Assembly (NCBI GenBank): GCA_903863885.1 | Contig: CAIPEB010000507.1 | Coordinates: forward strand, 1 to 64,000 | Direction: 5' to 3' | Source: an uncultured Planctomycetaceae bacterium | GTDB taxonomy: Bacteria; Planctomycetota; Planctomycetia; Pirellulales; Pirellulaceae | Length of the DNA stretch: 64,000 nucleotides | Part shown: piece by piece, positions 1-64,000 of the stretch | Layout: each line of letters starts with the position of its first letter | Position numbering within the stretch: position 1 is the stretch's first letter | Translations under genes and position numbers: made by a program | Notes under the pieces: model-generated | The model's input: only the letters and a program-made list of their open reading frames with translations | What the model was told of the DNA's origin: nothing | Database searches by the model: none

Positions 1-1095
1 CGGGCGTCTGAATTCGACCAGAGCGCGCTGTTCAAGAAAGTCTACGAAGATGAATACGGCACATTCGGTGGAGCGCCGTTTGGAACCTTGATTGGTGATT
101 ACGAATTCGGCAAGCACCCGCAGGACGTGGCGCTGCTGGAGCGGATCTCGAACGTGGCCGCCTCTGCCCACGCTCCGTTCATCTCGGCCGCGGCGCCCGA
201 CCTGTTCAATATGGACAGCTATACCGAACTCGGCCGGCCGCGCGATCTGGCCAAGGTGTTCGACACGGTCGAGTATGCCAAGTGGAAGTCTTTCCGCGAT
301 TCTGAAGACTCGCGTTTCGTGGGCCTTACGCTTCCGCATGTCCTTGGTCGACTGCCGTACGGCCAGCAAACATGCCCCGTCGAGGCCTTCAACTACGAAG
401 AAGACGTGGATGGCACCGATCACAGCAAGTATCTGTGGACCAACGCGGCCTATGCTTTCGGCACGCGAATCACCGAGTCGTTCGCCAAATACAGCTGGCT
501 GGCGACGATCCGCGGCGTGGAGGGAGGCGGGCTGGTCGAAGGACTGCCGACGCATACCTTCAAGACCGACGAGGGGGATGTGGCGCTGAAATGCCCGACG
601 GAAATCGCCGTCACCGACCGGCGCGAAAAGGAACTCAACGATTTGGGCTTTATCACGCTGTGCCACTGCAAGGGGACGGATTTCGCGGCCTTTTTCGGCG
701 CGCAGTCTACCCAGAAACCCAAGCTGTACGATCGGGATGACGCCAACGCCAATGCCCGCCTGTCCACCATGCTGCAGTACATTCTCTGCACGTCGCGATT
801 TGCCCATTACCTCAAAGCGATGGCACGCGACAAGGTGGGGTCGTTCATGGAGAGGGACGAGTGCGAGAGATGGCTGAACCGCTGGATCAATAACTACGTG
901 CTGTCCAATCCGGAGGATGCGGGGCCCGAGGCCAAGGCGCGCAGCCCGTTGCGCGAGGCACGCGTTATGGTGCGCGATGTGAAAGGCAAACCGGGCTGCT
1001 ACGAAGCAGTAGCGCATCTCCGCCCGCATTATCAGCTTGACGAACTTACGGTTTCGCTGCGGTTGGTTGCCGAGTTGCCGCAGTCCAAGGGCTAG
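1..1095 (+). CDS. tssC: TssC, T6SS contractile sheath large subunit (5' end outside window)
   Basis: The frame is open from the first base, so about 365 C-terminal residues are present and the start lies upstream; the family is usually near 490-500 residues. The segment reading [17 protein letters not shown], followed by [11 protein letters not shown], is a hallmark of the VipB/EvpB/ImpC family. TssC pairs with TssB to build the cytoplasmic contractile sheath that propels the Hcp tube, and ClpV recycles it after contraction. Hcp follows 140 bases downstream on the same strand and the rest of the T6SS operon comes after, so TssB probably lies just upstream. The C-terminus ([15 protein letters not shown]) is the expected conserved end. 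A TTG near position 88 could be mistaken for a start but lies inside the conserved core. Confidence 0.96.
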
Positions 1096-1235
1096 ACACG
1101 CATGGCGTTCAGGCAATGCGAGTTTTCCGACAACTTAATGGGTTTCGGAACGACAACAACATTAATCGAGGCCTCTAACACAAGTGTTGCGGACTAAGAA
1201 CTTACGTCGCGTTTCGGGAGTAGGAGACACAACAA

Positions 1236-1724
1236 ATGGCTGCTGTTGATTATTTTTTGAAGATCGACGGTGTCGAGGGAGAATCGCAGGACTCGAAGCA
1301 CAAGAACGAGATCGAAGTCGAGTCCTGGAGTTGGGGCGAGACCCAGACGGGGACACACGCCGGCGGAGGAGGCGGAGGCGCCGGCAAGGTTTCGATGCAG
1401 GATTTTCACTTCGTGATGAGAGTGAACAAGGCCACCCCCAAACTGATGCTGGCATGTGCCTCGGGACAGCACATTAAGATGGCCGTGCTGACGTGCCGCA
1501 AAGCGGGGGGAGAGCAGCAGGAATACCTGGCGGTCAAAATGTCCGACCTGCTCGTTTCGTCGTATCAGACAGGTGGCAGCAGACACGCCGATGTCGTGCC
1601 AAACGATCAAATCAGCATGAACTTCTCGAAGATCGAATTCGAGTACAAGGAGCAGAAGCCCGACGGTACCCTGGGCTCACCGGTGAAAGCCGGTTGGAAC
1701 GTGAAGGAATCCAAGAAGGTCTGA
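1236..1724 (+). CDS. hcp: Hcp, T6SS inner tube protein
   Basis: A 162-residue protein of normal Hcp length. It opens with AAVDYFLKIDGVEGES and has the family pattern of an early IEVESWSWGE strand, a Gly-rich loop (six Gly in a row near residue 45), a KVSMQDFHF strand and a C-terminal FSKIEFEYKEQ strand. Hcp hexamers stack into the tube inside the TssB/TssC sheath and are secreted with the VgrG-PAAR tip. A GGAG ribosome site lies just upstream in a purine-rich stretch. The position between tssC and the baseplate genes is standard. There is no C-terminal extension, so it looks like a structural Hcp and not an Hcp-effector fusion. Confidence 0.95.
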   Translation: MAAVDYFLKIDGVEGESQDSKHKNEIEVESWSWGETQTGTHAGGGGGGAGKVSMQDFHFVMRVNKATPKLMLACASGQHIKMAVLTCRKAGGEQQEYLAVKMSDLLVSSYQTGGSRHADVVPNDQISMNFSKIEFEYKEQKPDGTLGSPVKAGWNVKESKKV

Positions 1725-1937
1725 GTCCATCACAACGCATGCCGCAGTCCCGGTACTGGCCAGAACAGTACTGGGACGCTCCGTGCTCAATGAGCTTGCT
1801 GCAAACAAGCCGGAGACGCGTTCATCGCCTCGAATGGGCACGCCGGCAAGACCGGTGGCCGACAATGCTCGAGCCGCGAATGCTGCTTCCGACTTGTTTC
1901 CTGGCGGGAAGGCATGCACAGATTCAAGAGGGCGATC

Positions 1938-2732
1938 GTGACAGCCAAAGAACTGTTCCAATCGGGCAAGCTGTCGCAGGCGGTCGAAGAACAGTTGCGG
2001 ATGGTGCGTGCCAAGCCGACCGACGTGGCAGCCCGTACCTTCCTGTTCGAGTTGCTGTGTTTTCAGGGCGAACTGGATCGGGCCCGGAAACAGCTGGAAG
2101 TGATATCCCAGCAGAATGCCGAAAGCGAATGGGCCACTCAGGTATACGGCAACATCCTGGCGGCCGAACATCTGCGCCGGCAATTGCTGAGCCACGGCCG
2201 ACAGCCTGAGTTTCTGCTCGATCCGCCCGAATTTGTCCGACTGCATCTGGACGCGATCAACCGGCTGTGCGAGAGCCGACCGGCCGCGGCAGTTGCCTGC
2301 CTGTCACAGTCCCTGGAGATGCGTTCTCCGTGTCCGGCAGATGTGGACGGACAGGCCGTTGAAGACTTCTGCGACTGCGACGACCTGTTTGCTCCGCTGC
2401 TGGAGGTTTTCATTCTCCGTGACTATGTCTGGGTTCCATGGCAACAGATCCGCGAGCTTCAAATCACGGCCCCTGAACGTCCCCGGGACCTGATCTGGAT
2501 TCCCGTTCGGTTGACCTTGACGGACGGTTCATCGCGGTCGGGCTATGCGCCCGCACTTTATCCTGAAACGCACCTGCACTCGGACGACTCCGTCAAGCTG
2601 GGACGCATGACCGACTGGCAGAGTCGGGAAGACGGTCCCGTCCGAGGTGTCGGCCTGCGCGAGTACCTCGTAGGAGAAGGCACGCGCTCAATTCTGGAAC
2701 TTCGGCACGCGAGTTTTGCGTTTGAGAGTTGA
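1938..2732 (+). CDS. tagJ: TagJ/ImpE-family T6SS accessory protein
   Basis: About 264 residues. The N-terminal part is TPR-like (AKELFQSGKLSQAVEEQLR, then TFLFELLCFQGELDRARKQL), and the C-terminal part carries the ImpE pattern (YVWVPWQQIRELQI, then RDLIWIPVRLTLTDG). In other bacteria ImpE/TagJ binds the TssB sheath subunit and influences ClpV recruitment. I chose the GTG at 1938 because an AGAGGG ribosome site precedes it and the protein then begins with the family-like TAKELF; an ATG at 1914 in the same frame is an alternative. It lies in the T6SS operon, after a 213-base gap behind hcp, in which I see nothing recognisable. Confidence 0.85.
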   Translation: MTAKELFQSGKLSQAVEEQLRMVRAKPTDVAARTFLFELLCFQGELDRARKQLEVISQQNAESEWATQVYGNILAAEHLRRQLLSHGRQPEFLLDPPEFVRLHLDAINRLCESRPAAAVACLSQSLEMRSPCPADVDGQAVEDFCDCDDLFAPLLEVFILRDYVWVPWQQIRELQITAPERPRDLIWIPVRLTLTDGSSRSGYAPALYPETHLHSDDSVKLGRMTDWQSREDGPVRGVGLREYLVGEGTRSILELRHASFAFES

Positions 2733-2792
2733 GACACGTGGCTTGATACCCTAGGCAACACTTGGAATCCGGCATCGGCCGTCGAGGAGACT

Positions 2793-4367
2793 GTGTCTCA
2801 GCCAAGCGTCTCACAATCCCTGTTGTCCAGTTACGAGCAACTTCCTTACGAGTCGGGTCCGCAGTACCCGACGCATCCCGACTGCATGGCGACGGTGGGT
2901 TCGCTGATGGGGATGCACCCGGCCGCAGTCGATCAATGCCGGATGCTTGAACTGGGCTGTGGCGACGGCGGCAACCTGATTCCCATGGCCGTGGCTCTGC
3001 CGGGCAGTCGCTTTGTGGGAATCGATCTGTCGCCGACTCAGATTCAGACGGGAATGAAGACGATCTCGGCGCTGGGGCTGGCGAATATTGAATTGCGCGC
3101 GGCGGATCTCCTCGATGTCGGGGAGGAACTGGGGAAATTCGACTACATCGCCTGCCATGGCGTGTTCTCGTGGGTGCCGCCGGAGGTTCGAGCCAAGATT
3201 CTCGCGATCTGCCAGCGGAACCTGGAACCGCAGGGGGTCGCTTATATCAGCTACAACACGTACCCGGGGTGGCATTTTCGCGGAATTGTCAAGGACATCC
3301 TGCACTTTCACACGCGAGAGATCGAGGGGCCCCACGAGAAACTGGCGGAGGCTCGCGGATTGCTCAACTTTCTTGCCCAGTCGTTGCCGAGTGAAGGCAA
3401 TCCGTATGCTTCGGTCTTGCGGAACGAAGCCGAGAGTTTCCAGCGGGAAGCAGAGTACTATCTGTATCACGAGTTTCTCGAAGAGGTGAATTATCCGCTG
3501 TACTTTTATCAGTTCATGGAGCAGGCCACGGACAATGGTCTGCAGTACGTCGGCGAAGCTTGGTTCCACACGCGACTCGACAACCTGCCCCGCAAGGTGC
3601 GGGAGACCATCGAGAACATCTCACCGTCGCTGATTCACAAGGAGCAGTATCTCGATTTTCTGCGGGCAAGGACCTTTCGCCGCACGCTGCTGTGCCACCG
3701 CAGCGTCGCACTCACTCGACGACCCGATGTGGATCGGCTGCTGGGCATGTCCGTGAGTGCCCATGTGTGGCCGCTCGAGTTGCCGGTTGATGCGGCGACA
3801 TCGGCGACTGTGGAATTCCAGACGCCGCAGGGCGAAAAGATTTCAACCAATCATCCCGCGATCAAGACTATGTTCGCGATGCTTTTCGACGCTCGCCCGC
3901 AGGCCATTCCCGCGCAAGAGTTGCTGAGCGGGATCTGCAGCCGGATCGAAGAGGCCAACGCGGATCGCAGCGCGACACCCGACGCTGAGAGCTTCGCGAA
4001 CCTGCTGGCCTCATGCCATATCAGCAACACGGTTGTTCTGCACACCTGTCCGCCCAGGTTTGCCATCCAAGTGAGCCAGCGGCCTGCCGCCAGTCCGCTC
4101 GCGCGGCTCATGGCCCGGGAGGGCAAGGCGGTCGTAAACCTGCGTCATCAGAATTGCGAGCTGACAGAATTTGAACGGGCTGTGCTGGCAAAGCTGGACG
4201 GATCGCGAGATCGGCGCCAGCTGTTGAGCGAACTCGGCGAGATGATCGACGAGCAAGCTTTGAATATACGGTGTTCGGAAAATGACGAAGCAGCCGAGTT
4301 GCCGCTCGACCAGCAATTGGAAGCGGCACTGTGGCGAATCGCACATGGAGCCCTGCTCGTTTCGTGA
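2793..4367 (+). CDS. SAM-dependent methyltransferase with methyltransferase-regulatory domain
   Basis: A 524-residue protein starting at GTG behind a GAGGAGA ribosome site. Motif I of class I methyltransferases, LELGCGDGGN, is at about residues 52-61, followed by FVGIDLSPTQI (motif II) and CHGVFSWVPPEV. Residues from about 220 onward match the layout of the predicted methyltransferase regulatory domain often fused to such enzymes. The substrate cannot be read from the sequence; protein Lys or a carboxylate would be possible. It sits between tagJ and tssE on the same strand with short spacing, so it is probably co-expressed with the T6SS, which makes a T6SS component or effector a plausible target. 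This is inference. Confidence 0.8.
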   Translation: MSQPSVSQSLLSSYEQLPYESGPQYPTHPDCMATVGSLMGMHPAAVDQCRMLELGCGDGGNLIPMAVALPGSRFVGIDLSPTQIQTGMKTISALGLANIELRAADLLDVGEELGKFDYIACHGVFSWVPPEVRAKILAICQRNLEPQGVAYISYNTYPGWHFRGIVKDILHFHTREIEGPHEKLAEARGLLNFLAQSLPSEGNPYASVLRNEAESFQREAEYYLYHEFLEEVNYPLYFYQFMEQATDNGLQYVGEAWFHTRLDNLPRKVRETIENISPSLIHKEQYLDFLRARTFRRTLLCHRSVALTRRPDVDRLLGMSVSAHVWPLELPVDAATSATVEFQTPQGEKISTNHPAIKTMFAMLFDARPQAIPAQELLSGICSRIEEANADRSATPDAESFANLLASCHISNTVVLHTCPPRFAIQVSQRPAASPLARLMAREGKAVVNLRHQNCELTEFERAVLAKLDGSRDRRQLLSELGEMIDEQALNIRCSENDEAAELPLDQQLEAALWRIAHGALLVS

Positions 4368-4402
4368 CCATCGGTTCGGCAAGTGTCGGAAAGGCCCTCG
4401 TC

Positions 4403-4891
4403 ATGTCGCGAGTCGGTTCACAGCAGCCTCTGGTCCCATCTCTGCTCGACCGTCTGATCGACGAAGAGCCTGATGTGTCGACGGAGCCCGCCTGGCGCCA
4501 GTCGCAGAATCTGCGCGAGTATCGCAGCGGCGTGCTGCGCGACGTCGAGAACCTGTTGAACACCCGTCCTGTTCGCTTTCAGATGCCGGCGGAGTCGTGC
4601 GAGATTGCGCGATCGGTGCTGACGTACGGAATGCCGGATTTCATTTCCGCGGGGGTAGGGAGCCTCGAGGAACGGGAGCAACTGCGGCGCAACGTCGAGA
4701 TCACGGTCCGTCGTTTTGAGCCGCGTCTGCGCGAAGTTCGCGTGGTGCTGCACCGTCAGGAAAACGAATTCGATCGCACGCTGCGCATGACAATCCACGC
4801 GATGCTGTGGGTGGAGCCCGAACCGCAACCGATCGCGTTCGATACGGTCGTTCAGCCTTCGTCGGGAACCTGCAAAGTGGAGTCCACCTAG
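4403..4891 (+). CDS. tssE: TssE, T6SS baseplate gp25-like protein
   Basis: About 162 residues from ATG 4403 (MSRVGSQQPLVPSLLDRLI, the usual TssE opening). A longer in-frame start at 4331 would overlap the preceding methyltransferase gene and adds residues unlike the family. The central LREYRSGVLRDVENLLNTR is the gp25/TssE core, followed by YGMPDF and a C-terminal half with EPRLREVRVVL and FDRTLRMTIHAML. TssE is the T4 gp25-like wedge subunit of the baseplate and helps start sheath polymerisation with TssF and TssG. Its TAG stop shares its last base with the GTG start of tssF, which indicates translational coupling. Confidence 0.92.
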   Translation: MSRVGSQQPLVPSLLDRLIDEEPDVSTEPAWRQSQNLREYRSGVLRDVENLLNTRPVRFQMPAESCEIARSVLTYGMPDFISAGVGSLEEREQLRRNVEITVRRFEPRLREVRVVLHRQENEFDRTLRMTIHAMLWVEPEPQPIAFDTVVQPSSGTCKVEST

Positions 4892-6741
4892 TGGGTCGGA
4901 ACACGCTTGAAACGCAGTACGAAAATGAACTCAACTTCATCCGGCGGCTCGGCGCCGAGTTTGCCCGCGACCGGCCGAAGATCGCGGATCGCCTGATGAT
5001 GGACCGCGAAACGGGGGCGTCGGAAGATCCTCACGTGGAGCGGTTGATCGAGGCATTCGCCTTCCTGACGGCTCGGATCCGTGTGAAGCTGGACGACGAA
5101 TTCCCGGAGATCACGGATTCGATGCTCGGGGTTCTCTATCCGCACTACCTGGCGCCGGTACCGTCGATGGCGATCGTGCAGTTCGCCCTCGATCCGATGC
5201 ACGGGCAGGTATCCACCGGCATCACCGTCGATCGCCACAGTCGCCTCTATTCGCGCGAGGTCGAGGGTCTTCCGTGCCGCTTTCAGACCTGTTATCCGGT
5301 CACGCTCTGGCCGTTCGAACTCACTTCGGCCCGGTATCACACCGCGCCGTTCCGGGACATCGTTTCGCCTCCGGACCGTTCTGCAGATGCGCCGGCGATG
5401 CTCCGGCTCGAATTGCGATCCGGCAGCGCCGTGCCGATGTCGAAACTGAAGCTCGATCGACTGCGGTTCTTTCTCAGCGGCGACGACCTCACGATCCGCA
5501 CGCTGTACGAGTTGATCTTCAACCACGTCACGCAGGTCGTGTTTCGGGCCGGGAGTTCGCCGGCGGATCCGGCGCCGATCGTTCAGAATGCCGATTGCCT
5601 GCACATGGTCGGATTCGAGCGCGACGAGGGACTGCTCCCCTACAGTCCGCGTTCGTTTCTGGGATATCGGCTGCTCACCGAGTATTTCACCTTTCCGAAC
5701 AAGTTTCTGTTCGTGGATATCTGCGGACTCGACCGGATCGCCGGAGGAACTTTTCGCGACCGGCTGGAGATCTATCTGTTCCTCGACCGCAACATGCCCG
5801 AACTGGAAACTCGCGTGAAGACCGAGATGTTTCGGTTGGGCTGCTGTCCCATCGTGAATCTATTCAAGCAGCAGGCCGATCCGATTCAGCTCACTCAGAC
5901 CAGGACCGAGTACATGGTCGTGCCCGACGTGCGCTACGCGCGGGCGATGGAGGTCTATTCAATCGACCGCGTGCACTCGACCAATCTCGAGACGCATGAG
6001 ACGACGGAATACGAGCCGTTCTATGCGCTGCGGCATTCGCAGGATGCATCCGCGGACCCGGTTTACTGGTGTGCGCGGCGGAGCGCATCGGTCCGCAAGG
6101 GGGACGCAGGTACGGATGTGTATCTGTCGCTGGCCGATGTGAATTTCAATCCGCGATTACCGGCAACAGATGTGCTGATGGTCGAGACCACGTGCACCAA
6201 TCGCGATCTGCCGGGGCAGTTGCGGTCTTCGGGAGGAGAGAGCTGGAATTTCCAATTGGAGGGCCAGGCGCCCGTGCACCGGATATTGCCGATCGTGCCG
6301 CCGACATCGCCGGCGCGATTGCCGCCGGACCAGAACCGCTGGCGGCTGATATCGCACCTGGCACTCAATCAGCTCTCGATTGTGGGGGAAGGTGACGGGG
6401 CCGACGCGCTCAAGGAAATCCTCAAGCTGTACGACTATGCCAACACGAAAGTGAGCAGCCAGCACATTGCGGGGATTGTCAGCGTGCGGGGGCGGCGAAG
6501 CGTGGCACCGATTCGTGACGGCATCGGCCAGGGCTTCTGCCGAGGGGTGGAAGTGACGATTGAATTCGACGAAGACCAGTATGCCGGGAGCGGAGTGTTT
6601 CTTCTGGCTGCTGTGCTCGAACGGTTCCTGGCACTTTACGCTTCTCTGAATTCCGCAACGCGACTGTTGGCGCGCACGCGTCAGCGCGACGGGTTCTTGA
6701 AACGCTGGCCCTTTCGCGCGGGAGAACGAAGCCTCGTGTAA
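4891..6741 (+). CDS. tssF: TssF, T6SS baseplate subunit
   Basis: A 616-residue protein starting at GTG 4891, overlapping the tssE stop by one base. The N-terminus GRNTLETQYENELNFIRRLG, then FARDRPKIADRL and the segment DPHVERLIEAFAFLTARIRVKLDDEFPE, is the strongly conserved TssF/VasA/ImpG opening. Family length is about 580-640 residues. TssF forms a wedge of two TssF copies with one TssG, around the VgrG hub, alongside TssE and TssK. An in-frame GTG at 4807 would give an extended protein, but those residues come from the tssE coding region. tssG follows 44 bases downstream. Confidence 0.95.
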   Translation: MGRNTLETQYENELNFIRRLGAEFARDRPKIADRLMMDRETGASEDPHVERLIEAFAFLTARIRVKLDDEFPEITDSMLGVLYPHYLAPVPSMAIVQFALDPMHGQVSTGITVDRHSRLYSREVEGLPCRFQTCYPVTLWPFELTSARYHTAPFRDIVSPPDRSADAPAMLRLELRSGSAVPMSKLKLDRLRFFLSGDDLTIRTLYELIFNHVTQVVFRAGSSPADPAPIVQNADCLHMVGFERDEGLLPYSPRSFLGYRLLTEYFTFPNKFLFVDICGLDRIAGGTFRDRLEIYLFLDRNMPELETRVKTEMFRLGCCPIVNLFKQQADPIQLTQTRTEYMVVPDVRYARAMEVYSIDRVHSTNLETHETTEYEPFYALRHSQDASADPVYWCARRSASVRKGDAGTDVYLSLADVNFNPRLPATDVLMVETTCTNRDLPGQLRSSGGESWNFQLEGQAPVHRILPIVPPTSPARLPPDQNRWRLISHLALNQLSIVGEGDGADALKEILKLYDYANTKVSSQHIAGIVSVRGRRSVAPIRDGIGQGFCRGVEVTIEFDEDQYAGSGVFLLAAVLERFLALYASLNSATRLLARTRQRDGFLKRWPFRAGERSLV

Positions 6742-6785
6742 ACAGAAACGACAGCTGCCTGGCCGAAGGCAACGACGAGGGACCC

Positions 6786-7928
6786 ATGCCTCACACGTCG
6801 AACGACAACGATGCCTGGGGGCCACGGCCTCAACTGGCCGCGCTGCTGCGGCGTGAACCGTATCGTTTCGGATTTTTTCAGGCGGTGCGGGTTCTCGAGC
6901 GATTGTTCCCTGAGCGCCAATCAGTGGGGGGCGACGTTGAGCCTTCGGAGGAATGCGCAAGATTTCGCGCTCATCTTTCGCTCGTGTTTCCCCCCAGCGA
7001 GATTCACGACATTCACGATCGCGGAGATCAGCGACCGCTTTCGGTGACCGTTGCCTTCATGGGGCTGACAGGTCCGTCGGGAGTACTGCCTCGCTTCTAT
7101 ACCGAGACGCTGTTGGAACGCGTGCGGCAAAAGGACCGGACGCTTGCCGATTTCCTCGACCTGTTCAACCATCGACTGATTTCGCTGTTTTATCGCGCCT
7201 GGCAGAAGAATCGTTTCTGGGTGGCCTTCGAGCGGGCCGAGGTCGCGGGACGCGGCTATCGCTCGGATTCGGCAAGGCATCGTGCGTTCGTCACGGAAGT
7301 TCGGCCCCGGCTCGATCCGTTTTCGCAGTCCTTGCTGGAACTCGCCGGCATGGGGCCGGGATCGCTTCGTTACCGCGCGTCGGAGCGTCGTGAGTTGCGG
7401 GCGCGGAGCCGCATCGAGGACGCGACGCTGCGTTTCTACGCGGGACTGCTGGCGCAGCAGCATCGTTCGGCCTCGGGGTTGGAGGGAATGCTGCAGGACT
7501 TCTTCGGGGTGGCCGTGAGCGTTCGGCAGTTCGTCGGGCAATGGCTGCTGCTCGACGAGGAAAACCAGACGCAGCTTTCGGATGGCGGTTGCACGCAATT
7601 GGGCTCGACGGCGATTGCCGGTCAGCGATTCTGGGATGTGCAGAGCAAGTTCCGCGTTCGCATCGGCCCGCTGGGCTTCGATCAGTTCTGCGCTTACCTG
7701 CCTTCGGGAAACGCTTATCGGCAACTGGCGGATCTGGCGCGACTGTATGCGGGTCCCGCGCTGGATATCGATCTTCAGCTTGTCTTGCGGGCTGAAGAAG
7801 TGCCCTGTTGTCAACTCTCGTCCAGTCCGCGGCACGAGCCGAGGCTGGGATGGAATACGTGGGTCTGTTCGGACGCGTTCACGCATGACGCCGACGACGC
7901 CGTTTTGTGTCTGGAGGGTTCATTCTGA
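6786..7928 (+). CDS. tssG: TssG, T6SS baseplate subunit
   Basis: A 380-residue protein starting at ATG behind a GAGGG ribosome site. The segment REPYRFGFFQAVRVLERL near residue 25, then RFRAHLSLVFPPSEI and VAFMGLTGPSGVLPRFYTETLLER, is diagnostic of TssG/VasB/ImpH. Family length is about 330-380. It forms the baseplate wedge with TssF and also contacts TssK and the sheath. It ends 76 bases before the likely clpV start, on the same strand. Nothing looks truncated. Confidence 0.94.
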   Translation: MPHTSNDNDAWGPRPQLAALLRREPYRFGFFQAVRVLERLFPERQSVGGDVEPSEECARFRAHLSLVFPPSEIHDIHDRGDQRPLSVTVAFMGLTGPSGVLPRFYTETLLERVRQKDRTLADFLDLFNHRLISLFYRAWQKNRFWVAFERAEVAGRGYRSDSARHRAFVTEVRPRLDPFSQSLLELAGMGPGSLRYRASERRELRARSRIEDATLRFYAGLLAQQHRSASGLEGMLQDFFGVAVSVRQFVGQWLLLDEENQTQLSDGGCTQLGSTAIAGQRFWDVQSKFRVRIGPLGFDQFCAYLPSGNAYRQLADLARLYAGPALDIDLQLVLRAEEVPCCQLSSSPRHEPRLGWNTWVCSDAFTHDADDAVLCLEGSF

Positions 7929-8004
7929 GAAATTACCGTCGAATCGTGGCGGCCAGGGCGATCTGCGGAAAGACCCCTCGGAAAGCCGCCTGGAGGAGCC
8001 TGCC

Positions 8005-10758
8005 GTGGACGTCAATCTCAAGTCGCTGATTGGAAAACTGAACGACACTTCGCGGCGCGCGCTGGAAAGCGCAGCCGGACTGTGTCTGTCGCGGACGAAC
8101 TACAACGTCGAGGTGGAGCACTGGCTGCTGAAGCTCCTGGAAACCACGGATACCGATCTGCATCGTATCCTGCGCCAATACGAAATCGATGTTTCGCGAT
8201 TGGAACGCGATCTGACACGAACCGTGGACGGATTCAAGACGGGCAACAGCCGTTCCCCTGCTCTCGCTCCGACTATCGTGGACCTGGTGCGCAAAGCCTG
8301 GGTATTGGCTTCCGTTGAATATGGCGAATCAGCGGTGCGCTCCGGGCATTTGCTGCTCGCGCTGTTGGGCGACCCCGACCTGGCGCGGCTGACAAGGGAA
8401 AGCGGTCCCGCGTTAAACAAAATTGACGCAGCGTCCTTGCACAAGAACCTGCGCGATCTGGTCGCGGGAAGCTGCGAGGACGCGCCCTCGTCGCGTCGCG
8501 GCGAGACGGCCGCGGACCAGACGCCCGGACTGCCGCGCAAGACCGTCGCGCTGGACCAGTTCACGATCGATTTGACCAGGCGGGCGAAGTGCGGCGAGAT
8601 CGATCCGGTCCTGGGCCGTGATGCGGAGATCCGCCAGATCATCGACATCCTGACTCGCCGGCGTCAGAACAACCCGATTATGACTGGCGAAGCGGGAGTT
8701 GGAAAAACGGCAGTGGTCGAAGGTTTCGCCCTGCGCGTGGTGTCCGGCGATGTGCCGCCGTCGCTTCGCAATGTGTCGATTCGCACGCTCGATCTCGGTC
8801 TGCTGCAGGCCGGGGCCGGAGTCAAGGGAGAATTCGAGAACCGCCTGAAGTCGGTGATCCAGGAGGTCAAGGCATCGCCGACGCCGATCATCCTGTTCGT
8901 TGACGAAGCCCACCAGATGATCGGCGCGGGCGGAAGTGCCGGCCAGGGGGACGCGGCGAATCTGCTCAAGCCGGCACTGGCCCGCGGCGAACTGCGGACG
9001 ATCGCCGCCACGACCTGGGCCGAGTACAAGAAGTACTTCGAGAAAGACGCAGCACTGGCCCGCCGCTTTCAGGTGGTCAAGGTCGAGGAGCCGAGCGAGC
9101 CGGTGGCGATCGAGATGATGCGGGGGCTCGTCGATACCCTGGAAAAGCACCATCACGTGCGAATCCTGAATGAGTCGGTCGTGGAAGCGGTGAAACTGTC
9201 GAGCCGCTACCTGTCCGGCCGGCAACTCCCCGACAAGTCAATCAGCCTGCTCGATACCACCTGTGCCAGGATCAGTCTCAGCCTCACCGCCACACCACCG
9301 CCGGTTGAGGACTGTCGCCGCCGCATTGCGCAACTGAAACTGGCCAGTGAGATACTCCAGCGCGAGCAGGACGCCGGTGTGGATCAAAGCGAACAGCTCG
9401 CTGAACTGCAGCAACAAAAGCTGCAGGCCGACGACCTGCTGCGGCAGTTGAATGAGCGCTGGGGACGTGAAAAAGAACTCGTGGCGCAGATCCAGCGGAT
9501 CCACGATTCCCTGCGGAACGGCAGCAGGCCGCCGGAGCCCGGACCCGCCGAGAAGAAGCCGGAGGGACCTTCGCCAACCCCCGCGCCGAAATCGACGGAG
9601 CCTGATGCCGCTGTGAAGCCCGCGGGTGCGCCGACGGGAACGTTGACTGCGCAACCGCTCTCGGAAGAAGATCGGGCAAAACTGCGGTCGGAGCTCGCCG
9701 ATGCCGAGGCCGGTCTGGCCGAAGTGCAGGGCGACTCGCCGCTGGTGCATCCTTGCGTCAACGCACAATCGATCGCCGAGACTGTGGCCGCGTGGACGGG
9801 AATCCCGGTTGGCCGCATGATGGCCGACGAGATCAAGACGATCCTGAACCTCAAGCCACTGATGGAACGATCGATCGTGGGACAGTCCCACGCACTGGAT
9901 CGAATCGCTCAGAGCATCAGTACCTCTCGAGCCAATCTTCGGGACCCTCGCACGCCGATCGGCGTGTTTCTGATGTGCGGCACGAGCGGTGTCGGCAAGA
10001 CGGAAACCGCAGTCACGCTGGCTGAGTTGCTCTACGGCGGCGAGCAGAACATGACCGTCATCAACATGTCGGAGTTCAAGGAAGAACACAAAGTGTCGCT
10101 GCTGATGGGCTCGCCGCCCGGTTATGTCGGTTACGGCGAAGGAGGCGTGCTTACCGAAGCGGTCCGCCGCAAGCCCTACAGCGTGGTGCTGCTGGACGAA
10201 ATGGAAAAAGCACATCCCGGCGTGCAGGACATTTTCTATCAGGTGTTTGACAAGGGCACGATGAAAGACGGCGAGGGTCGCGATATCGACTTCAAGAACA
10301 CCGTCATCGTGATGACCACGAATGCGGGGACGGACTTCATCAAGAACCTCTGCTCCGATCCCGACGCCTTCGTGAGCGCCGTGTTTCCCGAACTGCTCAA
10401 GACTTTCAAGCCCGCGTTCCTCGGCCGCCTCTCGATTGTGCCCTTCTATCCGCTCGGCGAGGCCGTAATGAAGAAGATCATCGAGTTGAAACTGGCCAAG
10501 ATCGGACGCCGGGTGCGGGAACACTACAAGGCCGAGTTTTCCTACGCGCCGGCAGTGGTGGAAATGATCGCTCAGCGGTGCACCGAAGCCGACACCGGAG
10601 CCCGCAACATCGACCACATTCTGACTCGCACCCTGCTGCCGCAGATGTCCACGGAGTTTCTCGGGCGGTTGGCAGAAGGTCAGGAGATACGCGGCGTGCA
10701 CATCGTGACTTCGGGTGACGGATTTCAATACGAGATTAATCCTGCAGCTGCACAGTAA
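8005..10758 (+). CDS. clpV: TssH/ClpV, T6SS sheath-recycling AAA+ ATPase
   Basis: 917 residues from GTG 8005, which follows a GGAGGAG ribosome site; the open frame runs further upstream but only as a shadow of tssG. The N-domain begins VNLKSLIGKLNDTSRRALE. The first AAA+ module has Walker A GEAGVGKT at residues 228-235 and the LFVDEAHQMIGAGG Walker B/sensor region; the second has Walker A GTSGVGKT at 659-666 and VLLDEMEKAHPGV. ClpV hexamers extract TssC from contracted sheaths and unfold it. Between about residues 505 and 552 is a Pro/Ala/Glu-rich low-complexity stretch in the middle domain that I do not expect in ordinary ClpV. The 127 bases to the next gene show nothing recognisable. Confidence 0.95.
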   Translation: MDVNLKSLIGKLNDTSRRALESAAGLCLSRTNYNVEVEHWLLKLLETTDTDLHRILRQYEIDVSRLERDLTRTVDGFKTGNSRSPALAPTIVDLVRKAWVLASVEYGESAVRSGHLLLALLGDPDLARLTRESGPALNKIDAASLHKNLRDLVAGSCEDAPSSRRGETAADQTPGLPRKTVALDQFTIDLTRRAKCGEIDPVLGRDAEIRQIIDILTRRRQNNPIMTGEAGVGKTAVVEGFALRVVSGDVPPSLRNVSIRTLDLGLLQAGAGVKGEFENRLKSVIQEVKASPTPIILFVDEAHQMIGAGGSAGQGDAANLLKPALARGELRTIAATTWAEYKKYFEKDAALARRFQVVKVEEPSEPVAIEMMRGLVDTLEKHHHVRILNESVVEAVKLSSRYLSGRQLPDKSISLLDTTCARISLSLTATPPPVEDCRRRIAQLKLASEILQREQDAGVDQSEQLAELQQQKLQADDLLRQLNERWGREKELVAQIQRIHDSLRNGSRPPEPGPAEKKPEGPSPTPAPKSTEPDAAVKPAGAPTGTLTAQPLSEEDRAKLRSELADAEAGLAEVQGDSPLVHPCVNAQSIAETVAAWTGIPVGRMMADEIKTILNLKPLMERSIVGQSHALDRIAQSISTSRANLRDPRTPIGVFLMCGTSGVGKTETAVTLAELLYGGEQNMTVINMSEFKEEHKVSLLMGSPPGYVGYGEGGVLTEAVRRKPYSVVLLDEMEKAHPGVQDIFYQVFDKGTMKDGEGRDIDFKNTVIVMTTNAGTDFIKNLCSDPDAFVSAVFPELLKTFKPAFLGRLSIVPFYPLGEAVMKKIIELKLAKIGRRVREHYKAEFSYAPAVVEMIAQRCTEADTGARNIDHILTRTLLPQMSTEFLGRLAEGQEIRGVHIVTSGDGFQYEINPAAAQ

Positions 10759-10885
10759 GCGCTCAAATCAAGGCGTGTTTTCGTCGTGCCGTGATTCGAC
10801 GCAACTAGTCGCCGTCGCGATCGAAAACAGAGATTAAGGGGAGTTGCCCGAACCCCTGCGGCTCGGTGGAAACGGAGATGTCTCG

Positions 10886-13024
10886 ATGGGGACTTACACT
10901 CAAAAAAAGCGGCTCCTGTCCGTCAAGACTCCGCTGGGCGACGACGTGTTGCTGCTGGTTGGACTCCTGGGACGCGAGAGCGTTTCGCAGTTGTTTCACT
11001 TCACCCTGGATCTGCTCTCGCCCAATGAGAAAGCGGAGCAGGTTGATTTCAGCAAGGTTCTCGGCCAGAAGATCTGCGTCGAGTTGCGAGTGGACGGGGA
11101 GTCCGACACGAAGCGGTATTTCCACGGCATCTGCAGCCGCGTCGCCCAGGGGCGAACAGACGAGCATTTCACCGAATTCACCATGGAAATGGTGCCGCAG
11201 CTGTGGCTGTTCAATTGGCGTTCGCAGAGCCGGATATTCCAGCAAATGAGCGTCCCGGACATCCTCAAGAAAGTCCTGACAGGCGTGGATGTCGACTGGC
11301 GATTATCGGGCAATTACGAACGCCGCAACCACTATGTCCAGTACCGGGAATCGGATCTGCGTTTTGCTTCGCGGTTGATGGAGGAAGAAGGGATCTTCTA
11401 TTTCTTCAAGCACGAGGAAGGCAAGCACACGATGGTCGTGGCCGATTCGCCTCAAGGCCATCCCGCTCTGGCGCCATCGGATGTGAGATTCGACAAAGCC
11501 GTCGGTGGCACGCGCGATGACCAACGTGTGCGAGGCTGGCAGAAGTGTCAGGAGTTGCGGGCCGGCAAATGCACGCTTTGGGATTACTCGTTCGAGTTGC
11601 CGAAGAAACACCTGGAAGCGACGGCGACGACGCAGCAGGACGTGACCGTCGGCCGCGGAACACATGAACTGAAGGTGGGTGGCAACAACAGTCTCGAGTT
11701 GTATGACTATCCGGGCGAGTACGCGAAGCGGTTCGACGGGATAGACAAGAGCGGAAGCGAGCAGCCCGCGGAACTGAACAAGATCTTCCAGGACAACAAG
11801 CGGACAGTTGACATTCGCATGCAGCAGGAGGCGGTCGGCAGTCTGCTGATTGACGGCAACGGGGATTGCGACCACTTCGCGGCGGGGCACAAGTTCAGTC
11901 TGAGCGGAAATGAGGATGCCGACGGCGAGTACGTCCTGACCTCGGTGAGCCATCTCGCCAAGGAGACAGGATATCGCTCGGGCGAAACCGTCAATTGGAC
12001 GTATGAGAATACCTTCAAGTGCATTCCCTCGGCCCTGCCGTATCGACCGGCCCGCATCACTGCAAAGCCCGTCGTGGCCGGTACGCAGACTGCCGTCGTG
12101 GTTGGCCCCGCGGGCGAGGAGATTTTCACCGACAAGTACGGACGCGTGAAAATCCAGTTTCACTGGGATCGCGAAGGGCGCAACGACAGCGACAGTTCCT
12201 GCTGGGTGCGGGTCGGAACCCCCTTGGCGGGAAACCAGTGGGGAATGGTCCACATTCCGCGGATCGGCCAGGAAGTGATCGTCGCCTTTCTCGAAGGAGA
12301 TCCCGATCGTCCCCTGATCGTCGGCAGCGTTTACAACGCCGATCAAATGCCCCCTTATTCGCTGCCCGACAACAAGACGCAGAGCGGTATCAAGAGCCGC
12401 AGCACGCTCAGCGGTGCGTCCGAGAACTTCAACGAACTGCGATTCGAGGACAAGAAGGGCGAGGAACAGGTTTACTTCCACGCGGAGAAGGACTTCTCGC
12501 AGGTCGTGGAGAACAACTTCCAGCAGAAGATCGGTTTCGACAAGAAAGACCCGGGCACTCAGACGACGGAAGTCTACGGCGACCGGACCACCACAGTCGA
12601 AACCGGCCACGACAAGACGCAAATAAAGAAAGGAAACCGCGAGGTCCTGCTCGACAAGGGCAATGACACGCTGACGTTGAAGATGGGCAAGCGAACGGTC
12701 CTGTTGGAGCAGGGCGACAGTGAACTGACCATCAAGAAAGGGGACCGGAACGTCGTGCTGGAGATGGGCAACGATCAACTGCAGTTGAAGATGGGTAACA
12801 GCACCACCAAGCTCGATGTCGGCAAGAGCCAGACGGAGGCAATGCAGTCGATCGAATTGAAAGTCGGCCAAAGTAGTATCAAGGTCGATCAAACGGGCGT
12901 CACGATCAAGGGTCTGGTTATCAAGATCGAAGGCCAGATCATGACTGACATCAAGGGCGTGATGACACAGATACAAGGCAGCGCCATGCTGAAAGCCGGC
13001 GGTGGCATCGTGATGATTGGCTGA
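10886..13024 (+). CDS. vgrG: VgrG (TssI), T6SS spike protein
   Basis: 712 residues from ATG 10886 (MGTYTQKKRLLSVKTPLGDD) with a GGAG site upstream. The gp27-like N-terminal domain has the FHGICSRVAQG and YVQYRESDLRFASRLMEEEGIFYFFKHE signatures; the gp5-like OB fold has the TDKYGRVKIQFHWDREG and CWVRVGTPLAGNQWGMVHIPRIGQEV signatures. From about residue 560 the protein is a repetitive beta-needle with a recurring pattern of Lys-Gly turns and Val/Leu pairs (for example KKGNREVLLDKGNDTLTLK). It ends in GGGIVMIG without any enzyme domain, so it is a structural spike and not an evolved VgrG. PAAR and a small protein of unknown role follow. Confidence 0.95.
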   Translation: MGTYTQKKRLLSVKTPLGDDVLLLVGLLGRESVSQLFHFTLDLLSPNEKAEQVDFSKVLGQKICVELRVDGESDTKRYFHGICSRVAQGRTDEHFTEFTMEMVPQLWLFNWRSQSRIFQQMSVPDILKKVLTGVDVDWRLSGNYERRNHYVQYRESDLRFASRLMEEEGIFYFFKHEEGKHTMVVADSPQGHPALAPSDVRFDKAVGGTRDDQRVRGWQKCQELRAGKCTLWDYSFELPKKHLEATATTQQDVTVGRGTHELKVGGNNSLELYDYPGEYAKRFDGIDKSGSEQPAELNKIFQDNKRTVDIRMQQEAVGSLLIDGNGDCDHFAAGHKFSLSGNEDADGEYVLTSVSHLAKETGYRSGETVNWTYENTFKCIPSALPYRPARITAKPVVAGTQTAVVVGPAGEEIFTDKYGRVKIQFHWDREGRNDSDSSCWVRVGTPLAGNQWGMVHIPRIGQEVIVAFLEGDPDRPLIVGSVYNADQMPPYSLPDNKTQSGIKSRSTLSGASENFNELRFEDKKGEEQVYFHAEKDFSQVVENNFQQKIGFDKKDPGTQTTEVYGDRTTTVETGHDKTQIKKGNREVLLDKGNDTLTLKMGKRTVLLEQGDSELTIKKGDRNVVLEMGNDQLQLKMGNSTTKLDVGKSQTEAMQSIELKVGQSSIKVDQTGVTIKGLVIKIEGQIMTDIKGVMTQIQGSAMLKAGGGIVMIG

Positions 13025-13043
13025 GAATGGCAGGAGTTGAGCA

Positions 13044-13631
13044 ATGAGCCAGTTGACGTTCACCAGGATCTCGACCAGGAAAGCGACGGAAATCTGTGCG
13101 CAGTATCCCGACGATACGGATGCCCAGTCGCTGCTTCGTGACGAATCGACACCGGCCGCGTACCTCGATCTGTTGATGGACCAGCACCTCTATACGGCCG
13201 CGATTCGATTCCTCTCGCACGCCTTGCCCAAACACGAAGCAGTCGGCTGGGCTTGTCTGTGCCTTCGCGAAATGGGCGGCGAGCGGGCGGGAGGTGGGCC
13301 GGTGGCCGCACCGGCTGCCGCGTTGGCCGCCACGGAACTGTGGGTCCGCGAGCCGAACGAAGATCACCGACGGGCGTGCCACGCCGCAGCCGAGCAGGCG
13401 GGCTACGGGACGCCCGCGGGGTGTGCGGCGGCCGCGGCTTTCTTCAGCGGCGGGAGCCTGGGGCCGGCGCACCTTCCCGAAGTCCCCCCTGGTCCGACGC
13501 TCACAGCGCAATGCGTTGCCGGCGCCCTGATGCTGGCCGCTGTACAGCGGGAGCCGGAAAAAAGTGACGAGAAATACCGCACATTTCTCGGCCATGGAAT
13601 TCAGATTGCCAGCGGCAGTCGTCCGATTTGA
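13044..13631 (+). CDS. Small T6SS-associated protein of unknown function (DUF6931-like)
   Basis: A 195-residue protein with a start 19 bases after the vgrG stop, with a GGAG site in between. It has an Ala-rich helical composition and a segment reading AAYLDLLMDQHLYTAAIRFLSHALP followed by KHEAVGWACLC, which I recall from a family found next to planctomycete T6SS genes (DUF6931); that label is from memory and unverified. No signal peptide, membrane segment or catalytic motif is visible. Placed between vgrG and PAAR, where adaptors, chaperones or effectors are normally encoded, it could be a spike-loading adaptor. The function is otherwise unknown. Confidence 0.6.
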   Translation: MSQLTFTRISTRKATEICAQYPDDTDAQSLLRDESTPAAYLDLLMDQHLYTAAIRFLSHALPKHEAVGWACLCLREMGGERAGGGPVAAPAAALAATELWVREPNEDHRRACHAAAEQAGYGTPAGCAAAAAFFSGGSLGPAHLPEVPPGPTLTAQCVAGALMLAAVQREPEKSDEKYRTFLGHGIQIASGSRPI

Positions 13632-13656
13632 TTTTGGCCGACAGGAGACAAGAAGC

Positions 13657-13944
13657 ATGATGCCTGCTGCACGCGTGGGAGACATGCACGTTTGCCCACT
13701 GGTGAACGTATTGGTTCCGCACGTCGGCGGTCCGATCCTGCCCCCCGGCGGACTTCCGGTGCTGATCGGCGGAATGCCGCCGGCCCGGGTTGGCGACCTG
13801 GCGGTGTGCGTCGGCCCGCCTGATTGCATTGTCCTGGGCAGCTTCAAGGTGCTGATCGGCGGACAACCCGCGGCGCGGATCATGGATCTCACCGCCCACG
13901 GCGGCACGATCGTGGTCGGATACCCGATGGTCTTGATCGGATAA
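13657..13944 (+). CDS. PAAR-domain spike-tip protein
   Basis: 95 residues from the ATG at 13657, preceded by CAGGAGAC. The frame is open further upstream but those residues are unlike the family. The pattern PAARVGDMHVCP, then GGPILPPG, VLIGGMPPARVGDLAVCVGPPD, VLIGGQPAARIMDLTAHGG and VLIG shows the repeated Pro-Ala-Ala-Arg-type turns of the PAAR cone; His and Cys residues suited to metal binding are present. PAAR caps the VgrG trimer and sharpens the T6SS tip. There is no C-terminal toxin extension. The FHA gene starts 7 bases after its stop. Confidence 0.93.
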   Translation: MMPAARVGDMHVCPLVNVLVPHVGGPILPPGGLPVLIGGMPPARVGDLAVCVGPPDCIVLGSFKVLIGGQPAARIMDLTAHGGTIVVGYPMVLIG

Positions 13945-13950
13945 GATCGC

Positions 13951-14781
13951 ATGCAAGCCGTCTTCGTTATCACTTCGGGACCGGATGCGGGCCGGCGAAT
14001 CTGGCTGAAGTCAGGTCAGGTTCTGGATGTCGGTCGCACCGATGCGGCATCGTTCACCGTTTCAAGCGACCGGCGGATGTCGTCACGCCATTTTGAACTG
14101 CGATGCGATCGGGGTGGCTGTGTCGTCCGAGACCTTAACAGCAGCAACGGCACTCAGGTCAACGGACTTCGAGTCGCCGAATCGCCGCTTCATGATGGAG
14201 ATACCATCGTGGCAGGCGAGACAAGTTTTGTTGTGCATCTCGAGGGCATGGCATCTCAAGCTGCGCCGGCCGCCCGCGTCGTGCCCGACTCCCGGGCGGA
14301 CCGCAGGCCGCCAGCTTCTGTCAGCACGGCAGCGCAGTATTTCGGGCACTGGGTCTGTGCGCCACTCTCCGGAGACTGGACGAAGATCGACAACGGATTT
14401 CGCCTGACGGCGGAAGGGCGATTTCCCGCGATGCTGATTTTCGTCGAGGCTCCGGCCCCCGAACACATGACGCTCGAACAAATTGCACAGACTCAGGCCG
14501 AGCAGTTCTGCAAGGCAATGCCGGGGGCAACCGCGGAAGGCCCGGCTTCGGCGCAAGTCGTGGGAGCCGATGAGGCACTGCAACTCACGCTGCGCCATCC
14601 TCGTTTCAACAACTTCGCTTTGGTCCAACGGTGCGTCTTTGCTCGCCGCAAGGGCGTTCTTGGCACTTCGATGCTCCTGACATCCGATGCGGAACTCCAC
14701 CTGCACATGGGGGAGTTTGCCAAGATGCTGGATGGCGCGGCTTTGACAGACTTCGAAAGCGGCAGGAGCGGCAGAAAATGA
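13951..14781 (+). CDS. FHA-domain protein with DcrB/DUF1795-like C-terminal domain
   Basis: 276 residues. The FHA phosphothreonine-binding core is at residues 1-100: VGRT (GR at 28-29), SSRHF (44-48), and SSNGTQVNG with Asn71. After a Pro/Ala-rich linker, residues about 125-270 show a layout recalling DcrB/DUF1795 proteins: a strand, then LEQIAQTQAEQFCKAMPG (helix), then DEALQLTLRHP and LVQRCVFARRKGVLGTSMLLTS strands. DUF1795 proteins include Eag chaperones that bind T6SS effectors; the match is by eye. FHA proteins control several T6SSs by binding components phosphorylated by a Thr kinase. It is the last gene of the T6SS operon, and the convergent protease gene ends 3 bases away. Confidence 0.85.
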   Translation: MQAVFVITSGPDAGRRIWLKSGQVLDVGRTDAASFTVSSDRRMSSRHFELRCDRGGCVVRDLNSSNGTQVNGLRVAESPLHDGDTIVAGETSFVVHLEGMASQAAPAARVVPDSRADRRPPASVSTAAQYFGHWVCAPLSGDWTKIDNGFRLTAEGRFPAMLIFVEAPAPEHMTLEQIAQTQAEQFCKAMPGATAEGPASAQVVGADEALQLTLRHPRFNNFALVQRCVFARRKGVLGTSMLLTSDAELHLHMGEFAKMLDGAALTDFESGRSGRK

Positions 14782-14784
14782 GCA

Positions 14785-16002
14785 TCATCGCGGGCGCTCT
14801 GCCACGCGGATGGAAAGCCGCATTTCCTGACCCTGCCGGATCAGCGTGACTCGTGCCTGAGACCCGATCCGGGATTGGGCTACCATCCGGCTCAATCGAA
14901 TCGGATCATCGACAGGTTGGCCGTTCCACTGCGTGACCACATCTCCCGGCCTCAGGCCCGCCAGTTGAGCAGGCGAAGGACTCGCGCTGCCTTCGGCGAC
15001 CGAGACGACATAAGCGCCGCGCGGAGAAGGCAGGTTCAGCTGCGCCGCCCTCTGGGCTGTGACGGATTCCAATCCGACACCGAGCCAGCCGCGCGCGAAA
15101 TGCCCCTGTTCCTTCAGCCGCTGATAGACACTGCGGGCAAGGTTGCTCGGAATGGCGAAGCTGATGCCTTGAAACTGCGCGCCCAGGATCGCCGTGTTGA
15201 TTCCGATCATGCTGCCGCTCGCATCGATAAGCGGTCCTCCGCTGTTGCCCGGATTGACGGCCGCGTCGGTTTGCAGGAACTCCTGAAACGGGCTGTCGCT
15301 CAGCTCGCTCCGGTTCTTCGCACTGAGGATGCCGAACGAGACACTGCCTTCCAGACCGAACGGGCTGCCCACGGCCCACACGAGGGCCCCCACATCCAAC
15401 GCGTCGCTGTCTCCCCAGGGAAGCGTGTCGAGGCTGAGTGCGTCGATCTTCAACACCGCCAGATCAGTCAGCGCATCAGTGCCGACGACCTCCGCCGTGT
15501 AGCGGTTCTTCTGGTAATTGACGACATGAATCTGACGGGCGCCGCGAATCACGTGGTAATTGGTGAGAACATATCCGTCGGCCTGCACAATCACGCCGGA
15601 TCCCTGGCCGAACGCGGGAGGCGCCGAGCCGAACAGCTGGGCAATTTCCGTATCCGCCGATTTGTCGGCTACGATCTGTTCGGCATCAATCCGCACCACC
15701 GCGCGGCCCACTCGCTGCGAGAGCTTTTGCGAAGCATGCGACAGTTGGCGAGCAAACTCCAGTGGATCAAGGCTTCCCGTTGAGTTTGCGTCTCCTGCCG
15801 ACTGCGACGAGACCTGCTTCGCCGGCCGAACAAGGACAATCGCGAAGATGGCAAGCAGTACGAAGAGCAATCCGAAGAGCAAGCCGGCAACGTAGCGCCT
15901 CCACGCCGGACCCAGCAAGGCTTGCAGCAGATTCGACGAGCGCTCACCGGGTGTGGAGTCGCCTCGAGGTGTCTCGGCAGTTGTCTTGTGATCTTGAGAC
16001 AT
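14785..16002 (-). CDS. Membrane-anchored trypsin-like serine protease with PDZ domain (HtrA/DegP-like)
   Basis: 405 residues from the ATG at 16002 (MSQDHKTTAE); the frame is open further upstream but reads as non-coding. One transmembrane helix lies at about residues 37-57, then a periplasmic trypsin domain. The catalytic triad is visible: His150 in TNYHVI, Asp180 in TDLAVLK and Ser254 in GNSGGPL. Residues about 310-405 form a PDZ domain (GWLGVGLESV, then GLRPGDVVTQWNG). HtrA proteases degrade misfolded envelope proteins or cleave regulatory substrates. It lies 107 bases downstream of the WD40-caspase gene on the same strand, so the two may be co-transcribed. Confidence 0.92.
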   Translation of the reverse strand: MSQDHKTTAETPRGDSTPGERSSNLLQALLGPAWRRYVAGLLFGLLFVLLAIFAIVLVRPAKQVSSQSAGDANSTGSLDPLEFARQLSHASQKLSQRVGRAVVRIDAEQIVADKSADTEIAQLFGSAPPAFGQGSGVIVQADGYVLTNYHVIRGARQIHVVNYQKNRYTAEVVGTDALTDLAVLKIDALSLDTLPWGDSDALDVGALVWAVGSPFGLEGSVSFGILSAKNRSELSDSPFQEFLQTDAAVNPGNSGGPLIDASGSMIGINTAILGAQFQGISFAIPSNLARSVYQRLKEQGHFARGWLGVGLESVTAQRAAQLNLPSPRGAYVVSVAEGSASPSPAQLAGLRPGDVVTQWNGQPVDDPIRLSRMVAQSRIGSQARVTLIRQGQEMRLSIRVAERPR

Positions 16003-16109
16003 ACAAAACCGCGGCGAGGATGTGCACAATTGACGCGGAACGGAGTTGTCTGGAACTTTCTGCGCCCGGCCACAGGCGGAGGCGCGAACTTCGCAGTCGA
16101 TTCGAAAGG

Positions 16110-19100
16110 TCAGTTGCCCGGGCCCGGCGGCGCGACGCGAGTCAACGGATAGTCCGCGATGCCGACCAGTTCCAGCGGTCCCGCCGTGGGATACTGACGC
16201 TGCTCCTGGCCGGCTGAGTCCGCGGTGACCGTGCGTTTCACGTAGTTGACGACCTCCGACCACCGCACGATCCCATCGTGATCGCCGTCTTGTTGATCTG
16301 CGTCGCCCCGCAGTGCTTCGAGCAATCGGTTGGTGAAGCGGCCAAGCCTGCGCTCACGCTGTTCCACGGCCTCTTGTCCGCCTTCGGACGCAGTGAGCGT
16401 AAACATCAAGTCATCCTGCAGTGCGCGAAGCGCTGTCTTCAATTCCCGTTGACCAAGCGGGGCCACGGCGCCGCTGTGGCACGTGTCCAGGATGACGAGT
16501 TTGCGGCAGGGCACATCCGCGAACATCGAGAAATCCTCGAATGACAGGCAATCGCCGAATTGCCGCCCGGTGACGTCGAGATATCGGGCGTTGGCGGTGA
16601 CGTAGTAGTAGCTGTCCAGTTCCGGATCGCACACTCCATGCCCCGACAGAAAGAACACCAGCAGATCATCCGGGTTAACCTGTTCACGCAATTCGTCGAC
16701 GTAATGCTGGAGCGTCGTCTTCCAGACGGGACGCGTGACGTCGTCGTTGACGATGGACAGGATTTCCTGCCCGTACAGCGGTTGGGCCCGTTCTCTCAGC
16801 ATTACCGCGAACTGAGCCGAGTTGTTGACGGCATAGTCCAAGCGTGGAATCTGCGCATCGCGGTAATGATCGATACCCGCGGCAGCCACGAACAATCGCG
16901 GAGCCCGCGGCGCGGTTGCTGCTTTGTGGGAGAAGCAGATGCTTTCGGTGCCGACGATCTCAGCTTCAGTGGAAGCCACGACCTGCAACAGAATTCGCGG
17001 ATCCGATGGGAGGCGAGCATCCCATTGATAAGTGAACGTGCGGCCTCCGGATGCCGCCTGTTCATCAACCAGTACGCGATTGGTTGCCACGACTCCGCTG
17101 GCGAAAGCCTTCGGCGGCACCAGTCGTTGTCCGTTGCGAATCGTGACCGACGCTCGGACCTGCACGGAGTTCCCATCCACCGTCTGATCGGCTTTCGGCG
17201 AAAGTATCCTCACTGCAGGCTTCTGATAATACGCATCAATAACCGCGCGTTGGGGTTGAACCGGTGCATCGTTGCGAACTGCACGAAAGGCCGCATCCAG
17301 CGAACCCGCGCGGAGCAGGCGCGACATGACTTCGGGCCGCTCCAGCGCTTTGCGGAGTTGTGCGGCCAGAAAGAAATCCGGCAGCAACTGCAGTCCGCGG
17401 TTCACCTGCCAGCCGAACAGCTTGTGACCCTCGAACGATGCGTCGTAGTAGCCCGAAGGGGCCCAATAGGCCCACTCGCGCGACTCGGCGACCGCCAGGG
17501 AAACGAGCGGCTGCCACGCGGGAAAGATCTGGAATGGTCGAGCCGGCGCGCGACCGCGAATATATTCGAAGGCCACCATCGTGTCCCACGGCAATTCGCG
17601 CAGCGTCCGCAGCATCGCTTCAGGAGCATCGCTCGACTGATACTGCAGGTTTCCCTTGTCGTCGAGCCCGTCGGACCACCGCAAGCGTTGAATGACATCG
17701 CCCTGCCGGATTCCGCGGAAATAGACGGGTCCGTCTTCGCGAACCGAGCTGACGGCAAGTTGGCCCGACTGAATTTCGAAATCCGCGCCCCATCGCTGCG
17801 TCATTGCGCTGTCATGGAGCCAGTCCCGCAGAGGCCAGATTCGGATCGTCGCGTCCATCGATGCTGACGCCAGATAGCGACGATCGCGAGACACACTGAG
17901 CGAATTGACGCGGCCGCTATGGCCGCGAAAGACCTGCAGGATCGGGCATTCGCCCTGAGGAGCGAGGCGGAACACATAAATGTTGCCGCTGGCGCTCGTG
18001 CCGATCGCCACCGCAAAAGGACGCCCGGCCTCATCGGGAATCCATGCCCAGGCGCTGGGGGCTCCCTGCGAGTTCGGGTCCAGCGGGATCTTGCCTTTCG
18101 GTTCACCCCGCTCGAGGAGGCGAAAACTCTCCAACGCGGTCTTTGCGTCCCGCTGGACTTCGACGCCCCAACCCTGCGAGTCTGCATTTTCCGGTACCCA
18201 ATCCCGCTCGTTGATCCGGCTGGCCTCGTCGATCTGCACGCGGTCCGTATCGAAAGCGTGTTGCAACGGGACTGAATCGCCGGTGCGCTCGGTGCCAAAA
18301 GCAAGGCGATAGAGCGGTGCCTCCCGCGCAAAGGCAACCCGCAGCGGCGGTCGCATGCCGGCCTGCAGTCGCTCCGCGAGTTTTGCGTCCATCAACGGAA
18401 TCACAACAAGGTCGTTTCCGTCGGCGTAAGCACAGAACTTGCCATCAACGCTCAATGCGCACGCGGATACGTTGTTTCGGGACACGATGTCCTGTTTGGT
18501 CCGCAGCGGTTGATGCGGGTCACTTACATTCCAGATTTCGACGTGCGATTGTCCCTGTGATTCTGCGGTGCCGGCAGCCAGCGTCGTCCCGTCGCCGGAA
18601 TAGGTGAGCGAAAGCGGTACTCGCGAAATGCGTGTCTCGACGACGCCCCCGCGCAGGTCCCATACGAAAAAGCGATGGGCCGGGCTCGCCTTCAATTGCG
18701 CCGCGTCAGCAGATGCCATGCTCGATCCATTCGGCGCGGCAGCGAGTGCCGTAACGAATCCAAGATGAAAAATCGTCTGCTGACCCGCGACCAGTTGCTT
18801 CTCGCCGTTTGCCACATTCGAGATCTGCAGTTGCCACGCAACGAGGCTTGGGTTGCGCGGATCAACGGCATACACCGGAAAAACCACGTGCTCAGCGTCC
18901 GTCATCACCAGCGGGGACGTACCGCGATAGGGATAGAGCTTCCGTGCAATTTCACGGCCGTAATGCTCAACGTCGGTGGCCTGAATCTGGATTGCCTTCC
19001 AGAGGCCGGTCTCCGCGTCGGGCCGCCAAAAGAGCACTCGTCCATCGCGATCCTGAGAGACAAGCCCTTCGTGTTTCGGGTCTGGCGAAAAGGCCAGTGA

Positions 19101-19964
19101 CACGATCACCTGGCGATGCCCGATGCGCTCGTCGTACAACGCCGCCCGCAGATTGCCCGTGATCGCATCGAGCAGCAGAATCTCGCCAAGGCCGCCCATC
19201 GCTCCATGGCCGCCGATTGCGACCAGATTCTCCCGCGTGGCCAGGGCGTGAATCCGGCCGCTGTTGCCCCGCTGCACCTGCCAGAATACGGATCGTTCGT
19301 GCCGCCATTCGGGACGAAGCGAGTCGTTGTTTCCCCGCCTCCACATGAGCAAGGCCTTGTCTTCACCTGCCGAACAGAGTCGCTGCGAATCCCAGGTGAA
19401 TGCCAGCGCACGCACCGGCGAGACGTGACCCGCCAGATTCAATCTGAGCCAGGGAATGGCATCGACACTCTGAGCGAGATTCAACGAGGCCGGTGCCGAG
19501 CCGTCGACTTTCTCGGTCTCCACTTTTTCGGGCGGCGCCTTTTCGGTCGGCTCTTGTTCGGCGGCAGCCACCCAAGTCGCAGGCAGCACCAGTTCGCTGG
19601 GCAAAACCGGTGTGGTTGCAGGTGCGCCCGCAGGAGCCCTTTGTTGACCGGAACCTTCCGGTTCCTGCGCAGCACCCGGTTCTTGCAGGGGCTTTTCAGC
19701 CGTCGGCGGTTCGAGAGTTGAAGGAGTTTCCGGAGGCGACGGTGGCTCTGCGACTTGAACTGCGAATCCGGCCGGCAGCATCGACTCGGGCGGCAACTTC
19801 AGGGCCGGTGCGGAAACAGCAGGCGGCCAGTCGCCGGGCAGGACGGATTCCGGGGGCAGAGCTTCAGCCGCGGGAACCGGTACATGCGAATTCGAGACCA
19901 GCGAAACGAAAAGTGCGGCCAGAAAACAGAATTGGTTTCTTCGAGGCACGCATGAAACGCTCAT
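16110..19964 (-). CDS. Secreted WD40-repeat protein with C-terminal caspase-like (C14) domain
   Basis: 1,284 residues from the ATG at 19964. A signal peptide (FCFLAALFVSLVSNS region) is followed by a Pro/Glu-rich segment to about residue 160 that contains three copies of an L-P-x-E-x-x-L-P motif. The middle contains many WD40-type blades (LAGHVSPVRALAFTWDSQRL, RGHSGRVNSLSVSRDRRYLASASMDATIRIW). The C-terminus is a caspase-fold peptidase with catalytic His1109 in FFLSGHGV and Cys1162 in LDTCHSG, followed by an EF-hand-like DHDGIVRWSEV. Both catalytic residues are present, so activity is expected. The HtrA-like protease gene follows it. Location outside the cytoplasmic membrane is predicted from the signal peptide only. 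Confidence 0.9.
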   Translation of the reverse strand: MSVSCVPRRNQFCFLAALFVSLVSNSHVPVPAAEALPPESVLPGDWPPAVSAPALKLPPESMLPAGFAVQVAEPPSPPETPSTLEPPTAEKPLQEPGAAQEPEGSGQQRAPAGAPATTPVLPSELVLPATWVAAAEQEPTEKAPPEKVETEKVDGSAPASLNLAQSVDAIPWLRLNLAGHVSPVRALAFTWDSQRLCSAGEDKALLMWRRGNNDSLRPEWRHERSVFWQVQRGNSGRIHALATRENLVAIGGHGAMGGLGEILLLDAITGNLRAALYDERIGHRQVIVSLAFSPDPKHEGLVSQDRDGRVLFWRPDAETGLWKAIQIQATDVEHYGREIARKLYPYRGTSPLVMTDAEHVVFPVYAVDPRNPSLVAWQLQISNVANGEKQLVAGQQTIFHLGFVTALAAAPNGSSMASADAAQLKASPAHRFFVWDLRGGVVETRISRVPLSLTYSGDGTTLAAGTAESQGQSHVEIWNVSDPHQPLRTKQDIVSRNNVSACALSVDGKFCAYADGNDLVVIPLMDAKLAERLQAGMRPPLRVAFAREAPLYRLAFGTERTGDSVPLQHAFDTDRVQIDEASRINERDWVPENADSQGWGVEVQRDAKTALESFRLLERGEPKGKIPLDPNSQGAPSAWAWIPDEAGRPFAVAIGTSASGNIYVFRLAPQGECPILQVFRGHSGRVNSLSVSRDRRYLASASMDATIRIWPLRDWLHDSAMTQRWGADFEIQSGQLAVSSVREDGPVYFRGIRQGDVIQRLRWSDGLDDKGNLQYQSSDAPEAMLRTLRELPWDTMVAFEYIRGRAPARPFQIFPAWQPLVSLAVAESREWAYWAPSGYYDASFEGHKLFGWQVNRGLQLLPDFFLAAQLRKALERPEVMSRLLRAGSLDAAFRAVRNDAPVQPQRAVIDAYYQKPAVRILSPKADQTVDGNSVQVRASVTIRNGQRLVPPKAFASGVVATNRVLVDEQAASGGRTFTYQWDARLPSDPRILLQVVASTEAEIVGTESICFSHKAATAPRAPRLFVAAAGIDHYRDAQIPRLDYAVNNSAQFAVMLRERAQPLYGQEILSIVNDDVTRPVWKTTLQHYVDELREQVNPDDLLVFFLSGHGVCDPELDSYYYVTANARYLDVTGRQFGDCLSFEDFSMFADVPCRKLVILDTCHSGAVAPLGQRELKTALRALQDDLMFTLTASEGGQEAVEQRERRLGRFTNRLLEALRGDADQQDGDHDGIVRWSEVVNYVKRTVTADSAGQEQRQYPTAGPLELVGIADYPLTRVAPPGPGN

Positions 19965-20329
19965 GGTGGCGGCCCATTCAATCAGGCTAGTAGAGTCCGG
20001 AGGCTGAAGAATCCAAACGCGATAGCCCAGTGCCGTGGGTTGAACCCCGCGTCTGCCTTCATGCCGTCGCTGCGCGACTCCCGACTTTGTCGTACGAGTG
20101 ACACGGATGAAAATGGACAGCAACTGCAGTTCCGTTGGACACCTTTGTTATCGAAGGCGATGTTGCGAAGTTGCCCGTTTTGCCGCGGATATCAGGAAAC
20201 TCCGACCCTGCAGTTTCGATAACACGGGACAAGGGTGAGTTGTCGCATTGAATCATGCGGCCGGAGGGCGTGGTTTCAACTGCGGATGAGGCTCCATGCC
20301 CGAAGCCGTCCAGTGTGAGGTGGTTTCCC
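19965..20329. promoter_or_regulatory. Divergent intergenic region between WD40-caspase and VWA-TPR genes
   Basis: This 365-base stretch separates two diverging genes and must contain both promoters unless the VWA gene starts upstream at 20255. It contains a 10-base inverted repeat, TGTTATCGAA at 20146-20155 and TTCGATAACA at 20215-20224, centred about 70 bases apart. I could not identify convincing -35/-10 boxes. No gene is evident in it. Confidence 0.4.
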
Positions 20330-22471
20330 ATGACTCGAACCACGTTGCGCGGCGCGGGATCTACGTTGAAGGCCATTCTCGTCTGTGCGGGGTTCGTGAG
20401 CTTGACGATCGTGTGCTCGAGGCAATGGGCTGCCGAGAACCAGCCGGTCCATGGTTCCACGGAAGCTGCATTGACGACGATTTTCAGTCCGATACGTGCA
20501 CCCGCGTCCAAGACAATGGGGTTGGTGCAGAGGAATTTTCTCGACCTGGTGGAAGTCAGCAGCGCCAAGCTGCAGGTAGCCCTGGTTATCGACGGCACGG
20601 ACAGCATGGGAACCGCGATTGACGATATTCGCCGCGCGCTCCATCAGATGATCGATGACTTGCGACGTTACAAGGACGTGACATTTCAATTGGTGGTGTT
20701 TCGCGATGAGGGCTCGCCCTCCGGTCCGGTGTCATTTCCGTTGGACACACCGCAGCGTTCGTTCACGGCGGACCCGGATGCGCTGCATGCGGCAATTGAA
20801 AGCATCAAGCCCGAAAGCGGCGCTCCCTATTTTCCCGAGTTGATCGATCTCGGAATTTCCAAGGCGCTGACGGACTTGGGCTGGTCGAAGGATGCCGACA
20901 CTTCGCGATGGCTGCTGATTTTCAGCAACGCGCCGCCGTTCGATGAGGGATTTGACGAGCCGGCATCCAAGGCTTCGCGGCGTTTCGCCACGCAGCAGCT
21001 GATCAGCACGGCTGCCCGCCTGGACATCAAGCTTAATTGCGTGCTGTGCCCCTGCCGCGACGAAGACAAGAAATCCTACGAACAGACTCTGGCCAAGACT
21101 CGGCAGTTCATGAGCCAGTTGTCGGGCGATACGGGAGGTTTGATGCTGGATTTGTCGTATCCCGACATTCGCAAAGCGCTGGAGAAAGCCGCGCAAACCG
21201 AGCGGGTCACGTATCAACCCATCGGGCAGATCCGACGAGAAGATATCGACGAGGCCCGCAGGGCGGAGGCGGAGCAGAGGACACTCCTGGCCTCCAACCG
21301 GCGCCTGCAAATCGCGATCCTGCCGCATATGTCGCTTGACCGGTTGTCCTTCGACCCGTCGCTGGAAGCAGTGCAGATTGCCGCGGAGTTACGGCATCGT
21401 TTTCGTGCGATCCCCGGCGCCGAGTTGAAATCGCCACTTGCCATCGAACGTCAGGCGGCCCTGTTACAGGCTCGCGGAGTGCGAGGTGAAAAACTGCTCC
21501 CGGCGCTGGCCAGCGCGCTCAACGTGGATTACGTCGTGTGGGGAACCGTTTCGCAGTCGCAAGGGAACACGGAAGTCAAATCGGCGATCTACGACAAGGC
21601 GAAGAGCCAGGATATCGTGGCGGACTTTGTCCGTTCCAGTTCCGGGCTGCCCGTGACGGAACTGACGGGGCAGCTTGCATCCAGCCTGGGAAACAAGGTG
21701 CGATCCGGAAACGTCGATCTTCGGCTGGCCGCGGCCTTCTCCAGCGTGCAACCCAATTCGTCCGCCGATGCACGACTCGTCAACCCGGTCTCGCTTACAG
21801 TTCAAGGACGAACGAACTTGCTCGCCGGGTTCGAAGAGTTGGAAAAGGCGCTGGCCTATGCAGCGGGCAGCGCGGAGGCGGAGCCGCTGCTGAATCAGGC
21901 CAGAAAGAGTCTCGAGCAAGCGCGAAGCGAGGATCAGCAGAACCCGCTCGTTTACCTGTTGTTGGCAAACGCCTGTTTCAATCAATCCCAGGCTCTCTCG
22001 CACGAAAATAAGGTTGACGACTCAAACGCGGCGCTCCGCGAATGCGCTCAAGCCTTGAGTCTGGCTTACCGTTTTCGGCGCGAAGCGAAGTTCAGTTATC
22101 TGCGCCGGGAAATCGAGGCAGACCATGCGCTCTTGATCTCCAAGGACATTCCGGCCGCCATCGAGGCTTACGAGGAACTTTGCCGTGTCACTCCCGACAC
22201 GCCTCTGCACACCGCCCTGCGGGCTCACTGGATGCTTGCGGGCATCTACAGCGGCGATTGGGGTGTGGCCAGGGACGAGAAGAGCAAACCTCTGGTCGAT
22301 GCGGTCAAGGCCCGCAACCATCTGATTCAGATTCTTGCGCACTGGCAGGACAGCAGCGAAGCTGCGTTCATACGTCGCAATCTTCGCTGGGACGAGGACA
22401 CGGGCACTAACCGCTTTGAGCAGTTTCCTCGCACGAACGAAACGGCCTCGGGCAAAATCGTCGGCGCCTGA
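20330..22471 (+). CDS. Envelope VWA-domain protein with TolB-like and TPR-like regions
   Basis: 713 residues from ATG 20330 (MTRTTLRGAGSTLKAIL); an in-frame ATG at 20255 gives 738. The N-terminus has a hydrophobic signal/anchor segment (LKAILVCAGFVSLTIV). A VWA domain spans about residues 75-300, starting VALVIDGTDSMG, where the metal site reads D-x-T-x-S in place of D-x-S-x-S. The middle (LQIAILPHMSLD, then LLPALASALNVDYVVWGTVS) resembles TolB/CsgG-type N-terminal domains. The C-terminal third is helical and TPR-like (NPLVYLLLANACFNQSQAL, IPAAIEAYEELCRVTPD). It diverges from the WD40-caspase gene and converges with the kinase gene. VWA domains bind proteins in a metal-dependent way; the partner is unknown. 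Confidence 0.85.
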   Translation: MTRTTLRGAGSTLKAILVCAGFVSLTIVCSRQWAAENQPVHGSTEAALTTIFSPIRAPASKTMGLVQRNFLDLVEVSSAKLQVALVIDGTDSMGTAIDDIRRALHQMIDDLRRYKDVTFQLVVFRDEGSPSGPVSFPLDTPQRSFTADPDALHAAIESIKPESGAPYFPELIDLGISKALTDLGWSKDADTSRWLLIFSNAPPFDEGFDEPASKASRRFATQQLISTAARLDIKLNCVLCPCRDEDKKSYEQTLAKTRQFMSQLSGDTGGLMLDLSYPDIRKALEKAAQTERVTYQPIGQIRREDIDEARRAEAEQRTLLASNRRLQIAILPHMSLDRLSFDPSLEAVQIAAELRHRFRAIPGAELKSPLAIERQAALLQARGVRGEKLLPALASALNVDYVVWGTVSQSQGNTEVKSAIYDKAKSQDIVADFVRSSSGLPVTELTGQLASSLGNKVRSGNVDLRLAAAFSSVQPNSSADARLVNPVSLTVQGRTNLLAGFEELEKALAYAAGSAEAEPLLNQARKSLEQARSEDQQNPLVYLLLANACFNQSQALSHENKVDDSNAALRECAQALSLAYRFRREAKFSYLRREIEADHALLISKDIPAAIEAYEELCRVTPDTPLHTALRAHWMLAGIYSGDWGVARDEKSKPLVDAVKARNHLIQILAHWQDSSEAAFIRRNLRWDEDTGTNRFEQFPRTNETASGKIVGA

Positions 22472-22502
22472 AGACGATCGTGCGACAGCCGGATTACGGT
22501 TG

Positions 22503-22537
22503 CTTGATGCGCGCATTGCGATTCGGCGTGCATCAAG
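22503..22537. terminator. Hairpin between convergent genes (possible bidirectional terminator)
   Basis: A 12-base stem (left arm CTTGATGCGCGC at 22503-22514, right arm GCGTGCATCAAG at 22526-22537) with one G-T wobble and an 11-base loop lies between the ends of the convergent VWA-TPR and kinase genes and overlaps the kinase stop codon at 22533-22535. There is no T-run on either strand, so it is not a classic intrinsic terminator; it could protect transcript 3' ends or limit read-through. Confidence 0.4.
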
Positions 22538-25157
22538 TGCTGATGACGCTGCGGCCGCCGTCAGTTGCTTTCGGTTCGATACCCATTTCGTCGCAGGCCT
22601 CTTTGACGAGAATGCAACGGCGAAGGTCCCAAAGGAGAATCGTGCCGTTGCTTGTGGCCGCGATAACGGACTTGGCGGTCACCAGAACCTGAACGACACG
22701 TCCGGCATGGCCTGCGAGCATCGTCGGTTTGCGCTGCGCGTGATTGAGATTCCACAGACCGACGTTGCCGTCTTCGCCGCCGCTGCATAGCCATCCTGCC
22801 GGGCGGGAAAAGACCAGCGAGCGGATCGCGCCGGCGTGGCGGCCGTTGAGCAGAAGCGGAGGTCCCTCCTCGCCTTGCCAGACCTGTACATCGCCGGCAG
22901 CGCTGCCGCTGGCCAGAGTCGGAAAGCTCGATTTGGCCGGTCGAGTGATCGGATCGAATACGACCGCGTAGATTTCCGCTGCATGTCCCTGGGGGAGCGG
23001 TCTTGCCGTTGCCCGATCCGATTGAATCAGATGGACCCGGTATTCAGCGTTCGCCTCGGCGCCGCCTCCAATCGCAATCAGCTTTCCATCGGGTGAGACG
23101 CACATCGCACTCACGTCGCCGACGGGCGATCCGAGAGGCACGTCAATCGCAGCTGCGTCGGGCAACAGAAGGTCCCATTTCTTTATCGATCCGTCATCAC
23201 CGATTGAAAAGGCCCAGCGACTGTCTGGCGTGATGACGATCCCGCGCACGCTGACATTATGTCGGCCCAGCGTTCTGGCTTCCGCATCGCTTGACGCGGA
23301 TCCCAACGGGAACGCTCGCACGTTTCCGTCGTAACCTCCCGCAACGAGCCATTTGAGGTCGGGCGTGACGGCCAGTTCGGTGCCCTGCAATGATGCCGGC
23401 TCGATCGTCTTTGTCGCTGCTCCGTTTTCGTCGAGCAACGTCAGCCTGATATGGTCGGCGATGTCGGCCGAGGCCACATACTGCCCGGCCATGGCCACGT
23501 TGCAGATGTGGTCTGTGTGCTCGTGCAGCAGGACTCTCGGACGATTCAAATCGTCGAGATTCCACAGGGCGATCTTGCGTCCCTCCACGCGTGCAGCCAG
23601 CCACGGTCGGTTTGGATTCAGTGCCATGCAGCGGACCGTGAAGTTGTATTCCTCCTCGGCTTCATTCAAGCGGCGGACCGGCGGAGGAATCATGGCGAAC
23701 CGCGACGCGTCGAGTTGCATCGCGTGCTGGTACAACTTGACGGCGACCTCGAGCTGGGACAAATCCGGTGAGTCGCCATCGACGATCTCAAAGGCACGCG
23801 TCGCATCGGTCTGAGCAATCCGTCGCAGTTGATCCGCGTCTCTCTCGAGCGAAATGACAAGAGTGTTGCTGCTTGACTGTTTGACGAGCACCTTTCGTTT
23901 TGCATCGCGATATTCGGGGCTCTTTCGCACAAGAATATCTAGCTGTGCGTCGCCGCGGCGTTTGAGTGTGACATGCCCGGATGCGTCGGCGGCGACGCGC
24001 GCGCCGTCCACAAACACTTCGGCGTCTGCCGGAACGACCTGGAAGGTGACGGTTTCCTCGGACACCGTTGCGGATGTGCCCGCGGGGTTCTTCGGCGTCG
24101 AGACGCGAGAGTTCTTCCACTGGAATCCGCACCAGACCAGCGATGCCACAACGACGACTGCGGTGATCAGAACAGCCGTTTTGCGCCAGGGCGAGGGGCG
24201 GGCGATCGCGATCTCTTTTTGCTCAACGGCGCGCCGCAGCGCGCGAACCATCGCCACCGTCGAAGGGTAACGGTCTTCCGGCTTGACGGAGACTGCTTTG
24301 TGGATGACTTCGCGTTCGTTGGGAGTCAGCCCCGACAAATCCAGGTTGCCGCTGCAGTGCGCCTCGATGACGTCCATCCACGATTCGGAATAGAACGGCA
24401 ACCGGCCGGTGCGCAGCTCTGTGTAGGTTACCGCCAGCGAGTACTGGTCGGATGTGGCCGACGGTTTGCCCTTTACGCACTCCGGCGCCATGTAGGCCGG
24501 CGAACCGGCCATGCTCGTACCCGTCGCCGCCGTTTTGGCATCGGTGAGAAAGCGAGCCAAGCCGAAATCGCAGATCATCACGCAATCACTGGTCAGCATG
24601 ATGTTCGCGGGTTTGATATCGCAATGTTGAATGGCGACGGGACCCTCACCCAAGTCGTGCGAGGCCGTGTTGAGGAAATCGATGCCTTTCGCGGCTTCCT
24701 CCATATACCGAAGCAGTTCTTCGCAAGGGATGCCGCTCATTCCTTGCTGCTTGCACTCTTCGAGGCGGTCCGAGAGGTTCTTGTCGCAGAGCAAGGTGGC
24801 GACCACCAGCCGCTGCGGCGCCTGACCGGTCGCCGCGCTGGACATTGGCATCAGCGTGGCTCGAGGCGCGGGTTCGCCTGCGGCATAGCTGTCCAGCACA
24901 TCGTCGCCCAAGACGTTGCCCTGTTCATCCAGCAGCCAGAGTGCCATCGTAGATGTCAGGTGCGGGTGCCGGACCGACTTAAGACGCTGAACGGCTCGAA
25001 ATTCTTTGATGCCTTGCCGTTCGGACAGATTGAGGAACTTGAGAGCAACGCTGGCGCGGCCGGGCGACGTTGCACGCCATACCTCGCCGAAAGCGCCGCG
25101 TCCCAGGAATTCCTCAAGTCGATAGCCGGGTACCGGTTCGTCACCCTTGTGTAACAT
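22533..25157 (-). CDS. Transmembrane Ser/Thr protein kinase with PEGA and WD40 ectodomain
   Basis: 874 residues. The N-terminal kinase has the Gly loop GRGAFGEV (19-26), Lys40 in VALKF, catalytic loop HCDIKPANI (178-186), DFG (197-199) and SPAYMAPE, all needed for activity; the loop is HCD where HRD is usual (non-RD type). A transmembrane helix follows at about 325-345 (VLITAVVVVASLVWCGF), then a PEGA-like domain (VVPADAEVFVDGARV), a helical stretch and WD40 repeats to the C-terminus. The kinase is thus cytoplasmic and the PEGA/WD40 part external, as expected for a sensor kinase. It could phosphorylate the target read by the FHA protein of the adjacent T6SS operon. The gene diverges from the outer-membrane protein gene; 197 bases separate them. 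Confidence 0.93.
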   Translation of the reverse strand: MLHKGDEPVPGYRLEEFLGRGAFGEVWRATSPGRASVALKFLNLSERQGIKEFRAVQRLKSVRHPHLTSTMALWLLDEQGNVLGDDVLDSYAAGEPAPRATLMPMSSAATGQAPQRLVVATLLCDKNLSDRLEECKQQGMSGIPCEELLRYMEEAAKGIDFLNTASHDLGEGPVAIQHCDIKPANIMLTSDCVMICDFGLARFLTDAKTAATGTSMAGSPAYMAPECVKGKPSATSDQYSLAVTYTELRTGRLPFYSESWMDVIEAHCSGNLDLSGLTPNEREVIHKAVSVKPEDRYPSTVAMVRALRRAVEQKEIAIARPSPWRKTAVLITAVVVVASLVWCGFQWKNSRVSTPKNPAGTSATVSEETVTFQVVPADAEVFVDGARVAADASGHVTLKRRGDAQLDILVRKSPEYRDAKRKVLVKQSSSNTLVISLERDADQLRRIAQTDATRAFEIVDGDSPDLSQLEVAVKLYQHAMQLDASRFAMIPPPVRRLNEAEEEYNFTVRCMALNPNRPWLAARVEGRKIALWNLDDLNRPRVLLHEHTDHICNVAMAGQYVASADIADHIRLTLLDENGAATKTIEPASLQGTELAVTPDLKWLVAGGYDGNVRAFPLGSASSDAEARTLGRHNVSVRGIVITPDSRWAFSIGDDGSIKKWDLLLPDAAAIDVPLGSPVGDVSAMCVSPDGKLIAIGGGAEANAEYRVHLIQSDRATARPLPQGHAAEIYAVVFDPITRPAKSSFPTLASGSAAGDVQVWQGEEGPPLLLNGRHAGAIRSLVFSRPAGWLCSGGEDGNVGLWNLNHAQRKPTMLAGHAGRVVQVLVTAKSVIAATSNGTILLWDLRRCILVKEACDEMGIEPKATDGGRSVIST

Positions 25158-25354
25158 GGCATCCCCCTCGACCTGATCGGAGGCGCCGCCTCGTCAAAGG
25201 TTAACATTTACCTCGACTCCAATAATTCTACCCGCTTTGACGCATTTTCGCACTTCCACGCAACGATAAGAACAAATGAAGCGGTGATCTCACGGCTATG
25301 GAATTCGCCGGAAGCATCGTGGTTGACGATCCAAACCCGCAACGGATCATCAAA

Positions 25355-26998
25355 ATGAGAATTTTTCCTTCGGTCTTGCGCCGGATAACAAGCTATTCAG
25401 GACGATGTTTGCTGCTGGCATTATTCTGCACAGGCTTCGGGCAGGTTTCGTGGTCCCAGGCACAAGTGCGAGATACCGTTCGCTCGGTTTCTGCAACGTG
25501 CAATTGCGGACGCTGGACATGCCCGATCTGTCAGCAGCATTGTGGCTGCCCTGAAACGGGCGGTTCCAGATCCTCTCGACGGGGAAAGCCTCCCGCCGCC
25601 AGTTCCGAACCAGGCGCTCCAGAAACCGCGCCCGAGGCAACGCCCGACGAAGAATCAGCCGCTCCAAACGCCAGAATCGCGGCGTTGGCGGGCGACTTTG
25701 GCTCTACCGCCGGTCGCTATGGCGCGGTGCCCAACATGATTGGCGACTTCTTGGGGACGAGTCCCGGCACGTCCACGATTTCGAAGAATTTCTTTTTCAG
25801 GGCCCAGGGGCAGATTCTCACGGAAACCCCGCCCGGCGCCCCGGACGGATCCATTGGGTTCACCGTGGGCAACAGCACCAGCTTCGATTTTTACAGTGTC
25901 GGATTGGGAGCGGATAGGCTTCCTCCGTCACCGCAGGCCGATACGTTCCAGGTGACTCAACCCGGGCCGGGCAGTTCCTTTGTGCTGCCGCCTCCGCCCA
26001 ACGGGTTTGCCAACGCAGGGGGAGTCGCGCAGAATCCGACCGGCACCTACGACAACTTCGACTTTTGGGATGTAGTTTTCAGCCAAACCGCCGAAGTCGT
26101 AATTCCGGGCCCCGGCGGTCTCGTGGTGGGCCGCATGAAGCTCGCGGAAAACGTCAGCCCGCTGCCTCGCGACCGAGTCTTTTTCAATTACAGCTTCTTC
26201 GACAACGTGCCACTGAGGAATCCGGGCATCAACATGAGTCGGTACACGCCCGGGTTTGAAAAGACGTTCTTCAACGAAATGACGTCGTTTGAACTGCGAG
26301 CGCCCTTTGCGTCGACGCTCGACAGCCAGTTTGCCGCCGATACCGTGCCCGGATCGGGGCACGCGGAATTCGGCGACGTGTTCATGGCCTTCAAGGCCCT
26401 GGTGTGCGGCGGCGCGACCTGGGACGTTTCCGGCGGTCTGTCGCTCACGCTCCCCACGGCCGACAACACCATCGTCGGGCTGTCCGATGGGACGGAACTG
26501 GTGAAGTTCGAGAACAAGTCAGTGCACGTGATGCCGTTCGTCGGCGGACTGTGGACGCCCTCCGACCGGTTTTTCGCCCAGGGGTTCGTGCAGGTGGACA
26601 TCGATGCCAATGGGGATCCGGTCTACCTGAATCAGTACGGCACCGGCCTGCTGCCGGCAGGGCGAATGCAGGAGACGAACTTCCTGTACGCGGATCTCGG
26701 GATCGGATATTGGATGTACCGGGCCGGCGAGTTCGACAATCGGCCGATCACCGGCATCGCTCCGACCCTGGAAATCCACCACAACGCGTCACTGCAGTCG
26801 GCAGACGTGATACGTTCCGGCGCATTCCAGATCGGCCAGGAATACGAAAACGTCCAGATGACCGATTTGGTGGCGGGCGCCACCGTCGAATGGAAGATGC
26901 ACTCGACCCTTACCGCCGGCTACGTGATTCCCGTCGGCGACAGCAATGATCAGCAGTTTGACGGTGAACTGCGCCTGTTCTGGAATCGCTGGTTCTAA
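25355..26998 (+). CDS. Putative outer-membrane beta-barrel protein with Cys-rich N-terminus
   Basis: 547 residues from ATG 25355 (MRIFPSVLRRITSYSGR); an upstream in-frame ATG at 25298 is possible. After a signal peptide (LLLALFCTGFGQVSWSQA) comes a Cys-rich segment, CNCGRWTCPICQQHCGCP, then a disordered Pro/Glu-rich stretch. The rest alternates polar and hydrophobic residues in barrel-like strands (RVFFNYSFFDNVPL, VSGGLSLTLPTAD, TLTAGYVIPVGDSNDQQFDG) and ends in Phe (LRLFWNRWF), a typical outer-membrane C-terminal signature. Such proteins are common in planctomycetes, with no specific function known to me. It is flanked by the kinase and the VWA/caspase-like giant. Confidence 0.75.
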   Translation: MRIFPSVLRRITSYSGRCLLLALFCTGFGQVSWSQAQVRDTVRSVSATCNCGRWTCPICQQHCGCPETGGSRSSRRGKPPAASSEPGAPETAPEATPDEESAAPNARIAALAGDFGSTAGRYGAVPNMIGDFLGTSPGTSTISKNFFFRAQGQILTETPPGAPDGSIGFTVGNSTSFDFYSVGLGADRLPPSPQADTFQVTQPGPGSSFVLPPPPNGFANAGGVAQNPTGTYDNFDFWDVVFSQTAEVVIPGPGGLVVGRMKLAENVSPLPRDRVFFNYSFFDNVPLRNPGINMSRYTPGFEKTFFNEMTSFELRAPFASTLDSQFAADTVPGSGHAEFGDVFMAFKALVCGGATWDVSGGLSLTLPTADNTIVGLSDGTELVKFENKSVHVMPFVGGLWTPSDRFFAQGFVQVDIDANGDPVYLNQYGTGLLPAGRMQETNFLYADLGIGYWMYRAGEFDNRPITGIAPTLEIHHNASLQSADVIRSGAFQIGQEYENVQMTDLVAGATVEWKMHSTLTAGYVIPVGDSNDQQFDGELRLFWNRWF

Positions 26999-27023
26999 CC
27001 AGGAACACTCCCGCGGTGCGACC

Positions 27024-30000
27024 TCAGCGTCTCGGCAGATCGACTTCGATAGGGCCGGTGGAAATCCAGTTTTCCAACACGTCGCCTTGGCGAATGTCGG
27101 TGACGAACAGCCGGGGGTCCTCGCGTTTCCAGAATTCACGGTCCGCGAATGAAAAAACGTGCCGCACCTTGGCCGCATCCTCGAAGAAGCTGTGCAGGGC
27201 CGTATCGGGCGACGGTCGTATTTGCACCAGCAGCGGGTAGTTTTTCGAGCCCTCCGCGTGCTGTTCCATGACGATGATCTGGTAAGGATCGCCGGAATTG
27301 CCGGGCCGGGGCTGCACGCGCAGCCCTGTTCCCGCCAGGTCGATCGATGCCGGATTGGAGAGATCGACCGGAAAGCTCTCGGCCGGCGCGGCGTCCGACA
27401 TGTTGAACCAGAGTCGCACTTCAGCGCGTTGTGATTCGAGCGGCCAGGGTGAGACTCGAAATCGCAATACCGGGACCGGTTGGTCCGGTTCGAATTCCGC
27501 GTCGCCGATGAAGAAGACGCGGTTGCGCGAAGGAAGCTCGCGAATCTCGGCCCAGATGCGGCGAGGACGCTGGCTGAACTGCTCGGCTGCCGCATTCTGC
27601 ACCGACACTCGAAACCACACTTCGTTTGATCCGCGGCGCTGCGGCAGATGCGCGCCGACAAAGAAACGCCGCTCCGGTTTCGCCGGATCGCGAAGATCGG
27701 GCCTGGACTCGCGCAACTCGTCCTCGAATCGAAGATGATCCAGTCGATCGGCCGCGCGGTTAAAGGACAGGAGCAGCGACTCGCCCCCTTCCAGGAATAC
27801 CCTCGAGCTGACCGGGACGTCGTGCCCGGATAACTCGACCGAGTACCAGTCGGCTCCGTCAAAGTCCTTCACGGTCCAGGGCTGGTTCAGAGACAAGAAC
27901 GTATCAGGCGACGGTGCGGGCGCACCTTCGCGATGGACATAATACTTGACCAGCCGCAGCGAATCTCGCAGTTTCTGGAGCAGGCTGCTCGGATCACGGG
28001 CCTCGTGAAAGTCGCCGCCCGACAGCGGATCACGGGCGATTCGCACGAGATCGGCCTGTCCGTTGACCCACTTGCGGCGTTCTTCCTCGTCGGCGAATTC
28101 GCGCTTCAGTCCGAATCCGATGATATCGATCTGCGCGCGGGTCAGCGGATCCTGCAGCGTCTGCTGTGCGCTGTCGCGATCCTTGAGCGCTTCGCGGCTC
28201 GCGCCGCTGGCCGTCTGCTCGTTCACACCGTCGGTGATCACAACCACGTGCCGGGGGCCGGGCAACTCGCGATTGAAGTTCTTCAGGGCTTCGATGATCG
28301 CGAAGTAGAGCGGCGTTTCTCCGAATGGAATCAAAGGGTCGAGCCTCGCTGCGATGACGTCCCGCACGTCCCGCACAGCACCGCCTACCTCGGTGAACTT
28401 CATCGGCCGAACGGGGACGACCAGTTCCACGTCCTCGGCCGGCTGGAGCTGGCGGCGTTTGTCATCTTCCGATCGCCATTTCGGCCGATACCTGCCACGT
28501 TCGTATTCCTCCCAGCCCGCCCGGTGCCCGTAGAGAATCAGCCCGACCTGATACGACTCGGGATCGAGCGCGTCAAGAACTTCGAGCAGACGGCTGCGGG
28601 CGACCTGAAGACGCGTCATCTCCTGCAGGCCTTCGACGGCAATCTTTTCTTTCATGCTTCCCGAACAGTCGAGCACGAAAATGATCTGGGTCTTCTGTGT
28701 CGAATCGCCCTTCACGCGAATGCGGGGAGGTCCGAGTTCCGGTCGCTGGAATTCGACCGTCGCAGCAGGCGCGCCTTGGCCCACGTAGAAACTCGCGGAA
28801 CGGACATGTCCGCGATAGAAGGCGACGGCTTCCATGATCCCGGTGAATTGACGGTCGCCCTTGTTGGACAACAAGTGCTCGAACTTCTGCGCCGCCGATT
28901 CCTTCCCGACTTCCGCGCTGCGTCGGCGCAGCGGAGCCTGTGTTGTCACATCGAGAAGGGGCACAAGTCCACCGCCTGTCCAACGCAGGAACAGCGCGGA
29001 TTCCCCGGCCGGAAGCGTGCCCGATCCGCGCCATTCGATGGAATGCGGCACCACAGCCTCGCCTTCAACAACTTCCACGTCGGCGGAGGCGACCGGTCGC
29101 CATGCAGCGGTTGCCGCGTCGAGCCGGGTCAACTCCTGGGCCAGACGATCCTGGTATGCGCGAGTGGCGTCCGCGAACTGTCCGGCAGCCTGCAGGTATT
29201 CCCGCGCGGAGACGGAGAAGAAACTCGCTGACCGGCCGGTCCACGGCCCCCAGAAGTCGTCGGTCACTCGTTGGCCTTGCCAAAGCAGCCAGAAACTCAC
29301 GTCCAGGGCGCGCAGCTTTCTGCCGGGGTCCTCATCCGGTGACGTCCAGGGACGCTTCCGCAGAATCGCTGCGGCGCAGCGGGTCAGATAGTCCGCCTTG
29401 CTCAATCCGAGCCGGACTTCGCGCGGAGTACTGGCGGTTCCGGCGGCCAGTGCCTTGTCCGTGTCGGCGGCCAGTCGTTCCCGCAATTTGCCGATCTCCG
29501 CCAGGCGAAGGCGAATCTCGCCGCCCATCTCGGCCAAACGCAGGAGACGCAACCGGAGGGCCGTTTCTGCCGGCCGGCCTGCGAGTTCGAGTTTGGGGAA
29601 CTGTCGCACCGTGGGAACTCGCTCGTCGCCGGGCGCCACGCCGGAACGGTCCAGCAGGGCCAGGGCCGGATGGACAGCCAGATCGGTAAGCCACTTGAGC
29701 TCATCGTCGCGTGTTGCGGCGGATACCGGTGCGCCGGCATCTTCGTCTTCGCCCTGGGCCGTGAGATTGGCGAAGAGTTTCTGCCTCAGGTCCTCGCGCT
29801 GATCCGAAACCAGCGGAATCTCGAGCGACCGGGCAATGCGACTGAGCGTCGCCCGGACCTGCCCGGCCTGGGCCACCGCCAGATCGGCGCAGACCTGGGA
29901 ATACCGCCCGAGCAGCTGATCGATCCCGCCCTTTAACCGCCGGGTCTTGTCCGTCAGGTCAGGCACGTCGCCGGCGCTCGTGCTGGTTCGCCAATCCAGG

Positions 30001-32051
30001 GCGGCGGTCAATTCGCGATTCAGTTCGATCAACTGAAGCAGCGATTGGACGAGCGACGACCGGTCCGGCAGTTCCGGATAGGTCAACAGCCACTGCGCGA
30101 GAAAGGGCAGCTTCGAGCAAGCCTCATCGCGCGCAGCATACGCCTGCGCGACATGCTGACCCGCCTGCCGGACCTCGCCGTACTTGCCGGCGGTGCCCTG
30201 CCCGATCAACGCCGCCCATCGCGGTTCGGCGGCGGCCAGCGCCGCTGCACTTCCCACGAACACTTCGTCCCTCGCCAGTCGCAGCTCTTGCTCGGCAGCG
30301 TCGGCCGCAGCGCGAATCCAGTAGTGAACGCGAGCGTCCTCCGGCGCGGCGGTCTGTTCAGCAGCTTCCTGCGCCATGATCAGACGGTGCGGTGAAATTC
30401 CCGGCGCATCCCAATCGAGGCCTCCCGTCATCATTCCCAGCAACGCGGCCTCTTTGCACGGTCGCTCCGTTCGGCCCTGAGACTTTGCCAGGAATTCCAG
30501 CCCGGATGTTATCTGCTGCCGCAGATCTCCCTCAGGCTTTTCAACAAGCGATCTCCACACAGCCGCCGCCGCGGCCGGATACGCGACGGCCGTCGGACCG
30601 GCTGCCTGTTTGGCATCGGCGGGCTTGCCCCTGGATTGGCGCCACGCCGCAAAAGCGGTGTCGGCGGCCTGCACTTCCGCGGATGTCGTGAGGCCCAATC
30701 GCTGCCGGAGAATTACGCTGGCCGTGTCCAAAGTGACCCGCCGCGCCGCCGCGTCGGTTTCCGCCAGAGTCAGCGATCGCTCGATGGCCGTCACTGTCGA
30801 ACGACCCTGCTCCCGGTAAGCTCCGCCCGCCAGCACAAGCGACTCGAGTCGGGCCAACTCGGCAGGGATCATCGCGCAGTCCATCGGCGACCGATCGTAC
30901 AGGCCGGCACGCTGCAGGGCCGCATAACGAACCCAGAGGCGATCGATGGATTTCTTCTGGTCGGCGTCCGGCTTGATCGGCGCGGCAGGCGGTTTGACGT
31001 AATCGGTTACATACGTCAGCCCGAAATCCTCCGCGTCTTCCGGAATCAGCAGGGGCCGCTGCTGCTGCGTGCGATTGCGGTTCACCCAGGAGGCGACGTG
31101 GCTCTGCAGGTATTCGTACAACTCGCGGAGCTTGATTCGCCCGTCCCCGTCGCTGTCGGCCGCGCCCCTCAGGCCGCACGCCACGTAGTATGCGAAAACG
31201 GATCCGCCAAGCTCAGGCGCGGAACAACCACGCTCGTCCCGGCGCGTCGAGTTCAATACGTACAGCCGCGGAAGCCGCTTCTCACTCAGCGTCTGCCGCA
31301 ACACCTCGGCGAAACCGTTGTGCAGGATCCCGCATGACCAGTTCTCCCGAATCCGTCCCGAGTCGAGGATGAGCAGTTTGCGGCTGCGGTCCAGCCGCTC
31401 ATGTCGATTCACATGCGCAATCACGTCCAGAACCGGAACCCACGTGGATTCGTCCAGCGGATCGCTGCCATGCATCAGCAGGCATGGCTGCCCCTTGCCA
31501 TCCACCGCGCCGTGCGCGCTGATATAGAGCAGCAGCACATCGTTGTCGGGAAACAGCCGGCCATTGCCCGGGCCGCCGGGACGCATCTGCTTCAACTGAC
31601 GATCAAGCACCGTTCGCCAGTCCCCATCGCGTCCTTCGATGGCCTGACTGGCGCGGATGTTCCGATACTGCTTGAACGCGGCGTCGAACCGCTGCAGGTC
31701 TTCGGCGGCCAAGGCATTCGGATCAATCGGCGATCGATAGTCGAGAACGGCCAAGGCCATCAGCGGAACGGGCCGCGGTCGAAACAGCATCCACGCGGCA
31801 AAAATCAGCAGAAGCACGATCAGCGAAAGGCCGTAAGCAAACAGCTTGAGACGTTGAACAGCCGCCCGACCCAGCCCCGAGCCGCGCAACTGCGTCCAAC
31901 GGCGGCCAGAGTCCCGGGATGACGAATCGCGAGCTGCGTTTCTCCATCCTTGTCGCCCACGCGACTCGCCCGCAGACTTCCGCCAACTTCCGCGATCCGA
32001 GGGCTGGTTCAAGGGATATGCTCCGAGAAGTTCAGTACCTCTTCGGAGCAT
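27024..32051 (-). CDS. Giant membrane protein: caspase-like domain lacking catalytic Cys, helical region and VWA domain
   Basis: 1,675 residues if started at ATG 32051; an in-frame start at 32099 is also possible. A basic N-terminus precedes a transmembrane helix at about residues 70-90 (GLSLIVLLLIFAAWMLF). Next is a caspase-fold domain with His180 (LLYISAHGAV), but the position equivalent to LDTC in active relatives reads LDSG (Ser231-Gly232), so the nucleophile is missing. An EF-hand-like DSDGDGRIKLREL ends this domain. A long helical segment follows, then a VWA domain with an intact metal site (FVLDCSGSMK, Asp1128), and C-terminal beta-rich repeats. It appears to be a non-catalytic scaffold or decoy of the neighbouring WD40-caspase; this role is inference. 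Confidence 0.85.
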   Translation of the reverse strand: MLRRGTELLGAYPLNQPSDRGSWRKSAGESRGRQGWRNAARDSSSRDSGRRWTQLRGSGLGRAAVQRLKLFAYGLSLIVLLLIFAAWMLFRPRPVPLMALAVLDYRSPIDPNALAAEDLQRFDAAFKQYRNIRASQAIEGRDGDWRTVLDRQLKQMRPGGPGNGRLFPDNDVLLLYISAHGAVDGKGQPCLLMHGSDPLDESTWVPVLDVIAHVNRHERLDRSRKLLILDSGRIRENWSCGILHNGFAEVLRQTLSEKRLPRLYVLNSTRRDERGCSAPELGGSVFAYYVACGLRGAADSDGDGRIKLRELYEYLQSHVASWVNRNRTQQQRPLLIPEDAEDFGLTYVTDYVKPPAAPIKPDADQKKSIDRLWVRYAALQRAGLYDRSPMDCAMIPAELARLESLVLAGGAYREQGRSTVTAIERSLTLAETDAAARRVTLDTASVILRQRLGLTTSAEVQAADTAFAAWRQSRGKPADAKQAAGPTAVAYPAAAAAVWRSLVEKPEGDLRQQITSGLEFLAKSQGRTERPCKEAALLGMMTGGLDWDAPGISPHRLIMAQEAAEQTAAPEDARVHYWIRAAADAAEQELRLARDEVFVGSAAALAAAEPRWAALIGQGTAGKYGEVRQAGQHVAQAYAARDEACSKLPFLAQWLLTYPELPDRSSLVQSLLQLIELNRELTAALDWRTSTSAGDVPDLTDKTRRLKGGIDQLLGRYSQVCADLAVAQAGQVRATLSRIARSLEIPLVSDQREDLRQKLFANLTAQGEDEDAGAPVSAATRDDELKWLTDLAVHPALALLDRSGVAPGDERVPTVRQFPKLELAGRPAETALRLRLLRLAEMGGEIRLRLAEIGKLRERLAADTDKALAAGTASTPREVRLGLSKADYLTRCAAAILRKRPWTSPDEDPGRKLRALDVSFWLLWQGQRVTDDFWGPWTGRSASFFSVSAREYLQAAGQFADATRAYQDRLAQELTRLDAATAAWRPVASADVEVVEGEAVVPHSIEWRGSGTLPAGESALFLRWTGGGLVPLLDVTTQAPLRRRSAEVGKESAAQKFEHLLSNKGDRQFTGIMEAVAFYRGHVRSASFYVGQGAPAATVEFQRPELGPPRIRVKGDSTQKTQIIFVLDCSGSMKEKIAVEGLQEMTRLQVARSRLLEVLDALDPESYQVGLILYGHRAGWEEYERGRYRPKWRSEDDKRRQLQPAEDVELVVPVRPMKFTEVGGAVRDVRDVIAARLDPLIPFGETPLYFAIIEALKNFNRELPGPRHVVVITDGVNEQTASGASREALKDRDSAQQTLQDPLTRAQIDIIGFGLKREFADEEERRKWVNGQADLVRIARDPLSGGDFHEARDPSSLLQKLRDSLRLVKYYVHREGAPAPSPDTFLSLNQPWTVKDFDGADWYSVELSGHDVPVSSRVFLEGGESLLLSFNRAADRLDHLRFEDELRESRPDLRDPAKPERRFFVGAHLPQRRGSNEVWFRVSVQNAAAEQFSQRPRRIWAEIRELPSRNRVFFIGDAEFEPDQPVPVLRFRVSPWPLESQRAEVRLWFNMSDAAPAESFPVDLSNPASIDLAGTGLRVQPRPGNSGDPYQIIVMEQHAEGSKNYPLLVQIRPSPDTALHSFFEDAAKVRHVFSFADREFWKREDPRLFVTDIRQGDVLENWISTGPIEVDLPRR

Positions 32052-32109
32052 TATATCGTGCCTGTCGCGAGTCCGCCCGTGTCGCGGACTCCAGGGCACA
32101 ATCGGCCGT

Positions 32110-33183
32110 TCAGTTTATCTGGGCCGTGACGGTCGACACTCGCACGCCAGGCCGAATTCCAGCCAGGCTCGTTCCTCCGATCGGACGCACGGTCGCCGCG
32201 CCGGAAAACCCTTGAACGACTTCGAGTTCACCGCGGTAACGCGTGCCGGTCGGCAGATCTTCGTAGATCCACAACGTCTCGCCCGGCTCGGGCTTCAAAT
32301 CCCTGTTTTCAAAGTGGACGTGTGCCAGTCTGTTTTCGGTATCAACCTGCATGATCACGCCGGCCAGAGCGTCACTCGCCGCCGACTCGCCGCGATCTCG
32401 CGACTTGACGCGGAGCACGGCGACGGGCGTCGTTTCCTCGCCTGTCATACCGGCGCTCGGCGCCCCAGGCTGCGGAACAGCAGGTGTTGGTTCCGGAGGT
32501 GCCGGAGCCTCTGAGCCCTCACCCGTCTCACGCCGCTCCGCGGGCGAGGGTTCTTCGTCCGGCGCGACCGATGCCGGACCGCGATTCGGGCAACAGGCCG
32601 ATAACGCACGCATCGCAGCCTGCCGAACTCGCATCGATGGTTCCTTGGGGCAGCCCGTGTCGTCCACACCCTGCGAAATCTGGAACAACATGTCGCTGAT
32701 CTTCTGGTTGCAGCAGCAGGTCGAACCGCAATTCGCGCAACACTGGCCCGAAGCCGCTCTTCCAACCGCGTTCACGGTCTCAAGGCGGACTTCTTCCGTA
32801 CAGTCTCCCATGGCCGCAACCAACGCCTCGGTCACGCTCCCGTCGGCGTCGTAGCAACCGCAACCGATCGATGCCAGATACTTGACCGCCTTGATCTTCT
32901 GAGGCTTCAAATCCTCGGCTTTCTTGATCTCGGCCGCTTTCTTAATAGCAGGCACGTCGGATTTGAGGTTTGCCGGATCAGCCAACCGACTTAACGCCGG
33001 CTTCTGCTCCGCGCAGGGATGGTTACCCCCTCGATTAAGGAGTCCCGCATTCACGCGATCCACAGCTTGAGGAATCCCCAAAAACGACCACAGTGTGGCC
33101 GGAGGTTCCTGAGCAGCCGCGTTTGCTGTCAATGCCAGCGATAATCCAGCAGCGAGTATTCGTGATTTGTAGCGATTGGTCAT
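32110..33183 (-). CDS. Secreted Cys-rich HEAT-repeat-like protein
   Basis: 357 residues from the ATG at 33183 (MTNRYKSRILAAGLSLALTA), with a clear signal peptide ending near ANAAAQ; the frame is open further upstream. Residues about 70-200 hold HEAT-like helical pairs (KIKAVKYLASIGCG, VTEALVAAMGDCTEEVRLETVNAVG, MRVRQAAMRALSACC), interrupted by a Cys cluster (CCANCGSTCCCN). A Pro/Glu-rich linker and a C-terminal beta-rich domain follow (VDTENRLAHVHFENRDLKPEPGE and onward). The function is unknown. It lies 58 bases upstream of the VWA/caspase-like gene on the same strand, so the two are likely co-transcribed. Confidence 0.75.
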   Translation of the reverse strand: MTNRYKSRILAAGLSLALTANAAAQEPPATLWSFLGIPQAVDRVNAGLLNRGGNHPCAEQKPALSRLADPANLKSDVPAIKKAAEIKKAEDLKPQKIKAVKYLASIGCGCYDADGSVTEALVAAMGDCTEEVRLETVNAVGRAASGQCCANCGSTCCCNQKISDMLFQISQGVDDTGCPKEPSMRVRQAAMRALSACCPNRGPASVAPDEEPSPAERRETGEGSEAPAPPEPTPAVPQPGAPSAGMTGEETTPVAVLRVKSRDRGESAASDALAGVIMQVDTENRLAHVHFENRDLKPEPGETLWIYEDLPTGTRYRGELEVVQGFSGAATVRPIGGTSLAGIRPGVRVSTVTAQIN

Positions 33184-33520
33184 CGGTAAGATCCTTGGAT
33201 CGCAGAGATATCCGCTGCCCCATTCATTGGATCGAGTACATACCGCAAAAACATTAAACCCATTTCCAACCAACTGTTCAGGCTATCCATCCTTCCTAAT
33301 GTAATGTTCATATTGCTTAGAATCGGGGTGATTCGTAAATCGCGCAGTTTCAGATCCGTTCTTGGCCACGCAGAACGGGGGGCAATTGCGCAGCCTGACC
33401 CAGTGGCGGGCGGCTTCGAGCACATCGTAGGAGGATATGCGAACATTGCGGACGCGCGGATATATTGAATGGCCAACCCGCAGACTTTCACCACCTTCTA
33501 ACCTGAGGTGACGTGTTGCT
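33184..33520. other. Intergenic region without visible gene
   Basis: 337 bases between the diverging Cys-rich HEAT-like gene and the MDR oxidoreductase gene. Short frames here have no recognisable product. It presumably carries both promoters; the only clear signal is the GAGGTGA ribosome site just before 33521. Confidence 0.5.
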
Positions 33521-34561
33521 ATGTCGTCAACGATTCCTCACGAGATGCGAGCTTTGTCCTTGGAACGGTACTCGGCTGACCTCGATGAAGCCATCGACGG
33601 ACTCAAAGTCGTGAAACGGCCGATTCCGGCGCTCCAGCGCGGCCAGGTCCTGGTGAGAATCGAGGCGGCGGCATGCAATCCATCGGACCTCCTGCTGCTG
33701 CAGGGAAAATACGGGAACCTAAAGCGGCTTCCGACGATTCCGGGGTGGGAAGGGAGCGGGCAGGTTGTGGCCCATGGCGGAGGGGTGTTCGCCCGATGGC
33801 TCCACGGAAAGCGCGTCGCGTGCGGTCTTCAGGGCGACCGCGAGGGAACGTGGTCCGAATACTTCGTGGCGGAAGCCTCTGAGTGCATTCCGTTGTACCG
33901 TCGGGTTCCTGCCGAACAGGCCGCCGGGCTGATCGTCAATCCGCTGACGGCTGTCGGACTCCTCGAGACCGCGCGGCATGGCGGCCATCGCGCCGCGGTG
34001 CAGACGGCTGCAGCGAGCCAACTCGGGCGCATGCTGATTGCGATGGCGAAACGGGACAAATATCCGCTGATCAATGTTGTGCGCCGGAAGGAACAGGCCG
34101 AACTGCTCAAGTCGCTGGGTGCCGAGCACGTTCTATGTTCCGAGGACGCGGACTTTGCGAGTCAGCTTCAGGCGTTGTGCGTCCGGCTCGGGGCCACGGC
34201 CGCCTTCGAAGCGGTGGGAGGCGACATGACCGGCAACATCATCAATCGCATGCCCCCCGGATCCACCGTCTATGTCTACGGAGATCTCTCGCAGCAGCCG
34301 TGCGGGAATATCGACCCGATCGAGCTGCTCTTCCGCGAGAAGACGGTTTGCGGTTTCTTCCTGGGCACCTGGCTGCGCCGGCGCGGACTGGTCAGCACGC
34401 TGCGAGCGGTGAGGCATGTGCAACGCCTGTTGATGGATGGCTGCATCGAGACCAGAATTCAGCGACGCCTCGGGCTCGACGACGCGCGCGACGGTTTGCG
34501 GCAGTACGCCAACAACATGACGGAGGGCAAGGTACTCATCATGCCGCATTTGCAGAAATAG
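33521..34561 (+). CDS. MDR-family NAD(P)-dependent oxidoreductase (quinone reductase-like)
   Basis: 346 residues from ATG 33521 behind GAGGTGA. The GroES-like N-terminal domain reads QVLVRIEAAACNPSDLLLLQGKYG and IPGWEGSGQVVAHG; the Rossmann part has AAVQTAAASQLGRMLIAMAKR and SLGAEHVLCSEDADF. The catalytic-zinc ligands of alcohol dehydrogenases are not evident, so it is closer to the quinone reductase or enoyl reductase branch. Substrate unknown. A polysaccharide deacetylase gene follows 33 bases downstream on the same strand and may share its transcript, though no functional link is obvious. Confidence 0.85.
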   Translation: MSSTIPHEMRALSLERYSADLDEAIDGLKVVKRPIPALQRGQVLVRIEAAACNPSDLLLLQGKYGNLKRLPTIPGWEGSGQVVAHGGGVFARWLHGKRVACGLQGDREGTWSEYFVAEASECIPLYRRVPAEQAAGLIVNPLTAVGLLETARHGGHRAAVQTAAASQLGRMLIAMAKRDKYPLINVVRRKEQAELLKSLGAEHVLCSEDADFASQLQALCVRLGATAAFEAVGGDMTGNIINRMPPGSTVYVYGDLSQQPCGNIDPIELLFREKTVCGFFLGTWLRRRGLVSTLRAVRHVQRLLMDGCIETRIQRRLGLDDARDGLRQYANNMTEGKVLIMPHLQK

Positions 34562-34594
34562 GCATTATGAAGCTGAAGGGAGAAACGGGGCCAG

Positions 34595-35434
34595 ATGCTA
34601 TCGAACATGTTCCTGCTGCTGATTGCGGCCGTGCTCGGGCCGGCGGAGGCTGCCACGGAGACAGCCGAAACCAAGTCCGCAAATCCCCGGGTCATTCCGG
34701 CTAAGACGGTGGTATTGACCTTCGATGACGCGGTTCAATCGCATCTGGATGTCGTTGCACCGCTGTTGAAAAAGCACGGATTCGGCGCGACGTTTTTCGT
34801 CTGCAATCTCTGGATGAATGACGAAGCGAATTCGCTCAGTTGGGAGGACATTCGCCGGTTGCACGACCTGGGGTTCGAGATCGGTAATCACTCGTGGACG
34901 CACGCCGGTTTCAACTCGTCCAAGTCGGCCGGTACGCTGGAGGCTGAGTTGAAGAAAGTCGACGACGCGCTGGCGGCCGTGGGCGTTCCGAGGCCGGTGA
35001 GTTTCGGGTGGCCAGGCAACGCGTTTGGCCCGGAGGCTGTCGCCGTGTTGCGCGAGCACGGCATCCGGTTCGCCCGGCGCGGAATGCAGCCCGAGAAGGC
35101 CTACGGCGAGATTCACTTCGGACCGCTGTTCGATCCAAGTCGATATGACGCGCTGCTGATTCCCACGTCGGGCGACGCCTATCCCATCTGGACGCTCGAC
35201 CATTTCAAGCAGCTCGTGGATCAGGCCGTGGAAGGCAAGGCCGTAATCCTGCAATTCCACGGTGTCCCCGATGTTGCGCACCCATGGGTGCACACTCCGC
35301 CCGAGATGTTTGCAAAATATATGGAATACCTGCACTCAAGCGGATTTCACGTGATCGCTCTGCGGGACCTCGGGCCGTACATCGATCGCAGCATTGCGGT
35401 CCCCGATCCTATGCGGGACAAGCGTTACCCGTAG
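34595..35434 (+). CDS. Secreted polysaccharide deacetylase (CE4/NodB-like)
   Basis: 279 residues. A short N-terminal signal peptide (MLSNMFLLLIAAVLGPAEA) precedes the NodB-homology fold. Motif 1 is TFDDAVQSH, with the Asp pair, and motif 2 is HSWTH, with the metal-binding His residues; both are intact. Such enzymes remove acetyl groups from N-acetylglucosamine or O-acetylated polysaccharides in the envelope. The C-terminal ILQFHGVPDVAHPW matches the motif that supplies the later active-site His. A GAAGGGAGAAA ribosome site precedes the ATG. Confidence 0.88.
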   Translation: MLSNMFLLLIAAVLGPAEAATETAETKSANPRVIPAKTVVLTFDDAVQSHLDVVAPLLKKHGFGATFFVCNLWMNDEANSLSWEDIRRLHDLGFEIGNHSWTHAGFNSSKSAGTLEAELKKVDDALAAVGVPRPVSFGWPGNAFGPEAVAVLREHGIRFARRGMQPEKAYGEIHFGPLFDPSRYDALLIPTSGDAYPIWTLDHFKQLVDQAVEGKAVILQFHGVPDVAHPWVHTPPEMFAKYMEYLHSSGFHVIALRDLGPYIDRSIAVPDPMRDKRYP

Positions 35435-35504
35435 CCTGCCGCAATGGTCTCGGTGAATTCCGGCCGCGCCGGATCGCGATGGCTTCAGGCCCTGCTGCGG
35501 GGGG

Positions 35505-35987
35505 CTACTTCGGCGCCGCGGGTCCCTCGACGGCCTTGACCTCTTTGCCGTTCTCGACGAACACGAACGATTTGTATTCACCCTTGGGGATCGACACGAT
35601 CAGCGGGCAGGCGAACTCGGTTTCGGGTGTCGCTTTCGACGTCGCCGCGTAGCTGACCTTGACGACGCCCTTCTCGATAGTAACTCCCTCGACCTTATAC
35701 TCCCAGGAGGCCTTGCCTCGCTTGATGGCCGTCAGGACGATGTTCGACTTGAAAGCGTCCTTCGGCAACCGGTGCGATTTGTCGCGCATGACCATGGCCA
35801 CTCCGAACACCTGATCGAACTGTGCCTGGCTGTGTATGGCAACAAAGGACAATTTGGCGTCCGGTTCAAACTTGTTGGACACGAAGTATCCCGAATACTG
35901 GTCAAACGACAGTTTCTTCTCGTTTTCCGCCGAGGCGGACTGACAGAGGCACAGCAACAGCAATGCGGACAAGTTGAAGTACTTCAT
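35505..35987 (-). CDS. Small secreted protein of unknown function (PrcB-like fold possible)
   Basis: 160 residues from the ATG at 35987. The signal peptide is MKYFNLSALLLLCLCQSASA. The mature part is beta-rich with the pattern KLSFVAIHSQAQFDQVFG, SNIVLTAIKRG, YKVEGVTIEKGVVKVSYAA and PLIVSIPKGEYKSFVFVENG; this spacing recalls PrcB-like domains, but by eye only. It is convergent with the deacetylase gene, 70 bases away. The 244 bases between its start and the next gene show no recognisable element. Confidence 0.65.
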   Translation of the reverse strand: MKYFNLSALLLLCLCQSASAENEKKLSFDQYSGYFVSNKFEPDAKLSFVAIHSQAQFDQVFGVAMVMRDKSHRLPKDAFKSNIVLTAIKRGKASWEYKVEGVTIEKGVVKVSYAATSKATPETEFACPLIVSIPKGEYKSFVFVENGKEVKAVEGPAAPK

Positions 35988-36231
35988 GCGAGCTGCTCCG
36001 AGATCGTATGGTTCGCGACATCCGTTCAGTAATTTACCGTCTCGGCGATGCCCTTGGCCACTTGGCGGGGAGATTTCCGGATTCCCGACCGGGGGTTCGG
36101 CAGCGGCGAAGCATGCGGTGAAATGTCCGATGAGGGACCGACGGGTATTGATAGAGACCTCTTGGCTGTTGACACTGTGCGTGGGCTGATTCAGTACAGG
36201 ATTCACGCACTCTCCCGGAGCCTCAATTGCC

Positions 36232-36912
36232 GTGGATACGATCCGCGACCTGCGACGCCGCTGGAAACCGCACAAGGCGAGACTGACGGCGCAGCGTGCC
36301 AATCACCCGACTCCGATTCGTTTTCATCGCGCCTGCAGTTGGCTCGATCGCGTTGAAAAGCTCGAGGAGGCGGATGCGGACCTGGCGCTGGTCAGCCAGT
36401 GGATTGCGTTCAACTCGCTCTACGGACAGTGGGACACGAACATCGGGCACGCGGTCGCCGATCGCGAATGCTGGAGGGTCTTTCTCGAACGTATTCTGGA
36501 AATCGACCGTGCGGGCTATGTGAGAGAGGTGCTCGAGTCGCAGAAAGCGCTCGTGCTTTCCCTGATGGAAGACCAGTACCTGAGCGAACTGTTCTGGCAT
36601 GATCCCGGCCAGGAAAAAGGACGCCGGGCCCGGCGCACCAAGCTCGAGGCGCAGAAGTGGTACGTCGAAGACAAGTGGCAGCTGATCCTTGAACACGTAT
36701 TCGAACGCATCTACTTGCTGCGCTGCCAGTTGATCCACGGGGCGGCCACGTTTGGCGGAAAACTGAACCGCCGTTCGCTGCGGCGATGTTCCGTCATGAT
36801 GGGCCATGCGCTGACCGCCATCCTGTCGGTCTGGATCGACTTCGGGGCCGACGAGGATTGGGGCATCATCTGTTACCCGCCGGTGCATCCCGGCGATGCA
36901 GCGCTGTCGTGA
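36232..36912 (+). CDS. HEPN-like protein of unknown function
   Basis: 226 residues from GTG 36232, with GGAG some 11 bases upstream. It is helical, without a signal peptide or membrane segment. Near the C-terminus, RIYLLRCQLIHGAATFGGKLNR contains R-x4-H (Arg164, His169), the catalytic signature of HEPN-fold RNases, in the usual setting of an aromatic/Leu-rich helix before RxxLIHG. The N-terminal half contains DLALVSQWIAFNSLYGQWD, also common in HEPN proteins. HEPN domains act as RNases in toxins and defence proteins or as structural domains. No antitoxin-like partner is adjacent. Confidence 0.65.
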   Translation: MDTIRDLRRRWKPHKARLTAQRANHPTPIRFHRACSWLDRVEKLEEADADLALVSQWIAFNSLYGQWDTNIGHAVADRECWRVFLERILEIDRAGYVREVLESQKALVLSLMEDQYLSELFWHDPGQEKGRRARRTKLEAQKWYVEDKWQLILEHVFERIYLLRCQLIHGAATFGGKLNRRSLRRCSVMMGHALTAILSVWIDFGADEDWGIICYPPVHPGDAALS

Positions 36913-36950
36913 TGGACCGGTATCGTGCGGAAAGCAAGCGAATGTGAATC

Positions 36951-38879
36951 TCACCCGATCGGTGCCGGGTCTGAGGATCGCCGCAGCGCGACCAAGGTCA
37001 CATCGTCTTGTCCTTCGTGATGGCGGTGTTCGTTGACTTCGTCGAAGATCTTCCGGCAGATCTCGTCCACGGGCTGCATCTGCGTGCGCTGCAGCAGGCT
37101 GGTCAATCCCGTTTCGCCGTAAAACTGACCGCTCGTGTCTTGAGCCTCGGTCACGCCGTCGGTGTACATCAGGAGCAGGTCGCCCGGTTGGAGCGCGGCT
37201 CGACCGCTTCCGTAGAGAATGTCCGGGAATACGCCGAGCATCGGGCCGGTCGAGGGTTTCAGACATTCGATCCGGCCGTCTTGGCGCACGATGAACGGCG
37301 GATTGTGTCCGGCGTTGGCGAACTCGAGTTCTCCGGTCCGGATGTGATAGTGGGCGTAGAAGACAGTTACGAACATCATCTCCTTGTTCTCGGCCGCGAT
37401 CAGCCGATTGGCGATGTCGAGCACCTGGGCCGGGCTGTGGTCAGGCGTCGAGAAGTTGCGGAGCGTGGTGCAGGTCACCGCCATGAACATTGCGGCCGCC
37501 ACGCCTTTGCCGGACACGTCCGCGATCACCAGCGCCAACCGTTCATCGTCCACGAACCGGAAGTCGAAGAAGTCACCCGCCATGTAGTGAGCCGGTTCGT
37601 AATCGCCGTGAAGCGAGAACTCGTGACGATCGGGAAAAGGCGGACGCCGCATCGGCATCAGCGAAGACTGGATCTGCCTCGCGACATGCAGTTCTTTTTC
37701 GATCGCCTGGCGTGCGGCGATTTCGCGTATCTTGGCTGCGACATTGGTCCGGATGTCGGCCACCATTTTATTGAAGGTAAATGCGAATCGCCCGACTTCG
37801 TCGTGGCTGCGGATTTCCTCGACCCGGACATTCAAATTGCCCTTGGCGACCTGTTCCGCGGCGGCCGCCAGACGACGCATAGGGCGGGTGATCCAGGTCG
37901 AAACCAGCACAACGAGACTGAGCATCAGTGCCAGTCCGATCATCATGAGGTACAACTCGCGCTGCAGTCGGGCGTACACAGGAGCCAGGGCTTCCTCCTC
38001 GGGAATCACGGCGGCCAGCGACCAGCCGACTTCGGGTACGTTCGCGTATGCGTACCATTTGGGCCGCCCGGTCTGGAAATCGGGCATTCGCACGACGCCC
38101 TGCTGGCCGGAGACCATCGCCCGCCCGAGTTCGGCCAGCGCGGGCCGATTCCGAGACTCGGCAAGTCCGAAAATCGTCTCGGCCATGATGAACGACGAAT
38201 TGGGGTGGTAGACGAACGTCCCGGATCGACTGATCAGGAATCGGTATTCTCCAGGGTATTTCACTCGGGATAACTGGCGGCGGATGCGTTCCAGCGAGAT
38301 ATCGGCCACCACCACGCCGTCGAAGTCCTTTCCCCTCAGCAGCGGCACACCGTACGAGCACATGAGAATTCCGCCCAGTCCTTCGTCGTAATACGGATCC
38401 GTCCAGACCGGCCGGCGCATCAGTTTCGGCCGCAGATACCAGTCGGCTCGAGTGAAGTCGTAGGCCGCGTTGTTGATATCTTCGCTGCGCACTCCCCGGC
38501 CGTCGGCCGTGCGGCAGACGTAGGGCGAAGGCTCGCGGGGCTCTCCGGGCCGGGCAGACGGCTCCAAAGCTACTCCCATACCGAACAACCGCGGTTCCGC
38601 GGTCAGATTGCCGCGAGCGAGCAACTCCAGTTCCGCTTTTCCGCGACGCGGAAAAGTCTCGAGAAACAGGCCTGCGGAGCGGCCTGCCCCGGCAATCGAG
38701 GACAACTGACTGTCCAGCGAGACGGCTTCCTTCGCTGCGGCCTCGGTCAGATAGATTTTCAGCTGAGCGATCGCGTCACGTTGATTGCTGTGATGTTCCA
38801 GCGCCAGGACAAGCAGATAAATGACCAGCACGGGCAGGCAAACCGCGACGATCAGTTTCAAGGGCATCCGGGACGTCAC
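36951..38879 (-). CDS. Membrane sensor with Cache and HAMP domains and SpoIIE-type PP2C phosphatase
   Basis: 642 residues from GTG 38879, which follows AAAGGGAAAA; the ATG at 38867 is four codons in. Order of parts: N-terminal transmembrane helix (LIVAVCLPVLVIYLLVLAL), periplasmic double-Cache-like sensor (FDGVVVADISLERI, YRFLISRSGTFVYHPNSSF), second transmembrane helix (LMMIGLALMLSLVVLVST), HAMP (RPMRRLAAAAEQVAKGNLNVRV), coiled coil (KELHVARQIQSSLMP) and the phosphatase with AGDFFDF, VIADVSGKGVAAAMFM, LLMYTDGVTEA and DDVTLVAL. The metal-binding Asp residues are in place. Such enzymes dephosphorylate anti-sigma-factor antagonists in partner-switching pathways. It diverges from the addB-like gene; the 136 bases between hold no gene. 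Confidence 0.93.
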   Translation of the reverse strand: MTSRMPLKLIVAVCLPVLVIYLLVLALEHHSNQRDAIAQLKIYLTEAAAKEAVSLDSQLSSIAGAGRSAGLFLETFPRRGKAELELLARGNLTAEPRLFGMGVALEPSARPGEPREPSPYVCRTADGRGVRSEDINNAAYDFTRADWYLRPKLMRRPVWTDPYYDEGLGGILMCSYGVPLLRGKDFDGVVVADISLERIRRQLSRVKYPGEYRFLISRSGTFVYHPNSSFIMAETIFGLAESRNRPALAELGRAMVSGQQGVVRMPDFQTGRPKWYAYANVPEVGWSLAAVIPEEEALAPVYARLQRELYLMMIGLALMLSLVVLVSTWITRPMRRLAAAAEQVAKGNLNVRVEEIRSHDEVGRFAFTFNKMVADIRTNVAAKIREIAARQAIEKELHVARQIQSSLMPMRRPPFPDRHEFSLHGDYEPAHYMAGDFFDFRFVDDERLALVIADVSGKGVAAAMFMAVTCTTLRNFSTPDHSPAQVLDIANRLIAAENKEMMFVTVFYAHYHIRTGELEFANAGHNPPFIVRQDGRIECLKPSTGPMLGVFPDILYGSGRAALQPGDLLLMYTDGVTEAQDTSGQFYGETGLTSLLQRTQMQPVDEICRKIFDEVNEHRHHEGQDDVTLVALRRSSDPAPIG

Positions 38880-39015
38880 GGACTTTTCCCTTTCATTTGT
38901 TCTATCCTGTATCGACCGCTTGCGTACCCGGGTTCTGCCTTTCGGTCTATCATACAGCTCTCTGCCGGATCTTTCCGCAGTCGTTTTCGTTCTGCGGCCT
39001 TGAGGATCGAATCTT

Positions 39016-41799
39016 ATGCCGATTACCCGCACGTTTCTGGGAATGCAGCAGGCGGCATTGCCGGCCGCCGCCGAGTATCTCATTGGCCGCTTCGGGACGG
39101 ACAGTGTGCTTGACCTGCGCGGCGTGCTTGTCGTCGTGCCCGGCGGACGGGCGGGACGGCGGTTGCTGGAAATCCTGGTGGATTGCGCTCAGTCGCGGCG
39201 GCTGGCATTCACTCCGCCTCAGATCCAGACCGTCGGCATGCTTCCCGAGTTTCTGTATTTGGCCAAGCGGCCCTTCGCGGACGATTTCGTGCAGCAACTG
39301 GCCTGGGCCAGTGCAATGAAACAGCACAATCCGTCCGAGCTCTCCTCACTGATCGTTCAGCGACCCGATGACGGCGACAATCAGCGCTGGCTGGGGTTGG
39401 CGCGGTTGCTGCAAAGCCTGCATCGTGAACTGGCCAGCGACGGATTGGAGTTCCTCGATGTTCTCGAGCGAGGCGAGCAGCTTCCGGGGTTTGCCGAGGC
39501 CGAACGGTGGCGGACTTTGGCCGAGATCCGGCAAAGATACCTGAACATGCTCGATGCCCTGGAACTCTGGGATCGACAGACCGCGCGACTGTACGCCATC
39601 GATCACCGCGAATGCCGCACGGAAAGCACGGTGATCCTGCTGGCGGCCGTCGACTTGAATCAATCAACGCGGCAGATGCTCGACCAGGTGGCCGATCACG
39701 TGACGGCGCTGATCTATGCGCCTCAGGAATGGGCCGATCGATTTGACTCGCACGGCTGCCTCATTCCGGAGAAGTGGCGGGACATCGACCTGAACATCCC
39801 GGACGAGTCGCTGCTGCCGGCCGAGAACGCCGCGGATCAAAGTGAGCTGGTCGTGCGACGCATCGCGGAATACGGCGGCCGGTTCGGAGCGGACGAGATC
39901 ACGATCGGGCTGCCCGACGAGCGGATTGTCGCGCAGCTCGTGCGGCAGCTTGACGAGTGCCGCTTGCCCAACCGGTTCGGTCCGGGGCAGCCGCTCTCGC
40001 GGACGTGCGTGTTCCGGGCACTGGAGGACATGGCCGCCTATGCCTGCGGCCGACGGTACGCTGAGTTTGCCGAACTGGTGCGCAATCCGGACATCGAGAA
40101 GTGGCTGATGCGCAGCGGCGTGAAGCCGGGTTATGTCGAGCAGCTTGATTCGTATTACAACGAGCACTTGCCGGTAAGCATGAACGGCCAGTGGCTGGGA
40201 GAGCAGGAGGAAATTCCGCAGCTGAAGGCCGCCTGCCAGCGGATCGACGAGTTGAGCCGCCATGTGCAGGGCGAACCGAGGAAGCTGACCGAGTGGCTGC
40301 CTCACCTCCATCGCATCCTTCTCGACCTGTACGGCGAGAGGAGCTTCGACCTGGAAGTCGAATCCGACCGGCGCGCTTGGACGGCCTGCAGGACCGTGCA
40401 AAAGACCCTGGAGCAGTTCGAGCAGATTCCCGAATCGCTCGTGCCGGTTGTGGATGCCGCGGAAGCGATGCAACTGCTGCTCGACCGTATTCGCCCGACG
40501 CTGATCCCGCCGTCCGCTTCCGAGTCTGCGATCGAATTGGTCGGTTGGCTCGAATTGCCGTTGGATGATGCACCGGCGCTGATCGTTACCAGCTTCAACG
40601 AAGGTCTGGTCCCGTCGAGCGTCAACGCCGACATGTTTCTTCCGGGAGGACTTCGATCCGCGCTCGGGCTCGATGACAACTCGCGGCGATACGCGCGTGA
40701 CGCCTATGCGGTAGCTTCGCTGCTGACGCCGTGGCGCAGCACGACGTTCATCGTCGCCAGGCGTCTCGGCGATGACGAGCCGCTTGCGCCGAGCCGTCTG
40801 CTGTTTGCGGCCCCCGAAGAGACCGTCGCCCGCCGCTGTCTGCGATTTTTCGACGAAGCTCCGAAACGCGAACCGCAGCCGCCGCTTGCGGGGGCAATGG
40901 TCACCACGCGAGCGGAGTCGAGCTTCGAGATCCCGCGACCGGTGAAACTCGCCGAGCCGATCACGCACATGAGCGTCACGTCGTTTCGAGCGTACCTTGC
41001 TTGTCCATACCGCTACTACCTGAGCCACGTGCTCCGGTTGGCGGGCAGCAATGACGATGCCACGGAACTGGACGGAGCCGGCTTCGGCAATCTCGCGCAC
41101 AATGTGCTCGAACGTTTCGGGCGCAGCGACGCGTGCAAGTCCGCGGATGCAGAGGTCATCGATCGCGAGCTGGTTCAACTGCTGAACGAGATGTCGCGAG
41201 AGTATTTCGGCACGCGCCCCGGCGCTGCGATCAAGGTGCAACTCGAACAGTTACGGCTCCGGCTGCATGCGCTGGCGCAGTGGCAGGCGGCCCGGACAGC
41301 GAGCGGCTGGCGGATCGAGCACACGGAGCGGTCGTTCTCTAAAGATCCCGGAGAGTTGCTTGTTGACGGGCATGCGATGAAGTTGACCGGCCGCATCGAC
41401 CGCATCGACATCCATGAAGGCACAGGCCAGCGGATGATTCTGGACTACAAGACTTCGGATGCGGGCGATTCGCCGGAAAAGTCGCACCGCAGGAAATCCG
41501 GAGAGTGGACCGACCTGCAACTTCCCCTGTATCGGCATCTGGTTCCTAAACTCGGGATCGATCCCAAGGCGGTCCGGTTGGGCTACATCGTGCTTCCCAA
41601 GAAAGTCGCCGACGTCGGACTGGTGCTGGGTGAATGGACGGAAGAGGACCTCGCAAGCGCGGACCTGGCGGCCAGTGAAGTTGTGAGGAACGTCCGCAGC
41701 GAGCGGTTCTGGCCGCCCATTGAACCGCCGCCCGCGTTCAGCGAGGAATTCGCGGCGATTTGCATGGATGGCGTCTTCGGCAGAAAGATATCGTCATGA
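39016..41799 (+). CDS. AddB/RexB-like nuclease subunit (PD-(D/E)XK)
   Basis: 927 residues from ATG 39016. The N-terminal half resembles an inactivated helicase: the Walker A position reads VVPGGRAGRRL, lacking the GKT/S. The C-terminal nuclease has LACPYRYYLSHVLRL and the catalytic GRIDRIDIHEG followed by ILDYKTSD (Asp and Lys of PD-(D/E)XK), plus LQLPLYRHLV. In AddAB, this subunit cuts one strand at double-strand ends before homologous recombination. The four-Cys iron-sulfur pattern of Bacillus AddB is not visible. Its TGA stop overlaps the ATG of the AddA-like gene (ATGA), so the subunits are translationally coupled. Confidence 0.88.
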   Translation: MPITRTFLGMQQAALPAAAEYLIGRFGTDSVLDLRGVLVVVPGGRAGRRLLEILVDCAQSRRLAFTPPQIQTVGMLPEFLYLAKRPFADDFVQQLAWASAMKQHNPSELSSLIVQRPDDGDNQRWLGLARLLQSLHRELASDGLEFLDVLERGEQLPGFAEAERWRTLAEIRQRYLNMLDALELWDRQTARLYAIDHRECRTESTVILLAAVDLNQSTRQMLDQVADHVTALIYAPQEWADRFDSHGCLIPEKWRDIDLNIPDESLLPAENAADQSELVVRRIAEYGGRFGADEITIGLPDERIVAQLVRQLDECRLPNRFGPGQPLSRTCVFRALEDMAAYACGRRYAEFAELVRNPDIEKWLMRSGVKPGYVEQLDSYYNEHLPVSMNGQWLGEQEEIPQLKAACQRIDELSRHVQGEPRKLTEWLPHLHRILLDLYGERSFDLEVESDRRAWTACRTVQKTLEQFEQIPESLVPVVDAAEAMQLLLDRIRPTLIPPSASESAIELVGWLELPLDDAPALIVTSFNEGLVPSSVNADMFLPGGLRSALGLDDNSRRYARDAYAVASLLTPWRSTTFIVARRLGDDEPLAPSRLLFAAPEETVARRCLRFFDEAPKREPQPPLAGAMVTTRAESSFEIPRPVKLAEPITHMSVTSFRAYLACPYRYYLSHVLRLAGSNDDATELDGAGFGNLAHNVLERFGRSDACKSADAEVIDRELVQLLNEMSREYFGTRPGAAIKVQLEQLRLRLHALAQWQAARTASGWRIEHTERSFSKDPGELLVDGHAMKLTGRIDRIDIHEGTGQRMILDYKTSDAGDSPEKSHRRKSGEWTDLQLPLYRHLVPKLGIDPKAVRLGYIVLPKKVADVGLVLGEWTEEDLASADLAASEVVRNVRSERFWPPIEPPPAFSEEFAAICMDGVFGRKISS

Positions 41800-44700
41800 G
41801 CGAGCAAGCGTTGAACCACGAATTGATACGGGCATCGGCCGGCGCCGGCAAGACGTTTGAGCTGACAAACCGTTATCTGCGGCTGCTGCGGATGGGGCAG
41901 CGCCCGGACGAGATTCTGGCATCGACGTTCACTCGAAAAGCGGCCGGCGAAATTCTGGCCCGCGTGCTGCTGAGGCTCGCGCAGGCTGCCACGTCCGAAG
42001 ACCATCTGGCCGAGATGCAGGCCGGTCTGGGCGGCCCGCCGCTGACGCGCGACGAGTGTCTGAAGCTGCTTGTGTCCGCCGCGAGATGCCTGCATCGTCT
42101 GCGGATCGGAACCCTGGACAGTTTTTTCGCGCAACTGGCCGGCAGTTTCGCACTGGAGATCGGCTTGCCGCCGGGCTGGCGAATCGCTGAATCGCACGAG
42201 GATGCCGCGCTGCGGAACCAGGCCATCGAGGCCGTGCTGGACGGCGAAGACACTCAGAGCCTGTTGACCCTGGTCCACGCGCTGACTCGAGGCGAAACCA
42301 CGCGCAGTCTCGATCGCGAAGTGCGGGAAAAGGTCAACTCGCTTTACACCGTGTACCGCGAGAGCCGACGGGAAGCCTGGCATTCCCTGAAGAAAAGAAA
42401 CGAGTTGTCGGACGGCGAACTGGAGGCGGCGATCGAGAAACTGCGGGCGACGCCGCTTCCCGATCATGCGAACTGGCGGAAAGCCCATGCCGCCGCGATC
42501 GAAAACGCCGAGAGCGGAGACTGGGTTGCTTTCGTCGGGGCCGGCGTGGCAGGCAAGATCCTGGCGGGCGAAACGAGCTATTACCGCAAGCCGATCGCAG
42601 AAGCGGTGGCCGCCGACTACGGCGAGCTGATCGAACACGCTCGGGCCGTACTGCTGAATCAACTGGCGATCCAGACCGAGGCGACATACAGGCTGCTGGA
42701 CAAATTTCACCATCAGTACCAGTTGCTGAAGCTGCAGTCGCACGGGCTGAGATTCGATGACATTACGTTTCAGCTGGTGGAACAGTGCCTGAGTCTGGCT
42801 GCGGGCGACGACGCGGAGCCGGCGCCGGACCGCGTTGCATTTCGTCTGGATGCACGGCTGCACCATCTCCTGCTGGACGAATTCCAGGACACGTCGCTTG
42901 CGCAGTGGGAAGTGCTCAGACCGTTCGCTTCGCGGATCACCAGTTCGAAGTCGGGGCGGAAAAGCGGCGGTTCTTCCCCGCCCGCCGCAACCAGGAAAAC
43001 CCGCGCTCGCCGCGCGGAAGCCGTCGCGTCCGGGGCCGGCCAGTCGTTCTTCTGCGTCGGCGACGTGAAGCAGGCGATTTACGGGTGGCGCGGAGGCGTC
43101 GCGGAGATCTTCGACGCGGTTACCCGCGAGCTGCAGGATATACAGGAACGTCCGCTCGACACGAGTTGGCGTTCATCGCCGCATGTCATCGCCGCCGTGA
43201 ATCAGATTTTTCAGAACGTGCACCGCCACAGCAATCTGGACGATCTCGCCGACGCTGTGCTCGCCTGGCAGAAGCAATTCCACGAGCATCGCACGGCCGA
43301 AAAGAAGCAGTCCCTCAATGGCTACGCATGTCTTCAGGCTGCCCGTCCGGCTGCCGATGACGGCAGCGAGGAGCAGAAGAACGCCACGCTGCGATTTGCG
43401 GCCGAGCAGGTAGCCGGCTGGAGGCAGAGGGCGCCGGGGTTTGAAATCGGCGTGCTCGTGCGGCGCAACGACGCAGTGCGCCGGTTGATCTACGAATTGC
43501 GCGAATTGGGCATTGAGGCCAGCGAAGAAGGCGGAAGCACCCTGGATGATTCGGCCGCGGTGCGGCTCATCCTGTCGCTGATGCAGTTGGCCGACCATCC
43601 GGACGACACGGTCGCAAGGTTCCACATCATCACTTCGCCGCTGGCCCATTCGCTGAAAATCAGCGGCGCTGCGAGTGGCAGGATCGATGCGGCCGCGATG
43701 CAATTCGCAGGCCGACGGGGCAACGCGGAAGCCGGGAGCCTGGCTCGCCGGATTCGCAGTCAACTCGTCGAGGACGGATACGGGCCGACGGTTTCGTCGC
43801 TCGCCCGGCAACTGGCGCCGTTCTGCAGCCACCGCGAACTGCGGCGGCTGCACAAGCTGATCGCACTGGCCTATCCGTATGACGATGCGGCGACGTCCAG
43901 GCCTCGGGATTTTGTGACGTATATCGACGCGGCCAAAGTGCGGGATCCGATCGCCGCCGACGTCCGCGTGATGACCGTGCATCAGGCCAAAGGCCTGGAA
44001 TTCGACATCGTCGTGTTGGCGGACCTTGAGTCGAGCCTGATTGGCCAGCGAGGCGATCTGGCGGTTGGCCGGCCATCCCCCACCGCACCGATCGATCGTG
44101 TCTGTCGCAGATGCGGCAAGGAAACGCAACAGCTTCTGCCCGAGGCATGGCAGAGGCTGTTCCGCGAAAATGACGATCAGGACGTGATTGAGGCAATGTG
44201 CGTTCTGTATGTGGCGGTGACGCGTGCCAGGCATGCACTGCACATGATCGTCGCTCCATCGGGCAAGTCCGAGAAGACGCTTCACAAAACGTTTGCCGGA
44301 CTGCTCCGGGCGTCGCTTACCGACGGAGAGGCCCTCGCGCCCGAGCAGATCGCGTACGAAACGGGCGACCCCGAGTGGTACGCGAATCCCGGTGTGAAAC
44401 ACTCGCTTTCAATCGCGCAAGTCGCTGCCGAATCCCAGTCGCTGCCGCCGCTCGAAGTGCAGTTGGCTCCGCCGCCCGCCCGGCGTCGCAGGGGACTGCA
44501 GCGAGTCAGCCCTTCGGGGCTCGAGGGGGGCACGCACGTTCGGCTTTCGGGAAGTTCGGACAAGGCGGGAGGGGATCGCGCCGCGGCCCTGGCGTACGGC
44601 ACGTTGATTCACGCATGGTTCCAACAAGTGAAATGGATCGAGGACGGCGTGCCCAACGATGACCAATTGCGCGAGGTCGCCGCCGGACTCGGTCTGTCCG

Positions 44701-45113
44701 CGCAGGACATCGATCGAGCATTGGCTGATTTCCGCTCGATGCTCGCCCGCCCCCGCGTTGCGGCTTGCCTGAGTCGAACCGCGTATGAGGGGCACGGCGG
44801 AACTGCGGTCGTCGTGGAGAACGAACGGCCGATTGCCGTGCGCGACGGAGACAAGTTGCTGGTTGGCAGCATTGACCGACTCGTTACCGTCTATCGGAAC
44901 GGCCGACCCGTCGCGGCCGATATCCTGGATTTCAAGACCGATGATGTCGCCGCAAATGACCGCCGGGCGCTGGCAGGCAAGAAAGAGTTCTACGAACCGC
45001 AGTTGTCGGCGTATCGAACGGCCGTGCGCACAATGCTCGGCGACGAATCACTTCCGGTGTCGGCAAGGCTGCTGTTCGTTCAGGCCGGAGTCGCTGCCGA
45101 AATCGATGCGTGA
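41796..45113 (+). CDS. AddA-like UvrD-family helicase-nuclease
   Basis: 1,105 residues from ATG 41796, within the ATGA overlap with the addB-like gene. Superfamily 1 helicase motifs are present: ASAGAGKT (13-20), TFTRKAAGEI, LLLDEFQDTS (motif II), GDVKQAIYGWRGG (motif III), MTVHQAKGLEFDIVVL (motif V) and VAVTRARHALHM (motif VI). The C-terminus is a nuclease of the PD-(D/E)XK type with GSIDRLVTVYRNGRP and ILDFKTDD. Together with the preceding gene it would process double-strand breaks. A basic, Ser/Ala-rich insertion lies between motifs II and III. The convergent propeller gene ends 5 bases away. Confidence 0.92.
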   Translation: MSEQALNHELIRASAGAGKTFELTNRYLRLLRMGQRPDEILASTFTRKAAGEILARVLLRLAQAATSEDHLAEMQAGLGGPPLTRDECLKLLVSAARCLHRLRIGTLDSFFAQLAGSFALEIGLPPGWRIAESHEDAALRNQAIEAVLDGEDTQSLLTLVHALTRGETTRSLDREVREKVNSLYTVYRESRREAWHSLKKRNELSDGELEAAIEKLRATPLPDHANWRKAHAAAIENAESGDWVAFVGAGVAGKILAGETSYYRKPIAEAVAADYGELIEHARAVLLNQLAIQTEATYRLLDKFHHQYQLLKLQSHGLRFDDITFQLVEQCLSLAAGDDAEPAPDRVAFRLDARLHHLLLDEFQDTSLAQWEVLRPFASRITSSKSGRKSGGSSPPAATRKTRARRAEAVASGAGQSFFCVGDVKQAIYGWRGGVAEIFDAVTRELQDIQERPLDTSWRSSPHVIAAVNQIFQNVHRHSNLDDLADAVLAWQKQFHEHRTAEKKQSLNGYACLQAARPAADDGSEEQKNATLRFAAEQVAGWRQRAPGFEIGVLVRRNDAVRRLIYELRELGIEASEEGGSTLDDSAAVRLILSLMQLADHPDDTVARFHIITSPLAHSLKISGAASGRIDAAAMQFAGRRGNAEAGSLARRIRSQLVEDGYGPTVSSLARQLAPFCSHRELRRLHKLIALAYPYDDAATSRPRDFVTYIDAAKVRDPIAADVRVMTVHQAKGLEFDIVVLADLESSLIGQRGDLAVGRPSPTAPIDRVCRRCGKETQQLLPEAWQRLFRENDDQDVIEAMCVLYVAVTRARHALHMIVAPSGKSEKTLHKTFAGLLRASLTDGEALAPEQIAYETGDPEWYANPGVKHSLSIAQVAAESQSLPPLEVQLAPPPARRRRGLQRVSPSGLEGGTHVRLSGSSDKAGGDRAAALAYGTLIHAWFQQVKWIEDGVPNDDQLREVAAGLGLSAQDIDRALADFRSMLARPRVAACLSRTAYEGHGGTAVVVENERPIAVRDGDKLLVGSIDRLVTVYRNGRPVAADILDFKTDDVAANDRRALAGKKEFYEPQLSAYRTAVRTMLGDESLPVSARLLFVQAGVAAEIDA

Positions 45114-45118
45114 GATTC

Positions 45119-46408
45119 TCAGCGCCGGCCGCCCAGTGAGAAAAGGTGTGAACTGGTCCGCAGGTACATCACTCCGCCGGCAATGGCGGGCGTGGCGTAG
45201 CTTGGTTCCCCGAGCGGGATGCGGTGCAGCTGTTCGAATTTCTCCGCTGCGGCAATGACCACGACCTCGCCTTTCTTCGAGACGTTGTACAATCGGCCGT
45301 CGACCCAGACGGGCGACGCAAAGTAGGAGCCGTCGACGCGCTCCCGCCAGACAACCTCGCCGGTTGCGAAGCGGTGGCACGAAACCACTCCGTCATCACA
45401 CCAGATGAACAGCAGTCCGTCCTTGGCGAGCGGCGTCGGCACCATGGGAAGGGCCGTGGTCAATTCATAAACCAACTTGGGCGCGGCGTTGTCTGCCGAA
45501 GCGCCGGGACGGACGGCCAGACAGCGGGTTCCGCGGATTCCTGCACCGTGGCCGGCGAAAATCAGGCCAGGCGCCAGCACAGGCGAGATCACCGCGCGAT
45601 CCAGAAACGGCTGACCGTAATCCCAGTTGAACTTTCCAGTGGTCGGATCAAGGGAAATGATGCCATGAGCCGTGCTCGAGAAAATCAATTCCGGACGGGC
45701 ATTTTCGCCCTGATAAATGCACGGAGTTGAATAGCCGGCCAGATAGGTCTTGATCTCTGTTTCCCACCGCGTTTCGCCGGTCTTGCGATCGACCGCGATG
45801 ACAAAACTCCTGCCCGCCGGATTGGGACCGTCCGGCTTCCGCCCGGGACTGCGATCCATGTCTTCCTGGTCATTCACCAGGATGACCGTGTCCCGGTACA
45901 TGATCGGCGACGTACCGCTGCCTTGCAGTGTTATCAGCGGTCCCAGATTCCGACGCCATGTTTCATGGCCTTGTGCGTCGAGTGCAAGCAGCATCACGGC
46001 TTCTGGTGTGGTCCAGGTAATGACCACGCCGTCGGCATCGGCGGACGGAGTCGCTGTTGCGTAGGAATTGTCGCCGTGCTGGCTGTACGTCTTCGACGGC
46101 TCGTCGTGTTGCCACAGCACTCGCCCCGTCGCAGTGTCAACGCAGAGCAGCATGCGGCGGGCCGTGGTCGAATCCGCACTGGTGACGTAAAGACGATCTT
46201 CCCAGACGACCGGCGATGAATGGCCTGTACCCGGGAGTTCGATCTTCCAATTGTAGTCGTTCTCGGTCCACCGCACGGGTACGCTCTTGGCGTCGCTGAT
46301 GCCGGTGCCATTGGGACCACGGAACCGACTCCAGGCTCCTTCAGCGGCAAACACCGAAGCGTCTGAGAGGAAACTCAGCGCAACCAGCAACGGCAGCGTG
46401 CGAGTCAT
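45119..46408 (-). CDS. Secreted PQQ-type beta-propeller protein
   Basis: 429 residues from the ATG at 46408 (MTRTLPLLVALSFLSDAS, a signal peptide). Repeated propeller blades with the PQQ_2 flavour are visible: WSRFRGPNGTGISDA, HSSPVVWEDRLYVTSAD, CVDTATGRVLWQHDEP, AVDRKTGETRWETEI, CHRFATGEVVWRERV and ATPAIAGGVMYLR. The residues needed for PQQ-dependent dehydrogenase activity are not evident; such propellers are widespread in planctomycetes and often have no enzymatic role. It is the last gene before the DUF4114 gene on the same strand, and the two are separated by a terminator. Confidence 0.88.
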   Translation of the reverse strand: MTRTLPLLVALSFLSDASVFAAEGAWSRFRGPNGTGISDAKSVPVRWTENDYNWKIELPGTGHSSPVVWEDRLYVTSADSTTARRMLLCVDTATGRVLWQHDEPSKTYSQHGDNSYATATPSADADGVVITWTTPEAVMLLALDAQGHETWRRNLGPLITLQGSGTSPIMYRDTVILVNDQEDMDRSPGRKPDGPNPAGRSFVIAVDRKTGETRWETEIKTYLAGYSTPCIYQGENARPELIFSSTAHGIISLDPTTGKFNWDYGQPFLDRAVISPVLAPGLIFAGHGAGIRGTRCLAVRPGASADNAAPKLVYELTTALPMVPTPLAKDGLLFIWCDDGVVSCHRFATGEVVWRERVDGSYFASPVWVDGRLYNVSKKGEVVVIAAAEKFEQLHRIPLGEPSYATPAIAGGVMYLRTSSHLFSLGGRR

Positions 46409-46460
46409 GGTTGGTGCACATCCTGGGATTGTCGGGAACTTGGCGACCCGAGTGTAAATT

Positions 46461-46497
46461 AAAAAGCTTGATCGTCGCTGACTCGCGACGATCAAGC
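46461..46497 (-). terminator. Intrinsic terminator of the DUF4114/PEP-CTERM gene
   Basis: A perfect 13-base inverted repeat (GCTTGATCGTCGC at 46466-46478 and its complement at 46485-46497) with a 6-base loop is followed, on the minus strand, by TTTTT and an AT-rich tail. It lies 67 bases past the stop of the DUF4114 gene and upstream of the propeller gene, so it should end the former transcript. Confidence 0.85.
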
Positions 46498-46563
46498 AAC
46501 ACCTTCGCGCCAATTTCAAAAATCAGATTGGGGATGTGCCGTTCAGCAGCATTCGCAGACTGC

Positions 46564-47550
46564 TCAGACGGAAGTCGTGGTGACGGCGGTCCGCTTGCGG
46601 CGAATCCGATGCAGCACAGTGCCGGCACCCAGTACCAGTGCCCATATCACACCGGGTTCCGGGGCAGGAACGCCTGCCACGTTGCCGGCACCACCGCGAC
46701 TCAACAGGGCATTCACGTTGTTCGCACCCATGTCGATCGCGAACAGCGTATCACTGTAATCGTTGCTTCCGCTGCCGTCCTCGAATGAAATCAGTACGTA
46801 CGGGTTGTCTGCCTGAGCGAACGCCACCAGGTTACCCGATGCCGCGCTGAGGATATCCGGTGCCGAACCGACCTTCGGCTGCGTGTTGAAACCGTCCCGG
46901 ATCAGGAAGAAGTCGAGGTTCGTTCCTTTCTCCAGCATTCCGCGCTCGCCGCTGCCAAGATCCACGAAGTCTCCCGGAAACAGGGGAGTCGAGGTGGTAC
47001 GCAGGTTACTGTCCAACTTCCGGCTGTCGGCGTTCGCGAATTTCACGGCAGTTGACGCGTTCGGGAAGATCAAAAGCGGGGAGCCGTCAACGCCCTGACC
47101 GCTCGTGTTGAAGCCGAGCGAGTTGTTGTAGCTGGTATCGCTGCCGACGAAGTAAGCCCGCACGCCATAGGCTTCTGCCAGCGTGAACTTCGTCGCATCG
47201 AGCGGCTTCCACGTTTCGGCAATGGTCTTCGGAAGGTCGTGGCTGTTGATCAGGTGCTTGACGGTTGAAAGGAACGGCCGAGGCTCGTTCTCTCCCTTTT
47301 CTGCGGCACTCCAGAATGCCTTGTCTTCCTCGCGGTCTCGCACTTTGTTGACCGTCTTCAGGTCGTAATACGTGTACGTGGAGGGAGAACTGAACGTCTC
47401 CGCCCTAAGCAACGTTCCCGCACTGAACGCGAAGCAAACTGCCAAAGCTGCGGAAACCGTTTTCCAGCATGAGGAAATTCGACTGCGGACTTCCGCGCCG
47501 AACGCCGACCGTGAATCAGTTCGAGATTTGTTCATCGTGCAGGTAGACAT
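46564..47550 (-). CDS. DUF4114-type protein with PEP-CTERM sorting signal
   Basis: 328 residues from ATG 47550; a second in-frame ATG is at 47535. A signal peptide (ISSCWKTVSAALAVCFAFSAG) leads into a 240-residue secreted domain with the DUF4114-like segment AYFVGSDTSYNNSLGF, RDGFNTQPKVG and YVLISFEDGSGSNDYSDTLFAIDMG. The C-terminus is a PEP-CTERM-like signal: PAPEPGVIWALVLGAGTVLHRIRRKR (Pro-Glu-Pro, a hydrophobic helix and a basic tail). Such proteins are sorted by an EpsH/XrtA exosortase and often lie in exopolysaccharide or biofilm surroundings; no exosortase is in this window. Its transcript ends at the strong hairpin near 46480. Confidence 0.85.
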   Translation of the reverse strand: MSTCTMNKSRTDSRSAFGAEVRSRISSCWKTVSAALAVCFAFSAGTLLRAETFSSPSTYTYYDLKTVNKVRDREEDKAFWSAAEKGENEPRPFLSTVKHLINSHDLPKTIAETWKPLDATKFTLAEAYGVRAYFVGSDTSYNNSLGFNTSGQGVDGSPLLIFPNASTAVKFANADSRKLDSNLRTTSTPLFPGDFVDLGSGERGMLEKGTNLDFFLIRDGFNTQPKVGSAPDILSAASGNLVAFAQADNPYVLISFEDGSGSNDYSDTLFAIDMGANNVNALLSRGGAGNVAGVPAPEPGVIWALVLGAGTVLHRIRRKRTAVTTTSV

Positions 47551-47933
47551 GGCAATCTCGGAAAGTGAAGAAGTGCAAGGGACCAGTTTTCAACCCATCT
47601 GTCGGTTTGACGTATTCTGTCGGGGAATGTTACGCAAAAGGCGTGCCAATACAAAATCGGACTCAAAACATCGTTTTTTTGCGGTTCTCGGGTAGATTTG
47701 TACGTAACACCTGAAAATCAGGGGCTGTAATTCTGCCAGCCATCAGTTCAGGGCTAAAAAAATTACTGCCAGGTAGCAGCTTGAGTGCAGGCGGCAGCGG
47801 ACTGTCATCGGGTGTGTTTTCGTGGGGGGGAAAGCCACGGTGTAGGGCATGGGTGAAATGAGAGTCCGCCGGTGGCTGCGAAAGCCTGATTTGATGCAAG
47901 GTATTGAAAAAATGGCATTTACAGCCGCGGCGT
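47551..47933. other. Intergenic region, no gene seen
   Basis: 383 bases, AT-richer than its surroundings, between the start of the DUF4114 gene and the 3' end of the YhaN-like gene. It presumably contains the DUF4114 promoter. It has several A/T runs but I find no convincing promoter boxes, RNA gene or repeat. Confidence 0.5.
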
Positions 47934-50900
47934 TCAAGCGAGTCGATGTTGGAACAGCGTATCGCTCGGCAATTGGCGGCTGGCCAAATCGACCAGGTGG
48001 CGGTGGTGAGTAAAGAACAGAACTTGCGTCCGCCTGGACAGGGCTGCCAGCACTTCAAGAGTTTTCGAGGCTCTCTGGTCGTCGAAACGGATCAGAATGT
48101 CGTCCACGATAAACGGCAGCGATTCATGGCTGTCGAGGTAATTCGTCAGCCACGCATAACGCAGCGAGAAATAGAGCTGATCGGCGGTGCCTTCGCTCAT
48201 GCCGTTAACGGGCACGGGATCACCCGTTGAGTTGCGCACTCCCATCATCGCGGGCTGGCCGTTGACGTCGAAGTCAGCTTTCAGGCACTGGAACGATCCG
48301 GCGGTCAATTGCGCGAAGACCTCGCTGGCTGTTGCGAGGAGTCCGCTCTGATGCCGTTTGCGGTAACGCTCGATGCCCTCTCGCAAAGCGGCTTGCGCGA
48401 CGGCCAGAAGCGCATATTCCCGTGCGGAGTCAGCCAGTCCGGCGAGGACGTCTCTCGCGGTTTCTTCGGCTTTCGCTGCTTCGCCGGAGCTGTCCATGGC
48501 ATCGAGGGTTGCCTGCAAGCTGCCGATCTTCTGTGATATGTCGACGAGCAGGTCGTCACGTTGCTGAATGTCGGAATCCAGCCGTTCGATCTCGATGGGC
48601 AGCGTATCGGGGTTCTGTGCGCGTGTCTCGGCCATGAACTCCGTCAGGGGAGCGCCGGCGCTGAGCTCACGTAGCAGCTTTTCGATTTCGTCGAGCCGAT
48701 TCTGCACATGGCGTTTTCGTTCAGCCCGTTCCCAGGCGTCCAGGAGGTCGTTGGGCGATTCGCATCCTGCGTCTTTGCACAACTGATTCAACTGCGACTG
48801 CAGATCGTCCATGGCCGTCGTCGCGGACTCGAGAATTGAGGTTCGTTCTTTCAGTTCTTCTTCAATCTGTTTTCGCTTCTGTTCAAGTTCCACGGCCGCG
48901 TTGAAGCGGGAGAGGACCTCGCCGGCGAGGCGGCTGGCAGCCAGATCGATCGAGAGGTCGGGCGCGAATTCGGACGCCATGTCCCGTACCTGCCGCTCGA
49001 AGGTGTCGCCAAACGCATCGATCTGATCGAGTCGGGCACGCTGCAGTTGAGCGCTGCCAAGCCGCTGCGACAGTTGGTTCAGCAGTTCCAGGATTTCGCC
49101 GGCCTCGCCCGGCTTATCACGGGGGGTCTGCGGCAGTTTGGCCGCGGCGGACTGCCATTGATCCTGCCAACGCCGAAGTTCGTCCTGCGATTTCGCTTGT
49201 GCCTGCCGTTCTTGGCCGAGTTGCCTTTCCAGTTGGGTGATGGTCGTTTCCAGTTCCTGCCGTTTTGCCCGCAGCATCTGCAGCTGTTGAACGGCTTCCT
49301 GGGTTCTTTCGCGCAAGTCGTCGAGTGAAGCCGAGTCGGGCGCTGGCGACTGTCCCGCCGCGGAGAGTTCAGCAGCGAGTTGCTGCTTGCATTCCTCGCA
49401 CTTCTTGACCATCTCGGCACGGCCTTGCTGCATTGTGCGAAGTCTGCGGGCCCGTTCCAGCAGCGCGGATTGGCGCTGCAGCCAGGAACCCATTTCGCGG
49501 GGCGTCCGCGGCACGACTTGCAGTTTGCTCCAGAGTTCGTGCCATTCCGCGTCCGCCAGTCGGGATCGTTGCGTCAGATCGTCGCGTTGCTGCTGCAGTT
49601 GCGCGACCTTCGCCCGGCTTTTGGCGAGGTCCGTCTGAAGCTGTGCGTGGCGGGCTACTCGATCGGCTTCTTTTCGCAGGCGATCGGAGACGGTGTCGGC
49701 GGACTGGACCAATTCTTCGTAGGCTTTATCCAGCGGTTCGGGGCCGGAGTTGAGCTGCGCGAGCAATTCGCGGGTCCGGGATTCGGCGTCGGACTCGCGC
49801 CACATTGCGTTGATCTTGTCCCACGCCGCATCGCGGCGGGTTCGAATCTCGCACAATTGCTGCTCCGATGGCACTTCCCCGCCGGACTGCAGGTCAGCGA
49901 TTTCTCGCTCTCTCGCCGCGGCCTCATCTTCAGTCTGCTGCAATTGCAGGTCGATCGTTCGATTGGCGGTTTCGATATCGCGCATCTGCTCGGCAAAACG
50001 ATCGATCGTTTCCGGAACGGGCATTTTCATCCGTTCCAACTCTTCGAGCGACCCGGACCAACCCGGCAGTCGCTTGAGTTCCAGATTGGCTTCCTCGGAC
50101 TCCGTGCCGATCGCCGAACTCAGCTGGTTGATGCGGTCTTCGATGTCGTCCAACCGAAGCGCCGCGTTGAGTGCGCGAGCGAGGCCTTGGGAATCCGGCA
50201 CCGATGTGCAATGCCCCAGTTCCAGCCTGTGCTCGGCCAGGTCGGCTTCGATTCGGGTCACGGCGTTTTCGCTTTCTTCGACCGCTGCGGCGAGTTTCCC
50301 GTAGTTCGCCACCAATTGCTGGATGCGTTTTCGCTCAGTTGCCGGAAGCAGCAACGTCGTTGCCTCGTCCAGTTGAACTTCGTTGCCGAGTTCCCGGAGC
50401 ACGTTCCGGGCTTCGGCTTCGAGGCTCTTCAGTTCGGCGGCGACTGCGGGGCGATCCGCCTGGGAATCCTGAAATCGCTTCAGGTTGTCCGAGAGCAATT
50501 CGCAGCGGCGGGCGGCTTCGAGCAGTTGGCGGGGGACGTCGACTTTGTCGAGCTGATCCTGCCGTCGGCGTATTTCTTCGTCGGCCGTGTTCTTCTTCGA
50601 CTCCGCGGCGCTGAGTTGGCGGAGCACGTCCTCACGCCGCTTGTTGAAGTCCGGCGGCAATGGGCGGACATCGCGCAAGCCGTTCAGTTCGCCCTGCATC
50701 GCAAGGTGTTCGGAGACGGGAGTGATCGCCGATTTGAGCCGGAACAGGCGATCTCGCCGAATTCGAAGATCGTCTCGTTCTCTCTGAGTCTGCTGTTTCC
50801 GGTGGATCGCGCTGTTTAACGTGTCGTAGTGCTGCTGCCATTCAGCAGGCCTCAGCTGGAGATCTCGCACTTGATCTCGCGCCTGGTTCAGGCTCCTCAG

Positions 50901-51455
50901 TTGTGCATTGATCTTGGGGTTCTGGGCCTTCGGAGCGAACAGGCCGGCAAGGTCTTTTTCCAGTTGCTGTTCGATGCGTCGCAGAGAAGCCGTGCCCGTT
51001 CCCGAGAACAGTGCCTGCGCCAAATCGCCTTGGCCCTGCACGATCTCCTGTCCACCGCGGACGAGCGTATCGTGATCGATGCCGAATGCACGGCTGAACA
51101 GATCTTCGCCGGCGCTGCCCAGAAATCTCTGGAGTTGCTCTTCGCGGACTTCCTTGTCGTCATCGCCGTCGCGCAGCGTCTTGAGCTTGGCCTTGCGGCG
51201 GGTGATCCGCAGCGTTTCGCCTTGGTCGTTTCTTAATCGGCCGCCGACGCGCAGGTTCGCGTACGAATGCAGAAAGTCGTCATCGAGGCTCGACGGGAAT
51301 CCGTAAAGCAGATATCGAATAGCGCGCAGCGTTGAACTCTTGCCGGCCTCGTTGGGGCCGTAGATCAAATGCAACCCCTGGCTCCCGCCGCTGAGGTCCA
51401 GTTTCAGGTCGGTGAACGGTCCCACGGCCCGAAGATGCAATTCGTCAATTCTCAT
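47934..51455 (-). CDS. YhaN/SbcC-like AAA+ ATPase with long coiled coils
   Basis: 1,173 residues from ATG 51455. The N-terminal ATPase half has LHLIYGPNEAGKSSTLRAIRYLLYGF (Walker A at 33-40). Long coiled coils follow with Glu/Gln/Arg/Leu heptads. The C-terminal half has the signature-like GMSEGTADQLYFSLRYAWL, Walker B VDDILIRFDDQRASKTL and switch HHRHLVDLASR. This is the YhaN branch of SbcC/Rad50-type ATPases. It works with a YhaO-type Mre11 nuclease encoded just upstream; the ATG overlaps that gene's TGA. It probably handles DNA ends or hairpins during repair. Confidence 0.9.
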   Translation of the reverse strand: MRIDELHLRAVGPFTDLKLDLSGGSQGLHLIYGPNEAGKSSTLRAIRYLLYGFPSSLDDDFLHSYANLRVGGRLRNDQGETLRITRRKAKLKTLRDGDDDKEVREEQLQRFLGSAGEDLFSRAFGIDHDTLVRGGQEIVQGQGDLAQALFSGTGTASLRRIEQQLEKDLAGLFAPKAQNPKINAQLRSLNQARDQVRDLQLRPAEWQQHYDTLNSAIHRKQQTQRERDDLRIRRDRLFRLKSAITPVSEHLAMQGELNGLRDVRPLPPDFNKRREDVLRQLSAAESKKNTADEEIRRRQDQLDKVDVPRQLLEAARRCELLSDNLKRFQDSQADRPAVAAELKSLEAEARNVLRELGNEVQLDEATTLLLPATERKRIQQLVANYGKLAAAVEESENAVTRIEADLAEHRLELGHCTSVPDSQGLARALNAALRLDDIEDRINQLSSAIGTESEEANLELKRLPGWSGSLEELERMKMPVPETIDRFAEQMRDIETANRTIDLQLQQTEDEAAAREREIADLQSGGEVPSEQQLCEIRTRRDAAWDKINAMWRESDAESRTRELLAQLNSGPEPLDKAYEELVQSADTVSDRLRKEADRVARHAQLQTDLAKSRAKVAQLQQQRDDLTQRSRLADAEWHELWSKLQVVPRTPREMGSWLQRQSALLERARRLRTMQQGRAEMVKKCEECKQQLAAELSAAGQSPAPDSASLDDLRERTQEAVQQLQMLRAKRQELETTITQLERQLGQERQAQAKSQDELRRWQDQWQSAAAKLPQTPRDKPGEAGEILELLNQLSQRLGSAQLQRARLDQIDAFGDTFERQVRDMASEFAPDLSIDLAASRLAGEVLSRFNAAVELEQKRKQIEEELKERTSILESATTAMDDLQSQLNQLCKDAGCESPNDLLDAWERAERKRHVQNRLDEIEKLLRELSAGAPLTEFMAETRAQNPDTLPIEIERLDSDIQQRDDLLVDISQKIGSLQATLDAMDSSGEAAKAEETARDVLAGLADSAREYALLAVAQAALREGIERYRKRHQSGLLATASEVFAQLTAGSFQCLKADFDVNGQPAMMGVRNSTGDPVPVNGMSEGTADQLYFSLRYAWLTNYLDSHESLPFIVDDILIRFDDQRASKTLEVLAALSRRTQVLFFTHHRHLVDLASRQLPSDTLFQHRLA

Positions 51456-52735
51456 GCCGTTTCTCCCGCGACGTGAATCCGTTGAATCAGCAGCTGCCTC
51501 GCGTCGTCGAGCAGTTCCCGCAGGCACTCTTCGCTGTCCAAGCCCAGGGATGACGGTCCCTCGGTAAGTTCGGCAGGCAGTTTCGACAGCAATGGCCGCA
51601 ACGCCTCGCTCAGCATCTCCAGCGACTGCTTTTCGGACTGCATTTCCGCAATGAACTCGCAGAGTTCGCCGACGGGGCCTTCGATATCGGCGAGCGAATC
51701 CTTCGACGAGGGCATCGATGTCTTGCGGACGACTCGCTCGATCCATAATCGGTCGCTTCCGAGGTGCAGCGCCGCGGCCTGGATCTCGGCACTCCAGCGA
51801 TTCGGTTCGGCGACGAGCTGGCGGTGAGCCGGGCATGCTCCCTCGAGTTCAATGCGGACTGCAAGCGGCCGGTTGTCGGACGCATCGATCAGACCGGCGA
51901 GACTCTGCCCGACATTCTGCACCACATCGTCCGGTTGCTTCGCCTTCCGGACATCCACGCGGCACACTTCCCACCGCAGAACGTCAACGGCGCGGAATTG
52001 AACGTCCACCCCGTGGTCGTCATCCACCGTGACGAGCACGCAGCCCTTCGGGCCGGTTTCACGCACCGTGCGCCCCTGCAGATTGCCGGGGAACATGATC
52101 GGAGGTTCGTCTTCGCTGCGCCGCAGGTCCTGTCGTTTGTGAATGTGACCGAGCGCCCAGTAGTCGTACCTTTTCGACACGAGTGTCTCGACGCTGCACG
52201 GCGCATAGCGATCGTGCTCGCCTCCCGCATAGGAGGCGCAGGTATGCAGCAGGCCGATGTTGAAGCAACCGGACATCGCCGCGGGAAAGCCCTGCGCCAA
52301 GTCGCTGATGATCGCCCGGCTCTGAAAGCTCTGGCCGTGAATGGCAACACGCAGATCGTCGAGCACGAGAGTCTCCGGCGATCTGGCGTCGAACATCTTG
52401 ATCTTATCGCCGGCCGGCAGCATCAAGGTTCGCGTCATGTGGTTCGCCGCGTCGTGATTCCCGGCAACCAGGAAGACGCGGATTCCGGCCTCGTTCAGCT
52501 TCGCAGCCTGTTCGAGGAAAAACAGACCCGTGTGGAAATCGGGCCAGTTTCCGTCGTACAAATCTCCGGCGATCAGCACGAACGCGACCCGCTCTTCGAT
52601 GGCGAGTCGCACGAGATTCTGGAAAGCCCGCCGCGGAGCGTGCTGGATCTCCATCGCCGGCGCATTCAACTCCCTGTGAACGCCCTCGCGAGCGCTGTCC
52701 AGATGTATGTCGGCGGCATGAATGAACTTGAACAT
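51452..52735 (-). CDS. YhaO/SbcD-like Mre11-family metallophosphatase nuclease
   Basis: 427 residues from ATG 52735 (MFKFIHAADIHLDS), preceded by GGAG; an in-frame ATG five codons upstream (52750) lacks a clear ribosome site. The metallophosphoesterase motifs are intact: ADIHLDS, AGDLYDG, AGNHDA, LLHTCASYAGGEH and LGHIHKR. It is the Mre11-like nuclease partner of the downstream YhaN-like ATPase, with ATGA translational coupling. The C-terminal 180 residues form the usual capping and ATPase-binding region. It lies 103 bases downstream of nothing on its own strand but in an unrelated repair context. Confidence 0.9.
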   Translation of the reverse strand: MFKFIHAADIHLDSAREGVHRELNAPAMEIQHAPRRAFQNLVRLAIEERVAFVLIAGDLYDGNWPDFHTGLFFLEQAAKLNEAGIRVFLVAGNHDAANHMTRTLMLPAGDKIKMFDARSPETLVLDDLRVAIHGQSFQSRAIISDLAQGFPAAMSGCFNIGLLHTCASYAGGEHDRYAPCSVETLVSKRYDYWALGHIHKRQDLRRSEDEPPIMFPGNLQGRTVRETGPKGCVLVTVDDDHGVDVQFRAVDVLRWEVCRVDVRKAKQPDDVVQNVGQSLAGLIDASDNRPLAVRIELEGACPAHRQLVAEPNRWSAEIQAAALHLGSDRLWIERVVRKTSMPSSKDSLADIEGPVGELCEFIAEMQSEKQSLEMLSEALRPLLSKLPAELTEGPSSLGLDSEECLRELLDDARQLLIQRIHVAGETA

Positions 52736-52838
52736 GGCGGCTCGCTCCATGATCTCAATTTGAGTTTGCGATCAACTTCGAGTGTGAAAGTGCCGGCACG
52801 ATTCGAGTCGCGAATTCGAATCCGTGGCGGAATGCGGG

Positions 52839-54836
52839 TCAACGACGGGCTTCAGGAGCTTTCGCGCACCCGGCACCGCTGACGTCGATCGCGTTGATGC
52901 CTATTGCGACGGCGGGACTGTCCGGCGCGAAGCTCACTTTGCCGTTGGCGTATTCAGTCAGCTTCGGATCGGCAAGCAGCCAGCCAGAACCGGATTCGAT
53001 GGATCGCGTATTTGTCTGCCGGTAGGAATCCAGAGACACACCGTCGATCTTCCCCGCTTGGCTCATGGCGACATTGTCCGCGGCGACTGCTATTGCTTCG
53101 GGACGCGTGATGCGAATGCTGCCGCCCGAGACGATCACGTTCCTCTCGAGCCGGTAGTCGGAGGAACGGGGAAATGTCAGCGCGGCATCGCCTTCGCAAA
53201 CGAAGATGTTGTTCCGCAGCGTGTTGTTCCGCGCCATGTGGTTATGCGACGGCCTCGCCACGCGCACGCTCAGGTTGTTCTCGACCAGGCAGTCTTCGGC
53301 CTGTTCGTCGAGATAATACGCGGAAGCGCCGTAACCGCCGGTGTCGACGATGTCGCGGATGTAATTGCCTCGCACCACGATCCGCTTGCAGAACGTGATG
53401 TAGATGCCCGCTCCGTCGTGCAGCACCTGCATGGCGTCGTAGATCAAGTTGTGTTCGATGCGATGATCTTCGCCTCCGCAGGATATTGCCGTGTACGGAG
53501 TGTCGTGGACCGTGTTGTGCTCGATGAGACACGTCTTGCCGGCGCTGCCTTCGCCCCAAACGGCGATCGCGCTGGGGTAGAGACGGCCGATATGGTGGAC
53601 GTGATTGTTGCGGACGGCGCACTGGCCGCCGAATTTCAATCCGCACGCGCCCGCATCGTGCACATGGCATCCTTCGATAACGCACGTTGTGAGGTTCGCA
53701 GCCTTGATGCCCTGGCCGGCAACGTTGTCGATCGTGAGGTCCGCCAGGCGGCACTCCTCCGCGCGGTACAATTCCACCGCGCCGGGGAAGTTCCCGGCCC
53801 CGAATCCACCTGCGACGAGCGGCGTGTTCGCAACGGAGAGCTTCAGGCCGCGGATCGTTACACCGCGCACCGGCTTGTCCTCCCGGCCGCGGATGCGGAG
53901 GATCGACTCGACGGTCGGTGCGACCGCTTTGATGGATGTCATGTCCTCGCCGGGCAGCGGCCAGTAGACAACCTTGCCGGCCGTGCGGTCCAGGTACCAC
54001 TGGCCTGCCCGGGTCAATCCCTCGCGGACGTTCCACACGGCGTACTTCTTGACGCCGAAGCCGCCGGGCGGATGGCCGCACGGATTGGAGAACTCGAGCA
54101 CGTGTTTCTCGGCATCGTTTCTCGCGAGCCCGACAACCGACTCGTCCCACATGTGGTAGACCGTGATTTCCGCGTTCTTCACATCCAGCCACGAGCCCAG
54201 ATCTTCGGGCCGGTATTTCATCGTGGTCAATTCTTCGCGAGTCGGCTTGCGCTTCCAGCCTCCGCCGGTGGTGCTCATCCAGGGCACTTCGAACTCGGTG
54301 AGGTGAGTGAAAGTTCCCTCTTGAGGCAGCCTCGCCCGAGGGCACATGCGATCGGCGACGGACAGCATCCTGAAGTCCCACGTGCCGTCCTTCGCCGCGG
54401 GCACGTCAGCGGACCACAGGTGATCGCCGTCCTGACGCCATCCGTTAATTCGCCGGCCGCCGTACAGAACCACGGTTGCTCCCTCGGCAGCCTCGATGGT
54501 CAAACCGGAATCTGCCGGCCCGATATCCACGGGACGCTCGATGTAATACTCTCCCGCCTGAAGTTCGATCCGTCGAGGTTGCCCTTCCGAGCCTCGTGAC
54601 AGTTCAACAGCCCTCTGCAGCGTCGCCAGGGGACCGTCTTCTTCTCCCTTGCCGACTGCAGGCGCGCGGCCTGACGAGGCGTCACTTCCTTGTGGCGAAA
54701 CGAACAGCACACTCTCGGCACAAACACACCGAAGCAAACCGAAAGTCAATAACATCATCCCGGACACCGAGCGGCGCGGGCCAATTGGATGGGACATCAG
54801 CCGGTCGAGCGTTGAGGTCGGCTTGCGGGCAAGCAT
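52839..54836 (-). CDS. Secreted right-handed beta-helix protein
   Basis: 665 residues from the ATG at 54836 (MLARKPTSTLDRLMSHP), with GGAG upstream; the open frame continues further 5'. A hydrophobic segment (SGMMLLTFGLLRCVCAES) is a signal peptide. The mature N-terminus reads VLFVSPQGSDASSG and GPLATLQRAVELSR, the usual opening of secreted beta-helix proteins. The long middle consists of helix turns with asparagine ladders (VRNNHVHHIGRLYPS, IEHNTVHDTPYTAISCGG, VRGNYIRDIVDTGGYG, VENNLSVRVARPSHN). Such folds are found in polysaccharide lyases and hydrolases; I cannot assign a substrate. Confidence 0.88.
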   Translation of the reverse strand: MLARKPTSTLDRLMSHPIGPRRSVSGMMLLTFGLLRCVCAESVLFVSPQGSDASSGRAPAVGKGEEDGPLATLQRAVELSRGSEGQPRRIELQAGEYYIERPVDIGPADSGLTIEAAEGATVVLYGGRRINGWRQDGDHLWSADVPAAKDGTWDFRMLSVADRMCPRARLPQEGTFTHLTEFEVPWMSTTGGGWKRKPTREELTTMKYRPEDLGSWLDVKNAEITVYHMWDESVVGLARNDAEKHVLEFSNPCGHPPGGFGVKKYAVWNVREGLTRAGQWYLDRTAGKVVYWPLPGEDMTSIKAVAPTVESILRIRGREDKPVRGVTIRGLKLSVANTPLVAGGFGAGNFPGAVELYRAEECRLADLTIDNVAGQGIKAANLTTCVIEGCHVHDAGACGLKFGGQCAVRNNHVHHIGRLYPSAIAVWGEGSAGKTCLIEHNTVHDTPYTAISCGGEDHRIEHNLIYDAMQVLHDGAGIYITFCKRIVVRGNYIRDIVDTGGYGASAYYLDEQAEDCLVENNLSVRVARPSHNHMARNNTLRNNIFVCEGDAALTFPRSSDYRLERNVIVSGGSIRITRPEAIAVAADNVAMSQAGKIDGVSLDSYRQTNTRSIESGSGWLLADPKLTEYANGKVSFAPDSPAVAIGINAIDVSGAGCAKAPEARR

Positions 54837-55086
54837 GTTCCGTCTCCGTTCTGATTCGCCGATCGGATACGTCGATTCGTGGACTGCGGAAGCGACGCGA
54901 GTCTTCGTCATCATATCAGATGCGGGCAAACCGCTGACTTCGAGCGGCATGCTCTGAGCAATCAGACGCTCAAAAACAATCCGCTGCCTCGACAATTTCC
55001 AAATGCCGAGTAAACGCGGATAATTGAGGTTGAGCGATTGCTCAACAGGGTTTCCAGCGACCGGGTCTCCGGCAAGATGGTGTTCC

Positions 55087-55170
55087 ATGACAAGACAGAG
55101 ATCCGCTCAGTGCGGCTTCTGGAATCGCCGCCAGTTCCTCACAATCGCGGGAGCGTGTTCGACTCTTGAC
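55087..55170 (+). pseudogene. Possible remnant of a Tat-signal gene
   Basis: Within the 362-base gap between the diverging beta-helix and receiver genes, the frame from 55087 reads MTRQRSAQCGFWNRRQFLT then IAGAC, i.e. a Tat-like twin-Arg signal start (NRRQFLTIAGA) of the kind found at the N-terminus of planctomycete DUF1501-type and sulfatase-type secreted proteins. The frame ends at 55221, inside the start of the receiver gene, and no body of such a protein follows. It may be a remnant or a chance match. The rest of the gap (54837-55086) shows nothing recognisable. Confidence 0.35.
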
Positions 55171-55198
55171 TATCGTTCCAACATAAGGCGCATCGGCA

Positions 55199-56116
55199 AT
55201 GTCGTACGTACTGGTAGTTGACGACTCATTGATGGATCGCCAGTTTGCAGGTCGGCTTCTGGAATCCGAGCCTCGGTATCACGTTGAATACGCATCGGAC
55301 GGCCTGGAAGCACTTGAGCTGGTCGAGTCCAAGCTCCCGCTGGCGCTCGTGACGGACATGCAGATGCCGGGAATGGATGGCCTCGAACTGATCACGACGA
55401 TGCACCGCCGGTTTCCAACGGTGCCGATTATCATGATGACGGCGGTCGGGAGCGAGGACATCGCATTTCAGGCACTGGCTTCCGGCGCTGCAGATTACGT
55501 TCCCAAGTCGCATCTCGTCGCTGGGTTGCGCAAGGCCGTCGACGGAGTCCTGGCGATTACCGCGGGAGATCGGGCACACCAGCGATTGTCGAAATACCTG
55601 CGGTTTCAAGAGCTGCATTATGACCTGGACTGCGACATGCTTCTGATTCCGCCGCTGGTGGATGAACTTGAGCAAACAGCAGCGGAATTCGGGCTGGTTG
55701 ACGCCAGCGATCGCGTCCAGTTGGCCAAGGCGCTTGTCGAATCGTTGCGCAACGCCGCCTGCCACGGTGATCGTGAACGAGTTCCGGGTCCCGCGCAACC
55801 TGCCGGCGACTCAACCGCGCACCGCAAAGGACAAATTCACGTGCACGCGGTGTTTTACCCGGATGAAGCGCGCTTCACGATTCGCGATGAAGGGCCGGGC
55901 TTCGATATCAATCGCGTCCCCGATGTGGCTGCCGACCCGTCGCAGCTTCTTGACGGAGGCGGCCACGGACTGGTACTGATCCGGATGTTCATGGACGAAG
56001 TGTTCTTCAATTCGGCCGGCAACGAGATCACGATGATCAAGCGGCGCAGAGATCCCGGAGAGGCGGATGCCGACAAGATGGATCCCGGCAGAATTCATGG
56101 CGACACGACTTCGTGA
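55199..56116 (+). CDS. Response regulator with HATPase (anti-sigma-like) output domain
   Basis: 305 residues from ATG 55199. A receiver domain (residues 1-120) has the acidic pocket VVDDS, phosphoacceptor Asp53 in LVTDMQMPGMDG and Lys in VPKSHL. The C-terminal part is a HATPase of the RsbW/SpoIIAB style with ESLRNAACHGD (N box) and IRDEGPGFDI (G1 box), then GGHGLVLIRMFMDEV. Receiver-HATPase proteins act in partner-switching or stress regulation where the HATPase phosphorylates or sequesters a partner. No partner kinase is adjacent; the SpoIIE-type phosphatase is about 16 kb away. Confidence 0.88.
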   Translation: MSYVLVVDDSLMDRQFAGRLLESEPRYHVEYASDGLEALELVESKLPLALVTDMQMPGMDGLELITTMHRRFPTVPIIMMTAVGSEDIAFQALASGAADYVPKSHLVAGLRKAVDGVLAITAGDRAHQRLSKYLRFQELHYDLDCDMLLIPPLVDELEQTAAEFGLVDASDRVQLAKALVESLRNAACHGDRERVPGPAQPAGDSTAHRKGQIHVHAVFYPDEARFTIRDEGPGFDINRVPDVAADPSQLLDGGGHGLVLIRMFMDEVFFNSAGNEITMIKRRRDPGEADADKMDPGRIHGDTTS

Positions 56117-56171
56117 AGTGTCGGCCCGCGGCGCGCTGAACAGGCAACCTCGAGCGAAAGGAGCATGCAAC

Positions 56172-58082
56172 GTGGCGTGTGTGCTTGGGAGATGGCAGCG
56201 TCTTCTGTTGCTGGGCCTCTTGCTGGCGGCCTCAGCCCGCATTGCGAATGGAGAGCCGCCGACGTTGCTGCAGTTTCTGAAGGAGCGGCAGGTCCACAGC
56301 GGCGTGCAGGCGCCCCGCGAAGTGCTCGCCTTTTATTACACGTGGTACGGACGCCCGGAACGGCAGGGAGGCTGGGTTCATTGGGGCGGCGAGAATGTCG
56401 CCATGCACGATATACCCGAGTCGACTCATTATCCCGCTCAGGGCGCGTATGACTCTCACGATCCGGCTGTTATCGACGGACACATCGATCTGGCCAAGTC
56501 GCATGGGATCACCGGGTTCATTGCTACGTGGTGGGGGCAGGGAGTCTACCACGACAGGGCCTTTGCCACGCTGCTCGAACACGCCGGAAGGAAAGGTTTC
56601 AAGGTCACCGTCTATTGGGAAACGGCGCCGGGCGAAGGAGCGAAACAAGTTGACAAAGCCGTCGACGACCTTTGCTATCTGCTGAAGCGATATGGCGCAG
56701 CGGATGCGTTCCTGAAAGTGGACGGCAAGCCCGTGATATTCGTCTACGGCCGCGTGATGAATGAAGTGCCGCTGACCTCATGGCCTGCGATCATCCAACG
56801 GACTCGCCAGCAATCCGGCCGCGACTTTCTCCTGATCGCGGATGGTTATAGCGATGCCAACGCGCAGTTGTTTGACGGCATTCACACCTACAATATCTGC
56901 GGCTGGGTCCAGGGCAGGACCGCCGATGAACTGCGACGCACCGCTGCCACTTCCTTTTCGGACGCTGTCCACTTGGCTCGTTCCCGCGGACGCCTCAGCT
57001 GCCTGACGATTATTCCGGGATACGACGATACCAAAATCCGCAAGCCGGGCCTGAAAGCGGAGCGGCTCAATGGGGAGGCTTATCGTGTGCTCTGGGAGGA
57101 GGCGATCAAGGCCAATCCGGATTGGGTGCTGATCACATCGTGGAACGAATGGCACGAAGGGTCGGAGATCGAACCAAGTTGGGAAGACGGCGACAGGTAC
57201 GTCAAGTTGACCAGCGACTATGCCAGGCGATTCCTCGAAACGGCTCCGGCCCCGGCGTCCGCCGCCGACAAGTCGCTTGGTCTCAGCGAGGCGCAGGCCA
57301 AAGCAATGCAGGACCTGTACCGCGGCAAGACAATTGGCATTCTGCCTGACTACGGCAGTTCAGCCGTTTTCTGGTTGCTGACCGCCGGGATCCAACTCAA
57401 GGAACTGAGCTGGACGCAAACACTTGATCCGGAGGTACTGAATCCGAAGCGACTGCCCATGCTGCTCTATGCGGGTGGCGAACACTACGTGCGAACGCTC
57501 CGCGAGGAGGGTGATGTCGAGGCTGCCTTGCATCGATACCTCAGCGACGGTGGCCTGCTGATCGCATGCAGCCATCAGCCATATCCGTTCTGTTACGACC
57601 AGACAGGACGGGGCAACATTGCCGCGGGGCGATTGGGCTTTCCGATTTTCGGCAGCGGACCGGCGCTGAAGGGAGCGAACGCGGACCTGTCGCACGCTCG
57701 GTCGTGGGAATCGCCGCCATCCGGCACAGCGCTGACATTCCATGTGAACAACGAGCGACTGCCTGGTTTACCGGCACAAGTCCCGTTTCCGACGGACGGA
57801 GATCGACGCTGGCGGCCATCCATCGAATCGCTGGTTGGCTCCGATGACGTCTACGTTCCGCTGGTCCGCCTGAAGGACGCCCAGGGTAATTGCTACGGCG
57901 ATGGGATTGCGTATATCGAACATCGCAACACATCGCCTCAGGGCGGCCGTAACCTGTATGTCTGGATGCGCATGCCGGATCTGCTGGGATCAAACGACGC
58001 GTTCTTCTCTGTCTTCTCCTTCGCGGCAGCGGTCACGGCAAAGAACGAATCGTCAAGTTCCCCGCGGGATCGCTCACGGTGA
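56172..58082 (+). CDS. Secreted GH99-like (endo-mannanase-type fold) protein
   Basis: About 636 residues from GTG 56172, behind AAAGGAG; a longer in-frame start at 56067 overlaps the receiver gene. A hydrophobic signal segment (RLLLLGLLLAASARIANG) is followed by the glycosidase-like domain (VLAFYYTWYGRPERQGG, HGITGFIATWWGQGVYHDRAFATLLEHA, LITSWNEWHEGSEIEPSWEDG), typical of GH99-like WbsX-type and DUF4832-like enzymes. The second half (DLYRGKTIGILPDYG and onward) has no enzyme I recognise. The family hydrolyses mannan-type bonds; substrate not proven. The C-terminal end may be frameshifted (see findings). Confidence 0.8.
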   Translation: MACVLGRWQRLLLLGLLLAASARIANGEPPTLLQFLKERQVHSGVQAPREVLAFYYTWYGRPERQGGWVHWGGENVAMHDIPESTHYPAQGAYDSHDPAVIDGHIDLAKSHGITGFIATWWGQGVYHDRAFATLLEHAGRKGFKVTVYWETAPGEGAKQVDKAVDDLCYLLKRYGAADAFLKVDGKPVIFVYGRVMNEVPLTSWPAIIQRTRQQSGRDFLLIADGYSDANAQLFDGIHTYNICGWVQGRTADELRRTAATSFSDAVHLARSRGRLSCLTIIPGYDDTKIRKPGLKAERLNGEAYRVLWEEAIKANPDWVLITSWNEWHEGSEIEPSWEDGDRYVKLTSDYARRFLETAPAPASAADKSLGLSEAQAKAMQDLYRGKTIGILPDYGSSAVFWLLTAGIQLKELSWTQTLDPEVLNPKRLPMLLYAGGEHYVRTLREEGDVEAALHRYLSDGGLLIACSHQPYPFCYDQTGRGNIAAGRLGFPIFGSGPALKGANADLSHARSWESPPSGTALTFHVNNERLPGLPAQVPFPTDGDRRWRPSIESLVGSDDVYVPLVRLKDAQGNCYGDGIAYIEHRNTSPQGGRNLYVWMRMPDLLGSNDAFFSVFSFAAAVTAKNESSSSPRDRSR

Positions 58083-58106
58083 CGGCGCGGGAGGCAGAGT
58101 AAAGGT

Positions 58107-58544
58107 GTGTTCGAACTGCGGGTCGAACTGCCAATGGTTCCCTCGCTGCTTGCAAACGGGACGTTTTACTGGTTGAACAGGTACTCTCCGTCAGACCCCT
58201 GCTGGGAGAAACTCATTCCGGGCCTGACGGGAATGCAAGTGAATCATGGCGTGCTGTTTCGCTCGTACTCGCATCTGGTTCGAGGGGACGGAATTGTCTC
58301 CGAGCGGAATGAAGCGCCGATGGTGATTCGGGACGAACCGCTTCCGATGGCTCGAGTACGACTGGTGGCGCCGCCCGAATGGAATCAGCCGCTGGCCCAT
58401 GTGCTTCCGGTTGATACACGCCAACCCTCGGTGCGTATCATTCGCGGCAAACGTCAGACAATCGCGATTCCCGATCCCGGCAGCAGTCCCCCGACCGTGA
58501 CTCTCGAACCGGACGAGATTATCGAGTTGATTCACGCCAAGTGA
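58107..58544 (+). CDS. Small hypothetical protein
   Basis: 145 residues from GTG 58107 preceded by GGAGGCAGAGTAAAG. It has no signal peptide or membrane segment. The C-terminal part is Pro-rich with a beta pattern (PSVRIIRGKRQTIAIPD, VTLEPDEIIELIHAK) and the N-terminal part is aromatic-rich (GTFYWLNRYSPSDPCWEKLIPG). I do not recognise the family. It begins 25 bases after the GH99-like stop, in the same frame, and probably belongs to that transcript. Confidence 0.55.
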   Translation: MFELRVELPMVPSLLANGTFYWLNRYSPSDPCWEKLIPGLTGMQVNHGVLFRSYSHLVRGDGIVSERNEAPMVIRDEPLPMARVRLVAPPEWNQPLAHVLPVDTRQPSVRIIRGKRQTIAIPDPGSSPPTVTLEPDEIIELIHAK

Positions 58545-58614
58545 GCAATGAGTGCGTGCCGAGTCGCGCGAGCGCTTTTCATCCGTGTCGATTCGTGCGC
58601 ACGCGTGGCCTCTT

Positions 58615-59061
58615 TCATGCCCCTGACGGCTGCGGCGCGGGAACCCACGTTCGTCGCACGTGCTCGAACACCCGCTCCCAGCGGCTGCGCTGCTGCTCGT
58701 CCAGCACCTGGCCGACTTCACGCTCGAGTTGGCTCAATTCCACGTCGAATTCGGGCTGGAATTTCTGCCAGATATGCTGCAGGCTCTGCTGCCGCTTGCG
58801 GAATATCGACTCGACTTGCAGCGCCTGATCGGCACTCAGCCCCAACGGTCTGCGCAGTCGGGCCGTGACACGAGCCGGGATGGTCTCCGGACTATGGATG
58901 CTCAGGAGCGTCTGCTGGCGCACAAACATCAGCGTGCCGCCGATGCCGACAAGACACCCGGAAAAGAAGATCACGGCCGTCAGGAACCAGCGCAGCCAGG
59001 TGCGCCGTCGCGCTGATGAAGGGATTGCCGGTTGCGGTTGATTGCTGAGCGTGTTGTTCAT
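58615..59061 (-). CDS. Membrane-anchored CpxP/Spy-like protein
   Basis: 148 residues from ATG 59061. A transmembrane helix (LTAVIFFSGCLVGIGGTLMFV) precedes a helical periplasmic domain with the LGLSADQALQVESIFRKRQQSLQHIW segment, typical of the Spy/CpxP/CnrX-type metal or stress sensors, and a C-terminal QVLDEQQRSRWERVFEHVR that recalls the LTpeQ motif. Its ATG overlaps the TGA of the upstream gene, so it is translated from the sigma-factor operon. It may sense envelope stress and relay it to the sigma factor. Confidence 0.75.
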   Translation of the reverse strand: MNNTLSNQPQPAIPSSARRRTWLRWFLTAVIFFSGCLVGIGGTLMFVRQQTLLSIHSPETIPARVTARLRRPLGLSADQALQVESIFRKRQQSLQHIWQKFQPEFDVELSQLEREVGQVLDEQQRSRWERVFEHVRRTWVPAPQPSGA

Positions 59062-59324
59062 TGGATTGTCGGCACGAAGCCGCGAATTAGTTCAACGAGC
59101 GGGTCCACGGTAAGCGCTCCCTGGTAGCCGGCCAGCGTCATTACAGCGGCCGCTGCCGCTACGGAGATGAGCGAAGCCACCCACATGCCCCAGTCGCTGG
59201 ATTGTGTTGCGCCGCCGGACATCAGGCTGGCCAGGACGCGATCCGTCACATCGACTGCGGGCGGCCGCTCGTGGCGGGCTGCCTCGACCAGCTTCGCAAA
59301 GTTCATCCGCTGATCGCCGTTCAT
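59058..59324 (-). CDS. Single-pass membrane protein in sigma operon (putative anti-sigma factor)
   Basis: 88 residues from ATG 59324, overlapping the sigma-factor TGA by ATGA; a longer in-frame start at 59348 is possible. The N-terminal 45 residues are soluble (KLVEAARHERPPAVDVTDRVL), followed by one transmembrane helix (WVASLISVAAAAAVMTLAGY). Size and position between sigma factor and a periplasmic sensor fit an anti-sigma factor, but the zinc-type His-Cys motif of classical ZAS anti-sigmas is absent, so the role is inferred from context. Confidence 0.65.
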   Translation of the reverse strand: MNGDQRMNFAKLVEAARHERPPAVDVTDRVLASLMSGGATQSSDWGMWVASLISVAAAAAVMTLAGYQGALTVDPLVELIRGFVPTIQ

Positions 59325-60061
59325 AACTCGATCCCCATCTCGATACACAGCGACTCAAGCCGCTGGCGCGCTCTGTGCAATTGAACCTTGACCATCGAAC
59401 GGCTCCATCCCGTCCATTGCGCTATCTCTGCGATCGAGCATCCTTCCAGGTACGACAGTGTAATCACTAATCGATCCCTCGGAGCCAGGCGGCTGAGCAG
59501 CATATGAACGAGTTCCGCGGCCTCGCGGGAAGCGTGCGCCGGGTCGTCACGGTGCGCGGCCGGCGGATCCGAGGCCTCCAGCGTGCGCGCCGGGGCGTTT
59601 CGTTTCCGTTTCCAGAGTCGATATCCGACTCGAGTGGCAATTCGTTTCAGCCAATGAAGCAGCGGAGCATCGCCCCGATAGCTGTTCAGGCTGAAATAGG
59701 CTTCCACGAATACGTCGTGGACCAGTTCTTCCCACTGCGTCCGATCCCTTGTGAAACGCCACATGTAGGCCGCTACGGGCTGCTGATAACGGGCGATCAG
59801 GCGAGCGTACGCATCGCCGTCTCCGCCGCGAGACGCTTGGATGTCGGTCCAGTCCATGGCAATCGCTGCCGAGTTTGATTCCTGACATGCATCACCCGCG
59901 GCGGCCGCCAGCAACCACCGCTCGAGCTGGCGTCGGAAGGATGCAGTGCGATGGTCGAGGCAGAAGGTACCGGTCTGCGCGCGCGGACAGGCCGGGAGCA
60001 ACTGCGACAACCGCAGTTCGTTCCCGGCCCATTTCCGAAGTAACAGCGAGTCGGCGGTCAT
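59321..60061 (-). CDS. ECF-type sigma-70 family sigma factor
   Basis: Regions 2 and 4 are clear: YARLIARYQQPVAAYMWRF with EELVHDVFVEAYFSL (region 2), and RDRLVITLSYLEGCSIAEIAQWTGW followed by SMVKVQLHRARQRLE (region 4). The conventional start is MDWTDIQAS at 59857, giving about 178 residues; the frame stays open to an ATG at 60061 that overlaps the TGA of the Spy-like gene by ATGA, which supports the longer form (246 residues). I list the longer form; the first 68 residues are uncertain. It is the regulator of a four-gene coupled operon. Confidence 0.85.
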   Translation of the reverse strand: MTADSLLLRKWAGNELRLSQLLPACPRAQTGTFCLDHRTASFRRQLERWLLAAAAGDACQESNSAAIAMDWTDIQASRGGDGDAYARLIARYQQPVAAYMWRFTRDRTQWEELVHDVFVEAYFSLNSYRGDAPLLHWLKRIATRVGYRLWKRKRNAPARTLEASDPPAAHRDDPAHASREAAELVHMLLSRLAPRDRLVITLSYLEGCSIAEIAQWTGWSRSMVKVQLHRARQRLESLCIEMGIEL

Positions 60062-60558
60062 TGCTCTTTGCCGGCTTGTTCGAGGAAGTCATCTACCGAG
60101 TGATCACTGTCGGCGAAGAACTTCTTGATCATCTGCCGCTGTTCTTCGCTCATGATCGGCGCCAGTTCGTTCCGCAGCTTGCCCGCCTTGACGGACGCAT
60201 CGGCGATCGCCTGGCTGAACTCGCCCGCCGCCGCGCGGATCGCAGCTTCGTCTTTTCCGCCCAGGACCGCGTCGCGCAAGGCCACTCGCTTTGCTCGCAC
60301 GGATTTTACCGTGGACACAATCTCGCCGCGATGCGAACCGACCACTTTGCGAATCTCGGCACGCTGCTCGTCGGTGACATTCAGATCGGATCGCAACACA
60401 AGCAGGCGGCCGAACTGGCCCGAGACCAGTAGCTGAACTTTCGGATGAGCTGCCAGCCAATGGCCCAGTCCGCCCTTCACCGCATCTGTCGGCGCAGCAG
60501 CCCCCGCTGCGGCCAGTCCTGTCGCGATGACGCCCACCATCACTGCGCTGCGTAACAT
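60058..60558 (-). CDS. Spy/CpxP-family periplasmic protein
   Basis: 166 residues from ATG 60558 with a strong GAGGAGAAG site. A signal peptide (LRSAVMVGVIATGLAAAGAA) is followed by a helical domain with LNVTDEQRAEIRKVVGSHRGEI and the second motif IMSEEQRQMIKKFFADSD, the paired L(T)xEQ-type motif of Spy/CpxP proteins. These are ATP-independent envelope chaperones or stress sensors. It is first in the operon that continues with the sigma factor. Confidence 0.85.
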   Translation of the reverse strand: MLRSAVMVGVIATGLAAAGAAAPTDAVKGGLGHWLAAHPKVQLLVSGQFGRLLVLRSDLNVTDEQRAEIRKVVGSHRGEIVSTVKSVRAKRVALRDAVLGGKDEAAIRAAAGEFSQAIADASVKAGKLRNELAPIMSEEQRQMIKKFFADSDHSVDDFLEQAGKEQ

Positions 60559-61079
60559 GTTTCTTCTCCTCTGTCGAAAGTGTTGTTGTTTGACCACCCG
60601 TCGCTCGGCCGCAGCATCGGAGGTTTCATTGGTCATAGTGGGCAGCGCCTGGCCCTGGGTTACAGCCATTGAACTGATTTTCGCAGGAGAGGTTTCGTGC
60701 TTCTGACTGAAGTCGTTTCAGCTCCTGAAGATCCGACTATTCAATAAATGCGTCGGAATTCTCGAAAACGGCCGGAAACCGGTTGTGCGCCTTCAGGTCG
60801 CTTGTATCACGCAGGTCCGTATTTGGGTGGCACGGGAGGCTTGTCGCACGGGAGGCTTGTCCGTCCGTGTGAGTTGTCAGTTCGTATTGAGTTGCGCGAT
60901 CGTTCGGCCGTCCCTGCCCATCCGTGGCCTCTTCCATCCGGCGATCGAATAGACCTCGGGGAAGAATACGCGATCCGTTGCTCGCACACCGTGCGATGAA
61001 CGGCTAAGTTGGTTTCTTCGCTTGGTGTTATCTTCGGTTTCAGAGCAGCGCGTTGTAACTTCGGAGAGGAATCCAGGCC
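60559..61079. other. Intergenic region upstream of Spy-sigma operon and DUF1559 gene
   Basis: 521 bases between diverging genes; it should contain the promoters of the Spy-sigma operon and of the DUF1559 gene. The only clear structure is a perfect tandem 16-base repeat at 60830-60861. I find no tRNA, small gene or consensus promoter. The region is low in obvious coding signal on both strands. Confidence 0.5.
60830..60861. repeat. Perfect 16-base tandem duplication
   Basis: GCACGGGAGGCTTGTC occurs twice, back to back, at 60830-60845 and 60846-60861, in the intergenic region between the Spy-like gene and the DUF1559 gene. Only two copies exist, with no further partial copies next to them. Confidence 0.9.
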
Positions 61080-61850
61080 ATGAGCGGCGATCCGTATGAA
61101 AGCCCGCAATCGACTGGCGGTACGCCCGGGCGGCAGGAAGGTTCGTTTGCACGCAGGATCGCTATTGCGCTTGCGGTCCTTGGCGTGGTGGTCATCCTCA
61201 TCTGCATGGGGCTCCCCGTCTTTCGTGGAGGTGCGGGAGACGCTGCGCGGCGCATGCACTGCTCGAATAATCTCAAGCAGATCGCGATAGCGCTGGCCAA
61301 CTACGAGTCGCTCTACCATTGTCTGCCACCGGCCTGTACCGTCGATGCGAATGGCAAACCTCTCCACAGTTGGCGCACTTTGATTCTGCCGTTCATGGAG
61401 CAAATGACACTGTACGAGACGATCGATTTATCCAAGCCCTGGGATGATCCCGCGAACAAAGAAGCGCGGGAGACAAGGGTCCCGTCCTACCAGTGTCTAT
61501 CAGCCAATTGTGCTCCAAATCACACCAATTACGTCGCCATCGTTGCGCCTGGCAGTTGCCTTCAGCCAACAGTGCCGCGAAAGCTGTCCGAGATTACCGA
61601 CGGGACAAGGTCGACTCTGATGGTGGTGGAAGTCGATGCCAGGCACAGCGTGCCCTGGATGTCGCCGCTGGATGTGAATGAACAGTGGCTTTTGAGCCTG
61701 GGGAACGTTGAGAAGTTGCCGCATTCGGGCGGAATCAACGTCGCATTCGTTGATGGCTCGGTGGCATTCGTGAGTTCAAGGACGACGCCCGCAACGATTC
61801 ACGCGATGATCACGGTTGCGGGGAATGACAGCGTTCAGTTACCGGATTAA
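61080..61850 (+). CDS. DUF1559-type protein (planctomycete pseudopilin-like)
   Basis: 256 residues from ATG 61080. After a short cytoplasmic stretch there is a transmembrane helix (IAIALAVLGVVVILICMGLP) and then the DUF1559 core: MHCSNNLKQIAIALANYES, LHSWRTLILPFMEQMTLYETIDLSKPWDDPANK, and the C-terminal HSGGINVAFVDGSVAFVSS, the diagnostic H-x-G-G-x-N-V-x-F-x-D-G motif. Most family members start with a type IV pilin-like GFTLIE signal; here that motif is missing and the helix is preceded by about 25 polar residues. The family is abundant in planctomycetes and its function is unknown. Confidence 0.92.
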   Translation: MSGDPYESPQSTGGTPGRQEGSFARRIAIALAVLGVVVILICMGLPVFRGGAGDAARRMHCSNNLKQIAIALANYESLYHCLPPACTVDANGKPLHSWRTLILPFMEQMTLYETIDLSKPWDDPANKEARETRVPSYQCLSANCAPNHTNYVAIVAPGSCLQPTVPRKLSEITDGTRSTLMVVEVDARHSVPWMSPLDVNEQWLLSLGNVEKLPHSGGINVAFVDGSVAFVSSRTTPATIHAMITVAGNDSVQLPD

Positions 61851-61864
61851 GACTGAGCCGATCG

Positions 61865-62299
61865 TCAAGAATCAGGACGCGGATCGGATAGCGGCTGGGC
61901 GGCGATGCGCCATGCCGAGCTGATTTTCTCCATGCCGATATGCGGGTAGTAGCTTTCCGCCTTCGGAGCAGCCACGAGGATCAAACTCGTGTGGAGTCCC
62001 GCTGCGAGGTGTGTCCGGCGAATAAGTTCCCGGCCGATTCCGCGCCCCTGGAACGCCTCATCCACCGCGAGATCGGAGAGGTAGGTGCAGAAGCTGAAAT
62101 CCGAAACGGCCCGCGATATGCCGACGAGCAAGCCTTCGGGAGTTCGCGCCGTTGCGATGATATCGGCGTGTGCGAGCATGCCCGCAATGATCGATGGGTT
62201 ATCTACCGGACGTCGCTCGGCCAGCGTCGATCGCCGCAGCACATCGATGAACTCGGCCGGCGTCAGGTTGGGTTCAAGCTGATAGAGGATCTGCTTCAT
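61865..62299 (-). CDS. GNAT-family N-acetyltransferase
   Basis: 144 residues from ATG 62299. The acetyl-CoA-binding motif A is DEAFQGRGIGRELIRRTH, preceded by the beta-strand CTYLSDLAV; motif B follows near ILVAAPKAESYYPHIGMEK. Size is normal for a small GNAT enzyme. Substrate cannot be predicted. It is convergent with the DUF1559 gene, with 14 bases between stops, and precedes the GH36 gene's 3' end on the same strand by 16 bases. Confidence 0.9.
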   Translation of the reverse strand: MKQILYQLEPNLTPAEFIDVLRRSTLAERRPVDNPSIIAGMLAHADIIATARTPEGLLVGISRAVSDFSFCTYLSDLAVDEAFQGRGIGRELIRRTHLAAGLHTSLILVAAPKAESYYPHIGMEKISSAWRIAAQPLSDPRPDS

Positions 62300-62315
62300 C
62301 AGTTTGGTCCTTAAA

Positions 62316-64000
62316 CTACCTGCCTGACTCCGCCGGTGCGGGGGAATAGAAGATCAGCCGCGAATCACGCCGCTGCGGGATGGCGACTTCCAGTCCTTTC
62401 TCGCGGATCTCCTTGCCTGAGACGACCCAGGTCTTGCCCGAGTCATAGTCCTCAAACTTCCAGTTACGCGCCGGGTCGATCGTCAGGAGGTCGAACGTCA
62501 TCGAGCGCACATCGCTCTTGGCGCGGCGCATGGCGAGGATCATTCCCGCCTTTTCATCGGGCAGATAGAGCTGATAGGCGGTCCATGCGGCCGGATTCCG
62601 CTGCTGATTGACCAGCGGATAGTAATCGCCGAAGAAGTACTTCTTGCAGCGTTTGGCCTGGATGACATTCGCCTTGAGTTGGCGCCACTCTTCGTCGGTC
62701 TTCGCCGCGATTCCGTGCTCCATGCCGGGGCTCAGTGCACAGCGTGCTTCGTAGGTATCGAAGTTTGACCAGCCGCGAATCATGCTTCCCTGCAACGGCA
62801 GCCAGTGCGAGATACCGTAGCTGTGGTCCTGAGTCGACTCGGCGGTTGCTTCGGGCCAGCAGTTGTAGTCGCTGCGCCAGAGAGGTTGACCTCGCAGGAT
62901 CGACTCGAGATCCATGCGACGGCCACCGCTGGCGCAGTTGAGGATTGCCAGATTCGGGAATTTCTTGAGCAGCGCATCCCAGAACGCGAAGTGGCCTTCG
63001 ATGAACCGCATTTCGTTCATACCCCAGCGGTTCGGCTCCGCCGCTGCTTCGAGATAGGGATTCGGTTCCAGATTGAAATCCTCTTCATACCAATCGATAT
63101 CGTAGTCCTTGATCAGGCCGCCCACGACGTCGACCGCCCATTGGAAAGCCTCCGGTTTGCCGAGATCCAGAAGCAGCGTCTGCCCGTTGCGGATCTGCTT
63201 GTCGGCGTTTCCGGTCAGGAAATACTCGGGGTGTTCGAGCGTTATGGGACGTCCGTGAATAGCGCGACACGGTTCGACCCAGATGAGGAATTTCATTCCG
63301 GCCGCATGGGCGGCGTCGCTGACCGGCTTGAGCGTGCCGTTGTGCCAGTTGGGATTCGGCCGCCAGTCGCCCGCCATAGTTCCCCAGTCGCCCTCGAAAA
63401 CCGAATACGAAGGAACGGTTCCCGTTCCGTACCAGCCGGCGTCGAACCAGTAGACGTCGAACGGAATCTGAAGCTGCTTGATCTTCTCGATGACCTCGAG
63501 ATGCACTTTGGTCGGCGCGCCTCCCCAGACGACCGCGGGGATCGGCGGCTCGACCGGTTTTCCGTTGATGTGCGGCGAATAATGATCGAGGACGATCTTG
63601 CGGAACATGTTCTGGCCGTGCATCAGCTCGCCCTGCCAATAGATCGCCAGGTTCAACGTCGAGCGGACCGTCTCGCCGGGATGCAGGATCGAGTCGAAGT
63701 TTTCGACTCCGGCGAGGATCGTCGATCTTCCGCCGCCCTGATGATCGAAATACGCCCGCCACGCGCCGCTCCAGCCCAGTCCGGTGATGAGCCCGTCGCC
63801 CCCGGTCTGGTAGTTGAAGAAGGGCAGCCAGACGGCGCTCGAACGTTTGTCGGCCGGACTAAGGTAGGCGTGTGCCTGCCCCCACTTTTCGTTCGAGGGT
63901 GTGTCCATCGGAATTCGACGGCGCTTGTCCCACATCGAATTGTGCATGATCTCGCTCATGAAGTGAAAATCATCCTCATGAGCCGGCGCGCCAACGGAGC
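62316..64000 (-). CDS. GH36-like alpha-galactosidase (5' end outside window)
   Basis: The minus-strand frame is open to the right edge, so at least 560 C-terminal residues are present and the start lies beyond 64000. Features of GH36/melibiase are clear: PFDVYWFDAGWYGTGTVPS, GMKFLIWVEPCRAIHG, IDWYEEDFN (nucleophile Asp near 63078) and the acid/base Asp in PLWRSDYNCWPEA, followed by a C-terminal beta-domain. It would remove terminal alpha-galactose from oligosaccharides or polysaccharides. An internal ATG at 63959 should not be taken as the start since coding-like sequence continues upstream. Confidence 0.9.
   Translation of the reverse strand, partial: SVGAPAHEDDFHFMSEIMHNSMWDKRRRIPMDTPSNEKWGQAHAYLSPADKRSSAVWLPFFNYQTGGDGLITGLGWSGAWRAYFDHQGGGRSTILAGVENFDSILHPGETVRSTLNLAIYWQGELMHGQNMFRKIVLDHYSPHINGKPVEPPIPAVVWGGAPTKVHLEVIEKIKQLQIPFDVYWFDAGWYGTGTVPSYSVFEGDWGTMAGDWRPNPNWHNGTLKPVSDAAHAAGMKFLIWVEPCRAIHGRPITLEHPEYFLTGNADKQIRNGQTLLLDLGKPEAFQWAVDVVGGLIKDYDIDWYEEDFNLEPNPYLEAAAEPNRWGMNEMRFIEGHFAFWDALLKKFPNLAILNCASGGRRMDLESILRGQPLWRSDYNCWPEATAESTQDHSYGISHWLPLQGSMIRGWSNFDTYEARCALSPGMEHGIAAKTDEEWRQLKANVIQAKRCKKYFFGDYYPLVNQQRNPAAWTAYQLYLPDEKAGMILAMRRAKSDVRSMTFDLLTIDPARNWKFEDYDSGKTWVVSGKEIREKGLEVAIPQRRDSRLIFYSPAPAESGR

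What the first reader, a model, noticed from the sequence alone, without database searches (positions are those of the whole stretch)
16110..32051. A pair of caspase-fold proteins, one with and one without the catalytic Cys
The WD40-caspase (16110-19964) has His1109 (SGHGV) and Cys1162 (LDTCHSG). The VWA giant (27024-32051) has the matching His180 (SAHGAV), but the Cys position reads LDSG, i.e. Ser231-Gly232, without Cys. Both caspase domains end in an EF-hand-like loop (DHDGIVRWSEV and DSDGDGRIKLREL), which suggests a shared origin and Ca-dependence. A pseudo-caspase next to an active one could act as scaffold, inhibitor or decoy, as known for eukaryotic caspase-like proteins such as c-FLIP and for some metacaspases.
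Basis: partly seen in the sequence, partly recalled or inferred. Interest (0 to 1): 0.65.

Follow-up and report, generated by a model that had tools for sequence, protein, structure and literature searches.

The report
Pseudo-caspase giants in planctomycete T6SS
The giant protein with a dead caspase domain is not the partner of the active caspase beside it; it belongs to a family of membrane-anchored giants found in all planctomycetes of one lineage that carry a type VI secretion machine, where they probably replace a missing outer half of the machine's membrane anchor.

Summary
The WD40 protein keeps caspase His and Cys. AlphaFold2 gives the giant a real caspase fold (Z 18.8 to procaspase-6).

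The pairing does not hold up. 62 of 63 giant caspase domains form one clade apart from the WD40-caspases, and 61 of 63 lack the Cys (WD40 type: 24 of 24 keep it). The WD40-caspase also lives in genomes without giants.

The window starts with a type VI secretion (T6SS) cluster. Among 60 related planctomycetes, giants occur in 26 of 26 genomes with TssF and 0 of 34 without (p = 1e-17). There are usually two, around a HEAT gene and often beside tssK-tssL-tssM. In these genomes TssM ends about 25 residues after its third membrane helix, and TssJ is not detected. Other planctomycete classes carry full-length TssM and no giant near the T6SS.

Best reading: the giants (one N-terminal membrane helix, periplasmic pseudo-caspase, helical arm, VWA, beta-rich end) replace the periplasmic half of TssM and TssJ. 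The association is shown; the replacement is inferred (about 0.55). I found no published description in the papers searched.

The parts
27024..32099 (-). Giant A: membrane-anchored pseudo-caspase/VWA protein (1691 aa in the longest frame; start probably near 32051)
31785..31850 (-). Single N-terminal transmembrane helix of the giant
   Evidence: hydropathy; 67 of 68 giants have no further TM-like stretch and 59 of 68 are more positive before it
31002..31766 (-). Caspase-fold domain of the giant (residues 112-366)
   Evidence: AF2 model; Z 18.8, rmsd 2.9, 206 aligned to procaspase-6; NF047832 5.8e-9
31512..31514 (-). Retained His196 (SAHG)
31356..31364 (-). Asp246-Ser247-Gly248: Gly at the position of the catalytic Cys
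   Evidence: alignment; Cys in only 2 of 63 giants
31119..31157 (-). EF-hand-like Asp-rich loop at the end of the caspase domain
   Evidence: sequence; conserved GxADxxxDxxVxLxEL in the family
29103..30965 (-). Long all-helical middle region of the giant
   Evidence: AF2 model, mean pLDDT 83
27951..28697 (-). VWA domain with DxSxS metal-site motif
   Evidence: Pfam PF00092 1.9e-6; Z 20 to VWA structures; D1144/S1146/S1148 and T1289-D1290-G1291 invariant
27039..27851 (-). Beta-rich C-terminal part of the giant
   Evidence: AF2 model, pLDDT 87
32110..33273 (-). HEAT-repeat exported protein, upstream of giant A; lies between giants B and A in other genomes
88..13024 (+). T6SS cluster: TssC, Hcp, ImpE/TagJ, PKMT, TssE, TssF, ClpV, VgrG
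13951..14781 (+). FHA protein of the T6SS region
16110..19964 (-). WD40-caspase: exported WD40 protein with intact His/Cys caspase domain (separate module)
20255..22471 (+). VWA-TPR protein, divergent partner gene of the WD40-caspase
25298..26998 (+). 566-aa exported protein without a family; travels with the WD40-caspase module

Best explanation
The giant is one of two paralogous envelope proteins (A and B) of a lineage-specific T6SS. In these planctomycetes TssM has kept only its inner-membrane and cytoplasmic half and stops after its third membrane helix; TssJ is not detected. The giants, each with a short basic cytoplasmic tail, one membrane helix and about 1550 periplasmic residues, stand in for the missing periplasmic half: with TssL and short TssM they form the membrane complex, and their pseudo-caspase, helical, VWA and beta-rich domains span the periplasm and bind each other, the HEAT protein and probably the outer membrane. 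The caspase domain is a protein-binding fold that lost catalysis in the family's ancestor; the VWA metal site is intact in the A group and could make adhesion switchable. Shown: fold, loss of the Cys across the family, strict co-occurrence and gene linkage with T6SS, TssM truncation. Inferred: periplasmic topology, membership of the membrane complex, the replacement itself. The WD40-caspase is a separate exported protease module, at most an accessory.
For: (1) Giants in 26/26 TssF+ and 0/34 TssF- related genomes, Fisher p 1.4e-17; with plain BLAST hits of any size 24/26 against 3/34, p 2e-11. (2) DotU/TssL in all 26 T6SS genomes; IcmF-related_N in frames of 482-782 aa against 1045 and 1382 aa for the two canonical systems in the set; the third TM helix starts 20-31 residues before the C-terminus in all 13 complete short TssMs. 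(3) Profile alignment: short TssM matches the N-half of full TssM end to end (E 1e-21, stopping at TM3), while giants match no TssM C-half. (4) IcmF_C and TssJ found only in G019 (which has a second, canonical system) and, for IcmF_C, G054; G054 has no giant. (5) Twelve T6SS loci of other planctomycete classes carry TssM of 1140-1550 aa and no giant within about 20 kb. (6) Operon evidence: giant B-HEAT-giant A in a dozen loci, some named Rhodopirellula, Stieleria, Schlesneria, Pirellula; giant directly downstream of short tssM, same strand, in L087, L145, L134, L133, L083 and G164. (7) Topology and folds.
Against: No experiment and no detected homology or fold match between giants and the TssM periplasmic domain. 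Giants in some genomes lie far from the T6SS core (G041, G017; G027 at 74 kb). Absence of giants in full-TssM genomes was tested only near the T6SS, because the genome-wide searches failed. TssJ is short and divergent, so a missed TssJ is possible. VWA domains are also used by T6SS regulators such as PpkA.
Confidence: 0.55

Rival explanations
1. The giants are envelope sensors or regulators of the T6SS rather than structural parts, analogous to the periplasmic VWA part of PpkA and the TagQRST posttranslational pathway; the pseudo-caspase domain binds a signal protein.
For: VWA domain, FHA gene and Ser/Thr kinase-WD40 gene nearby; VgrG and FHA often just upstream of the giants. The PpkA parallel is from general knowledge.
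Against: Regulators of this kind are facultative in known T6SS, whereas giants are in 26 of 26 systems, mostly in two copies, and coincide with loss of the TssM periplasmic half.
Confidence: 0.2
2. One reading: the pseudo-caspase giant is a scaffold, inhibitor or decoy of the neighbouring active WD40-caspase.
For: Adjacent in the window and in G015; WD40-caspase abuts a giant in L113; within about 10 kb in L133 and L134. Both appear exported to the same compartment.
Against: Separate clades; 16 of 26 giant-bearing genomes lack a WD40-caspase ortholog over 200 bits and four WD40-caspase genomes lack giants (p 0.03 for association); far apart in several near-complete genomes.
Confidence: 0.1
3. 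Some giants are still proteases that use a shifted nucleophile: the residue after the Asp is Cys in 20 of 63, and two giants keep a Cys at the canonical position.
For: Counts; L107 has TGHG and LIIDSCRT; the His is kept in 42 of 63.
Against: That position is Ala, Ile, Leu or Val in 29 of 63, and in active caspases it is the variable small residue before the Cys; the His is lost in 21 of 63. In the window giant it is Ser.
Confidence: 0.07
4. The giants are parts of a conflict or immunity system of the EACC1/ternary kind that merely rides with T6SS loci.
For: Closest curated model is the EACC1-associated caspase; PMC7159879 describes inactive caspase domains and a caspase-vWA fusion in such systems, including planctomycetes.
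Against: No EACC1, MoxR or VMAP gene was seen by Pfam near the giant; conflict systems are patchy, whereas giants track T6SS strictly.
Confidence: 0.08

Closest known systems
T6SS membrane complex TssJLM
   Same: TssL and the TssM cytoplasmic half are present next to TssK; giants sit in the loci beside them and have a membrane anchor plus a large C-terminal part
   Different: TssM stops after TM3, TssJ is not detected, and unrelated pseudo-caspase/VWA giants take the place
Acinetobacter T6SS non-canonical membrane complex (PMC10564176)
   Same: TssJ is absent and lineage-specific envelope proteins compensate
   Different: Acinetobacter keeps and extends the TssM periplasmic part; its proteins are not caspase-fold giants
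T6SSiii of Bacteroidetes (PMC4793230)
   Same: Lacks the standard trans-envelope complex and uses its own proteins
   Different: Here TssL and half of TssM are retained; the giants have no counterpart known to me there
Pseudo-orthocaspases (PMC6426788)
   Same: Caspase p20 fold with lost His/Cys dyad, conserved as a family
   Different: Those are mostly alphaproteobacterial and cyanobacterial proteins tied to photosynthesis, often Tyr/Ser; these are Gly/Asn, VWA-fused, TM-anchored and T6SS-linked
EACC1-associated caspases (NF047832; PMC7159879)
   Same: Closest curated caspase subfamily by sequence; caspase-vWA fusions known
   Different: Scores below that subfamily's cut-off; no EACC1 partner; T6SS linkage

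Membership tests
Caspase fold (clan CD) | Caspase-type fold | tested here: met
   Giant domain Z 18.8, rmsd 2.9, 206 aligned to procaspase-6; top Foldseek match MALT1
Active caspase/orthocaspase (C14) | His-Cys dyad in the giant | tested here: not met
   His196 present, Gly at the Cys position
Active caspase/orthocaspase (C14) | His-Cys dyad in the WD40-caspase | tested here: met
   SGHG and LDTCHSG; 24 of 24 WD40-type and other active-type domains keep both
EACC1-associated caspase NF047832 | Score above the curated cut-off of 140 bits | tested here: not met
   71.3 bits (P0001), 35.7 (P0002), 32.1 (giant B)
T6SS | TssB, C, E, F, K, Hcp, ClpV, VgrG present in this genome | tested here: met
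   Window and contig C521 of the same genome
T6SS subtype i | Full TssM with periplasmic domain, and TssJ | tested here: not met
   Own genome: 540-aa TssM ending after TM3; no IcmF_C or SciN match. Divergent TssJ not excluded
TssM/IcmF family (giant as member) | Homology of the giant to the TssM C-terminal half | tested here: inconclusive
   No profile match and no TssM among fold matches, but neither excludes a remote relation
EF-hand / Ca-regulated metacaspase | Calcium binding by the Asp-rich loop | not testable with these tools
   Loop conserved in sequence only

The most novel reading that the evidence does not exclude
A distinct T6SS subtype of Planctomycetia (and a Kuenenia MAG) in which the periplasmic half of TssM and the lipoprotein TssJ have been replaced, without homology, by a pair of membrane-anchored pseudo-caspase/VWA giants and a HEAT protein: a dead protease turned into the trans-envelope part of a contractile injection machine.
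Probability: 0.5. Interest if true: 0.8.

Novelty: new variant of a known kind. Interest (0 to 1): 0.66.

Why it matters
If right, it shows that the TssM arm that crosses the periplasm, taken as a core part of the classical T6SS, can be swapped for an unrelated protein built on a dead caspase fold, and it gives pseudo-caspases a structural job. It would also explain why models built on proteobacterial T6SS could miss planctomycete systems and define what to look for in them. It is directly testable in Rhodopirellula/Stieleria-type cultured strains.

Tried and rejected
Pair from a local duplication: rejected by the tree. Ser as replacement nucleophile: rejected for the window, because Ser247 aligns to the variable residue before the Cys. 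Search of solved structures by the profile of the giant N-half gave only helical-bundle noise; the WD40-caspase domain gave metacaspase-4 at E 0.083. Fission of TssM as origin of the giants: no profile similarity to either type of TssM C-half. IcmF_C alone as a marker of full TssM: unreliable, since 1480-1550 aa TssMs of other classes also lack it, so length beyond TM3 was used. No TssM structure appeared among fold matches of the helical part, but the list was filled by caspases, so this says nothing. Papers on planctomycete T6SS membrane complexes: none found.

Full report
1. Observation. Both proteins are on the minus strand. P0001 (16110-20123; likely start 19964, opening a signal peptide) has WD40 repeats and a C-terminal caspase domain with SGHG and LDTCHSG. 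P0002 (27024-32099) has one N-terminal membrane helix, a domain with SAHG and LDSGRI, a helical middle, a VWA domain and a beta-rich end. NCBIfam NF047832 matches both caspase domains (7.7e-20 and 5.8e-9), under that subfamily's own cut-off. AlphaFold2 of residues 112-1100 (pLDDT 83, pTM 0.85) places the domain on procaspases with Z 18.8, rmsd 2.9, 206 residues. So the caspase fold is real. The replacement is Cys to Gly; the Ser sits one position earlier.

2. Is the dead site peculiar to this pair? No. Of 63 giant-type domains, 61 lack Cys at the site (Gly 21, Asn 12, Thr 8 and others) and 21 have also lost the His; of 24 WD40-type and other active-type caspase domains, all keep both. In a maximum-likelihood tree 62 of 63 giants form one group against the caspases with support 100/100; the exception is a weak hit of another architecture (L024). 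The dead site is therefore probably ancestral to the giant family and did not arise by duplication of the neighbouring caspase.

3. What do the two genes travel with? The WD40-caspase lies divergent to a VWA-TPR gene (20255) and near a 566-aa gene (25298) in six or more relatives, including genomes without T6SS (G014, G012). The giant lies beside the HEAT gene (32110) and T6SS genes. The two modules are close in the window, G015, L113 (abutting genes), L133 and L134, and far apart or on different contigs in G041, G018, G006 and G017. Association of the WD40-caspase with T6SS is weak (p 0.03).

4. T6SS. Window 88-13024 encodes TssC, Hcp, ImpE/TagJ, a methyltransferase, TssE, TssF, ClpV and VgrG. 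Contig C521 of the same genome carries TssC (N-terminal part), TssB, TssA, a sigma factor, short TssM, TssL, TssK and, divergent from them, a second giant (B, 1562 aa); the TssA, TssB and TssC names there rest on the sequence and on matches among relatives. TssC is cut at one end of each contig, so the two probably adjoin and giants probably flank the locus on both sides; this joining is inferred.

5. Co-occurrence. Among 60 genomes (own plus 59 relatives), TssF is in 26 and TssL in the same 26 plus G054. BLAST with the giant finds 24 of the 26; the other two (G022, G027) have giants by profile search, and G022 has a divergent second giant next to tssL and tssK. No TssF-negative genome has a full-length giant; G038, G055 and G056 have shorter caspase proteins only. 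Fisher p 1.4e-17, or 2e-11 counting only plain BLAST hits of any size. The species are related, so these p values overstate independence.

6. TssM. In the 26 genomes IcmF-related_N is found beside TssL in frames of 482-782 aa in all but G033, where the gene is cut by a contig end. All 13 complete short TssMs examined have a third TM helix that starts 20-31 residues before the end. IcmF_C is absent from all but G019 (two T6SS) and G054 (canonical genes, no TssF, no giant); TssJ is absent from all but G019. In twelve T6SS loci of other planctomycete classes TssM has 1140-1550 aa, with roughly 690-1100 residues beyond TM3, and no giant lies within about 20 kb. Pfam confirms IcmF-related_N in all seven of these that I scanned. 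Profile alignment shows the short TssM equals the N-half of the full one and that the giants match neither type of C-half.

7. Gene order. Named genomes (Rhodopirellula sp. SM50, Stieleria sedimenti, TBK1r, SV_7m_r, Schlesneria, Pirellula MAGs) show giant B-HEAT-giant A, often after VgrG-FHA and before TssK-TssL-TssM. In L087 (8 bp), L145 (10 bp), L134, L133, L083 and G164 a giant follows short tssM on the same strand.

8. Mechanism. A single membrane helix with more positive charge on its N-terminal side (59 of 68; no second TM-like stretch in 67 of 68) predicts that about 1550 residues face the periplasm. Together with the missing TssM periplasmic half and undetected TssJ, the simplest reading is that giants A and B form the periplasmic part of the membrane complex. 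The intact VWA metal-site motif and the pseudo-caspase fold then act as binding modules. This last step is inference.

9. Known or new. Rhodopirellula baltica was noted as a T6SS carrier in 2009 (PMC2660368). Acinetobacter and Bacteroidetes show that the membrane complex varies (PMC10564176, PMC4793230). Pseudo-orthocaspases are known mainly from Alphaproteobacteria and Cyanobacteria (PMC6426788), and inactive caspase domains from conflict systems (PMC7159879). I found no paper that links caspase-fold giants to T6SS or reports truncated TssM in planctomycetes; subscription papers were not searchable.

Noticed in passing
L070:2414-3130 (own genome, contig C521) and L054:16539: A sigma-70-type sigma factor gene lies inside the T6SS operon between short tssM and tssA, also in G015: a possible dedicated regulator.
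   Followed up: partly
window 2793-4367: A PKMT-type methyltransferase gene sits within the T6SS cluster, and relatives lie near giants in L114, L117, L119 and L123; a T6SS-linked protein methyltransferase.
   Followed up: no
L199:2979-7493, L201:6039-10484, L203:5796-10397, L205:7064-11542, L207:793-5442: TssMs of 1480-1550 aa in other planctomycete classes have an IcmF N-half but a C-half of about 930-1100 aa that matches no Pfam family and not the canonical C-half: a third TssM periplasmic type.
   Followed up: partly
L066:6386-7411, L089:12528-14327: HEAT proteins next to giants begin with lipobox-like signal peptides in some genomes: candidates for an outer-membrane anchor in place of TssJ.
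   Followed up: no
L107 (G017:C10), giant of about 1640 aa: One giant keeps TGHG and a Cys at the catalytic position (LIIDSCRT) and may be an active or less decayed form.
   Followed up: no
L133: A contig labelled Candidatus Kuenenia stuttgartiensis (MAG) carries giant-short TssM-giant, so the arrangement may reach beyond Planctomycetia.
   Followed up: no
window 14785-16263 and 22533-25157: Trypsin-PDZ (HtrA-like) and Ser/Thr kinase-WD40 genes lie between the T6SS and the giant. The trypsin-PDZ gene has relatives near the WD40-caspase in L052 and L072; the kinase-WD40 gene was not traced.
   Followed up: partly
G000:C83:17241-17891 and G000:C320:5721-6257: Two further Peptidase_C14 proteins in the same genome, unlike the window's two, are recognised by Pfam.
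   Followed up: no
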